A stretch of DNA of 64,000 nt from Struthio camelus (lineage: Eukaryota > Chordata > Aves > Struthioniformes > Struthionidae): NCBI RefSeq assembly GCF_040807025.1, contig NC_090956.1:2406517-2470516 (forward strand), given 5' to 3'. Below are positions 1 through 64,000 of the stretch, piece by piece. The position numbers and the translations under genes were made by a program. Each line of letters starts with the position of its first letter. Position 1 is the first letter of the stretch. The notes below the pieces were generated by a model that saw only the letters and a list, made by a program, of their open reading frames with translations, had not been told where the DNA came from and did not search any database.

Positions 1-514
1 CTTTTACTGGCCATGATTTTAGTCTTCAAGTTGGCATGTGCAGCATTCAAGTTTGCTGCTGTTCAGTCTCCCTCTGCCAGGAAAGACTCTGACCTGTGCT
101 TGGCACCTGGGACCTTGTCTCAAGCTTGTCCTGGGGCAGCTAGCTGTGAGGGTTCTGTGCCAAGCTTTAGGGATTGCTTTATACTGTGCCCTTCAGCAAG
201 CGGAGATGTTTGGTTTGGCAGAGAGGGAAGAAGTGCCAGCCTTTCTGGCCTGTCACACATTTTTAGGGGATAGAGCCAGGAGCTGGGAAACTCTGATACA
301 GGCAAGGTTGTTCCCAGTCAGGGCCCCAGGTATTAGCTCCAAGCGGCTCTCAGTCTGACAGATATGTCAAACAGGAAATATTTCATAGCATTAGGTTTCT
401 GAGACATGCCCACGTGATCAGCAGGGGAATTTGCCTGGCCTTTCCAATTCTTCATTTCTTCCCCAACAGTTGTTTATTTTAGCCGTAGGGTTTGAATTAT
501 ATGTACTTTTTTAG
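1..514. other. Upstream intron of MSLN; no exon recognised
   Basis: This stretch precedes the first exon I can place. The plus strand ends in an acceptor (ttttttag, ending at 514). The next exon upstream should match the 171-bp exon 10 of the paralogue on the minus strand, and I do not see it here, so the stretch is most likely intron. An open segment near 267-332 ends at a GT, but its translation does not resemble the family. Confidence 0.5.
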
Positions 515-3500
515 ATTTCTTCCACTGTAGGCCACCCTACTGACCTGGTTAAGTACATCCCTGATGCTCTGGCCAGTTACATTCCAAAATCATTGCTTGT
601 TTTTGGGGAAGAGAAGCCTAATATTCAGGATCTCAATCAGAAAACTTGGACTCGAGAACAGGTAATATGCTAGCAGTTTGTTTCCTTCATACCCCTCAGT
701 GTCAGCCTTCGACACTGTAGGGGTGTAAGTCCACTCTGCAAATCTGTCTGAAAGTATAGCTGAGTGTTGCAGAAGAGCTTGGTAAACCGTTGACTCTCTT
801 CGACTTTGCTCCACAGGCTGCCATGTTTTTCAGCGATGTGATAAAGACAGAGCCTGATTTCAGCAGGTAGCATTTTTCTTCTCTCCTTCCATTTTCCATG
901 TTTGCTGATCCTTTGTCGCATGCGGCAATCCCACCACATGTATTCCGTAGCAAGAGACAGGAAATACCATGCAAACCTGAACACAGACGGGTAGCATCAA
1001 GGTGTACCAGAGTGTGAGCTGCAAAATGTATCCATAAGGCCAACGTACATCTTAAAACAATGCTGCTAGCTTGGACTGTGCTTGGAATCCTTGCTTCTAA
1101 CTCTGTGGAAGGCATTTCTAATTGGAGAACATGTCAATCTTACACAGTGCTATTCCAGGGGTTACAATCTAGTGAGAATGATTTGTCTCTTTTGCCAGCT
1201 CTTGTATCTGTGATGAAAAATGATGCAAACAATGAAATATAGCTGGGAAAAACAATGGAATCGACATCCGCGTCATGTTAATGTCACAGTAGAAGCCTCT
1301 CCATATAAAAACCAAATAATGTTTTAAGGACTTTTCCCTGAGCTGTTCCAGCCTGTCAAAGCTGTGTTCTGTGATGAGGATCTGCACAGCTCCCCTTCAG
1401 TTTTGAAGGATGGCATTTGTTGAAAACAGAGAGAGGCAGACTGATTAAATCAGGGTTCAGCAATACTACCTGGGGGAGGGGGGCAGGCTGTCCTTGCCTT
1501 TCAGCTTCCAGTACAAATCTGCAGATTGTGTTTATGCGGCCAGTGATGGCTTCTTGAGTTCCCACATATGTCAAGACTAGTGATTTTGAGAGGATGGAGT
1601 TTGGAGAACTTCAGGCTTTGAGACGAGGGGAAGTATATGCTTGTAAAATTTGTTTATTACAAATGTGATCAATATTGATTTTTCCTTCTGACGTCCCTGT
1701 GATTTGCTCTGTTTGGATGTTCAGGCTTTCCCAGTCTGTCCTCCAAGGCTTCACATGTGCAGCTGCCAATGAGATGGAAACGGAAAGTTTTCAGCAGCTG
1801 GCCAAAGTCATGAAGCAGAAGAATGTCAGCCTAGGAGAAGATGAGGTCAGTTTCCATATGCTAAAATGCAATTTTTGATCTTGTCATGAAGGCGGTAATC
1901 AGGATCATTCATCTAGAACTCGAGCACTTCCTGTTTATGGGACTAGAACCAAAGGGACTGGTCCTTGGTCTCTATCCCATGGCTCTGAATTTCTCTGAAG
2001 ATAGGTGAAGTCACAGCCCAACTGGCTAGGTTTCTCAGGAACCAAAACCTCTCTGATTTCTGTCTTCTTTTTATCTTACCTTGGAACAGAGCACAGTCTG
2101 TCCTTTTGCTTTGTTTTCATTATGTTTCCATGCTGTTTTTTTTTCCTTTGATGGAAACTCTACTGTCCATTCAGCTGAGGTGCTTGGTGAAGATGGTGAC
2201 ACTGCATGGGATTCCCAAGGATTTAGACAATTATCCTAAAGACCTGTTACTGTTTTTAAGGTAACTGTGCTGTGATTTTCATGTTGTTGCCTTAGCCTTT
2301 AGTGGGGAAAAAGAGATATTTATTAATTTAGAAGTTAGCTAGTAATGACTACTTCACATATGACATATGTTTCCAGCTTGTTCAGACGTCTTTACAGAAA
2401 AGAAATCAGATTGCAGAATCAGATTGCAGAAAGCTTTCAAAAGGCCTTTCGGTTTTGAGGTTCTTTCAGGCTCGACAATCCATCATATTAATAAAAGGAT
2501 ATGAAGCTTTCTTTGTTTGTCTGGATATGAGACCATTATAGTGCCTTCTAGCCTCTGTGAATATACTTTTCACTTACAACATCAAAGAAAACAGACGGTG
2601 GAGTGGAATTTTGTTGTTCCAGTAGCTACCCACTGTGATTCTGTATCCAGAGTCTGAACAATTTTAAACTGAGTCTCACAATGGATTCCTTAAGGTGAAC
2701 GTGATTTTTTAAAAAACATGGACTATGATCTTTGAGAAGAATAACTGCATAGAGTTTAGAAAGAGTCTGTGGGGTGGGAAGCCTTATACTGGGTACAGTG
2801 TGTGTTGAACAGCACTGAACCTAATCAACTACCTGATGCCATTCTCTAGAATTCATGGAGCATTTGTCTTTCTAGTCCTTCAGACTATGCAACAACAGGA
2901 AGCTGTTGGCAATACTTTGCTAATGTTGGGAAAGCAAATCTTGATGTTCTGCAAAGAGAGTCCTCCCAGCGGAAACAGTTGCGGTTGGAAGCTTTAGCAT
3001 GTTTGGTATGTGGTCATGGGGACAGTTTTGCACAAGGCTGGTGAAAGCTTGGGGTCATAAACTGTCAGCAGGAATAGGAATGTTCCTTCCTACAGTAGCA
3101 GCTAGGTCTATTTAACACCTCTATCTTGTGTTACTTTAGAAAATTCCTGGCACACAAATAAATGAGGAAAACGCAGAGGTTCTGGGTCGTCTGGTCTGTG
3201 ACCTGGGTGGAGAATACATTACAAGTTCTGGTGGGATTTTGCTGAAGCAATTAAGCCAGTGTGAATCTTTCCTGCCTGATCAAGAGGAGGCTATTAGGAG
3301 TGTTGTTCGCAGTGGAAACACTACATTTGGGTATGATTTTTTTCTTCTGGGCATGAGCAAAACACCTCAGATAAAACAAAGCCCTTGTCCTGTTGAGACC
3401 TGAGTGAACTCCAGCCAGCCAGCTTGATCAAAACCTTAAATATTTTGTTGTTTTTGAATTTTGCATTGGGCCTTTTACATCATCTTATTTGAACTTCTTT

Positions 3501-6500
3501 AGCTTGGCTGGAATTCTTCTGGAAAATATATTGTTACCTGTGTCTTGCCTGCTGCAGTTATAAAAGCCTTTTCTCTGGCCTGTTTTTCAATAATGAAACT
3601 TCTCTGAGACTGTCCTGATGAACTGAGCTGGGCTCTAGCTGTTTATTAACCACTGGCTCTGAGAAGACTTTTTGTTTCCACTACTCAAACTGACAGATGT
3701 TTGATAAATCCCTGAATCTCTCAGAGTTTCTTGGCTATATCTAGCAAATACATTGTCCAGGAGAGAGAAAATATTTTCCATCCCTATTTCAAATGTTCTG
3801 AGATTTTAGCACTGGATGAGTAATAGTGAGCAATAGATATACATTATTTTCTTAAGCTTGAAATCCAAGTATCTGTTCTGTGTCATTTTCCCATCCTACT
3901 GCCCCTATTCATGGTACTGACAGTTGCTTCTGCTCTTCTGGAATGAAGTTTCGTGTAGCAGGAAGTGATCAAGAAAACTTTAGGATGGAAATCTTCTGTT
4001 TCATTACTAACAGTGTTACAAGGACATAATTCTGGCAGCAGTGGGGTTTTTTTTGTTTTTGTTTTTTGTTTTTTTGCTTTCTTGAAATCTGATCCCTACT
4101 GATTTTTATATTCAGGCCTCCTTCAATGTGGTCAGCTTCTACCTTGAACGAGCTCAGTGGATTGATTCCTGTGTTTGATCACAGCATCTTGCAGAAGATC
4201 CCCAAGGTGGGTTACAAATAGGGAAGTGGGGTGTTTGGGAAGCACTCCTAGTTCCTGCAGTGTGGAAGAAGTATTCTAGATCAGTGGTTCCCAGACTGTG
4301 TTACATGAGGATGACAGGGACTGTTCAGCAGGTAAGTTATCAGCAGTGTCTTCAGTTAAAAGCCTGGTGCCAGGTGATCTACAAAGGATGAGGGTTGGTC
4401 AGGCTAGAAAGCTGGCAACTGCCAATCTAGATCACTGTCGCTTTCTTTAACTATCTGATGAGCACCAGAGGTGGAAAGCAGTGCTAACTATATACGGTGT
4501 TTTTTGGGAGACAGTCATTTCTGGGATGTGGAATATGATAGGGTTTAAGCATTTAAAAATTTGCCTTTAGCTTACCAGGGAAAGGTCTCTAGATTTACAG
4601 CAGGTGGCCTGCTGCCCTTAGTACTTCAACAGTAAGGTTTCTTGTCTATGTGAGTAGGAACTTGTTCTGCAGGTGAAATGCCCAGGATTTGCAAAATCTG
4701 CCTGATGAAAAGTTTTCTTTGCAGAATGTTTTAACCCTTTGGCTGAAAAACTTTGCCTATGATTCATCTCTGTCGAGGGAACAGCTGGCCTCCATCGTCG
4801 AAGAACTCCTGCCTTCTCGGCATAAGCGTGCTGCTGGTATGGGAGCTTTTACTGACCAGTAATGGCAGTGTTCCCTCTGATGTCAGGGTTGGCCCTAGTT
4901 CTTGTGGGGCTCCCTGAACGTGTCTGTCTTGAGCTATGAAACTCTTAGTGGTAGGTTGCCCAGGAGGAGGGCGGAACCATAACTCCACCTTTGTGAATCT
5001 CCAGGAAGGGAACATTCAAAGTTTAAAGCAAAAGAATGTAATGCTGGGCACGTTTGATACTTGCTTCAACAGGATGCCCATCTGACAAGACGATAACACA
5101 AGAAGTTCTTGAGGATGATCTGATGCCTATTTACTATACCCCTGAGGAGTTGCATGCTTGCTTGAAGAATGTCTCTCTGGTGAATCACCTCTCTCAGATA
5201 CTGAGCTACCCCTTCTCTGTTCAGCAATTAGCTGTGCTGAAGAGGAATCTCGATGAGGTAATGGCAGGCTGATGAATGTAGGATTACCTATCAATGAGGT
5301 TTCTCAGCAACTTGTCCAGTTGAGTTTTAGTATCTCCAAGGATGGAGACTCCACCATTTCTCTGGGCTCCTGTTCCAGTGTTTGAGCACCTTTACCGTGA
5401 AAATATTTTTCATAATACCAAAATTTCCCTTGCCTGTTGACCCTCATCCTTTCACTGTGCAGCTCTGAGAAGAGTCTGGCTCCATTCTCCAATATCCCAT
5501 TAGGTAGTTGAAGATAGTGATAAAATCCTCTCCTAGCCTTCTCTTGTTCAGACTGTGCTCCAGCCCCCAAGCATCTTGGCTCTCTGCTAGACTTGCTCCA
5601 GTTTAGGGGAGTTTTTCTTGTGCCGTGGAGCCCAAAACTGGATGTAGTTCCACAGGGTCTCACAAGTGCCAGACAGAGGGGAATATTCACTTCCTTCAAC
5701 CCGCTGGCTGCGCTGTTACTAGTGAAGCCCAGTATTTGATTAGCCTTCACCACTGCAAGGGCACACTGTCAAATCAGGTCCATGTTGAGTCATTTCATGT
5801 TGCTGCAGGTGTCATTCGCTCCCTGGGGTCTGCTTGCCTGGGCTGCCAAGCAGAAAAGGACAGATGCTCGTATATTCTCACTGGCTTTAGTTTATTTTTT
5901 GCTTGCAGACCTTTTATGCTTTTCCACACCAGTTTTGCAAAGAGCATAAATTCATCATCACAGAGATGATAATGAGTGTCCATACCAATAACAACAGTCT
6001 TTCCACAGACATATCCTGATGGGTATCCTGAAAGTCTCCTCCCCAAACTGGGCCCCCTGGCTCCTTTCCTCACCTCTGAGGACATTAGCAAATGGAAGAT
6101 AAGTTCAGCTGACACGCTGGCTGCCTTGCTCCGGGATCAGCCCTCTGACAGAGAGGTGGGTATTTGGGTTTACTTTCCTGCCCATGTTTGCTTCCTGTTT
6201 TGGGAGCTGCTGATTTAGGTCTAGCTTGGTGGGTTAAAGGATGATTGGCCCATCCTTCATGTCCAAACAAATACATTTGAAATGATTTCAATTTTATTTT
6301 AGTAATTATTGCATTTGTTTCTCTTCTGAGGATAAAAACATAAATTCTGGTTCCAGTTAAAAGAAATAAATAAATATGTGCTTTTAGGCTGCTGCAATGA
6401 TAAAACGATATGTTACCTTGGGAAATCGTTTGAACGCCACTGCGCTGAACGCAATTGGTACGAAATATGTGTGCCTTCTAAATGCAACTGAGTTGAACGC

Positions 6501-9500
6501 GATAGACTCCAACAGCTTGAAGTGAGTAAAGTATTGTAGTGCTCCTTCACAGAATCACAGAATGATTGAGGTTGGAAGGGACCTTTGGAGATCATCTAGT
6601 CCAACCCCCCTGCTCAAGCAGGGACCTCTAGAGCACGTTGCCCAGGATCATGCCCAGGCAGGTTTTGAATATCTCCAGCGAAGGAGACTCCACAACCTCT
6701 CTGGGCAACCTGTGCCAGTGCTCAGGCACCCTCACAGTCAACGCGTTTTTCCTCAGGTTCAGATGGAACTTCCTGTGGTTCAGTTTCTGCCCGTTGCCTC
6801 TTGTCCTGTCACTGGGCACCATGAAGAAGAGTTTGGTCCCATCCTCTTGACACCTTCCTATCAAATACCTGTACACAGTGATGAGATCGCCTCTCAGTCT
6901 TCTCTTCTCCAGGCTGAACAGGCCCAGCTCTCTCAGCCTTTCTTCAAGGGAGAGATGCTCCAGTCCCCTCCTCATCTTTGTAGCCCTCTGCTGGACTCTC
7001 TCCAGCAGTGCCATGTCTCTCTTGTACTGGGGAGCCCAGAACTGGACACAGTACTCCAGGTGAGGCCTCCCCAGGGCTGAGTAGAGGGGCAGGAGCACCT
7101 CCCTCCGCCTGCTGGCAGCACTCTTCCTCATGCACCTCAGGATGCCATTGGCCTTCTTGGCCACAAGGGCACACTGCTGGCTCATGTTTAACTTGTTGTC
7201 CACCAACACTCCCAGGTCCTTCTCTGCAGAGCTATTTTCCAGCAGGTCAGCCCCCAGCCTGTCCTGGTGCATGGGATTATTCCTGCCTAGGTGCAGGACC
7301 TTGCACTTGCCTTTGTTGAACTTCATGAGGTTCCTCTCCGCCCAGCTCTCCCGCCTGTCCAGGTCCCTCTGAATGGCAGCAGAGTCTTCTGGTGTGTTAG
7401 CCTCTCCCCCCAGTTTAGTCTCATCAGCAAACTTGCTGAGGGTGCACTCTGTCATTGATGAATACATTGAGCAAGACTGGACCCAGGACTGACCCCTGGG
7501 GGACATTGCTAGCTACTTGCCTCTTTCAAAAGCACCTTCCCATCAGCAAGTGCAGGTTCCTTTTCTGTCCAGCTGGTGAAAGGAAATCTAGGAAGCAACT
7601 TTAGTACCTGTTCCACGTCCAGGTTTAAAAGCCTGCTGTTCTTAGTTCTACGAGGAAGGGCTCAGATTTGCAGTCAAATTTTCTTTAATATACCTCAGCT
7701 GACAATGGTAAAGATGTGTGCGTGTTTTTATCTGTGTGCGAAAGAGTTAATGAAAATTAATTCAGCTTCCTTTGAAAGAGGGCTAAATGAAATTAATTAA
7801 ATATTATATCTTTACAAGCACACAGGCTTGTAATGTGCTATCTGAGCCATGACACCTTATCAGACATACTATTTTCATCAGGAAACTGAGTCATTATTTG
7901 TTCATTTAGCTTTTCTCTGTACCTCATCTATCCACTGGGAAATGCCCAGGATTGTACTGGAGGAGAAGGTAACCTATCCCATGTAGAGAAGCTCAGAGAT
8001 GTTCAAAATGTATTCATATTTCAATTATTTTACTGAAAGCATTAAAATAATAAATAATAAAAACCTTTCTTTCCATAAATCTTCATTTTTCTGCAGAATA
8101 GCATCTCTTGATCCTTCAGCCTGTTCACAGCTTACTAAAGACATCTTGTACCAAAAAGCAAAACGTGCTCTCTCAGACCAGCACAATTCACGTGCTTACT
8201 ATGCTCTCATCAAACCATATCTAGGTAAGTAAAAGAAAAGCATGTTACAGGGAAAGAGATGGGTCTTAGCCAGAAGATGAATTGGGATCCTATGCCTTGT
8301 AAGCTTTGGGAATCTTCAAAGCCAAACTGTTGAAAGTTCAGGAGGGTTTGAATTTTTTCCAGCTTACAGGCACATAAAATATTCTTGAAAGATTCTTAAA
8401 ACCCCCAAAATAGATTGTCAAGCTATCACAGGAAAAATCAAACTTAGGACTTTTGGGGTGGGTAAGATCTGTAAGATACCCTAGTAAATCCAGCTGCTAA
8501 TGCAAGAGTGTTCTCTTTATAGTGTGTTTTTTATGCTTACCTCATAGTCCTTCCCCATGTCACAAAACAAAGATTTTCCATGTTGACCAACAGAGTAGAT
8601 GGGTGGGAGATACTCATTCTAGTGTCTGGCATTGATGCAGGTTGGTTTAATGGCCAACATGATAAGGTTTCCCAGCAAAATGAACTATAGCCTCCATAGT
8701 TTTTTCCAATTAGAACCCACTCTGTTAGGAACCCTAGGCTAATAAACTTTGGAGACATCATGAAAGCATATTTTAGCTCTAGCCTATACAAATACCCAGC
8801 AATCCTCATTTGAGGACTGTCCTTCATATCTTAATATACTTTCTCCTTTTGATCCTAGGGGGCGCTCCTGGTGTGGATCTTGGAGCTCTAAGCAAGGACC
8901 ACGTGAACATGGATATTGAAACTTTCATGAAGTTAAGAAGAGACTCTTTGCTGGTGAGCTGGACCATGAGAGTGTTTCGTTCCATGCATTTGCATCGTGC
9001 TAGCTAGTCATTTCTGGTCACGCTGTCCATTGGTGTAAATCCGCAAATTCAGAATGATGTTGCAACAGTAGAAAGAGGAGGACCAACTTGAAGCTTCTTC
9101 AGAAGATCGGTTTGGAGTCATACAAGGATGCTTGCCCAGCTTTACTGGGGAATTTCCCAAGACCAGGCTCTCATAGACATAGTAGCAGGAAGCAGGATTC
9201 CACTGCGGAATGTGATAATCCTCTGCCTTGCCCCAGTCCAAAGCTGTGTACCAAATCTCCTAACTTAGTGATGGGACTGTTGACAGTCAGGGATATGCTG
9301 CTCTTCTAATACTGTCTGTTTTGGAAGAAAGCCCCATGATCAGGACAGGGACTGTGGCCCCCACTCAGGTGAAGGAGAGGGGTCTTGGGTGAGGATGTAA
9401 GAGAGGGGAAGAACGATGCACTGAGCTGAATTTGGGCAATGCAGTCTCTTGGGAAACAGGAGATGCAGTATTATGGAGCAGCAGCTATGATTCTAGCTTT

Positions 9501-10745
9501 GACCCAGTGTCCTCTAGCATGGCCTTGTCATCAGGACAACAGAAATAAACTTGAGGAATCATGTTCCTTCCTGTAGCCTAAGGCAAGACTGTCCCAACTG
9601 AAACCACTCAGAAGAAGTTTATCTTTCCTGTTCTTAACACTTCTGTTCATAGAAACTTCGCTAAGTCCTTGGTCACAGGTATTATTTCCATTCCTGCACT
9701 TATGTTTCTAAGTTTTGCTTTTTAATTTTTTTGTAGAGCCTGACGCCTACTGAGGTAAAGAGCTTGCTGGGAATGAATCTCAAAGCCCTGACGACTGTAC
9801 AGAACAAGTCACCTATCCGGGAGTGGGTCCAAAAGCAGAAACAGTCCGACCTGGATAAACTGGGTGTTGGGCTCTTTGGGGGAACACAGGAAGGTTATAT
9901 CAATTTTGTCACACCCAAGTTTCAGAGTACGTAGTATATGAGGTTTTCTGATTGTCATGCTTTAAATATGTATTTTGGGGGTCACAGCAAGGAGAAAAAC
10001 TACCTTAGGGAAGTGAGGTGTTTTCAGTCATCTGTATAAGGGAACTGAATGCACCCAGCTGACATAGCCCCCTGGGAACCAGAGTCAGTCACACCCGTGC
10101 TCAAGCAGGCGGTTGCATTGAGCAGCTCTGCCATAAAGCTCTAGTCCTGCTCTTGGCCATGCTTGTGCCAAGACCTTGAAAAGTCCTGCTGGCCACTCCT
10201 TTTTCAGAGGGAGCAGAAACTGTGGCTCTTGACTGCTGCAGACCCCTCGAGTGGCACTCATCACTGCACATCCACCCAGCCCCACTGAAATGCACTGAGT
10301 AGCGCTTTGTGCCTCCCTTCACCTCCTGGCTTCAAGGGGCGGCAGATTCAGTTCTGCTGAGGAACCTTGAGCCTTGCAGCACACTCTGGGTCCAAGAAAA
10401 GAGGCAATTCTGTAATCCCACTGGGAACATCCTCGCTATCTGAACATCTCAGCTGAGTGAGCATTTCCACAGCATACTGCTACCACGTGTGTCGGATTTG
10501 GGATGTGACTGGGAGATCCTATTAGGGATGGATATTTTGTGGTCAGAAAGCCAAAGATCTTCCCTGAATGTGGAGCGATGGGATAGTCTCCTCCATGGGG
10601 GAATGGTTCAATTGCTGGGTTCTTTGCGCTGATGCCCCCTCTTTTTCCTCTAGCACCATCCTCAGCTCCCCTGGGTGCCGTGGCCATGGTCTTCCACCTG
10701 CCTGCTCTCCTTCTCAGTTTCCTGATGGTTTTGGTCTTGTCTTGA
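515..10745 (+). CDS. MSLN: Mesothelin (GPI-anchored), 3' part, 15 exons
   Basis: Mesothelin is a GPI-anchored cell-surface glycoprotein. Its precursor is cut by furin into a soluble N-terminal fragment and membrane-bound mesothelin; the family is predicted to fold as a helical-repeat superhelix. Exons: 515-661, 817-866, 1725-1845, 2175-2260, 2876-3005, 3140-3330, 4116-4206, 4725-4836, 5073-5257, 6009-6155, 6388-6521, 8097-8224, 8859-8953, 9737-9926, 10654-10745. They join in one frame to 632 residues plus TGA; the 5' end is off the window. RHKR in exon 4725-4836 is a furin-type site, followed by a GCPSDK segment that matches the start of mature human mesothelin as I recall it. Later landmarks are [12 protein letters not shown] and LGVGLFGG. 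The last exon encodes a small-residue segment, then a hydrophobic run to the stop, typical of a GPI signal. I chose the donor at 9927 (GTACGT) because it joins that exon in frame; reading on would stop at 9932-9934. Confidence 0.92.
5305..5790 (-). mobile_element. CR1 LINE fragment, old and diverged
   Basis: The sequence aligns by eye to the better copy at 6548-7520, in the same antisense orientation. Shared landmarks are the segment beginning 'tatctccaaggatggagac', a 'gagcccaaaactgga' segment and 'caagggcacactg'. Many substitutions and small gaps separate the two, so this is an older insertion. It lies in the MSLN intron between exons 5073-5257 and 6009-6155 and does not touch the splice sites. 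Confidence 0.85.
6548..7520 (-). mobile_element. CR1 LINE, 5'-truncated, with long open frame
   Basis: CR1 is the dominant avian non-LTR retrotransposon. On the minus strand the element runs from about 7520 to 6548 and ends in two copies of the octamer ATTCTGTG (plus-strand CACAGAAT at 6548-6555 and 6556-6563), the typical CR1 3' end. A 292-codon open frame (7506 to 6628) encodes the C-terminal part of the reverse transcriptase, with landmarks such as [23 protein letters not shown] and [12 protein letters not shown]. The endonuclease and the N-terminal half of the polymerase are missing, so the copy cannot move by itself. The long stop-free frame suggests a fairly young insertion. It sits in the intron after MSLN exon 6388-6521, 26 bp past the donor. 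Confidence 0.95.
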
Positions 10746-11173
10746 AAATCTTCGCTCAGGAGAAAGCAAGATGAGGAGGACCAGCCTGTGACCTGCTCTG
10801 AGGCCTGTCAGTGGACCGCCATGGTTGGAGGGTGGGGGAGGATGCTCAGTGCTAGCAGGCAACTATTATGGAGCCCAGCGTTCATTTTTTAGGTACTTTT
10901 CTTTTTGAAATCACTAGAAAAAAGTCAGGATATTTTGTCTGAAGGGAAGATTTCAGACTCTTCAGAGCAGAAATTTTCTTTTTTGCCTTTTGTACAGAGC
11001 CTAGCCTACGTAAGGCCCGGCTACATTACTGCAACACAACCCATGTCAATATTTTACTGCATAACTGTGGTGGGTTTAAGGGTGAACAAATTGGCTCTTC
11101 AGTATGTTAATGATTGCATTTCTCAAAGAGTCTGATCTCTACCCTGCCAGTGGGAGTGAAGTTTTCCAGCTGG

Positions 11174-11211
<38 letters not shown>

Positions 11212-13752
11212 TGGAATTGAGTAAACAATGGCAGAAGCAAAACGATGAGTGGCTGTTGTCTTCTCTTCACTCACATAGCCCATTGCTTAGTGTCTGCAAG
11301 TACTGGACAAAATTAAATGGTCAGGAACCTCAGACCTGCCTGTTACTTTTCTTTGGAGCTGACTGTTTAAGCCTAAGGGCTGAAGCTGTTTTCAGCATCT
11401 TTATGGGGAAGGTATAAGGACTCTGTGTAATATTTTCAGCAGAATTTTTCTGCTCATTAGGAAACCCTGTTCAAAAAAGCTTTAGTGCAAACTACTTTGT
11501 CAGAATCCAGCCTCTGAAATCCCCTTTTTTCCCTGAGAGGAGAGCTTGCCTGCAAAGACATTATAAATGTTCATTTAAGCCATGGTTTTCAGAAAGAGCA
11601 GAGATTGGTCTGTCCTTCATCGCTGACTTCTGGGTGGCTGGTGACAGTTCCCCACAGCCTGTATCCAAACTTCTCTGATGGAAGGAAATTTAACTCCAGC
11701 AGTCAAAGAAACGCTGATGGCTGCAGGGCCTGACTAGTTAGAAGTCAATACTGCAGTGCTGGGGCAGTAGCTAGGGTGGGAGATAGCCCAATATAAGTAA
11801 GGCAGTCTGCATTTTTAGCAATATTTCCCAACGTTTGGTTCCCCTGATGGAGATCTTGATTTGTTTCTTTGTTCCTTGACTCTCTCTCAACAAGTGGCAT
11901 AAAGAATCTGCTCAGCCCATGAAGCATGAAACCAGGAAAGTGGGGGATCTGCAAGCAGGAGGGAGAAACGCTTGTAGGAGAGCTACTAGAAAAGGAGATC
12001 CTAGATAATTAAAGAAACTCAGAAGTGGAAACTATTTAAATTTAACTTAACCAGAAAAAAACGACAATACAAAGCACTAAACACATCAAAAAACATCTGT
12101 GATTAAGAAAAAGGAAAAAAAACTTTGATTGATGTTTTTATTATATAGCACTGCAACAGTAATCAGTATGCACTGTCTTCAATTAGTCTTCCCTCTAACT
12201 AGGCTTGGCATAGTGTGAACAAATCCTGATCCAAAGTCTCGTAAGTTCATAAAGCAAGTTAAATGCAATTCAGTGGATTTCTGATCGAGCTTTCACATTC
12301 TGTTGCTGGGCCATATTCTGCTTCTCTTGCAATGGCCAGTAACTTAGGTCCCTGAATAGTCCCACTGGTTTCAACAGATCCCAGTGGGATTGCTTAGGAA
12401 GTACAATACCGCTCAATCTGAGTAAAGCTAGCACAACTGGGTCTGCTGTCAGCATTAATGCGGTGCCAGACCAATCAGTGTTACTGATAATTGTATTATA
12501 TAGAACAGCTAGCTAGTAAACACTTTTTTTTTTTTCTTGGATCTCATCCTGAATTACAAAATAGACTCGGGGATTTAATGTGAATAAGATCCTGCAGTAC
12601 TTATGGTAGGATTGCTCTCCACCAGGTAAAAGACTCCTGAGTGATGAAAAGGTCTTAATTATTGTAACAGGAACCTAGAACCTGTAATCATATTGCTTTA
12701 TTTTTAGTTGGGCTTTTTTGGCCTGGAAAAATACCTGTCCTTTCTTCACATCCTAGCTTAAATAATAAACAAATTCCCTGTTGGTCTAAAATTGACAAAC
12801 TTCATTCCTCTCCTAGCTTTCTGCCTTTCAGCAGGGAATTTGCCAGCACCAATATTTTGGAGGATGGCGAAAATTAAAGGAGGGATCCAGTGAGTGTGAG
12901 CCTGGAGATGGTGTTGTCAAAGAAGTCCTTGAAACAGTGAGATTCCCATGGCTGCAGTGAGTACATGCAGTAAACAAAAGGAGAGCCTGGATCCTGAGCC
13001 TAGATGGAGAACAGAGATGAGAATGAATTGGATTATCCAGGTAAACAGCACAGCTAGATGTGGGCTCATGAGGGGCTGTTACAGTCATAGAGTTACTTTG
13101 GGATTTGGGAACCCCAGAGGATTGCACATCTAGAAGGTCGACTGGTTTCTGTCTTTTGTGACATTGCCCATACCCTGCACCTTTAGACACTGACCTGCAC
13201 CCCGCTTATAAATATGAACCAGAAATGAATAGTCAGGAGCACTGAGTCATCTCTTAATCACGCTAGCATAAAGCAGCGTAATAATTCATTAAAGCTACTG
13301 GTGTAGCTCTACCGAGATAGAGGACTTCAGATTTTAGGGCTTTTATAATGACACCTATTCAAAAACACTGTATGCAGCTAAAATATGGAAGGCCATATCC
13401 TCACCTTGTGAAAGACGGCACAGTACCATCGGCAATAACAGAATTATACCAGCTTCTCCCCATAGTGGATGAGGGGAAGTCATATGTTCAGAACTGGTTA
13501 AGACATGTGAAGGTGCACCTTGTTGCCTTTGCAGAGCGCACGGTATCTGAAGGCAGTGCACTCTAGATCATGTAGTGCTAAAATGGCCTGTAGAGATGTT
13601 ACTACCTGACTTGTCAGTAGCTGTATGGAGTTTCTTACGGACAGCAGCGCATCAGTACTGAATCTGGCTAGGAAAGGGTGAATCAGCTACTGCTTTTCAA
13701 TAAAGACTTTTGCCTTGGGATTGGTTCCTAAGGCTTTCCCGATTCGTCACAT
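10746..13752. other. Tail-to-tail interval between MSLN and MSLNL
   Basis: This interval should hold the 3' UTRs of both converging genes. Plus-strand poly(A) candidates for MSLN are ATTAAA 11312-11317, AATAAA 12764-12769 and AATAAA 13699-13704. Minus-strand candidates for MSLNL are 12702-12697 and 12142-12137. A run of 32 A lies at 11178-11209. I searched the minus strand for a hydrophobic GPI-type exon that could extend MSLNL and found none that convinced me. No other gene is recognised. Confidence 0.5.
11178..11209 (+). repeat. Poly(A) run, 32 bases
   Basis: This is an uninterrupted run of A in the region 3' of MSLN. No recognisable retrotransposon body precedes it, so it may be a microsatellite or the remnant of a retrotransposed tail. 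Confidence 0.9.
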
Positions 13753-14655
13753 TCACACCTTACCAGCCTCAGGATGCAGATTGATGTATCCGACGGGTGT
13801 TGGATTCTGTGGCTCTGGCACGTCTGTAGGTGTTTTCCTAGTGGTCTCACTGCTGGTCGTTGTGGAAGAGGGGATGAGAAACGCTGCAGGAGCACCGCTC
13901 CTGCAAATGAATGTTGTCGTCTTGACAGTTGAGGAGATGACACTCTTTTGGGTGGAGATGGAGGTTCTGGGAATCGGGGTGGGCTTGTGGGGAATGATGT
14001 TTGTTTCTGTGGTGACAGTGGGTGCAGAGGTGGTGTTAGGGGCAAGGGCACTAAGAGCATTGCGGGTGCTCAGAATGGTATTGTGAGTAGTAGCAGCTGG
14101 GCTGGCAGTAGCCCCAGGGACTGGAGAGTTAATGGACCCTGTTGGGGTGCTGGTTTTATGGGTGGTAACAGCCAGGTTAATAACAGCACTGGAAGTAGTA
14201 GTGGCATTGTGTGTGAGAGCAGAGGATGGGGGGGAGCTGGGAGAGGTAGCGCTGGGGTTGACAGCAGTAAGGATGGTGGCGAGGAGGGCGGTAGTTGTGG
14301 AGATGGCCTTCTTTGAGGTGGCAGACTGGTGGATAGAGCATGGGTTGGTGGAGCTGGGGGTCAGAGCAGGTCGGGCTGTGAGTCTGGAGGTGACAGCGGG
14401 ACTCCCGCCAGCACTGGGGAGGGTCATGTGAGTGTGTAGAGGAGTGCTGTTAGATACGGTCAGGCTGATAGCGCTTGGGGTGGGGGGCTTGTGGGTGCCA
14501 GTACTTGAACTAGCAGTGGTGTGACTGTTAATGCTGCCAGGGGTGGTGACAGTGGGGAGGATGGTGGGGGTGAGGACAGCAGTCGTGGGGGCAATACTGG
14601 CTGAGGGGATGATGCCAGCAGGGGTGGCAGACCCCGTGGAGCTGGGCTTCACCAT
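13753..14655 (-). other. Mucin-like Ser/Thr/Pro-rich domain of MSLNL
   Basis: This part of the last exon encodes residues 994-1293. The peptide is dominated by Ser, Thr, Pro and Ala, as in segments like TTAVLTPTILPTVTTPGS, with no exact tandem repeat unit, so it resembles a degenerate mucin domain open to dense O-glycosylation. Sequons include NST, NAT and NTT. In MSLN the equivalent exon stops shortly after the LFGG motif and splices to a GPI-signal exon. Here the frame reads on through what would otherwise be intron. The bias toward T/S/P/A codons over 300 codons without a stop argues for real coding sequence. Confidence 0.8.
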
Positions 14656-17600
14656 CCCCCCTTGCAGGCCAATTCCCAGGGTATGGTCCAGCTCCCACTG
14701 GTCCTGTCTCTTGATCCAGCTGATCACAGAAGGGTAATTTTCTGCTTGCTTCAGATCAGGGAGGTTTACCCCAAGCAAATTTTTCACATCCATGACAGTG
14801 AGTTTCTGCAATACATTTACAACAACATCTTTGTTCATCCTCACAGCTGGCATCACCAAAAGGTACTTTTCTAGTGGGACTGCAGCTTGAGCAATTACTT
14901 TCAAAAAGAAGGAAAAACAGAGATTTGTTGATCTGACAGGGCAGTAGCCTTGAACCCCACAGCTCAGCAGTTGACTAGCCCTTCTCTTCAGCAGGGAAAA
15001 CAGCAACAGTGCACCAGGGAACGTACCTGCAGTTCCTCAGGATTTAGGGCAGTAAAGGTGTTGATGTCCATGGCAATACCAGTTTTAGCCAAGTCTTTCA
15101 GGTCCTTTGCTGGAGCTCCACCTTAAAGAAAGCACATAGGGCACCTAGACACAGGCAGATGTGGTAACACTTCCAAAGCTCAGAGACAGGTTTTGGTGAC
15201 TCTTAGACGTGTCTCAAGTTCGTTTAAAACCCTCCGGTAGAGGAAGAAGTAGCCATGCCTCAGGCACCATGGGGAAGGAGGGCAGAAGCTGAAACACCTA
15301 CCTAAATACGGCTGAATCAGGCAATAATATGCTTTGGTGCCAACCTGGCCAGCAAAGGCCTCCTGGGCTTTTATGTAGAGTTGGTCCTTTTTGGCTTGAG
15401 AACAAGAAGAAATGTCTAATTGTCCAGCGCTCCTGGGGAAAGGGAAGGTCACAGATTAGAGCTGGGGACACTACCCCAAATGACAGCAAAAGCCCTTCTG
15501 TGTGCTCAGACCAGTGCTGTTGCGGGGCGGTGATCTCCTGCTGACTGCCTGTGGCTCTTGCGGCTGACAGCACCTCTGTGGCCCCTGGCAGAGCCCTCCC
15601 CCGCAGCTCCCTGCTGCTGAACCAGCAGCTTGCATTTATCTGTCATTTTTGCATTGTCTTTTTTCTTGCCATATTTCAAAAATGGCTTGCCCAGCTATGA
15701 GTGATTGCCTGAGCAGGTGAAGTGATTTGTCCCCCGCCCACTGTATCCATGGATCTTGCCATCAACCTGTGTGGTGGGTCCAAGGAGCGGAGTGGGGTGC
15801 TGGGGCTAACTTTTGCCCAGGTGTGCTGACGTGTGAGGGACAGGGTCCAAGGGGTCTGGGAGCGTGGGCTGTGGCAAAGCCTGGGACAGAGGTGGGAGTC
15901 TGCTGTTCTACCCTCTTCCCCTGCAAAGCCAGGGGCCTTAGGGTTTGCAAGTAGCCTTAAAAGTGGTTTACCCAATTGCTTCTGGAGTTACTTTACTAAT
16001 TTGATCCTCAGCCAGGTTACACAGGTTTCTGCCACCGATTTTCTGAAGCAAGGGCCCAGTTAAGGTGCCCCCTAGATCCAAATATCTGGTGATCAGATGC
16101 TGGGCCTGGAAAATACAATTCAAAAGGTTGAACGTATTCAGACAAATCCTTGTACAAATGCTGTTTGCAGCACAACAAAAGCAGTCATGGCAAACTTGAG
16201 CAAAGCCTTTGCTAAAGGGCTAGCAGGAATGGAGAGGAAGATCTCCTTCAAGGCTGTGCAGCAAATCTGAGCTCATCAATGAAATCAAACACTTACCCAA
16301 TGATACCCCACTCAGATTTCCAGACTAGGTGATGGGCCAGGCCTGCAGGGTTTTTTGTGCCATGCACTGAGACTGAATGGTCTCGTTGCTCCCCCCTCCA
16401 CACAGCTGTGGTGGGCTCTCACACACTTGTGTAGCCTGATGCCAGGGCCCTTTCCCATGCCTATGCCCAGGCCTGCTTGCTGAACGTGTCCAGCCTTGCC
16501 CCATGAGCTCCCTGTCAGGGCACTCAGGACATTTTCACCTCATGTAAGAGGAGCACTTGCAGCATCTGCAAATCCTCCGGGAGAATTAGTGAGGCTCTTG
16601 TTTTCCCTAAGGCCTGCCCATGTTCTGGGTTCGTTTGGGATCCGTTCCTTGGTGCTAGGTCCGTTATTGCTGTGGGAGCCTGTGCCATTCCCTGACAGTG
16701 GTGGTTGCCGTGTCCACCTCTTGACCCTTTTACCTCAGGAGCTTTCCACTTGCCGGCCGTGGGGTCGAGCAGGGCTGAGAGGGTGTCACTGGATGTCACC
16801 CTCCACATGCTGATCTCCTCTGTGGTGTACTGGTGGGACAACTGCCCAAACAGCTTTAACTGGTCCTCCGGGATCCCCTCCGGGTAAATCTGAAAGGTCA
16901 GGCTAGCTTATCAGATAAAGAGGGTCACAGAATGGAGGACACCTCTCTTTGTGTCTAAAGTAATGTATGAAGTGCTCTTCGTACCCCAAGGCGCGTTCCA
17001 GTGGCTTAAAGAGTAACGCGAAACCCACAAGCAATCTGTTTTCCCCTTTTATTGCAGACACAACACCTGAGATCTCCATCCCCCTTTTACGGTTAGCCTC
17101 ATGCTCCTGTGTCCTCTGGCTCTTTGTGATCTCTTTAACTTGACACTTGACAGCAGACCCCTGGCGCTCTGGGTACGGCAAAACGCCAGCCATAAACAAC
17201 CTCTTAGACCTGCGCACAAAGTACGTGCTGGAGGACACCAGTGTCTTCAGACTTTCTTAGCAAAGACTAACTTGTCCACATTCTACCTTGTTTTTCTCAG
17301 TCACTCTTTTCCCCATTATTTTCGCCACCCTGTCTTGCTTTTCTCTCCCAGCCATACCTGCTCTCAGGTCCCGAACTTCAGGGTTTTGAGTGCTTGGCAA
17401 GGCAGAAATGTGCATTATCCCTCAACTGTCCATTAAGTCATTCCTCCCAAGTATGCGCTGAGTTTCTCCCCCACTATGATCAGTCCCAGTGCTGCCCATT
17501 CCCTGCAGACTAATCTCTCCTTTTCAATAGCGTGGCTATATTAACTTTAGGCTCAGCTGAAGGATCCTGCTTTATTTCCCTCTGTTCATTACCTCCTTGA

Positions 17601-20600
17601 TTTTTTTTTTCATGACATGAAGATACTCCACAGTGAGAGGCTGCTCCAGCAGAGGTGCCAGATTTGCTTTTAAAACCTCATTACTCAGGCACAGATCAAA
17701 CTGCTCGATGGTGTCGTAGTTGATGAGGAAGAGGGGGTCTGAGATGGTGCTGGCAACAATGGGTGCGGACAGGCAGTCTGGAGAAGCCAGGCAGGGAAGG
17801 GGGTGTTAGAGAGATGGCAGTTTCCTTCCTGCCTGCCTGCCAATGAGCCTATTAAGGGATCTTGGAGTCCCTCAGAAAAGGCATATTGAATTAATAGGAA
17901 ATTATAGCAATGCTGTTGAAATGATCTTGTGGCGGGGGGGAGTTAGAATTAGTTTCCCATCCTCCGATTTTCTTCTTCTCCCCAGGGACCCCTTTCTTTT
18001 GAGAGAGAGACAGAGGCCGAGGTGCCCAGTAGCATGTCGGGCATGAGTCTCCCCAACTTACATTTTTTGCCCCGAGAGCTTTAAGTGACTGAACTTATCC
18101 AGACCTGTCACTGCTAATGAAGATACTTACGTTTTGTGCTCCGCTTAGTTCTGCGACGAGACGAAGAAGACGCTGTTGCAAAGGCTTTTAGGAGGGTCAC
18201 AGATGTCTCTCTCTGGGAGACACCTTGGCTGTGGTACTCAGCAGCGATGCTCCTGCAGAAAGCCTTCCTCACTTCCTGAGGAGAGGAAAGGCAAAAAGGG
18301 TTCCTGGGCCCCCCATGGCATCTCAGGACAAAACGAGCAATTACCCCAAGACCTGACAGCCACATGGCACAAGAGATGCAAGCAGGGCCAGCGTATCAGC
18401 TGCAGGCTAGTTCATAAGGCAGGAAAGGAGATGGATGCTGGGCAAAAGAAGGGTGAAGTGCAGGAGAGAAAAGCTAGGTCCAAGAGGATCTGCGGCTCAC
18501 AGGAGGCTGAGAGCAAAGGACACAGTTCATAGCTAATCCGTTACACATCCCAGCCACTGTCACACACACTGAAGGGTGAATGTGCCTGAGGTCTTGAAAG
18601 GGAGAGCTTACTTCAGCCACTGAGGTCAAAATTGTCTGGTTCAAACTCAGCACAAGTGGCCCCAGACTTTGCAGACTCCTTAAATCCCAGGACAAAGGAT
18701 ACCTGCGGTCGATGGGACAAGGCAGAGCTTAGCTTCCTCACAGATGCAACATTGTTGACCATCACCCACCCGTAAGTAAAGGCGGAGGCCCCTTACCCAT
18801 ACCCCGTGGCACCCCTGAGGAGTATGGCATTGAGGGCAGCTTGCTGGGCCCCGGACAATGCTGGGCAGAGCTTCAGGTTCTCCAGGACACCGGGGTCCGA
18901 GGCTGTGATGGTCTCTGGCTCCATGTCACACACCAGGGCACCAAGGCTGCCAAGCTGCTCTGGACTCAGGCCACTGCTGTTCACTCCCTGGGGAGAGGCC
19001 GAGACAACCATTCCTACAAATGCCCAGCTCACGACATGTCAGATACTTGGTCTGACTCAGTGTGGTTCTCATAACCGCCTCCTGAGCAGAGCTTGTAGCT
19101 CAGCTCCAACTTACCAAGCACGCTAGTGCCCCGTGCAGGAGCTGTGTCCTTTGGGTCGAGCCTTTTGGCAACAAGTTAAGATTCCCTTGAGAAGCCAGAG
19201 CATAAAATGCTTTGCAAGTGTGGTTGTGTACGCTGGCGAAGCTAGGAGGAATGAGATGCACCATGACTGGGAGGAAGTTTCCTGAGAATGGGGCAAAGAG
19301 CCGGGGGCATTCTGTGTGTGTATCTTGTCAAGGAGGGTCATTTTAAAAGGGAAACTTCACTCTCTCAGTGAACTGTTGAATAGCATGAAACAAACTCCCC
19401 AGCTTGGCCCAAGCTAGGGGGATCTCCTCTGCTCTGTGTTCCTCTCCCATCCTGGAGAGGACATGTCAGACAGTGGTGAGAAGTTATCAGACCCCACGCT
19501 CTCCCTTTGGCTGCACTGTGGCCAGATTGGCATTCGCAAATAGTCTGTGTTTTTGGGCCCCTTGGGTGTTGGGGAGAAGCAGGGTGAGGAGAGGTCCAGG
19601 AGAGGTCTGCAGTGCAAGCAAGAGAGAGGGCTGGAAATACCCTGATATATTAGGTCTGAAGGTGTCTATCGAAACAGGCAGTTTTCCTAAGTTTCTCCTA
19701 TATACAGCTCCTGCCCGCCCCAAGGTGTGACTGGGCTGGGCTATAGTCAACGCTTGCAAGTGTGCTTGTAATTTGTTTGTTGGAGTGATTCTGCACCAAA
19801 AACATGACCTTGTGCCATCCTTAGATACTCACTCAAAGAAGAGCAGCACGTCTGGTGGGTAGCCAGTGAAGTTGGCTGTCAGGTTCTTTGCGGCAAGTAG
19901 TTTGGCCAGGCAGGATAACTGAGGTAAAAAAAATAGGCAGAGGGCAAATATTTTTCATAATAACGGTGATGAGATGAGAGGCACTGGCCTTTGTATGGTC
20001 TGTTGGCTTGCAGGAAAGTAGGCCCAGATAGCAGGCCTGATGTTGTGCCTGGACAGGTCTCAGTTAAGAAAGTGGCTGCAAACCCATCCTTTTAGGACAA
20101 CGTCTTGGTGCAAGACGCTTGGGAGAGCAGTGAGAGCTTCATGCCTGTGGCCCAGGCCTTTTGCCTATGAACTCGCAGCTTTCCTTCAGGATTTGTTGTC
20201 AGCTCACCAGTAATTCATGAGGCAGGAACGGCCTCATTTACACAAGCAGTCCCTGCCCACCATGCTTTCTGCATACCAGCTCTCAAATGCCTACCTGAGG
20301 GCTGCTCAGCACAACTCTTTTGTTTTGCATTTCTTTGACAAGCGACAGGATCTCAGCAGCTGACAGATCGCTGGCCAAGGAGCACTGGAAGCCTTGTAGG
20401 ACTGAGGCTGAAAGGCTGTGTTGGGGAGGCAGATTAGCATTTCACTCTCCATTTCAGTTACCCCCTTCCATGCAGTGGCTGCAGGACGAGCCTGCTCTTT
20501 CCCTAGGGAAATTCCTATTCCCTCAATCCACAGCTGATGGTTTGCCTAGCATTGAAGTGCTATATGGCTGTAGGTGGACATGACCTGTGGGTTGTGCAAA

Positions 20601-23600
20601 AAGGTACTGTAACCCCAGTGCTGTCTTGATGGCAAAGGAGGTGTCCTTCAGGCTAGAGGCCCCCTAGCCCCGTGGCTTGGGAGGAGGTCATGGTGTTGTT
20701 CTCGGTCACACTGCTTGCATCCCAGCTGACGGGGTTGCACAGGGGCAGTTGCTAATGAGAGAGTGAAGGCTGGAGGTGCCTGGGTTAGCCCTGGCTTTGG
20801 CTGTGAAGGAAACCAGCTGAGCCTGGATTTTGACTCATGGGAGGCTCCTGTTAAGTTGGTGTCAGCCCTTTAAAGGGCAGGAAGTTCTTTATGTGTTTGT
20901 GCTACAACAAAAGGTGATGCAGCTGAAAACTTGAACTGCACTCTGGTACCCAGAACCTGCTGTGCAAGGCTTTAAATCTTCTCTAACCCAGCTGGCCTGT
21001 CACAGTGGGCCATGACGCATGCACAAAGAAATTCAATATCCACCCATGCAAGGCATCTCCGTCTGCTCACCCCAAGACCTTGCACTTCTGAAAAGCTGGT
21101 GCGTGGTACTTACTCGGAGTATCGATTGGTGGCAGACAGAACAGCTCCGAACAACACGGCAGCCTGGGGAGGAGGACACACAAATGCTCAGCCACAGCAA
21201 GTTACAAACCTTTCAGGGTTGGTCTAAGCCTGGGGAGATGGGCTAAGAGAGTGTGAGGTCCTCGTGAGCCCCATGGGTCTGCGATTATGGGAGAGATGTA
21301 CAACAGGAGTGGCTCCCAATTCTCTAAGACCGGCCAAGTCTAAAACCCTCCCGAGGACGCATGCAAGACCCTGAAGGAGACCGTATAAAAGCACTGGGGA
21401 AAGAAGAGGGAAGATGAGCTTTTAAACTGATGGACCAGGCTGGGATCTGAGCAAAAATATATAGGTTGGGAATGGGATTTCTAACCTTCAGAGGAGTGAA
21501 ATTTGGAAAGAGTTTATCCTTAAGAGAAGTGATGAGAACTTGTTTTTAAACTGGAGCTTGCTAGGTTTGTGAAAAGAGTGATATTTTGTGCCTGCTTGTA
21601 ATAAGAGTGTATGGGTCTTGGGGGCAAAGAAAACCTTCCCAGTCTATCGCCCCAGAATACCCTGAGCTTTTCATCCCAACTATCATACCAAAAGGCATTA
21701 CACACGGTGGGCTCCCCTGTCTAAGACAGAGGCCTCTCTTCCTGTTCCTGACCCACGTCACCCTCGTGGCGCCCAGCGGGCTTGCGAGCCACAGTGTCAC
21801 CTGCTCCGGGGACCAGTGTTTCTTGCTGATCCCGCTGAGATCTGGGCCCTGGATGGGAGAGGTCAGCCGCAAGCCTGGAACCTGGTCGGCCAAGTGGTCA
21901 GGAACGCGCATTAAGACGTCACCAAGAGACGAGGCACTGGAGATGAGCTGAGGAAGGGAACGAGAGACCTGCCAGAGCACATCTCCGCATGCCTCTGGGA
22001 CCTGCCTGAAGAGCTCAGCACGTGCTGCTGGCAGCAGGGGGAGAGGAGGGCAGAAACTGTGCTAGACCCCTGGGTGAATCGGCCACTCCAACGTAACATG
22101 TAGTTTGTCGGCTAGGATCCTCAGACTCTGCAGCCCTGCTCCCATGCAATAGCAGTTTGCTCTGCATTTTGAGGATTTGGGGTGAATTCAGACATTTTGG
22201 TTTCTCCTCAATGCTCAGCCTTTGGAGGATAGGAAATAAGGCAGGTTCTCACGTGGAAGGGCTTGTTACCTTGTCCACAAAAGCTCTCTTTAAATAGCCC
22301 GGAGCCTTCTGCATGGCCCTGTGGAAACCTTCATCGCGGGACATTTCCAGCGCTGCCTCTGCGGGAATGTCACGGACGACATGGCTGGGCAGGCCCCGCA
22401 CCAGCGTTCCCAGGCGTCGGAGCACCTCCGCTGTGGTGAACTGCAGCGAGAGCAGCACGCCCGCTCGTAACGCTTAGCTCAGCTCAGCCACCTCCCGAAA
22501 CGTTCCCTGGGCCCTTTCCCATGCGTGAAATCACTTAACATGTGCAATTAAACTACAAGGCACAGGCGCAGCTGTGGCCCTTGCGCCCATACAGTCAGGC
22601 AACAAATTCTTACCGTGAAGTTGCTGCTGATTAATTTGTTTATCAGTGCCTCGGCTTGCCCCTGGTTCCAGCCTGTGACTTGCCCCAGCAATTGCAGGGT
22701 CGATGGCTCTCCGACGCTCTCGGCTCTCAGCTGCGATATCTGGCTGGCGGTCAGCCCCACGGCTTGCTGCCCCAGTGCAGCCAGCGCGTTGGAGTCGAAG
22801 GAAGGGCTCTGGGTGACAAGCATAGCTGCAAGCTGCAAGGAACAATGAGCAAAGGATGATGATTAATGACAATGGCTGAAAAATGGCTAAGGTGGCCTGA
22901 AAGTGCAGCAGGAAGCTCTGCCGAGAAATAATCCTGCTCATGAGCGTTCAGTTTTCCTAGCTGACTTTTGGGACCCTCTAGGTCTTTCAGGGAGCAGATT
23001 GGGGCAGTTACTTTAGCCTAGCACCAGGCAGGTGGCAGCTCCCTGAATTCATAGGCAACTTTGGGAAGCTGAAGAAATCCTAAAAGTAAAATAAAGTAAA
23101 AGATTTCCTTAGGCAAAGCTGAAATAAATCCCTGGGATTTGGACCATTTGTTGAGGTTCCTTCAACATAGTTTCACTTTGAACATGTCTAGAGGAAGCAC
23201 CTAGACCATCTTAGCTTCTTTTAGCTCCTTTTCCTAAAGGAATAACTTGGTAAAAGCTGTTGCATTGTTTGGATATCACTCAGTCTGCTGGGTTTTCTCC
23301 TGGTTCTGCTTTCTCCCTCTCTAAAGACTGAAAGAAAGCAGCTGGCTCAGATCCTGGACTGCCCTGACATGCCAAGGGGCAGGTTTGGCTGCCCCAAATA
23401 CAGATGCCAAGTCAAATTCGGACTGGGCTCGGGGGAGCCCAGCTTTGGGGCAGGCGGGCGGTGTGGGCTGCCGAGCAGCGCTGCTCCTGGGCTCACCTGG
23501 CGGGCAGGCGCTGAGGGCTCGAGGGGGCCCTGGGCGCCCAGGGGGCCGCAGCGGAGGTTTATCCAGGCGATGATGCCAAGGGAAGCGGCCGTGCTGAGGC

Positions 23601-26600
23601 GGGGAACAGCAGCCAAGCACCTTGCCAAGCAGAGGAGCTGCTCTGGGAGCCTGCGGGGCCAGAGACGGGAAAGTCGTGTTAGAAGGGATGTATATATATG
23701 AGCGCATCCCCCGTAGGAAGTCCGGAAAGGATGCTGCTACGGAGTATTACAGATAGAACCAATTAACATTTCTTCTTCTTTTTTTTTCCCGGCCAAGGAA
23801 TGATCTTTTTCCAAAACTGAGCGTCACATCGTTCATGTTTTCTAAAACGTTATGCTTTTAACCCACATCTCCCAAGCAAATGGAAACATTAAACATGCAG
23901 AGCTATCCTTTTTGTAGGTTTTAACCATCTTTCTGTTTTCTCCTCTTCCAGTAGCAAAACTGAATAAGGGAAAAGGGGAAAGGATAAAAGCATAGAGGAA
24001 GCCAGGTAAAAGTATATGTTGTTGAAGAAGAAAATTTCAAAATTTATCCCAAGGTAAGAAAACAGTCTAAATATTTTTACTAGCGAACCCCACGTTGGCT
24101 CTGCCACATAGGCATTTATATATGCTGCCATAGGTTTAAGCGAAGGACACACGTTATTGAACTGAGCGCGAGGCAGCCCTGCCGGGAGCTGCAGGGAACA
24201 GGGGGAGCGATCCTGCCCCTTGGGCCGGGGCCCATCTCACTCACGCGGAAGGGCTGCTGTTGGCCTCCTGGGCGAACGCGGAGCCGGCGAGGAGCTCGGC
24301 CAGAGCCGGGGGGACCCTGGCGAGGTGGCGGCGGCGGCGGCGCAGGGTGGCCGCGTCTCCCACCAGGTGCCGGAGCTAGGAAGGAGAAGGGGGCTGCTCG
24401 GTGCGGGGCCGTCCGGGGGCCGTGCCGGTGGCCATGCCGCGGCGAAGCAGCTGTGTCCCGGCAGGGCTTGCGGCCCTGCTGCCCCATGCCAGGCGCCTTG
24501 TTGCCGTTTCTCTCCCAGACACGGTGCGGAAGGGAGAGAGGGTGCAGGGAAGGGACACGAGAGTGGCCAGAAAAATGAAGCTGGATGTGGATTATTTGTT
24601 GTAAAGATCTTTCTCTTTTCTATAAGGAAATAACCAGCTAAATGTCATGAAGGCAGAAGAGTTTAGGGGGATTTCAGACAGCGCCAAGCAGCCAGGCTGT
24701 TTTCTGGCAGAAGAAGCGAGACCTGCGTGACTCCCATAGAACAAGCCTGAATTCACGCCGCCCAGCATGGGCGCATGCTGCAGGGCGAGAGGAGGCAGCC
24801 GCGCTCAGCGGGCGTACGTACGACCCTGGCGTTGCTCTGCGGGAGCACCCTGACGTCCTCGGTGCCGTTGTGGCGGATGCGACGCCCCAGGTAAGCGGCA
24901 AACCAGTCTGCTGTGCCTGGGCCGCTGGCGCTGGGCTGCTGCGGCTTGGCCGGAGCTGCTGCGTGAGAAACGGCAGAGCCGTCACCACAAGGCTTCCCGG
25001 GGGCTCGGCCCTGCGCTGCAAGGCGCGGAGCTCTGCCCGCGGTCGGGCACGTGCCGGCAGTGCCACAGGGCGGCTCGTGTCGGACGAGGCTCTGTGCCGA
25101 GCCGGGCGCTGGCGCTCACCGCGGAGATGGGCTCCGATGGAGGTGCAGAGGGCGCGTGTGCTGCTCTGGAGGGCTGGGGGGCTGAGGCTCGGCACCCCCA
25201 CGCTGCAGGGCACAGAGAGCCGGGGTCAGGGCTGGGAGTGGAGGAGTCTCGCCCCGTCCCAACACGCAAGGGATGGGAGTGCAAAATACATCGTTAAGGA
25301 GCTAGAATCACTTTTTTTTTTTTTTTTTTAAAAAAACTCTGACCGCTCCAGAGGGACAATTAATTGGAACCTCTGATTGCTTTGCAGGGCCAGGGCAACT
25401 CACATCTTGCAGAAAGCCGTGCAACTCGCGTCGAGGAGCTCGTAGGAGCTCAGGACGTGGCGGGATCGCTGCAGCCTGCTGGCTGCAAGCCAGGCGTCCA
25501 CCGTGCTCTCATCAGCCCCACCAGGGAGACGGGCCTGGATGGAGAGACGACAGGGGATCAGCGGTGCCGAGCCCTTGCCAAACCTTGCTGGTGCCATTGG
25601 ACAACCCAGAATATCTCTTCCCTACAATGCCCACAGCCTCCCGCATTTTATAGGGTCCTTTTGGCACCTGCTGCTCCAGCAACTAAGCTCAGCAAAAATG
25701 CAGAATCAAGTGGAGCTAAGACACACACATTTGACCTACCGTAGTGCTCGGCTGAGCAATAAGGTACCCTTTCCTTTTGAAATTCCTCACAAGCGTTGTC
25801 AGGACGGTGTCATTCCTGTGGGGGTCAGAGCTGGCCAGCAGGTGAACTAGCGCAGCAGAGTCCTTGGTGTCCAGAAGGAAGAGAAAACAAAACATTATGA
25901 TAGAGAAGGCAAAAAATAGTAAAGAGGAGGAGCTTCCTCTTGCAGTTGGGGTGGGATTTTTGGTCACTGCAGAGCACATAACGCGTAGGCTTTGAAGTTG
26001 CAAAGTTCTCCCTTCCCACTCCTTACTGGAGGTGCCTGGATATATTCCTAAAAATGCCTCTGACTTATAAAGACAAACCAAGGGGAAACTGTAAAGGGTA
26101 TTTCCCACATTTAGCAAATGTAGGGCTTAGACTAAAATAGAAAAACATCTCCTATTCTGAGTCACGTACTATTTGTCTGAGCTCTGGGATAGAGATTAGA
26201 AAGGGACTAAAGGGGACACCCAAGCAGATTCAATCCATTGCATTTAAGGTGACTTGGTCCTAGAGCAGGCATTATGCTGGTCTGTACACCATTCGCTATG
26301 ATCGTTCTTAATATTAACGCAGACTTGCTGAGATCTCCTTTCTCCTTCCCAGACCCAGGGCTGGTTTTCTGGCTGGGGCAGCCCTGAATGGCTCTGCCCT
26401 GCATGGGGGGAGGCAATGCTGCTGTGACAGCCCTGGCTGGTGCTCTCGGACAGGCACGGCCACAGTGCTGCCGCCCGGCAAGCCGCAGCTGCTGCAGGCC
26501 GCTGAGCAATATTTACAGCAGCCCTGAGGCTGCTCGAAGCTATGCTCAGATGCAGAAGCCACCACAGTCAGTCTCAAGAGTGGGGACCCTTCAAAGGTTG

Positions 26601-27582
26601 GGTGCATTCATCTTTCCCTTCTTTCCAGGTGCTAGATTGGTTGGAAGTTGATCAGGGATCAGGGCAGCCCTGGTGACAGAGTGCCGTGTGTGCCTGTGCC
26701 ACGGCCGTGCGAGTGCTCAGCCCCGGATTCGCCCCACAACGTGGTGCCGCTCTCCAAGGGGGGCAGCTGAGAGACAGACATAGGTGTCGCTCTTCAGATG
26801 CTGCCACAGTCGTGATGTCTTCACCATTCAGAGCAGGCTTCCCCGGAAGACATCTGCCAGGGCAGAGACCCGCAGGGACTGCCGCAGTTCCTGCCACTTT
26901 CGGCACGAGCTGCGACGTCCTGCTGCCGGTGCTGTTTGTAAACTGTCTTAGTAGCTATTTAAATAACCCACAGTGACTTACTGATGCTGCTTTCACAAAG
27001 TCTGTTGAAAGTCCTGCAACGAAGCAAAATCATGTTATAAAATATCTCTTCCTCTATATACTTGTGAATAGGGCTCTGTTCTATAGCATCTCCCCATTAA
27101 AAGTCTAGGAAAGATCTTTTCTCTGTCAATTTGATAATGTTTAGTAAATGCAGAGATTCAAAAATAAATATGTAGAGGTTCAAAAGAGCAGATATTATAA
27201 CCACCCTGCAACCTCCATTTGGCCCTGATAACCAGGACTTCATCTATGGATGGGTTTAAAAGACGGTGAAAAAATCTGCCCCCAGAAGAGTGTGTTTGTG
27301 CAGGAAATTTCTAATGCAGTGCTCACTGCAGGCTTGAAAAACCTCCCACAAATTTGTAATGCTAATGGTGGCATGAGGCAGAGCTCCCTTAAGCCAAAAT
27401 GATGTGGATTTGTCAATGAAAAGCCACAGTGACCTGGGGCTGTGCTGAATTGCTCACGAGTTAAATGGGTGTCCTGGGGCAGCTCACCCGGGGGTCAAGG
27501 CACAGGCCAGGTTTTGAGGGGAAACAAGTAACTCACGGAGGCAGAGGACGAAGGTGGCCAGGACCTGGGCTGCCTGGGTCAT
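13753..27582 (-). CDS. MSLNL: Mesothelin-like protein with mucin-like C-terminus, 24 exons
   Basis: A secreted or cell-surface mesothelin-family glycoprotein. Exons in order: 27582-27537, 27013-26982, 25862-25740, 25534-25404, 25202-25120, 24907-24822, 24375-24245, 23650-23497, 22832-22614, 22440-22270, 21947-21801, 21163-21114, 20415-20295, 19918-19833, 19241-19115, 18987-18803, 18702-18612, 18275-18131, 17777-17593, 16889-16734, 16105-15972, 15432-15302, 15121-15027, 14805-13753. Phases agree throughout, giving 3882 bp and 1293 residues. Exon 1 encodes a short hydrophobic signal peptide (MTQAAQVLATFVLCL). A furin-type RTKR lies at about residue 705. Exons 11-23 match MSLN exon for exon. The last exon encodes about 50 core residues (to LGIGLQGG), then 300 residues rich in Ser, Thr and Pro with some N-glycosylation sequons. 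The stop follows a donor-like GTAAGG, so a further 3' exon is possible. The symbol rests on synteny with human 16p13.3. Confidence 0.9.
25312..25336 (+). repeat. T18/A7 homopolymer run
   Basis: Eighteen T followed directly by seven A, in an MSLNL intron between exons 25534-25404 and 25202-25120. It is a low-complexity run with no associated element body. Confidence 0.85.
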
Positions 27583-30500
27583 GCTGCCTGTGACAGGGCT
27601 GGGGCCTCGGTGCTGGCCTGGAAGAAGCACAGGGCCTAGGTTGAGATGATCGCCCCCCCCCCCCCCCATCTCGCCCTGCGTGCTGATTTTCTGTGTCAAA
27701 ATCCTGCTGTTTGAGTGGATGTTAGCACCACGGATTCAATGTGGCCTCTGGTGCTCTATGAGCGCCAGGGCAAATCCACCCACCACCAAGAGAAATTTTT
27801 TTACCTTTTGTAGTGGAGGGCAGATTTTTGTTCTCTGCCTCTTATTGAAAGAAACGCGTATTCCTCTCCGAAGTGCAGAGCTGCGTCTCTTATCTGACCG
27901 CTTGCACGGGCAGGTCTCTCTCCCGTCCCTAGGCTCGGCACTGGGCCACACCAGTGCAGACTGGAAGAAATCCACTGTAACGGGTGCAGTGGTACCTATA
28001 CAAGCCCGGTGTAAGAGCAAAAGCAGGTGTTGCACTTCCTCTTTATCCCAACTGCATACCAATCAACTAGCGACCCCTAATAGAAAATAAATTCTAGATC
28101 TAGAAATTAGATCAATGGGCTCTTTAATATTCCGCAGAACAATTAGCTTATTGACCTTCGAACTAGATGCTAATAATTTTTCAGCTACGTCTCATTATGT
28201 TCCGTAAATCCCCCTGAGCTACAAAGGCAGTCTCATTTCCTCGTCTCCATCGATCCGGTGGGATTTGCTCTGCTATTAGAATTAAATGTCTTTCAGAAGG
28301 GAAAGGTGCTCACCCAGCTGCAGTCCGGCGAGGCGGCGGAGCCCGTCTCCGTGGGCGCTGGTGTCCTGGGGACGGGCAGCGTTAGCGAACTGGTCTGTGC
28401 TCGCGCCTCGCCGGGGTGGGGATGGTGCGCTGAAAAAGGGGGTGTGACAGAAGCAGTTTCTCAACAGTGTTTCGTAAAGTAGCTTTGGGGGTTTTTTTGT
28501 TGTTTCTTTTTTCCTTCTCTAAGGGTCAGTTTGAACTTGGGGCAAATGAATTAAATCCTCTGGTTTGGCCATTCCCGCACTCCTTACAGAGACAAAAGTT
28601 CTCTGAAGATATTGAAAAATCTTTGAACTATTTAGGGATATATTTTGTAGGGCAACCAGAATTCAGAATAGAGCAACGTTCAATTAAGGGCTTGATACCT
28701 CTCCGTGAGCTTGTTTTCCCTCACTGTCTTTGTTTTTCTCTTGAATGTGGACAATCTGCTTTTCTTTTTTTTTACAGTTCTCTACCTGGAATTTCTAGTC
28801 ACGTTTTGAAACACAGTCTGGAACGTGTCACGAAAAAAACAGACTAAAAATAAAGAAAGCAAAGACTTTCCAAGGGTGCTGTGACAAAAAGCCAGCGGAA
28901 AGGGCCGATGCTCAGCAGCGAGCGCGCTGTCGGCGCTGCAGGCCGGGCTGCGCTCTGCTCCTCGGCTCGGCCAAACAACTCTTGAGTTGTTGGGGGTACG
29001 TTAGCCTTTGCGAATAGTCACTGCAAACCATGGAGCAGCGGTAAATGGGTTTTGCTCCCTCCTTGCAGCTCCTGGTTGCGGTAGCCTGGGTGGCCTCTGG
29101 CTCCCGGGCATCTCCTCGGGGTTTTGCGTTGGAGCCCGGACCTGAATCGCATCAGTTCACTCCAACATCACGAGAGCACGTTCCCCCCCCCATCCCCGGC
29201 CCCGGGCAGCGCTGCCTCGCTAAGGGTAGAAGAGAGGGATTTGCCTTGCTGGCTGCTGCGTGTCCCCTGCTCATTGCTTCCAAAAAGGGGAAGGCTGGTT
29301 CCTCTGGGGCAACTGATGAACCCTTGAGCTTTCTGTGCGTAGCTAACGGGGTTACTCCGGGGGAAGGGGCTGTGCGATTGGCCTTGTGGCCCTCCCGCCA
29401 CAGCCCCACGTCCCGGCCGCTCCTCGGGGCCTCGGCGCCTCCACGGCCTCGCCGCGGGGACGGGCGAGGCTGAGGAACCGGTCCTGCAAAGCAAGGTGTT
29501 GGTCAGCAGCTCTCTGATGTTTCTGGTTTCTATTTTGGAAGTATCTGCTGTAAAAATAGACCCCGTTGGAGCAGTAAAATTACAGAAACTTGTTTGCTAT
29601 GAGACTGCTGACGGGAAGGGGCCTTCGCCTAGGGCTCTGCAGCCAGAGGTGAATTGAGTGTTGAGAGCAAGGACTCATCAGGGCACTGTGGGAGGTCATT
29701 GCGTTTGCCGGGAGCTTAAGTACATGGCCCTGGGACAACACTGGGGGCCCTGGAAGACCTTCACAGGAGCCAACACCGGCAGTGCTGTGTGTGCCAAGAA
29801 CCAAAGGCTGAAGGCTCTTCCCCAGAAGGTCCTTTTACATTTTAGTGGTCAACATCACTGACAGTGAGGAGGCAGGAGAGTAGCCAGCCACAGTGTCCGC
29901 AGGGCCAGAGGGGCAGGGAATTGCTCCTGGTTTTACCAGCTGCTCTCCTGCGTCTCTGGATTGCCAGGTTTGCAAGTTTAAAATCTGCTCAAAACCTGAA
30001 CACCACAAATAGTTTCTTTCAATCTTCACTCATTTTTCCAGTTGCTTCAATTTGAGGAATGACCTGTTGATTAAAAGAGTTCTTAAAAAACCATGCTGGG
30101 AGGCACTTTTCTCTGCGGATCATCTAAACACCAGTAAACCCCCCACAAAAGCATGTTACCTCTCTGATACCTTCTGCCCCTTCCCAGGCAGCATTGCTCT
30201 GCTCCCAGCACTTTTTGCCAGAAGAGGTCTGCGGTATTTTGAAATTAGGCAAAGCTTTGCTTTCTCCTTTTGTTATTTGGTTTGGGACAATAGCAGCTGC
30301 TGGTGTTGTCAGTCAAATATTTTTTATTGGGTGACTTTGGGATTTTCTATTTTCAGAAAACTGAAACCAGTTCCTGTTAGAGGTCTAATTGCAAACACAG
30401 GTCACTGAGGGACAGGGAAGGCTGGCAATGCGATGGGGCTGGAGATAAGGTCCTTGGGGCCTTGCCAGGGAGGTGTGGATGGAGCAGACCTTCCTGAGAT

Positions 30501-33500
30501 GGCATCTAAGATCCTAAATTCCCCCCCCGGCAGCAGGTCCTGGGTGAGGGCGCCTTAGGGACGTGAGGGGAGTACATCGGTGCCGAGGCCTGCACCAGCG
30601 CTTGGCCCTACAGCCCTTCTCTGGGGAAGGGCAGCAAGTGCAAAACAGGGTTGAACTGCAGATATTTGAGATGGAAAAGGTCCCTGCGGCAGAACTGAGC
30701 AAACAGGCCGAAAGAACTACCAATTTGTCCAGCTCCAGCCCTGGGGTTGCCTGCAGTTTGTGCCGCTGCAGCCACTGTGCTGCTGCAGCAGTTCTGCCTG
30801 GGGCGTCGAGCTGTGGGGGGCTCCGGGGAGCCTGCGTGCCACCAGGCGCGTGGGGTGGGTATGGGCACAGACAGAGGGATGCTTCATCCTTCTCCCCAGG
30901 AAAGGCATATGTATCTTGCTAAGGGGTTTGGGAGGGAAAAAAAATAATGTTTTTTTTTTTGTTGAAAGAAAATGTGTGAAATCAGCTAGTGGAAAACTCC
31001 ATGCACTGGAGAAGACCTCGGGCCAGATTTTGAAAAGCACCATCATAACTTACCCCTCCGATAAAAAAAGACTAAGAGCTGGCTAACTTCAATGCCAGCC
31101 TCATCCCCTGATTTTACAGAAGAGCACGCTTTCCTTTTAGCAGAGGGGAGCACGAGAGGTTCAACTGCCCTGTGGGCCAGAGAGAGAGCAAGGGAAGCAG
31201 AGCAGCCTGGAGATCCTCGAGGCTGGAGGTGGCCGGTGATGGGAAGAGATGGGCTGGAGAAAGAGCAGGGCCAGCATCCCTCGAGCACATGAGGGCATCT
31301 GCATTCACCTCCTCGCCTGCATCCTTGCTCATCTTATCACGATTTACTAAATCCTCTCTAATGGTGGAGCTTCTTTGAGTTTCCTCTGCCCTCCTGAAGC
31401 CGCCGGCGAGGAGGGCTTTCAGGTGGGTAATCCCCCTAGTCTCGGCAACAAGGATTTTACCTGGGTGAGGGGGAAGATTAAAGCCAGTGCTTGCCCAACA
31501 GGTTTGCCAGGTTGGAGTCCTGGAGCCGGTCTTGCCTGGCCGGCCTGTGCTCATTCCCGAAAGCCCCTCGGCACGGTGCACAGGGCCACCGCCACTGAGC
31601 ACGCTGCTGGTTGTTTGCCACGCTCTCATGCAATGCTGGGCAAATTGAGAGACCACTGGTTCAAATGCTGTATATATGTGAAATGATTTACTCCAGTAAT
31701 GTCCACAAATGTGCAACAATAAATAAGGATTATTCCAAGAAGTACAGAACGTCACAACACACATGTACACCCATTCACAACCCCCCCCCCCCACCATGTT
31801 TTAGATACACAAGCGGATCCACATAAGACACAGCGAATTACCCAGTGGAAGGAACTACACAATCAGGACGGAGCAACACTGCACACCAGTATGAAGGAGG
31901 GAAAGCAGGGTGAAAGCGTTACCGTAAAATACCTCTCTCCAAGATAAGGAAAAATATATATTTTTCTCTCTGGTTCCTGCAACATGGGGTAAAAGTGCAA
32001 TATGTGAAGGCTGAGATGGGTGCAGGGTGCTGGGGTTCCTCCAGTGTTCCTGGTGGGCAAATACTGCTCACCGGTTGCCGGCTGCCTGGGCTCCCTGGCC
32101 CTCACCGTCTACGTGACTGGCCCCTTATGCACATGCATCGGTGTCCCTAAATGCCACCGCCAACAACTGCAGTCCTCATGGCCGAGAGGCAGCCTCTGTC
32201 CCAGACGGCTGAAAAGACCCCACCCATGCGAGCTGCAAGCGCCCTGCAGCTGATGGCTGCTTCCTCCGGCACTCGCGGGAGTCCTAGTCCCAGTGGAGAC
32301 CGTCCCCCACACCAGACCTGTAGGAAGCATGCGTTGCATCTCTGATACTGCTGCAAATTTCACCCCTCATTTTTAAGCCCTCCAGTGCACATTGGTGCCG
32401 TTAACTCTTCAGCTAATATGCACACACTCTTAACGTCCGGGCTCAGGACGCTCCTCTGGCCATCTCACCAGGCTGCCCACCTTGGCTGCCCGCCCTGGCC
32501 ACACTTGGGAGACGGGGAAAGTGAGGCTGGGACCTGCAGAGGAATTAATGGAACAAAATTCAGCACACCAGAGTCGCAACCAAGCTTCCTACCAAGGGCC
32601 ACGCATCTCCCGTACTTCTGAAGCTCTGATGGGCCTTCTGCCACTAACAAATAGTGTCAGCTCACAAATCTACTGGTTCTTGCCTCAATATGCAGGGCCT
32701 GGCTTGGCAGGTGAGTTGCCAGCGGTGAGCCTGTCTCCTACGTGTGCCTGAGCGCTGGCATCACGAGCTGCCAGCACGCGGCTCAGCTGCATGCATCGAC
32801 CTCACATAACTCCCTCGGCAGGGAAAATGCAGGCGCCAACACGCGGTGCCGCACCAGCCACCAGCTGCCAGCACAGACCCTGGCTCACTTTGCACTGAGC
32901 TCTGCAAAAGCCAGGAGCCGCCACCGCTCATCACCGGGTGACACGCGCCGGCCGCACCCGACAGCACAGCGGGCATCGGGGAGCAGCCTCTCTGCGGGAT
33001 GAGAGGTGAGCCGGGACGGCTGTGCAAAACCGCACAGGGGTTGGAGACATATCAAGTGTGAGCCTGCGTGCAGGGGCTACAGCACTTCATCCGCCCCTCT
33101 CAGTAGGTATATTGGTAACAGGAAACAACTGTTGGGCGTATTTTAAATATAACAGGGCTTACTGCACCGTGCAGAGAGTGGGCTGGGAATTAAAGGGTCT
33201 CTAGGCACACACGCTGATGGGACAGCTCAGTGCTGCGTACTCCAGGGCATTGGTGCTCTATATGCATAAAACCAGTCGTGACAATACATTGTAATAGGCT
33301 ACAGTCGCTGATGTCCTTCAGTAGTCTCAGGGCTGTCTCTCATAATCCCACTCCAGCCAACCTGTTCTCTTCATTTTCAAAACTTCCTCTAAGGGCTGCA
33401 GAGGAAAAGTGAGGTGGAAACTAGAGCGCAAAGGCAGTATGAAGTTGACTGGCAAAGCAAGGACATTTTCAGACCAACTTTTCTTTGCATGCTGCCACAC

Positions 33501-34856
33501 TGAGGTCCAGCTTGAAACACGAGCTTCCTTCCTGCTGCTCGCATCTGTCTTTAGCGTTTCTTAGAGCTTCAGCCATTTTTCCTGCTGTTCTCCCTCTGCC
33601 ACAGCCCTAACAAACTGCCTAACTGGAAGACCTGTTTCCAGCACCATCTAGTGCTAGTACCCTGCTAGCGAGGGATTCAAGCAGTAAGACAAAAAAGTGA
33701 TCCTTATTCCCTGACGTTAAGGAAAAGCAGAAAGAGGCTTTTACCTGACAATTCTGTCCCAGCAGGGGTTGCATACATATCCAGGATAAAAGTGGATGCT
33801 AAGAAAAGGAAATCTTAGTAGAAAGAATAATCAAATCTATTAAAAAAAGCTTAGCGATGCTAGCTATTTGGGGTACAAGTACTAAAAATACACGCACTTC
33901 CAAGACCATCACTATTTCAGAACTGGTAAAAGACTATTCTTTTCATAGAAATTTGAAAAAAGTTTAAAATCTATTAGTATTAATTCACTCATCTTCAACA
34001 AACCTTTAAAAAAATACATGTGGTCTGATGCGGCAAGGAAATCTGCAAAGACAGGGAGGGGAAAGCAGCAATCCTCTGCGGCGGTTAGGGGACCTTTCCT
34101 GTTTCGCACACCTCAGTTTGGCGGGCCAAACACCCAGAAGCCGAGTCTGCAGGAAAGCCGCCTCTCTGCGCTGGCTGTGCAGGAACCTGCCCCGCGCAGC
34201 AGAGCCGCTGCGGCCCCACAGATACCCTGCCGGCAGCTCTGGGACAAGAGAGCTGTCCTCGTCCCCTGAAGCGGCCAGCAGCCTCCTGATCTGCCTCCCC
34301 ACTCCCTCGATGAGAAGTGGGGCAGCCCCACTCACCAGCTGCCCTGAGGGGACGCAGCCTGCAGGCAGGAACAAGGGGTGGGAACGTGGGAAGCAGATAC
34401 CAAAGCTGCATCCAGGAGGACGTACGTTTCGTGTTCCCCCTTCCCTTCGATGGGGTGCGTTTTAGCATCCTAGCGCTACAGGTTTGCAGACACGTCCATC
34501 ACTTTACTGGCAAAGCTCGTGTCCACGCTCACCTAACTGCGTCTGAGCCCTGGGAAAGGGGTGTGATACTCTGGGTCCGATCTGCGCTCGAAGCTGGTGC
34601 GGGACATGCTAACTGCTGCTGAGGCATGGAGTTAGGAAAGGGGCATCCAGGGGGTCAGACAAGTGATGAGTTCATTAAAAAAAAAGCCAATCCTAGCTGC
34701 TGCTAAAATCTTTCTCATCCCAGTCCTGGAAGTGAAGGAAACTATGGCATACAAAAAGTGCAGATGTGGTCAGCGCTGGGCTTGTGGGGGAGGCCAGCCA
34801 GGACCCACTAGGGCAAAAACGGAGCTTTGGATTGGAAATGCAGAAACTTGAATTGC
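27583..34856. other. Intergenic region between MSLNL and RPUSD1
   Basis: I recognise no gene in these 7.3 kb. It should include the MSLNL promoter on its left and the RPUSD1 3' UTR on its right. Open frames here are short and match nothing I know. GC-rich, CpG-containing blocks lie near 28900-29480 and 34120-34330. An AT-rich block lies at about 28080-28230. A run of 12 C is at 31781-31792. I found no clear minus-strand AATAAA close below RPUSD1. Confidence 0.6.
27653..27667 (+). repeat. Poly(C) run, 15 bases
   Basis: This run of C (G on the coding strand) lies about 70 bp upstream of the MSLNL start codon, in the likely 5' UTR or core promoter. Its length probably varies between individuals and is prone to sequencing error. 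Confidence 0.85.
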
Positions 34857-37128
34857 TCACTCCAAAGCCCACTCCGCCAACCATTGCTCACACTTGGCTC
34901 GCTGGTCCTCTGCGTCCGTGCTCCCAGCTTTGCTTGGTGCCTCCTCTCCTCCGCTACTAAGCATGGCTTTTTGGCTCTCCTCCTCGTCCCCTTTCTGGAT
35001 CATCTTGTCCTTTAGCTCTTGGATGGTCTCATCCAGCCGGTGAGTGATGTGGTGAGGCACCCAGTTGCTGTCCATGGCGGTCACGAAGGGGTCGGGCGCG
35101 CAGACCTCGATGAGCTCCTTCCCGGTGGGGATACGCAGGTAGTAGGCGTGGAGCATCATCCTGTAGGGACTGCTGTCCTTCTTGTGGCTGTAGGTGAAGT
35201 CCCCCACGATGGGGTGGCCAATGGCGCTGCAGTGAACCCGGAGCTGATGCGTCCTCCCTAGGGGGAAACCAGAAGCAGGGTCATCACAGATAGGGGTTAC
35301 CGCACCACCCAGTTGAGAGCCCTGTGGTACGAGGTGACAATGCACCAAATCGTGTTTGTCCTCGTCAGAGAACGTAAATCCCCATGAGCTGAGTGTGGCT
35401 TTCAGCTCAGCCCTTTCCAGACTTTGCACCACGCAACCACGTTGCAGCCAAGGGCCAGGGCTGCACATGCAGGACAACAGCAGGACCTCCGGCTCCTCTC
35501 TCTGGCATGGCACCTCTTCCTACCAGCTCGAGCGGATGAGCCACGCCTGGCCGAGCAGCAGTGTCAGAGCTAGCCGGCACTGCAGCCCCCAGCTCCTGCT
35601 ACCGCTTCCCGGCGCAGAAATCCTGCTCCATGCTTGCGCAGCCCTGGCCACCAGCTCCCACCTGTCAGCGGCTGCAGCAGCACTTTGGTTACAGGGTCCC
35701 CGCTGTAGGATCCATGTTCAAGAACGATCAGCTCTGACTGGCAAGGCTTGGGATTTTCACAGCCTGGAAGGAGAGCAGGAAGGGGGTCAGTTCACAGGGC
35801 GAATGCTGTTTGGGCAGCCCGTGGCTCAGCTCTGTGGTGCTTACCTTCTGTGCCCTCGATACACATCATGTGGGTCATGCCCTCGGTCATGTTCTTCCCT
35901 ATGGCGTACTGGATCGTCATTCGGCTTTGCTTCACGTGGCCCCTGACCTGAAGGGCGGAGGAGGAGAAACCCGGTTCACTGGACAAATCGAGCCTGATCC
36001 TCACTGCTCAGCCACGCCAGGACATGAAACACACTTGAGCAAGTCGCCATTCAGCCCACTCAGAAGATATGTCCAGAAACAGGAAGATCAGCCTGGACTT
36101 TACATTCAGCTCCCAGAGGCAGTGAACAAACTGCTGCAAAACACCAGGCTGCAGGACAGGTGTCCAGATCTGGACTCCAGCTGTCACTGGGAGCAGCATC
36201 AGGCCGGAAAACTCTGTGGTTTGTAGAGTCCTGCCGGCCTACAACCCACCCGAGCTAACACTCGCAGATCAGACGGGGCCGGCAGCGGCCGCAGCAACCT
36301 ATGACAGAGCAGACCTGGTGGCCAGACTTACCAGGGCAAGATAGGCTTTGGTCACCAGCCGATCCTTGAAACACTTGTAGGCACTTCCTGCCGCAGCTTT
36401 GTTGAGTGCCACGCAGAGGGCCCCGCTGGTGGAGAAGTCAAGCTGGTGGCAAAACCTGTGGAGGAGACGGATGGGGAACATCCTCTGGGGGATTCCTGGC
36501 AGCTGTGGTTTTCTCTTCTTTTCGTACGTGCCCTGCTTTGAGGCAGGGCGCTAAGTTTGGGTGCCTGGCTCTCTTGGATAGTCCAGTTTACCCTGCCTGT
36601 GATAACCCTGAAGCAGAGAAATGCTCCTACGCTGGGAGCACAAGGGACCCCATGCACTGCTCTTCTCGTGACATGGATTTGGGGGAAGTTAGGGGAAGAT
36701 GCCAACCCGGGGCTGTAGCTAGCGAAGGCAGTGGCAGGCACGGCCCAGCTCGGCCTGTGGCCGAGTGCTGGCCCATGTCTCCCCTAGCTCAGCTCCTGTG
36801 TCACTGGTGCCCCGCCAGCACCTCAGACGGTCCGTGCAGCGGTGGCACCCATCGCTGCTCCTACGCAGCGGTGCCCAAAAAGGAGATGTGAGCAGCTGAC
36901 TGAGATCAGCGAAACCAAAGGTCCGTTTAGTCCCGCAGGCACTCACCTGAAGCCGTAATAGGTGTCCGGGTCAGCCAGCTCGGGGAATCGGTACTTTAGC
37001 TGACTTTGCAGGGTCAGCTTCTCGTACCACATCTTGCTGTCGATGCGGATGTCCCAGTGCTTGTTGACCACGATGAAGTCCGGGCTCTGGTACAGGATGG
37101 ACAGGTTATCAATGGTGCCCGGCTCCAT
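34857..37128 (-). CDS. RPUSD1: RNA pseudouridylate synthase domain-containing protein 1, 5 exons
   Basis: An RluA-family enzyme that isomerises uridine to pseudouridine in RNA. Exons: 37128-36947, 36455-36332, 35947-35845, 35763-35662, 35257-34857. They join to 303 residues, close to my recollection of about 312 for human RPUSD1. The catalytic motif of the family is seen as HQLDFSTSG with Asp at residue 67, preceded by YYGFRFC. The second signature, GRTHQLRVH, lies at residues 171-179. The start ATG has a good context (cgccATGG). The C-terminal 80 residues are charged, rich in Glu, Lys and Gln, and look disordered. It is divergent from CHTF18, with 741 bp between the two start codons. Confidence 0.97.
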
Positions 37129-37537
37129 GGCGAGCCCTGCGGGGAACAGCCACAAATCAAAGCGAGCTGGGCTGCAAGACCTGCGTGCCGCAGCTGGTTC
37201 ATCCATCACCGCTGTGAGAAAGCGACCTCCACGTTTGCCTCAGCAGGCGCCCGAGAAGGGGACGCGAGCGAAACGGACTCAAGCCACCCGCCGCGAGCAA
37301 GGCAAGAAGCAAGGCGAGGGGGGATCGATCGGGGCGTCACGGCAGGTGACGGAAAGGGACCTGGGTGCTGAGAGGTAGTGCCACGGCCACCCGGCTGTCA
37401 CGCCGTGCCAGCACCGGGGCGATGTGACTCGCCGCCCCCAGGCCCGTGCGCGGTGCCAGCGGGGTCGGGCCCGGCCGCGCCCCGCCGGGGCCCAGCGGCG
37501 CCCGGACCCGATCCGCCCTCCCCGCCATTGCCAGAGC

Positions 37538-37567
37538 CACCGGCACCGGCACCGGCACCGGCACCGG
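37538..37567 (+). repeat. Five tandem CACCGG hexamers
   Basis: Five perfect head-to-tail copies of the hexanucleotide CACCGG, followed by a broken sixth, inside the shared RPUSD1/CHTF18 promoter. The array is a GC-rich microsatellite. Confidence 0.9.
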
Positions 37568-37720
37568 CACCAGCCCCCGCCCGGCCTCCTGCCCTCCCGC
37601 CGCACCCCCGCCGACCTGCAGCTCCTGCCCCCGGGGCCGGGGCCGGGGCCGGGCCGGGCCGCGGCGGCGGCGGCGAGCGGCTACATTGTATCCACCAGCG
37701 GCGCCAGGCCCCGGCCGGGC

Positions 37721-37794
37721 GCGCGTCGCAGCCAATCAGCGCCGCCGCCGCCCCGGCCCAGGGCGCGTCGCAGCCAATCAGCGCCGCCGCCGCC
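37721..37794 (+). repeat. Duplicated 42-bp-spaced CCAAT unit
   Basis: A 32-bp sequence (37721-37752) recurs exactly at 37763-37794. Each copy reads gcgcgtcgca, then gccaatcagc, then four GCC triplets. The spacer is only 10 bp, so the period is 42 bp, or about four helical turns. Each copy carries one CCAAT box, placing two potential NF-Y sites on the same face of the DNA just upstream of CHTF18. Confidence 0.9.
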
Positions 37795-37869
37795 GAGGCG
37801 CGAGCGGCGGCCGGAAGCGCGGCGCGGGCGGCGGGCGGGGGAGCCGGGTGCGCGGCGCGGCGCGGCCCC

Positions 37870-40800
37870 ATGGAGGACCCCGACGGGGGCCCCGGGGAGG
37901 ACCCCGAGGAGGACTTCTACGAGCGCTTCGCGGCCGAGCTGGAGGTGCTGGCCGAGCTGGAAGGTGGGCGCGCGCGGGAGGAGCTGGGGCGCCCGTGCCC
38001 CGTCGCTGCCGCCTGCCGAGGGCAAAGGCTTCACGTGAAATCTCTTCCAGATCCTCCCTCCCCGCCTGCGGCCCCCAAAACCTCCCAGTTCCGCCGCAGA
38101 AAGCAGACGCTGGAGGAAGCCGCCGCGACGGGAGACGCGACCGGGGACTCGGCTGCCCCGAGCCCCCGAGCCCACCGGGAAGGGGCTCGTCACCCCCCGG
38201 GCGCCAACCTCAAGAAGAGGGAGCTGGGCAGCCCCCGGCGCCCGGCGGGGCCAGAGGTGTCCCCGGGGGGGCAGCCGCCCCCGTCGCCCTCTGCAGCACT
38301 CAGTAGGTTTGGCTAAACTCCTGCGTTGGCAGCGGCCGCGCGTGCACCCTCGGCGGGTCCCGCTGCGGTGCCTGGGCCTCTCGGGCCTCCGCTCCCTCTT
38401 GCAGGGCAGCAGCAGTCCTTGGCCGGTGGTCTCATGGCCGGGGTGACCCGTGTTGTCCCTGGGTGTTGAAGCTCCTCCTGAGCCCCGGCTCCTCCCTGAG
38501 CCCTTTCCGATGCTCATCTCAAGGGTGGATGGAGGCGTAGCCCAGTGAGCTTTCACTGTAACTTTCATGCATTGGTCAAGGTTGCTTCTCTTCTCTTCCT
38601 TTTTGCCCCTCGCAGCTCCGAAGCCAAAGCGGCAGCGACTGGAAGCTGTTAAGAAGCTGGACTTTGGTGTAGATGATGAGTTGGTTCCTGAGTTCCCCCA
38701 GGATGCTGTTACCCTGCCACCCTACCCAGCGGCACCTGCTGCCCCACAGAGTGCCAGGTTAGCCAGCCCCAGGCATCTTCTCCTGCTTTTGTGTAGAGTT
38801 ATGTTAAATCTGGGAACTGTATTAATGCTATGAACTGTGTTACCGCTGGAAACCGCAGGGCTATCGAATCTCCGCCTGGGTCGGAAGGGAAAGGGGCTGG
38901 GTGGTGGTACGGGCTCGCTGTGTTTCTGTTCGCAGCGCCAGCTGGACATGCCACGTTCGCTGAAGGGAGGTGTGGGGCCAGGGCACCTGCAGCGGTGTTC
39001 CTGGGAGTGTGCACCTGCACTTGTCCTGGGCACACGGGTGCCTGCCTTCAGGAGTAGTAGATGTTGCCTGAAAGCCTGTGTTGCGGAGGAGAGAGGACGT
39101 GGGCTGCTGCAGTCATGGCTGAGGGACCTGAGGAGCTGGAGCACTAGCACAGCTAGCGGGACATCATGAGCGAGTCCAAGCGTCTGTAGGTCTTGTTCCT
39201 GCAAGCGTGGCCCTGAGAGATGCCCTGCTCTGTCACTTGAGTTTCAGTGAGGTTCAGATCTGAGCTTGTGAGCGCCTCAGGGAGGCGCTGCTCAAGCTGT
39301 GCTGGCCGGTTGGGCCGAGGAGGCTGGAGGGAGTTGAAAGGGACAGGGATTGAGCAGTTCCCATCCGGAAGCGTTCTGGGTTTGCTAGAGGAGTGCTCTA
39401 GTGTAGGCTTTGAGTGGTGCCAGCCCTGTATACCCAGAGCACCTATACCGCAGCACCTATGCTTCGATAGGTGATGGTGGATAAACTAACTGTGCGCAGG
39501 CAGCGTGTTTAAGTTAAAGCACGGGGATATGTTCATTCAGAATAAAGTAGCATGTTTTTCCCAGCAGTCTAATCCCCCAGGGTTTTGAGGGAAATCCTCC
39601 TATGGTTAAGCTACAGAGAATTAAGGCTGCTTTATTTCTGAATGCAGATGCCCGCATGGGAGTTTAATGTGTTTCCATTTGTGACCTATTAACCTTCTAC
39701 CTTCAGCTGCTTCCTTTTTGTTTCCCTGAGTGGTGTTGGGTAGACCAAGGCCTGCAAGATGCTGCTGCTGCTGAAATGGCTCCCTACTGAATTTCTTCCT
39801 TAGGGTGGGGACTGCAGTGCTCTTTCTCTTGCCTCTCTCTAAAGGGGCCTGATGTTCTCAAGCTTGGACCACCTGGGAATGAGTGACATGGTTCCTCTTC
39901 AAACCACGCCACCCTCCGAGAAGAATCCAAAGAGAGTTCTCAAGCGCCCACCTGTCCTGGAGGACTACGTCAACGTGACGTCCACTGAGGGCACCAGGGT
40001 CTTTCTGGTTCTGAAGGAAGAACGCTCCAGGACTGGGGTGGAGGTAAGAGGGGTTGAGGGCTGCGCTTGTTTAGATTAGCTGCGTCGGTGAGCTCTGGTT
40101 CAGGGGTGCATCTTTAATGAGGTGTGAAACGTGTGTCTGCGCCATACATCGATGTGAACGTATGTGTGCCATTTGCAGCTTCCCGACTCCCTGGGCTGGA
40201 ACGCGCACAGGCCGCTTCACTTGCTGGGGGTACCTTTCTCCTACCTGAAGGAACAAGTGAACGAAGAGGTACTGCAACTTATCCCTACCTTCAAGGCTTT
40301 CTCTGCTAGTCCTTGAATAAACTCCTTGGGACTGCAGGAACTGCTTCCCCCACCGGGGAGGTTGGGGGAACCTTCCCCGCAGGGAAGTGTCGATTCTCAA
40401 ATCCCTGCTCGCTGGCCAGCTGTGGGTTGGTGGAGCGTCTCTGATCTCCCTCTCGCCCTGTTTATGTTCAAGCGTCGAAGGCACGTTCTGGAGGCCTCGC
40501 AGCAGCTGACAGAGATCATAAACAGGTAAGTTGTTGGGCAGTTCTTGTCCTTGCTGCGCTCTCGGATGTGGCTCCTGGGGGGATCCAGGAGTGGAGGTTT
40601 CCTGCTGGGACCCCAGCCACAAAGTGCCTGTGAGCATAGGATGAGCCTCTTGGCAGTCAGCACCCGCAGCTTGAGGAGCTAGGTTTTAATTCCCAGCTCT
40701 GCCCTTGCTGCCTGTGTGGTTTGGGGCAGGTCGTTATAAAACGAAGATAATTCTTTCGCCAGTCTTTGACAGGCACCTTGTTCATCTGGTGCCCGTCTTT

Positions 40801-43800
40801 TACTTTGGGAGCGTGCAGTTCCTAACACTGCACAGTCCTTATCTTGGAGCATCCCTCTAAGGACTTCTTCAATAGAAAGAGTAAATGGGAATATTTATAT
40901 GCAGCACCGTGGTCAATCCTCTGTCAAGAGCAGTAGCTTTGCAACTGCATTGCTCTGGGTGCTGAGAAGGTGTGAGCCGGAGGAATGGAAATTGTGAGCG
41001 TGGGAATAGCTCTCTTCAGCACTGTGTCCTTTAAGTGCTGTGCAGTGTAAGTAACGGGGTCATAGGACTGAGCAGGATGAGGGTTCTGTACTGTTGCTAT
41101 CACTTGGGAAGATGTGGATTGATTTTTGCCGCACTGTAACCAATGCGGTGTTCGGTGGAAGGGATGGTGCACTGCGGAGCTCTGCTCTGAGCCTTTCCCT
41201 TCGCTTATGACTCTTGCAGCTGCCTTGAGAGCCAGGACAGTGATGAGACCCCGAAGCCTAGCGAGGATGCGGAGATGGCGGATGACGAGGAGGAGTCTGC
41301 TTTGCATTGCCTCTGGGTGGACAGGTTTACTCCCCGGCGCTACACGGAGTTGCTCAGTGATGATGTGAGATGCCAGTATAAGCGGGGTTTGGGTGGGTTT
41401 AACGTTTTTATAACTGTTCTTTAATGGTGTGGCGTGTAGGTTTTACCAGCAGCATGTGCTAGTGTGGCTTTTGGAAATGCTGGCTGGGGGACTCTGCTTG
41501 TGTTAGACCGCCACGTAGGTGGTCGGGGGCAGCTTTTGCTTCAGAGAGCTCGCAGCAGTGGTTTTTCAGCTGTCGTCTGCAGACCCTTAGGCTAAAGGGT
41601 CTATAAAAGATAACCAAGACAAGCAAGACTATTGGACAGACTTGAGCCAGCTAACCTGTATTGGAAAATGTGTAGGAAACTGGAATTGCAAATTGGGAAA
41701 GGCTGCAAACCACTGGATTGAGCTGAGGCATACGAGGGAGATGGTGGGACTTGTTCTTGGTCCCACTAGGGGATGCTGGCTGAGCCAGGAAGGGAAGCTG
41801 CATTCCCAGTTTCTGGCCCAGCCTGTCACACAGTGATACGTCATGGAAACCCAGCCAGCCTCTCGCGTGGAGGGCGGAAGGTGACAAGCGCTTGAGGTCT
41901 GTCTGGGCAGACGTGTTGCCTGTTGCCTCCTCCAGGCTGGCATCTGAGCAGCTCAGCTCGTTCTTATGCATGCAACACAGCTTTTTAGGCCACAAAGGGG
42001 AGGCCTTTCACTCTCCTCAGCTGGATGCTTCTGAGATTAAATGCCGATTGCTTTCTTTCATGTCTGACATTCAGTACACAAACCGCTGCCTTCTGAAGTG
42101 GCTCAAGCTCTGGGACACGGTGGTGTTCGGGAAGGAGAAACTTGTGAAGAAAGCGAAGCCCAGCGCTGAGGCTCCTCCTGTGTCCAAACAGCCCAAGGAG
42201 CAGCAGAATAAGTGGAAAAGTAAGGCCCAGCTCACAGAGGAGATTCTGGAGGCTGAACTGGACCAGCACAAGAGACCCAAGTACAAGGTGAGCGGGACAG
42301 GATGCAGCTGTGAAGGGTCTTTCCTCTCCTGTCCCCCTAATCCCACCACCATGCTGGGGAGCAGAGTCTTTCCTTTCAGCACAAATCCAGGAGAAATTGG
42401 ATTCCTTCTTTCTCCTTTAGCAGATGTGATGTTTTTCTCCTTTCCTTTTCTGTTTCAGCTTAAATAACATGGTAGCAGGGGGAGGGGAACAGATTTCAAG
42501 AGAAGTTTTCCAGCAAAACTTAGGCAGATTAAATTGACTGGTTGAGGAAAGATGTACCCTTTTAGGGAGAGGTTAGTCTTGACTTTAATTGTTCTGGGCA
42601 GGTGTGACATGTCTTTGAGCAAGAAGTTCTGCATCCAGGAAAGAGCAGTGATGATGAGGCAGTAAAGGGACCTCAGCTGACACATCCAGGCCGTTTTACC
42701 AGCTTTAACCTGACAACAAAAGGATATGAAAAAGAGGAAACAAAACTAGATACTAACAGTTTTGCTTCTCCAGGGTATAGCCTTTTCCATCTGCTGCCCT
42801 GCAAACTTAAACGAATCCTCACGTGCGTGAGAGAGACAGCTACCAGCTGGGGTGACTCTGTCCCCTCTGAGAGTTTGTTATAATTCCCTTCTTGCAGCTT
42901 CTTGTCCCTTTTCCCAGCATGTCCACAAACACGGCAATCGGTGCAGCGGCTTGCAGGGGCTGAAGGTGGAGCTGTTTGCAGGCTGTAGAGCCTGGCCCCC
43001 TTATATCGCAGGCGCGGTGGGTGCTGGATAAGCCTGTGCCTTGCTGCGTGCGTGGCTGATGTCACCCTCTCTGCAGGCAGCGCTGCTGTGCGGCCCGCCT
43101 GGTCTAGGAAAGACCACGCTGGCCCATGTCATCGCGAAGCACGCGGGGTACAACGTGGTTGAAATGAACGCCAGGTGAGTCTGTGCGGGCTGCCCAGCCC
43201 TGTTCCATCCAAAATGCCAATGGGAAAGGCGCCGTACAGGAGCAACCCAGTGTGTTTTTTTTGTTGCAGTGATGACCGCAGCCCAGAGGCTTTCAAAACC
43301 CGCATCGAAGCTGCCACGCAGATGAAGTCAGTGCTAGGCGCCAACGAGAAGCCCAACTGTCTGATCATCGATGAGATCGATGGCGCACCCACCGTAAGTC
43401 CTTGCCGGCTGCCTGCATCAGGCTGCCTTTGCGCTTGCCTCTGGGTTATCGCCTCGTGTCCACAGCTGCTCCCCTGGCTGCGACCCTGCTCGGTTTCTAC
43501 CAACTGTTTCTTGTCTCCCTACACAGCAAGCATTAATTTCTTTTTTTTCCTCATAACTTTTCCCAAGGCATCTGTCAATGTGCTGCTGAATATCCTCAAC
43601 CGTAAGGAGGTGGAGGCTGAGGCAGTGCCCGGAGTAGGCCGGAGGAGAAGGAGGGAAGGTGGCCTGCTGCTCAGACCCATCATCTGCATCTGCAATGACC
43701 AGTTAGTATTGCTTGCCCATCTGGGTCAGAAAATGGGGAGAGAGCGAGAGGTGGAACCAGCCCAGGCTCCCTGGGTAGGTGGCCGCAGTGGTGCTAGTGG

Positions 43801-46800
43801 GGAGGAGTAGTGTTGCCTTCAGCCTTGCAGGAAAGGGCACCCTCCGCCAAAGCCTCCCCTCACTGAGCTGGTTGGTGCTGGACCTCGGATCAGAAATGCC
43901 TTCCGAAGAGTAAAACTGCAACACGTTCAGCTTTTCTTAAACTCATCAGGTTTTTTGTCTGCTGGTGTGATTTCTTCTCAGGTTTCAACATATGAGAGCG
44001 TTTGTGCATGCAAACGCACAATTTTGTGTAGCTAGCTATTAAATAATGCACTTTTCCTTTTTAATGACTGGATTTCCTCTTCTGTTAGGGTTGCTCAGAG
44101 ATCCCTGTGTTTCCCTTTGCCAGATACGTCCCATCTCTCAGGCAGCTGCGGCAGCAGTCGTTCCTGTTAAACTTCCCGCAGACGGCCCCGTCCCGGCTGG
44201 CCCAGCGGCTTTCGGAGGTACGGCTGGGCGCTGGGCTTTGCCCGGGAGTCGCGTTGCAGCTGGCAAGTGGACAAGCGGACGGGAGCGGGTCTGAGGAAGT
44301 CCTTCTCTTTTAGATTGCCCTCAGGCAGGGCATGAAGGCAGACACAGGAGCCCTCCTGGCTTTGTGCGAGAAGACTGAGAACGACATCCGCTCGTGCATA
44401 AACACCTTGCAGGTAGGGCAGAAACCCCTTCGCTTGCAGTGGGAAGGAAGCTCAATTCCCCTACGAAGCGAGGAAGGATGCGGTGCCTTTGTCTCGTGTT
44501 TTTCTTAGTGCCAGATAACTGTTGTCGGCATCCCCCTTCTCCCTTTGTCCGTTTCCTTCCTGGAGTTTCCCCCTTCGCAGAGCCCAACACCTTCTTGTGT
44601 TGCAGTTCCTGCATGGCCGAGGCCAGAAGGAGCTAAGTGTGCAGATGGTGCAGACGATGAAGATAGGCATGAAGGACCAAAACAAAGGGCTCTTCTCCAT
44701 TTGGCAAGAGATTTTCCAGCTCCCAAAGGTTCAAAGGTAATAACCAGGGGAATTTATTAGGTCACTAGCATGTGCAGAAGCTTAGGAAACGGTCTGTTTG
44801 GTGCATGCTGCTTTGTGGTTTCGCGTAATCTCCTTGCAGGGTGTATGGTGGGGAGACCTGAACCGTCCCTGGGCAGACGATCTGTCCTGCAGCAGAACGG
44901 GCTTTGTTTAAGCAGATTTGTGTGTTCCAGATTCGCTTTGGATGCTCTTTTTAGTGCCCAGTAGTTTAACATCAAACCAGACTGAAGACAGTATTTAAAT
45001 GGTCCAATTATTCCTTGCTGACCCATTTAGCACTGGCCCGCCCCATTTTTGTAAGGGCTCGTTGCTCAGCTGTGCGTCCTGAGCACCCTCCTGTCTGGTC
45101 TCCCCAGGCACAGGATAGGAATGGACCCCGCCTTGCCGAACCAGCTCCTTGGGGGCGACGACGGCCTGCTGCACCTTGGGGTGAAGGCTGGCTTCACGGC
45201 CTCGCACAGGTTTCACCGCATCCTTCACCTCGCCGTCACCACCGGGGAGCATGAGAAGCTCACCCAGGTAAAGCAGCTCGACCGCGAAAGCCAGGTGCCT
45301 CCCCTGCCGCGCCATGCGGAGCACACGGATCCTGGGTGTCGTGGCTGGTCGGTAGCTCAGAAACCCCTCCCTGCCGTAGCCTGCAAGCATGCAGGCTGCT
45401 AGTCGATGCTCCATGCTAGTTCTGGGTAGAGTATTGAGTTGATAGGCAGTGCTGGAGGTGAATTTAGTGGGATGCTTAACATCCCAGCTCTGAAGGGCTA
45501 GGCTGCCTGGCCCAGAGCTACTGGTGACAGCGTTTCTGTGCAATCCCTTGCAGGGCCTGTACGACAACTTCCTCAACATGAAGCTGAGGGACTCTAGTTT
45601 CAGCTCGGTGTGCCTGGCCCTGGAGTGGCTGGGCTTCTCCGATGTGCTCAGCAGGGTTGTGCTGCATGGGCAGAGCTTCCAGCTGATGAGGTACCTGCCT
45701 TTCCTGCCTGTGGCTTTCCACCTTCTCTTCGCAGCCTCCAGCATCCCCCGGCTGGCGTATCCCAACAGCCAGCACGAGGCGAGTAATGGGAGGGCCGGAG
45801 GGCGCCTGGCTCCAGCCCTGCCGCCCATGGAGGTGGCTGGCGGTGGCCGTGTTTGCCGCACGGTTGCTGAAGTGTTTCTCTCGCCCCAGGCCCTGGCCAA
45901 GCTGAACCACGTGCAGAACCTCATCATGTCCATGGTCTCGGGGATAACGCCTGGCGCCCGGAGCCGTGCCGGGCAGCAGGCTCTCGTCTTGGAGGTGCTC
46001 TGTTTGCTCTTGGATATCATCGCCCCGAAGCTCCGGCCGGTGAGGCACCCAGCAGCCCTGTATGCTCTCTCCTCCGGCTCCCAGCGCTTCTCCTGTGCAG
46101 CACCTCACTGAAGCATGTGGCTGCGTTTGACGGTGCATTTACCCTTTTGGCCAATGGAAGGGACTTTCCCAGCTCCGCAAAGTACATGGTGTCCCTAATA
46201 GGAAACTAATCTTTTTCTCTCTGGTCTGATCCTCATGGGTATTAATTGTCCTTTCTTGTATCAAGGAAAAATATCTGCCTCAAGTTATTTTACAGATTAA
46301 TTGCGCTCTCCCCTTACTTAACCTCCCTGCCGTTCCCTGAAGAGCTCCGCTCTCCTCCCAGGTGAACATGCAGCTGTACAGCCTCAAGGAGAAGCAGCAG
46401 CTCACAGACCTCATCAACACCATGCTGGCCTACAACCTCACCTACCACCAGGAGCGCACGCCCGAGGGCCAGTATGTCTACAAGCTCGACCCGTAAGTCG
46501 AATGCTGCGATGTGAAACACCGCTGGTATAAATCTGTCACCTTAATAATCTGCGGGCAGTTTGGTGGAAATAAAAGGGGCTACCTTGGACAGGGCTGGAC
46601 AACGCAGGGTGTTGACTGAAATAGGACTTGGTGGATGCTTAAAAGGGCAGACAGAAGACGATTGGGTTGAAAATAGTAAATAAGAGAAATGAAAGCATTC
46701 AGGGAGATATTGGAGCCTGAAGGCATCGGGGCATTGGCTTGATTTCCTACAGCAGAGGTTAAAGGTTTCTCTGGGGAGGTCCAAGTTAGCTCCAGGGAGT

Positions 46801-49800
46801 CCTGAGGGCGAGCAGGCAGAGCCCTGATCCAAGCCAGGGACGTGGCTGTGTCACTCTGATCGTTCCCAGGTCACGCTGCGTCCCTCTTGGACCAGGACAT
46901 TTTTTTGTTTTCAGAGTAGAAGCTACAACTAGAGGTTTAGTAACTGATATGAAAAATGGTCAATGAGCGTTAATGCTAGCCGTCACGGTCCTTCTTGCAG
47001 TGAGAAAGTGTCTAGGCAGTCCCTTTTCTGTGCTCCTCTTCCTGATGGAAAACGCTGTGATTTTTGAGAGGCATTTGTGGTGTTTGAGGTCAGAAGCCAG
47101 ATGGAAACCAGCCAAAAGAGCAAACGCGCTTGTCTCCATGTTGACGTTAAGGACCTCGCCTCCCTGCGTGTGCTCCCACCCCTCGCTGCCTCCCCCTTTG
47201 CTAATCAAACCTTATTTTATCCTCTTTAACTTCCACCAATCTGGCTTTTCTCCGGCTTGCCTGTTTTCTCCTTCCTGCAGTGGGCTCTTTGCTGGCGTTT
47301 CCCGGCCGTGCCCCTCTCCTGTGCGGCCACTGCATCTTATCCGTGACGGGCAAGACGTCGCGAACAAAAAAGCAGAAATCCCAGAGAGACTTGTTCTCCT
47401 GCGTCTTTTAGGAACTTTTGAAATGCTCGCCCTAAATCAGAATGATGTGACTCTTTCCTTTCCTATATGTATTTAAAAATAATAATAAGGGCAAAGCACT
47501 TCTGAGGTTAATGCTGCAAAAACGCCCTGCTGTGCCAAATCCCTTCCATTCTTCTAAGGGGCTTAGTGAGATTTTTTTCAGTCTAAATACCCATTTTTTT
47601 TCCTCTCTCTCTCTTTTGGTGATGGTTCTTACCTCCTTTTTTTGCCCTGCTGAGTTGGCCCTTCCCAGCAGTACATTGAGACACCAGCAGCAGCCCCCGC
47701 TGCTCGCTGACGCCCAGGGTTTTACCTCCCCTGCAAGACCGCAGAAGCAGCGGTTGGCAGCTCGGCCGCCGTGCGTGTCGCCCGCCTGCCGACGGCTGCT
47801 GGGTCCCGTGCTGCCGGCTTATCTAGTCATGCTGGTGCCAAAGGGGGACTTGTTTTGCTTTAATTGGATTAAAGGAAAGGAAATAGTTGCTTTTTGGCTC
47901 TTACTGCAGATGCCAAGAGCCAGCAGAGAAGGGAAGGAAGGTGCTGGAGGCTTTGCTGGGGGAAGGAGGTGGTGCGCTCTTTGGCTTGGTCAGTGGAGGC
48001 TGCGTTGCCCAAGGCAGATTCATTTCTCACCGGCAAAAAGCAGGAGTGAAGGGAAGTCCAGTGCTTGGCAGCATGGACCCTCTTTGCAAAGCAAAACCTA
48101 TTTCTAAGGAATTTTGCCGTAAACGTCTTGCAGTGGGTTAAGCGTTGAGGACGTATCCACAACGTAAAGCTGGTGTCAGTTAGCGAAGGGACAGGTTCTT
48201 GCAGGTTCACAGCGCTAACGGCAGGCGACGCAGTGTCTAGCCCGAGCTCCCTGCAGGCATCGATGCTCCTCCCCGCCTCACGGCCGGCCAGGAGCCGCCA
48301 GCGTCACCAGGTTGTACGGCATCTCCCACGCTGTGGCTTAGCGGTGTAGTAGAGCTAAGCCTGGAGGTGGTTGTGCTTGTCATCAGACAGCTCGCAGAGA
48401 GGCTTTTTTATATGTTGTGACTGATATCCCCATTCACGCGTGCCCAGAACAGCTCGGATGTCATCCCTACCGCTCCGGAGGCCGGAGCGATCTCCGACCG
48501 CTTCACAGCTCCCCTTCGGCTGCCGACCTCGGCCCGGTCATGCTGGGGTGAGCTCCTGGGTGCTGCGTCAGGATGAGAGACAACAGACTAGCTCTATCGG
48601 TCTTGTTCCTGGATTTATATATCAATAGTGTGTCATCACAAAACTTCAGACTTCTTCATGCTTTAAGCATGTGCAGAGCTGGAAACGCTTCCAGGGTTTG
48701 AGGAAATATTGCAGTAACACAGACCTGACCCATAGCTTGGAGCAATGCTGATGTCTTCCTGGTACAAAAAAGTTAATTAAAAAAAATTAGCCTCTGTTAA
48801 ATCAAACAGCTGTATCTAATTACAGTGAAGCGTTTTATTTTTTCATGGAAACGCCTAAGGGACCTGCTGAGGTTGTAGCGAGACATCCTGCCATCCCCAC
48901 GCTGGGCTGCTAGTCCAAAAGCTGCAGAGTGTAGAAAACGCGTAGGAGCAGCATGGTGCCTCTTTTCAGTGACTGCAGTGTTTGAAACAGGAGCGATGTT
49001 TTTAAAGCAAAGCTAGGTTTTGGAAGAGTTTACTTTTCCTACGGTGGCAGGTTTGGTGCCCATCTTGTTGCTTTCCTGCTTGTCTTTAAAAGCAGCTCAG
49101 TGACCACATGAGGAAAAACTGGAAGAGAAAGGACTTTTTGAACAGTAGATTTGACAACTAGTTTCTAAATGACTACGAGTCCATCCAACATGTGCGTTTA
49201 TTCCCTTTATTTGAATGGAAATGATATCAAATGCAGATAAGGTATGAAATATTTATAACTGTCAGATGAACTAAATCAGGTGGTTTCTAAGAAGTGCTCG
49301 AGCTGTCTTTGCTCTAACTGTCCTGAAAAAGGCTTAACTCCTTAATGGGGCTGGTGCACCTGATCTGGATAAAACTGCTATGATTAACCAAAATGGCTGT
49401 TCACAGCTGTAAGTCAATACAACGAACAATGGTGTTGGTCATAATCTTTTTCTCTCCTTTTTTCCCTGTGGTGCTGCAAAGGATGCTGTAGTGGGAGGTG
49501 AGGCAATTGATTTAAGGTGAGGCTGAACTGGATAGTGTTGTAAGAGCTCAGGAAGAAAAGGAGGTAGCAAAATGCTGTTGTGGACCAAACTTGGTGCCAG
49601 GAGCTTGGTTTGGAACCAACCAGTATGTGATTTCCTGTTCTTGCATTAAAACTGAGATTAAGAAGCACATCATCTCTTTTGAATTCTCATTGACTTGAGA
49701 TCCGCTGAAGTGAGGTGGGTATGCACTTGAGGCACCTTTTGCCGGGTTGCTCCTAAAACTGTGGTCGTGCACGTGGACCTCGGAGGGGTAAAGGTGGGGA

Positions 49801-52800
49801 ATGTGAGGCTTCACCCCAACGGCAGAGAGGCGCAGCACGGGGATGGGGCCAGATGTGCTCCCAAACCTCGCCGCGTTGGCTGTGGGACCTGGTGGGCCGT
49901 GAGCCCCCTTCTGCACCGCCGGTGGATGGTGGGGCTGCCTCCTGCCACCAGGGTTGCAACGCAGCAGATGCCTGAGTGGCGAATCTGACTGACTGCTTTC
50001 TAAAATTTTTCATGTTGATTTCTTGTCTGTCTTTGGTTTTTTGCCCTCTTCGTGCACCCTCCTGTTAATGAAGGAACATGGAAGATGTCTGCAGGTTCCC
50101 CGACCTCCCAGCTCGGAGGCAGCTCACCTACCAAGCCAAGCAGCTGATAGCCAGAGAAATTGAGCTGGAAAAGATGAGAAGGATGGAGGCTTTGCTCCAG
50201 GCGCGAAACGTCAGCGAGGTAGGCACGGCGAGAGCGGGGCCAGGGCTCAGCTCTGAGACATCCTGGGGTTTCCGGGGCCAGCTGTGCTGGATTCATTGCC
50301 TGGGGTGTTGGTTGAACAAGTGGGGTGACAGCCCTGGGACTGTGCTGGGGACATAGTCTTTCTAAAGCAAGGTTGTCAGCGTGCATGCGGAGATGCTGGT
50401 AAGGAGCCAGACGGTACTGCCCGCAGCTGAGAAAGGGCCTGGTGGGATGTCTCAGTGGAGCCCTGCTTGTGCCACAGGTCTGGGGTTACAAAAAGCTGCT
50501 GCTCCCTGTCCTGGCCCTGGCTGATAGCAGCTGCCCCTCTGACCGCTGATGGCAGCAAAGGAGAGGAAAAGCACCAGCTGGCGACTTCCCGACAACGCGC
50601 CGTGCAGGCTGGTGGCTTTCGTTCTGCAAATGAAAATCCAGGATTAAAATCCACCCTCCCCCGCCCCAATCCCGGGAGCCCGCACACTTGCACATCTGTC
50701 TCTGGCTTACGGCGTATGCAGTGGAGTACATCAGCTTTGCAGGTGGTGAGCCCGAGCGGCTCATCCTCTTGCAAAAATCCTGGGAATAAACGCTCCCCGT
50801 GGGTTAAAGTGGGAGCGGGCAGAGGCAGGGCTGGGTGCCGCCGTGGGGCACTGGCGGACTCTGGCTGGGGGCTGCCGCGGTGCGAGAGGGGGAGCCGAGC
50901 GGAGCTGACACCCCGGGCAGGGGTTAGGTGCCAGCAAGGCCTTTTAGCGCTGCTGGGGGCATGGAGGGAGAGGAGCATCCCCCCAAGGCATGTCAGGTTT
51001 TTGTGACTCGGCTCCTTTTTTAATTGCTCCCTTCTCCTAAAGCAGCTCTCCCAGCAGCGTCCGTGCCCGTCCTTCCCCTCCCGCAGCCCTCGGCAGGGAC
51101 CCTCCGCCTGGAGCCCAGCCAAAGCGGGAACGTGCAGATGGGGAGGCTCGGAAATGGCATCGTTTCAGCTTGTGTAATTTTAATGACTTGCCAGTGAGCC
51201 CTGCCGTGGTGCAGCGGGGAGCTCATTAATCCGCGAGCATCCCTCTTGCAGCAGAGCGTGTTTCTCGGGGAGCGCGTGTATGGCAAAGAGGTGGTGTAAG
51301 AACCTCTCTGAAGGATTCGTGTTTGCATGGTGCCGACCTTGAAGTACAAGGCAAAGAGACAGAAAACATGTTCTTGAAGTGCTGCCTTGGGTAATCCAGC
51401 GTTACTGCTGGGAGACAGAAAATACTGAAAAATGCTCGCCAGGTCACTGGTGTATTGTAAACCAAACAGATGGCAATAGATGCCGGGGGGATAGGGCAGC
51501 GGAAATACGCCCGCTTGCCTGGGCAGCAGAAGGGGGAGAGTGTGGGGCTGAGGGGTGACCCCACCGCGGGACCCCACTGGCTGGTGGACCTGAGCTTTGG
51601 AGGGGTGGTGGCCAACGAAGGCTTCCTGCAGTAGAGTCTGATGCTGAGTTTTTTATCAGTGATAGGCCGCGCTGGCTTGTCTTCCCAGGTAGGAAATGCA
51701 TTTGTGTGTATTTTAAACTCTCTGAAAATAGAAGATAGAAGCTCTCAGCTGAGGGATTTTTCTCCCTTGGCTTGGGCACTGCCCTCTCTCCAGGAGATGG
51801 AGGGAAAAGGGGCAATTGCAGATGCAAGGTTCCTCGCTCAAGCCGACCTCTCTCCCTCCAGGAGCCTGGGACTGGCCTCGGTGAAACGGAGGCGAAAGCA
51901 GATGCGAAGCCCGTGGCGCCCCAGACCGCTCTCCGCAACCACGAGCAGCGCCTGGAGCACATCGTGAGGAAAGCCACCGCGGGTGAGAAGGTGAGGATGG
52001 TGCCGGGTGGCTGAGACCTCCCCACCGCCCAGGGGAGGTGAATCGAGGCTGCGGGAGATGCTAGCAGAAGCTTTATGGAAAGAATATGGGAGGATTGTAG
52101 TAGTATTTATTTAAGAGAATGAAGCTGCCTGGTTTGCGCTTTCCCCATGGGGCGATGTGCTTCTCCCCCCGCCGCGTGGTGAGCTCGGGTCCCGTGGGGG
52201 CATTTCAACAGCGGGGCCAGCTCTGACGCCGTGTCAAAGCGTGCTGGACCACGCTCTCTTCCCGACTGCGGGCTCCCGAGGAAGATGAGGCGTCCCGGCT
52301 CGCCCGTAAGAGCTAGGAGCAATGCTGACATCTCATCAGCCTCCCAAAACGGAACGAGATTTCAGCACCCAGGCTTCACTGCTGTTGAGTGCAGAACGGC
52401 TTCCACGTTTTTTTAACCTAATTTCTTAGCAGTTCCTACTATAAAGACTAATACTTTATGCTTGATCTCTCAGCCTTGTCTCAAAGCCCTGACCCTTAGC
52501 TGCTGGCACCCACCCTCTCGCCGTTTGTTTCTTTGGCGTAGCCTCTTCCCACAGTATCTGGTAGTATAAAATAGCTGAGACTCTGGCCCCGAAGGTGCAA
52601 TTATTGTCTGCGAGGTCGCAGCAGCCTTCGCTGCAGGATCAGTCCCAGGCGAGAGCAGCCGTGTTTACGGAGGAGATGTAACCGAGAAGTTTCCCGGCCG
52701 TCACCCTCGTCGGCGCTCGGGGATTTAAGGAGCGGGGAGCCGCGGGGCGGCCGCCGGCCCCGGACGAGGGCCACGTCCGCGGGACGGCAGATGCCAGCAC

Positions 52801-53812
52801 GCCACGTGCCTCCGACACGGGTTACGTTACCCCGGGGGAAGCGGCGGCGGTGCCGGGCCCCGACGCCAGGCGGGAGCAGGGGGCTGCCGGCAGCTAGCGG
52901 GGGGAGGCAGCCTCCGGCTGGGGCTTGTTCAGCGCCGGGGCTCTCGCACCGCGGCCGGGCTGCTGCTTTCGGCATCCCCACAGGCGCAGTCAAGCCTGCC
53001 CTTCGCTAAGTTTCTTTTCCCTCCTGGATTTTGAATGCTGTTTGCATTTTTACCAAAGCCGCTCACCCTTTTTGCAGAGATTTGCATTCGGTTCCCGGCT
53101 GGGTTCCCCGTCCTGCGGCGGACGGTTGAATGGGTGAAGGGGGAAGCAGGGCCGGGGCGCTCTCCTGAGCGGTGCTGTGAGCGGTCTTTGGCCAGTACCT
53201 GCGGCTCGTTTGGCTTTTAATTACATAGACCTGAGCGACAGCGCCTGGGGTAACAGGCATCTGGTGTTGCACGGAGCTGGCAGAAACACCCTTCGTACGT
53301 TTTTTGACCGTCTCTGCATACGCGCTCTTAACGCAGGCAGCAATAAAGCTGCGTTAACCTTCTTTTTTTTCCTGCTTTTTGCAGCCTGAGACCGACTTCT
53401 TTGGGCGCCCGCTCGTCAGGAAGGCGGCAGCCCCGGCCCTGGGTAGGTGCGGGGGGATCGCGGGTCCGCGGCGCTCGGCAGGGCGACCCAGGAGTGGGGG
53501 GTTTAAAAGCGAAGTGACTCCCGCCGCAGCGGGGCCGGGGGCGTCTGGGCACGCGGCCCTGCGTTTCGGGCAGCCTCGGAAAGCCAGAGAGCTGCCTCTT
53601 AAGTTTTTGTAACTTAAAACTAGAGTTTTTGCAAATTGTGGTCACTCAGCCGTCCTCCCCCTTCCCCCCGAACAGCCTCCCAGCCCGCCGAACAGGACCC
53701 GATCGAAAAGCAGATCGGGAAGGCCGTGGGCAAGAGCGACGTCTGGTTCCGGTTTAACGAAGGCGTTTCCAATGCTGTCAGGAGGAATATTTACATTAAG
53801 GACTTGCTGTAG
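37870..53812 (+). CDS. CHTF18: Chromosome transmission fidelity protein 18 (clamp-loader ATPase), 22 exons
   Basis: The large subunit of the CTF18-RFC complex, which loads PCNA and supports sister-chromatid cohesion and leading-strand replication. Exons: 37870-37963, 38051-38302, 38616-38757, 39845-40043, 40179-40268, 40473-40525, 41220-41364, 42075-42287, 43077-43174, 43270-43393, 43568-43701, 44124-44217, 44314-44412, 44606-44736, 45108-45267, 45554-45778, 45890-46039, 46362-46492, 50074-50218, 51862-51990, 53385-53442, 53676-53812. Total 3003 bp, 1000 residues; human is about 975. The AAA+ core is intact: Walker [10 protein letters not shown] at residues 402-410 and Walker B LIIDEID at 460-466. 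[13 protein letters not shown] precedes it and the C-terminus ends [11 protein letters not shown], as in human CHTF18. Intron 16 begins with GC instead of GT. The first two exons are very GC-rich and poorly conserved, as expected of a disordered N-terminus. Confidence 0.97.
46493..50073 (+). other. Long CHTF18 intron 18, no recognised content
   Basis: At 3.6 kb this is the longest CHTF18 intron; most others are far shorter. It splits CC|G of a Pro codon between exons 46362-46492 and 50074-50218. I see no transposon, RNA gene or second coding frame with family resemblance. Introns 19 (50219-51861) and 20 (51991-53384) are also long, and GC-rich in parts, with nothing recognised. Confidence 0.6.
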
Positions 53813-53947
53813 CGGGAAAGAAGGGAAAGCGAAGGCTTATGTACCAAACAGAAAGAAAAAGCTGACTTTCAGCTTTCTAACTAACAGAGGCGGTGTGTGA
53901 GGATGTTCCTGATTTTTTTTTTCTTTTGTACCTAGCTGTTTTGTAAA

Positions 53948-53987
53948 AATAAATAAGTGATAAAATAGAAAAATAGAAATAAATAAA
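53948..53987 (+). terminator. CHTF18 poly(A) signal cluster
   Basis: AATAAA occurs at 53948-53953, 53978-53983 and 53982-53987, starting 136 bp after the CHTF18 stop codon. The 3' UTR would therefore be short, around 150-200 bases. Confidence 0.75.
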
Positions 53988-54005
53988 CCATGAGGTCTAG
54001 CTCTG

Positions 54006-54011
54006 TTTATT
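54006..54011 (-). terminator. Candidate GNG13 poly(A) signal
   Basis: TTTATT on the plus strand reads AATAAA on the minus strand, about 500 bp downstream of the GNG13 stop codon. It lies only about 20 bp from the last CHTF18 AATAAA on the other strand. If both are used, the two transcripts overlap at their 3' ends. Confidence 0.5.
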
Positions 54012-54507
54012 TCACTTATAAACGCTTAGTTGTCATATTTTGCCTGTTTTGCTGCAAAATTGTATGTTCTACAGTTTACAAAAGGATATGTAAAATTACT
54101 GAAAACGTCTTATAAAAGTGTTCTTCCCTTATACTTTCAAAGAGGCTGTCAGGTTCACAGCAGTGGTGGCGGAGGCAAGGGAAGGTTTGTAATTGGAAAC
54201 TCAGGGATAACCCAAGAGGCGCCTTTGCCTGTTTGGTGTTGCTGCTTCCAGGTCCCGGCTGCAATGCAAATCAGTGTTTCTCTGAACAATTTTGCCCATC
54301 CTGCGTATGTTTTCTTTACCCGACATAAAAAAGAAACACTTCTACTAGTAGAAATAATAAGACAAGAGGAGGGTAGGGTTTTTGTTCAGTTGGTCATATT
54401 AGGAAACTAACTAATAAAAAAAAAAAAGTACATTCAGCATTAACGCAAGAGCAACTAAGTCAGTAGGAGCCGTTCTGCTGCCGGCTGGCGAGGTCGATGC
54501 GGGCCCA

Positions 54508-55942
54508 TCAGAGGATGGTGCATTTTCCTTTCTCCACCCACGGGTTGTTTTTCATCAGCTCTGGGTTCAGAAACGGGTCCTCGGGGATGCCATCTTCTAT
54601 CCATTTAACAAACCTATGGGGAGGCAGGGAGAGGGAGGGGGGTTAAGCATCCCAGGCCTTTGCCTTTATCCCTGCCTCCTGGGCCAGTGCAAATTAACCC
54701 TTCCCTTAATGGCTGTGTTTTGCACCGAAGTGGCAACATTCAGCCAAGCACTTCACAGCATTAATCCCCCCCTCCTGCCCCAGGGTGGGATGCTGTTCAC
54801 TTGGACCCAAAGCAGGGAAAAATGCAATGTTTTCGGTGCAGCTGCAGAACGGGGCAGGGGGAAGCTGCAATGCCGAAGTGCATCCGCACTGGTGTGCAGC
54901 AAAGCCAGGGTGCATCCTGTGCTGGTGTGCAGCACCACCCAGCTTGTAGCCTGCTCTGATTTGCAGCATCACCCAGGCTGCATCCTGCTCTGGTTTGCAT
55001 CACACTCAAGCTCTACCAGTGAGCTGGTACATGCCCAGCTGCGGGCTACCAGCTGCCTCCTGCACGCTTTGTTTGTCTGGCCCCTATTTTTGTTTCTTCC
55101 CTGCATAACACTGCCTGCATGTGCTGCCTAATCTTGTCTTTCATCCCCCTCCTGCCTGGGTCTCCGCCGCTGCTGCTGGACGGCAGGGCCGGGCCGATGC
55201 GCACCTCCCCGGCACGCACAGCGCCAGCGGCGCGGGGCAGCGCTGCGGCTGCTGAGTGCCAGATGGGCCTGGTTATAAAAAGCCTTTCGTCCCCAGCGCC
55301 CGTGGCTGCTGGCATGGGGACAGCCACGTGCCTGCTTCCGCGTTGTGGTTTAAAAGTTTCATTTTGCCAAAGTTGCCCTTTGTTTTCTGCCTCCCCCTTA
55401 GAAGACGCCAGCTTGCAGGGAAAGCCCTGGAGGCTGGGCCAAAACGCTTCACCAGCAGAAAGGTACAAAAGATGGAGGCGAAATGTCTTTCTTTACTTTG
55501 TTTTACAGTTTTAAGTGGTGTGATCTTTGCATTTTTTTTTGGGGGGGGGTCTGTACAGCCACCCCGACGCACACCAACACTTCTGGGGGGGGGGGGGGCG
55601 AGCTGGCCCTTCATGCACCCCACAGGCAGCAGCTACAGCAACATCTGGGTGGTTTTTAACCACATTACTGTGATTTAGCAGCAGAAAGGAGCCGCCAGGC
55701 CCCTCCAGCAGCCTCAGCACCCTGCATTTCACCCCCTCGCTCATGTTTGTACCGTTTTTGCCCAGCCCGACGCCCAGACCCGCGGCCACGAGCCGCGCGG
55801 AGAGGGCTGCTGGCCCCGCGGCCCGCCGAGACCCCCGCACTCACTCCGGGATGGTCTTGGACGACATCTCCCGCTTGTACTCCAGCTGGTATTTCAGGCT
55901 TTCGACCTCCTTCTTCCACTGCGGGAGGTCCCACTCATCCAT
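54508..55942 (-). CDS. GNG13: G protein gamma-13 subunit, 2 coding exons
   Basis: The gamma subunit of heterotrimeric G proteins. In mammals it pairs with gustducin and beta subunits in taste cells and also works in olfactory neurons and retinal bipolar cells. Exons 55942-55845 and 54613-54508 join through a split Glu codon (GA|G) to 67 residues, the same length as human. The start has a near-perfect context (gccgccATGG). An N-terminal amphipathic helix is followed by the family's NPW motif, and the C-terminus is CTIL: Cys64 is the prenylation site of a CAAX box whose final Leu favours geranylgeranylation. It converges on CHTF18. A 5' non-coding exon may lie upstream but is not identified. 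Confidence 0.97.
54879..55011 (+). repeat. Minisatellite, four imperfect copies of a ~34-bp unit
   Basis: Four head-to-tail copies lie at 54879-54910, 54911-54944, 54945-54978 and 54979-55011. Each begins tgcatcc or a variant, contains gctctggtttgcagca or a variant, and ends in acccagg or a variant. They sit in the single intron between the GNG13 coding exons. Copies differ by several substitutions, so the array is not recent. Confidence 0.8.
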
Positions 55943-58900
55943 GGCGGCCGGGCGTAACCGAGGGGCTCAGCGAGGAAGCGGCCGGGGCTGCAAGCAGGCA
56001 GAGCGGAGCTGTTTTGCACGGCTTTGCTGCTCTTCGCTGCTGCCCTGCTCTGTGCCAGGCTCCGGCCACTTCCCCAAGGCACCCCCTCACCCCGCGGCAC
56101 GGGCACAGAAACAACCTGGACCGGGTGCCCTGCTCGCACTCTGTCCCATCCCGCTGGCTCCAGCAGGAGACGGTGCCGGGCGGCCGCTCACCAGCCTCCC
56201 AGGCAGCTCGGGCCAACGGCTGGGCAGACACGGAGCTGATTCCCTGGCCGGGGCCAAGACGTCCACCCCCCCCCCCCTTCCCAGCTCCAAGCCACCTAAT
56301 TTTTGGCTCTAACAGGAGGCTGCAGCGTCCCCAGCCGCGGCAGAGCTGCTGGAGCACCCCAACTTCGGCTTTGCAAGGGGGCAAAGCTGAACTGCTGCCG
56401 GGAGCCCGAGCCGGGGATGGAGGCAGCTCTCGCCTCGCCACCGCTCAGCCTCCAGCTGCAAAAATAAAAGTACCAGCAGCTTCTCCAAGGGGAGAAGGGT
56501 GGAAAAGCCGGATCCTCACCAAGCAGCACGTGCAAAACCCCAAACGGCGGGCTGGCTTTTGGTGCAAAGGTGGCCGGTGGTGGGACGCCAGCCCCATCCC
56601 CAGCACGCCCTTACCTTAGACACAGAGCTGCCACGCTCCCGGGACACGGTTCAGGCACGGTCCTCGGTGAGCAGCCTACTGCGCCGCCAGCTTTCGGGGT
56701 TGTTTCTTGCTGCAGCAGACAAATGCAAAGCACACCCTGACCTCCCGCACCGCGAGGCCGCCCCGACACAGCGGGCGAGGGCCGAGCCGGTGGTGCCAGG
56801 CACACTCGCATGCAAATAAGTCACCTGGGGAAGCAGGCTACATTTGATTGCAATTTGGATTTTGGTACTGGCCAAGGTAGAGTGGCAGAAAATAATGCAC
56901 TGGATCCCACAAATGGATGGCTTTTGGTTTTGGGGGGGGGGGTGGGGGGGGGTCTATGGCTCTCCTGCCCGGCTAGCAGCCAAAGCAGGCGCCTGGCAGC
57001 AGGAGGGAGCCCGCGAACCTCATCGGTGCTGCCAGGCAGCCGGGCCCCGCACCGGTGCACCTGGACGGGCGCCTGCGGTTCGGGGCCGGTGGTGGGAACC
57101 CAGGGCAGGGTTTGGGGCCGGGGTGGGATTTCACTGCCCGGCCCGCCCGCAGCGCTGGCCGGGGAGCTCTGCCAGCGGCCGGCACCCCGCGCCCGCCTCC
57201 AGCGGGGAAACTGAGGCTCGGCCGGGAGGGGTTGGGGGGGGGAGGTCCCCTCCTCCATCCTGCCCCGACCCCGACCAACCCGGCGCCTGCTGGAGCCCCC
57301 AAAACCGCCGTGCCCGGGCAGGTGACCGCGGCCCGGCAGCTCCGCTCCGCGCTACGGAGCGCTCGGTGCATCCCGCCTCGGCGGGATGCTCTGGCAGGCG
57401 GCTGCCGGCCCAAACCCCGCCGCGCTCCGGCCGGGGCAGCGGCAGCGCCCCGCGGGGACAACGAGGCTCCCCGCTCCCCGCACCCGGCCCCGCCGCCGCG
57501 GCACCTACCGGGGCTGCGCGTCCTCGCTGCGCGCCGCCGCCCGCGCCCGCCGCTGCGGCCGCCGCCGGCGCTGGGCAGCGCGGCCCCCCCCGGCCCGGGG
57601 CCGGCGCGGTTCCCCTCCCGTTCACGTGAGCGGGCGGGAGGGGACGGGGCGGCCGCGGCTCCGCCCGGCCCCTCGGGGCGGCTGCCGGCCGCCCGGCCCC
57701 GTCCTGCTGCTTTGAGAGCGGAGCGGGGGGCGGCGGTTTCCGAGGAGGCGCATGGGGGCGCCTTGCTGCGCGTACTGCTAATTTACGGGGGGGGGGGGGG
57801 AAGAAGAAGAAAAAAGGAAAAGAAAAGAGGAAAAAAAGAAAAAAAATGAAAAAAAAAGAAGAAGAAGAAGAAGCCCGACACGGCGGCTGAGCGGCCGGGG
57901 TGGGGGTCGGGGGGGCCATAACCGCTTGGCAGCGGAGAAGAGTCAGGGGCAGCAGAAGGGGAGAAGAGCAAGGTGATTAAAGGCAATAACAATTAGTGTA
58001 AACCGGAGGGACATTAAGAATCAAGAATTGTCTACCCATAGATAATTATGGTGAGAAGCACTGTCTTGCTTTGGGGGGGAAAAAAAATTAAAAACCACAA
58101 CTTTCACCTGGAAAGATTGAGCAAAACCACAGGCCAGCCTGGGTGTCTGCCCTCTGTGCGTGGGGCCGAGCTGCCCACAGGGGCACCTGCCTCACTCGTG
58201 CACCGAGTTGTGGGGCCTGAGGGCCAAGGTAGCACTGCCAGCAGCCCCTGCAACCTGCTGCCGGTGGGGCGGGCGAGCAGCACCCGCTATAGAAATATGT
58301 GTTGAACCCAGCAGCCGCTACACCGCCTATTAATCACAGTCTGCTGTGTTGTATTCAAAGCACATCTTTTCCTACAATTTTTCTTTTCAAACCATAACCG
58401 GTCAGGACAGTATTATTATTTCGTACGGCAGGCTTCTTCATAACTTGAATTTATGTAGGGCTGACTTTTATAAAATCCATGCAGACATAGCTGTGTGTGC
58501 ACATGTATGTATTACATCGGGATGTGTTTGCATAGAAAAAGCTTACATCTGTATGGCTGTGCGTGTGCGTGTGCAAAATATTGGCACCGTGTGTGCATGT
58601 GTCTATGCACAGTGAGAACACGAGCTGCACCTTCTTCGCAAGCGCCCGCTATGGTCATGCCACCGCATGAGGCTGACATTACCAAAGCGCAGGTTTTCCC
58701 CTACTTTATCGGCAGCTTGTTTTGCACACGTGGGAGCAAATGCCCCGCGTTGCCCAGAGCACGCAGCGAAAAGGTGGGTTTTGCTCCCCGCATCTTGGCT
58801 GCGTCGTCCAGCCTCGGCGCCCCCGGCCGCCTTGCATCCCCGCGCGGAGGACGCACTGACGCAGAGCCCAGCGACGCGCCAGCGGGGAGGGCGGCGCGAG

Positions 58901-61900
58901 CCGGCGCCGGGTCCTCCCCGGCTTCTCCGGGCGCCCGCCATAAAAAAAAAAGTCAATAGCAACAGCAGCGGCCCCAGCACGTTTAATGGTCTCTCTGGTC
59001 GCCTTCCTGATCAGAGCGCCGGTCCTGCTAGGAGCGGAGGCTGCGGTTGAGCCAAGCCGTCACCAGAGCTGCTTGGGGAAGGACGGGTAAGATGCTGAGC
59101 CTGCTGCGGCTGCAGCACATTTTCACCTAAAGGACATATATATGTATAAAAAATAATGCCAGGGCTGGGCTTGTCTGCGCCACGCTGTTGCAGGTGTGCA
59201 CCAGCCCGTCGGGCTCCTGCTCGGGTCGCCACGTCCCCGGGCACGGGCTGCACTTTCGAAGCGGCCCCAGCCGCCTGCTAAAGAGGTCAGCGCTCCCGAA
59301 CGCTGAACCGCAGATTATCTGGCGGGTGACATCAATCGTAATCTCCTCGCGGTGGCTCCATGCAGTTATAGGAAAGGCTTGGGTTTAATGATAAAACTCG
59401 CAGGGAACGGGCGGCTATCGGCTTTCCGTGGGTTTTGTGCAATCTGCAGGGCCAGCGCAGGATCGGGCCGCGGCGATCCTGCCGGGCCAGGCGGCGCTGC
59501 CCAAACCCCTGCGCCCAGCACCGCTGCCGCCCACCGCTTTGGTTCCTGCCCCTGGAGCCAGGCGCTCGGCTGCCTCTGCAAAAGCGCAGGGGCTGCAGGG
59601 CGGCTGAAAACGGCAAGCGTCGACCCGCTGCATCTTTCGGGTGCTTTCCAGCAGCTGCAAAGGGCAGGTCAGGCTTCCACGCCGTCCTGCAGCACGCCGT
59701 GGCCCAGGCGCAGCCGGCCCTAGGGGCCCCGCGCCACCCGCCGGCCCCAAAGCGGCAAGTGCCAGACACCGCCGAGGGCCGGTCCCCCCCCCCCCGGCCC
59801 CGTGCCGCAGCCTTCGCCCCAGCGCGGCAGATTGCAGCGCCCGCGTTATCTGCACTGACGGCCTTTATGGATTAAAGAATTACGAACTCCTGAAGTTGTG
59901 CAATATTAATGACTGCAGCCATCTGTTAATCTGGCGGCCAGCAACAAGCTGGTTTTCGCCTTGCTTAGGCCAGTTATTAAAACGGGGTATTTTCGTTTTG
60001 GCAGCTGCAGGAAAGGCGCTCAGCGTGTCCCGAGGGAACTGGGCGCTGACTCACCTACGGCTCATTATTGCTGCTCCGATGTCCTTTATGTGCAGCAGCA
60101 CAGGGAGCCGGAAAGCAGGGGCAGCAGGCGCTACCCCGGCCAGCGCTAGGTGCTGTACAAGCACCGCGCTACAGCGATCGCCCGGAAGAGCTCAGTGCAG
60201 AAGAGGAGAAAAGAGAATAAATACCACCACCACTGCATTACAGAGAGGAGGCCAGAGGCAGCTCGGAGGCAAAAAGGTGTTTAGCAGCTTTGACTTCACG
60301 CCTTAGGTTTGGGCACGGAGCTCCTAACTGAGCACGGGGATGGGCTTGCCCCGCTGCGCAGAGGTGCCTCGGGGTAGAAAGATGCTAGGCAGCCCACTGG
60401 GGGGATTCGTAAAAGTGATTTTAATCCGGATTAGCTACCCAGTGTACTTTTGGCTCCTCGGTAGCTGTCGCTGTAAGCTCACTGGGGCTGGGACTGCCGA
60501 AGCCCAGAGCCGCAGCCCGACATCACCCTCCTCCGGCCCCAAAGCTGGGCACCAGCAGCTGAGGGAAAGCATCGGGCTCCAGCAGGAAGGGGATGCCGGT
60601 AGGAGACAAGGTGCTACAGGAACACAAGCGACAGCCCAGGCAGAGGGGGCATTGCCCAGTGCAGCAGTTGCACAGCGCAGCCCCCGCGCACTGCGCAGGG
60701 CCGGCTCCCTCCAGCCGGGAGCCCAGGAAGGGCTGAGCCTGCCCTCAGAACAGGGGAGCTAATTATGGCTCGCTGAGGAAGGGTATTTTACATAACTCAG
60801 TTCTCTGGTGCACACACTGTAGGGATAAACTCATTTAGCAGGTTAATTAGTGTCCTTGGTAGAAATGAGTGACTCTTCTAGCCCACTCAGCCGAGAGAAC
60901 GTCTGGAAGTACAAATACAGAGTATGGGGACTGCAGGAAGAGCCAGAGCGCTTGGGGATGGGCCCGGGCCCTGACTGCCCTCGTACCGCTTTGGCCGTCA
61001 GCTCAACCCTTGAAAAGGGTATTGCACAAACCGAGTTTCCTCAGTGGGCGAGACGGCGCAGGCGCTCACTCCATGCTCGAGCTCATGCCATCAAGAGGTC
61101 AGATTTCCTTCAGCTTCTGAACATCGCAGCCCTGTTTAAAAGATTTTGGGACGTGCGTCAGCATTTCCACTTGAGAAGAGCTGAAAGGCCCGCGCTGATT
61201 CATGGCCAGCACTAGACAGCTTAAAAAAAAAAAATCTTAACACAGACTCCCACATCTGTCCTGTAGAAGAGGAGTTTCTTAGCTTTATACTTGAGAAACA
61301 CCCTCCACAGCAAGTGTGATACCCATACGCGAGAGTCCCCAACCAAAGTCCCAACATGCTTCAGCCACCAGCTCAATGAGGGCATTTCCATTCCAAATTT
61401 TAAGCATATCTATCAACTCCATTATTTGACATTTGATTTTCAGTTGAGTATTTACTTGCACATTTTATTTTTTGCTTAGCAGCATCAGCTGCCTGTACAT
61501 TTGCTAGAGCAGCAGAGTCAAAATTGTTAAAATACAATATTTTGAACAGACAGCTGTAGACACATTTTCAACTCCAAACTAAACATTTTAATTTTTAAGT
61601 AAGCCCTGTTCATCTCAGTTACACCTGGAGCAAAGCTGAAATCAATTTACCTTTGGGATTGTACCAGTTCCAGTCTCAGGGTAGTGGGAGGATGTTTTTT
61701 TACTTTGGTTGATTGGACGTGGCATTGGGTAGACAGGTATAAATATAACCCCCCCACCACACCCCAACCAAGTGCTAAACTTCAGAGAAAGCCAGTTTTT
61801 CATACATATCAGATTATATCATTATCTATAGCGTAAACCTCACTATGAGACTTTGCTCATTGCTGCTATAATTCATTACAATTCAGAAGTTGATAAATAC

Positions 61901-62700
61901 TGAATAGACATCCCATTAGCAAATGAATACATTAGTCAATTAGTCCACTGAAACAGAAGCATTTCCTAGCCTTTCCCTTTCATAGGGAATCCAGACCTCA
62001 CGCAGTAACGAAGCGCACGTCCCTCACCAGCTTCTTCTCCCGTCCGCACCTGGTCCTGCACCAGCCACGGGGCACCCAGCAGAGCAACCCTGCGGTGTCT
62101 ACGCAGTCCCCGAGTTCAATCGGATGCTAAGGCCTGCCTCTGTACCTGACGGTACCCCGTTTTTCAGTGCAGAGCTACTTGGCTTTGCTTTTGTCTTTTC
62201 ACACCCACAGCGGAGGGAAACAAAGCAGGACGTAAGCCCTTATGGCTAGTATGAAGGGAGACTACTCAAACGGGTGGTTTGGGAGAGCCCAGGGCTGGAG
62301 CCTGGAGCCCAGCAGGCTGCCCGGCCCCTCTGCATCGCTGGGACAGCACCCAGGGAGCCTTTACCAGCCAGATCAGAGCTCGGGGAAGGAAAGCTTTAAC
62401 TTAGGGCAAAATGAAAAAAGCAGACGCAGCACATGAGGCCTGCCAAGGAGCCTAATGCATACGTTAACAGAAGTAAAGGGAGAAAAAGATCGTATTAGGA
62501 ACATGGAAAGCAATGTGTATGTGTACTGTTTTTTTTACAGTGAGACACCAAGCGCCCACCCCTGCTGACAGCCACCAGAGCCAGATTTACACGGATCAGG
62601 GCACTTCACTCTGCTTGTTGTGGGTGAACGTGGACAACAAGACGTACATAAAAGTACAGCAACCGCTTAAAAAAGAAATGAAACAAACATAACTTCTACA
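55943..62700. other. Upstream region of GNG13, no recognised gene
   Basis: These 6.8 kb hold GC-rich, CpG-dense blocks near 57020-57770, 58740-58930 and 59400-59850, separated by AT-richer sequence. The block at 57.0-57.8 kb may be the GNG13 promoter or another CpG island. Poly(C) or poly(G) runs occur at 56266-56277, 56932-56942, 57787-57800 and 59784-59795. Several long open frames here are GC-rich artefacts without family resemblance. In human, LMF1 lies beyond GNG13, but I could not identify any LMF1 exon. Confidence 0.5.
57787..57873 (+). repeat. Polypurine tract, G14 then GAA/GA-rich
   Basis: Fourteen G are followed by about 70 bases of A and G (AAG and GAA triplets and A-runs) with a single T at 57847. 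It sits at the edge of the GC-rich block upstream of GNG13. Such purine tracts can form intramolecular triplexes, and this one also resembles a (GAA)n microsatellite. Confidence 0.85.
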
Positions 62701-62705
62701 AAGTT

Positions 62706-62711
62706 TTTATT
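62706..62711 (-). terminator. Candidate poly(A) signal of a minus-strand gene
   Basis: TTTATT on the plus strand gives AATAAA on the minus strand. The 1.2 kb to its right is AT-rich, has few CpG and contains no long open frame, which is the look of a 3' UTR read leftward. The owner would be a gene entering from the right edge. Confidence 0.35.
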
Positions 62712-63923
62712 TAACACCTTATTGTTTTACATACATCTACACTTTTATAGAAAATTTGAAAAATAATTTAGCTGACTTAGGATAAAGAAGCTGCAAAAGC
62801 CACTGCAAGTCGTAAGTGTGCAAAATACAGTACATCACATGTTAGTATTTTTTTTGCCCCTCGACTACCAAACCAATGCAGACAGATATTACGGTGCAAC
62901 TAAAAAAGAGTATAATCAGGCTACAAATATATCTCTATTTCTAAATCCACAGTTCAAAAGTCAACTGTTAAACTGGCCATTATAAGGATTCAAATAACCA
63001 AGAGAGGAATCAGTACCATCCTATCAGTCAACTATTGCAGTATTGTAGTAAAAACAAAGCCCCGCAGTTTAAAAACCTAGAAAACTAGATTTTCTATATA
63101 CAAGCAAAACAAGCTATTTACTGCATTAGGCCTTTCTAAATCTGATTTCTTGATACAAGTACAAAAAAAATGGAGGCTGAAGATACTACTTGAAGAGTGG
63201 GTTTTTTTTTTTTTTTTATAATTATGTATCCAATAAAAGAGGGAAGGCAAACAGCATTTTAACACATACTGTTGTACTCTTCCCTTCACTTAGGAAACTT
63301 CTACCTCCTCGGCGGTTGCTCTGCTGCACATATCTCCTCCAGAACCCCATTTGGGCAACACAACAGAAGTAGAGTCGTGCTGCTACTTTGTCCCTTCCTG
63401 TTTCTCCCCCAACCCCAAACAGCATCTCTCTGTAGACTGAGTTTTCTTAGATTTATGACCACTAACTCTAAAAACAACTGCTTAATACACAGCCCTGAAA
63501 GAAAGGAAATTTCAAGAACACTTACTGAAATAGAGACACTGTTCGCCTAAACCTAGGATTTTATTTTTAGCTTTGAAGTCAATTCTTCAGCTGAAGGTAT
63601 TTAAGGGAAGAAAGAGAAGACAACCAAGGCAGAACGCATGGGAATCTAGGAAGAGATTTAGATTAAGACAAATTTAAAAAAATCCTTATGAATTTTGCTA
63701 AATTACAATTTTTCCAAAATGTTTATGAATTTGGAGACTTCATGATGAGCTGTGGTGCCAAGGGGTAGGTGCCTTAATCCCTGTCAAGAGAAAAATCGAT
63801 TAATACACTTCAGTAACTTGTCATTTTTATATAGAGGAACTTGGGCTCAGATACCTCCTCAGGCAAGCTCACTTGTGAGCTTATTTGTGGGATGTGGTTT
63901 TAAAGAGAGGGGCTTATTCCCCT

Positions 63924-64000
63924 TCAAGCTGTGCCTGACTTTCGGTGTTTCTGACTACAAGAAAATTCATCTTCTAAAGGCTCCACACGTAATGATTCCT
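63924..64000 (-). CDS. Possible C-terminal coding end of an unidentified gene
   Basis: At the extreme right edge the minus strand is open for 24 codons from 63998 to a TGA at 63926-63924. The peptide includes VEPLEDEFSCSQKHRKSG and matches no family I recognise. Together with the 3'-UTR-like sequence down to the AATAAA at 62711, this could be the end of a gene entering from the right. Twenty-four codons is short enough to be chance, and it does not look like the C-terminus of LMF1, the human neighbour, so this is only a suggestion. Confidence 0.2.
   Translation of the reverse strand, partial: ESLRVEPLEDEFSCSQKHRKSGTA

Follow-up and report, generated by a model that had tools for sequence, protein, structure and literature searches.

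Does the ostrich mesothelin paralogue MSLNL end in a mucin-like tail, or does it carry a mucin-like block inside the protein, ahead of a membrane anchor? The question is raised by 64,000 nucleotides of the Struthio camelus genome (contig NC_090956.1, positions 2,406,517 to 2,470,516; the window, whose own numbering is used throughout), in which MSLNL occupies the minus strand and MSLN the plus strand, the two genes standing tail-to-tail. A sequence-only reading had taken the last MSLNL exon to stay open beyond a conserved LGIGLQGG core and to end the protein in a tail rich in Ser, Thr, Pro and Ala. The answer turns on what that stretch is made of, on what lies 3' of it and on where the exon is spliced.

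The two mesothelin-family genes

The MSLNL model (12917..27582, minus strand) consists of 25 coding exons with GT/AG borders, which join into a single open frame of 1336 residues starting with MTQAAQVLATFVLCL, signal-peptide-like by eye. Residues 457-1012 match the Pfam Mesothelin family (PF06060) with 321.3 bits, against a curated cut-off of 25.8 (E 1.4e-95). The N-terminal part, residues 1-456 (21801-27582, minus strand), is without a Pfam match, yet in the model its exons join into an open frame. In human, the boundary between MPF and mesothelin is the position of a dibasic furin-type motif. Exon 18 of MSLNL (18131..18275, minus strand) holds a furin-type site, RRRTKR followed by S, its class judged from the motif; the dibasic motif is kept in the matching exon 8 of MSLN (4725-4836, plus strand) as RHKR.

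MSLNL exon 24 (13764..14805, minus strand; 1042 nt, entered in phase 0 and left in phase 1) contains, in order, the end of the mesothelin head, the mucin-like block and the sequence GYINLHPEA; its residues 1-51 match PF06060 (E 4.5e-08). Its acceptor has been set at 14805 because phase and homology place it there, and they contradict a start further upstream in the open frame. This acceptor scores 3.12, the weakest scored apart from that of an exon 11 wrongly begun at 22013 (-11.57), for which 21947 is now taken. A plus-strand reading of 13603-14805 is on the wrong strand and interrupted by stops. As predicted from sequence alone, the gene structure is fairly well supported.

MSLN, the comparator, is partial (531..10745, plus strand): 15 of its exons are in the window and its first exons must precede it. 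It matches PF06060 with an E value of 1.1e-147. Other Pfam matches on it fall below the curated cut-offs: those to DUF3712 (on a piece) and CTD6 are taken as chance, and one to Stereocilin, a related family (E 0.0021), has been set aside. Exon 14 (9737..9926, plus strand; 190 nt, likewise entered in phase 0 and left in phase 1) is the counterpart of MSLNL exon 24 without the block, and exon 15 (10654..10745, plus strand) is GPI-signal-like. A LINE fragment (6526-7512), CR1-like in appearance, lies inside an MSLN intron; it has a minus-strand ORF at 6628..7512 and a Pfam RVT_1 match of only E 0.086. A run of 32 A (11178-11209) lies between the two genes. Elsewhere in the window, an ORF at 34857-35519 (minus strand), for which no Pfam match was found, resembles what we presume, from human gene order, to be RPUSD1; if it is, the locus is syntenic with human 16p13.3.

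Composition of the block

The minus-strand frame is open from 15036 down to a stop at 13755..13753. The first codon after LGIGLQGG begins at 14655, so that the limits given for the open stretch in the sequence-only reading, 14655 and 13753, are exact; this Ser/Thr/Pro/Ala-rich stretch is real. The mucin-like block proper (MVKPSSTG...QNPTPV; 13792..14655, minus strand) amounts to 288 codons inserted in frame inside exon 24. It is 22.2% Thr, 16.7% Ser, 12.8% Pro and 11.1% Ala, with 112 Ser/Thr, 37 Pro and two Cys. Ser, Thr and Pro together account for 149 of the 288 residues, only two of which are aromatic and 19 charged, a composition of the mucin (PTS) type. Ser plus Thr comes to 38.9%, against 15.3% in the preceding 1012 residues, and the two parts do not overlap when counted per 100 residues (a minimum of 36 in the block, a maximum of 26 upstream of it). 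N-glycosylation sequons number three in the block and nine upstream.

Dinucleotide-preserving shuffles left the block's frame open in 11 of 20,000 cases, with a mean of 6.5 stops, and none of the 20,000 reached the observed fraction of Ser plus Thr (shuffle mean 22.2%, sd 2.2). C occupies codon position 2 at a frequency of 0.549, for which the shuffle maximum is 0.514. The other two minus-strand frames across the block have 5 and 10 stops. The first 36 kb of the window hold 95 stop-to-stop ORFs of at least 90 codons; because three others among these have 226, 228 and 294 codons (the last in a LINE-like fragment), the open frame by itself is weak evidence, and the case for the block rests on its composition and its position.

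Tandem repeats are common, though not obligatory, in mucin-type (PTS) domains. The block has none that could be found, and its best lag identity was equalled by 677 of 1000 shuffles; a tandem-repeat origin is rejected accordingly. VWD/CysD domains or a SEA domain are features of gel-forming or classical membrane mucins; neither has a Pfam match in the block, in exon 24 or in the first 1012 residues of MSLNL. Pfam and PDB searches of the block itself gave no match up to E 1. A Melittin match on exon 24 (E 0.1, or 0.021 and 0.027 when shorter pieces are searched) is below the curated cut-off and is put down to chance. A pattern search for relatives in viral and genome contig collections gave 8 and 46 matches, none of them confirmed, which is to be expected because these collections contain no birds. 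The block is most likely a real and unusual domain in a known protein family.

Exon 24 and what follows it

The block does not reach the end of the exon. Directly 3' of it lies GYINLHPEA (13765..13791, minus strand), the old exon end, which matches GYINFVTPK of MSLN exon 14; when the two exons are aligned with MAFFT, GYIN stands opposite GYIN across the gap, and its Tyr is the only one after LGIGLQGG. Without the membrane-proximal part the alignment to Pfam Mesothelin ends at profile position 583 with 68.2 bits. When TPVGYINLHPEA and exon 25 are added and only the last three of the 288 block residues (TPV) are retained, the other 285 being omitted, the match reaches 592 and 78.6 bits, a gain of 10.4, which none of eight controls with the 12 residues TPVGYINLHPEA shuffled came near (67.5-69.2 bits). 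The exons differ by 852 nt (1042 as against 190), or 284 codons, and both are of phase 0/1. Both phases are common to 14 of the 15 possible exon pairs (MSLNL 12-25 with MSLN 2-15), the exception being MSLNL 11 and MSLN 1 (5' phase 0 as against 1); this agreement is not fully independent, because the exon borders were placed with the paralogue in view and for the last two exons of MSLN the phases follow by arithmetic from those borders.

By these comparisons the block is most likely an in-frame internal expansion between position 583 of the Pfam Mesothelin profile and the stretch matched to 592. An extension of the exon into former intron sequence, as the sequence-only reading had proposed, is not supported, because the conserved exon end, GYIN... 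with its phase-1 donor, lies downstream of the block. The block is thus most likely located inside the protein, between folded head and membrane anchor, and is probably not the protein's end.

The splice donor of exon 24, gtaagg after CTG (13758..13763, minus strand), is upstream of the in-frame stop at 13753..13755 (minus strand) that had been taken for the end of the gene. In leave-one-out scoring the donor at 13764 reaches 7.82, more than 26 of the other 37 donors in the two models, and the stop, 3' of this good donor, is most likely intronic. Downstream, in continuing phase 1, is the candidate exon 25 (12917..12999, minus strand), whose 27 residues plus stop, GSGSRLSFCLLHVLTAAMGISLFQGLL, resemble a GPI signal. 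Its acceptor at 12999 has a leave-one-out score of 10.09 (10.69 after the exon-11 correction), above 31 of the 38 other model acceptors. The last 20 residues have a mean hydropathy of 1.81 and no charge; the MSLN ending has 2.29. The PF06060 match stops at position 592 of 624, and exon 25 itself is therefore unmatched. A possible poly(A) signal, AATAAA (12697..12702, minus strand), lies 215 nt past the exon-25 stop; going from 13750 towards 10800, the minus strand has no earlier AATAAA or ATTAAA.

How common such endings are can be gauged from the 9763 AG sites on both strands of the window. A GPI-like end was defined as 15-60 residues in phase 1 with the last 20 hydrophobic (mean at least 1.0) and uncharged, and 3 of the 270 sites that reach an acceptor score of 8 give one, by thresholds fixed with the candidate already known and a score matrix that includes MSLN's acceptor. 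The three are the GPI exon of MSLN, candidate exon 25 and an MSLNL intron site at 18506. The predicted GPI-signal exon 25 most likely follows exon 24, which would remove the supposed contrast with MSLN: each of the two exons closes with GYIN... and is most likely joined, in a shared phase, to a GPI-signal exon. Use of an alternative phase-1 donor at 13851 (score 5.38) would retain most of the block but lose its end and GYINLHPEA; such an isoform is possible.

Three other accounts of the exon have to be set against this splice. Exon 24 might be the last exon; the protein would then stop at 13753 and be a secreted one that ends in a mucin-like tail, possibly an intron-retention isoform. The frame is indeed open to that point, and a mesothelin-like protein appears in quail seminal foam in the excerpted text of one report (PMC12853081), but a good donor, just preceded by the family's exon end, comes before the stop, a GPI-like exon follows in phase and the first AATAAA or ATTAAA comes only at 12702, past that exon. 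We regard this as unlikely. What the sequence-only reading had seen in kind, a mucin-like block (by composition) in a mesothelin paralogue that would be a glycosylated stalk, stands. A stalk ahead of a GPI signal is more likely than its secreted tail; the competition with mesothelin-mucin adhesion that it also suggested would be no more than a possibility.

Less likely still is a splice from 13764 to some other exon further on, by which the protein would be secreted or anchored in another way. The 22 acceptor-like sites of score at least 6 from 14700 to 10800 include 13663 (7.34, with the ending DSVLMRCCP) and 12000 (6.55, with a weaker hydrophobic ending), and two, 12548 (11.02) and 11948 (11.01, DPPLSWFHASWAEQILYATC), outscore the candidate. 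However, in phase these last two leave 1 and 20 residues, respectively, before a stop and no hydrophobic end; the ending from 12000 averages only 0.76 in hydropathy and contains one charged residue; and the ending from 12999, with its score of 10.09, is, besides that of MSLN, the sole uncharged hydrophobic C-terminus among the endings measured.

It is very improbable that the block is untranslated, as an unrecognised or retained intron within exon 24 that is open by chance: four acceptor-like sites lie inside it (14600, 14383, 14006 and 13900; 6.05-7.10, in the range of used acceptors), MSLN is without such a block and the window has a few other long open frames, but no donor-like site scoring at least 4 occurs between 14700 and 13852 (35 of the 38 modelled donors attain that score), and so few shuffles stay open, none at the block's Ser/Thr content.

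Proposed architecture and occurrence in birds

What the sequence suggests is probably a GPI-anchored surface protein of the mesothelin family, its head mounted on an O-glycosylated Ser/Thr/Pro-rich stalk (~288 residues) inserted in frame. The insertion would separate LGIGLQGG, the last helical segment of the head, from the membrane-proximal GYINLHPEA, which would lead via a phase-1 intron to the GPI-signal exon. Cleavage of the precursor at RRRTKR, as in mesothelin, would separate an N-terminal fragment from the mature part (from RRRTKR to the end of LGIGLQGG is 287 residues), and the C-terminal hydrophobic peptide, judged by hydropathy, would be exchanged for a GPI anchor. The block, judged by its composition and 112 Ser/Thr, may be densely O-glycosylated, which would hold it extended; at the ~0.25 nm per residue of an extended glycosylated chain, the stalk would be roughly 70 nm long. 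A bottlebrush spacer of this kind would raise the 287-residue head over the glycocalyx of mucosal epithelium and would offer a release point for a shed form, although soluble occurrence, as in seminal foam, would fit a secreted form too.

Several known systems help to place this arrangement. Residues 26-285 of a 298-residue query from the MSLNL head align to 8fsl_E, a solved human mesothelin chain, as far as LGLGLQGG, with an E value of 1.9e-45; the MUC16-binding part of mesothelin, we assume, includes the region of the first 25 query residues, outside that alignment. In human mesothelin IPNGYL comes directly after LGLGLQGG and in the window's MSLN TQEGYINF takes that place, whereas ~288 residues intervene in MSLNL. 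MSLNL is like this MSLN in its furin-type motif, its matching exon phases and its GPI-signal-like last exon. The nearest working model for the architecture is a GPI-anchored receptor of the CD55/DAF type, with a folded head, an O-glycosylated Ser/Thr-rich stalk and a GPI signal; the stalk of CD55 is much shorter than the MSLNL block and its head is unrelated. MUC16 and other membrane mucins have a Ser/Thr/Pro-rich domain like the block, but the block, unlike theirs, is without tandem repeats and without a Pfam match.

The mesothelin head binds a mucin in trans in mammals. MSLNL might be a mesothelin relative turned mucin, the head of which would bind mucin-type chains in cis or on neighbours, cross-linking the glycocalyx without MUC16 at the surface of bird mucosal and reproductive epithelium; we attach little probability to this suggestion. 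Otoancorin and stereocilin, of mesothelin's family and compared here by description only, are described as GPI-anchored in an excerpt of one paper (PMC2628672), which suggests that they interact with the inner ear's acellular gel, rich in glycoproteins, and in that excerpt names no mucin-like block for them.

Reports on birds, in the excerpts at hand, place the protein in a variety of settings. Chicken MSLNL is associated with the oesophagus and is said to lack a human homologue (PMC12665336); contrary to this, a human MPF-like protein is listed in the excerpt already referred to (PMC2628672). MSLNL is found in vesicles of chicken tracheal organ cultures (PMC8780788), is among the top regulated genes of infected duck spleen (table value 6.14; PMC11123779), is more abundant in the seminal foam of quail stressed early in life (PMC12853081) and ranks among the top 10 genes in a comparison of heavy with light lines of quail (PMC4587967). 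Eggshell entries for bird mesothelins read 'Mesothelin (MSLNL)' in ostrich (PMC5039028) and 'similar to mesothelin' in zebra finch (PMC4666066). ('MSLNL' in PMC9313125 stands for MSLN-low and is a false match.) These reports fit an epithelial, surface or shed protein; their excerpts make no mention of the block. Nor is a mucin-like block in MSLNL described in the titles and abstract openings among the literature matches listed. Predicted bird MSLNL proteins perhaps already contain it, unremarked.

Mesothelin, a protein of unclear normal role, is a major target in tumours. Should our reading prove wrong, the locus is still a gene-model case in which an apparent protein end is an exon that continues. 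The built-in mucin-like spacer predicted for MSLNL would show one way of remodelling the family's membrane-proximal part, and would make the protein a natural test of the effect of the head's height over the glycocalyx. An oesophagus-associated, vesicle-borne and seminal-foam gene of birds would thereby acquire a concrete architecture.
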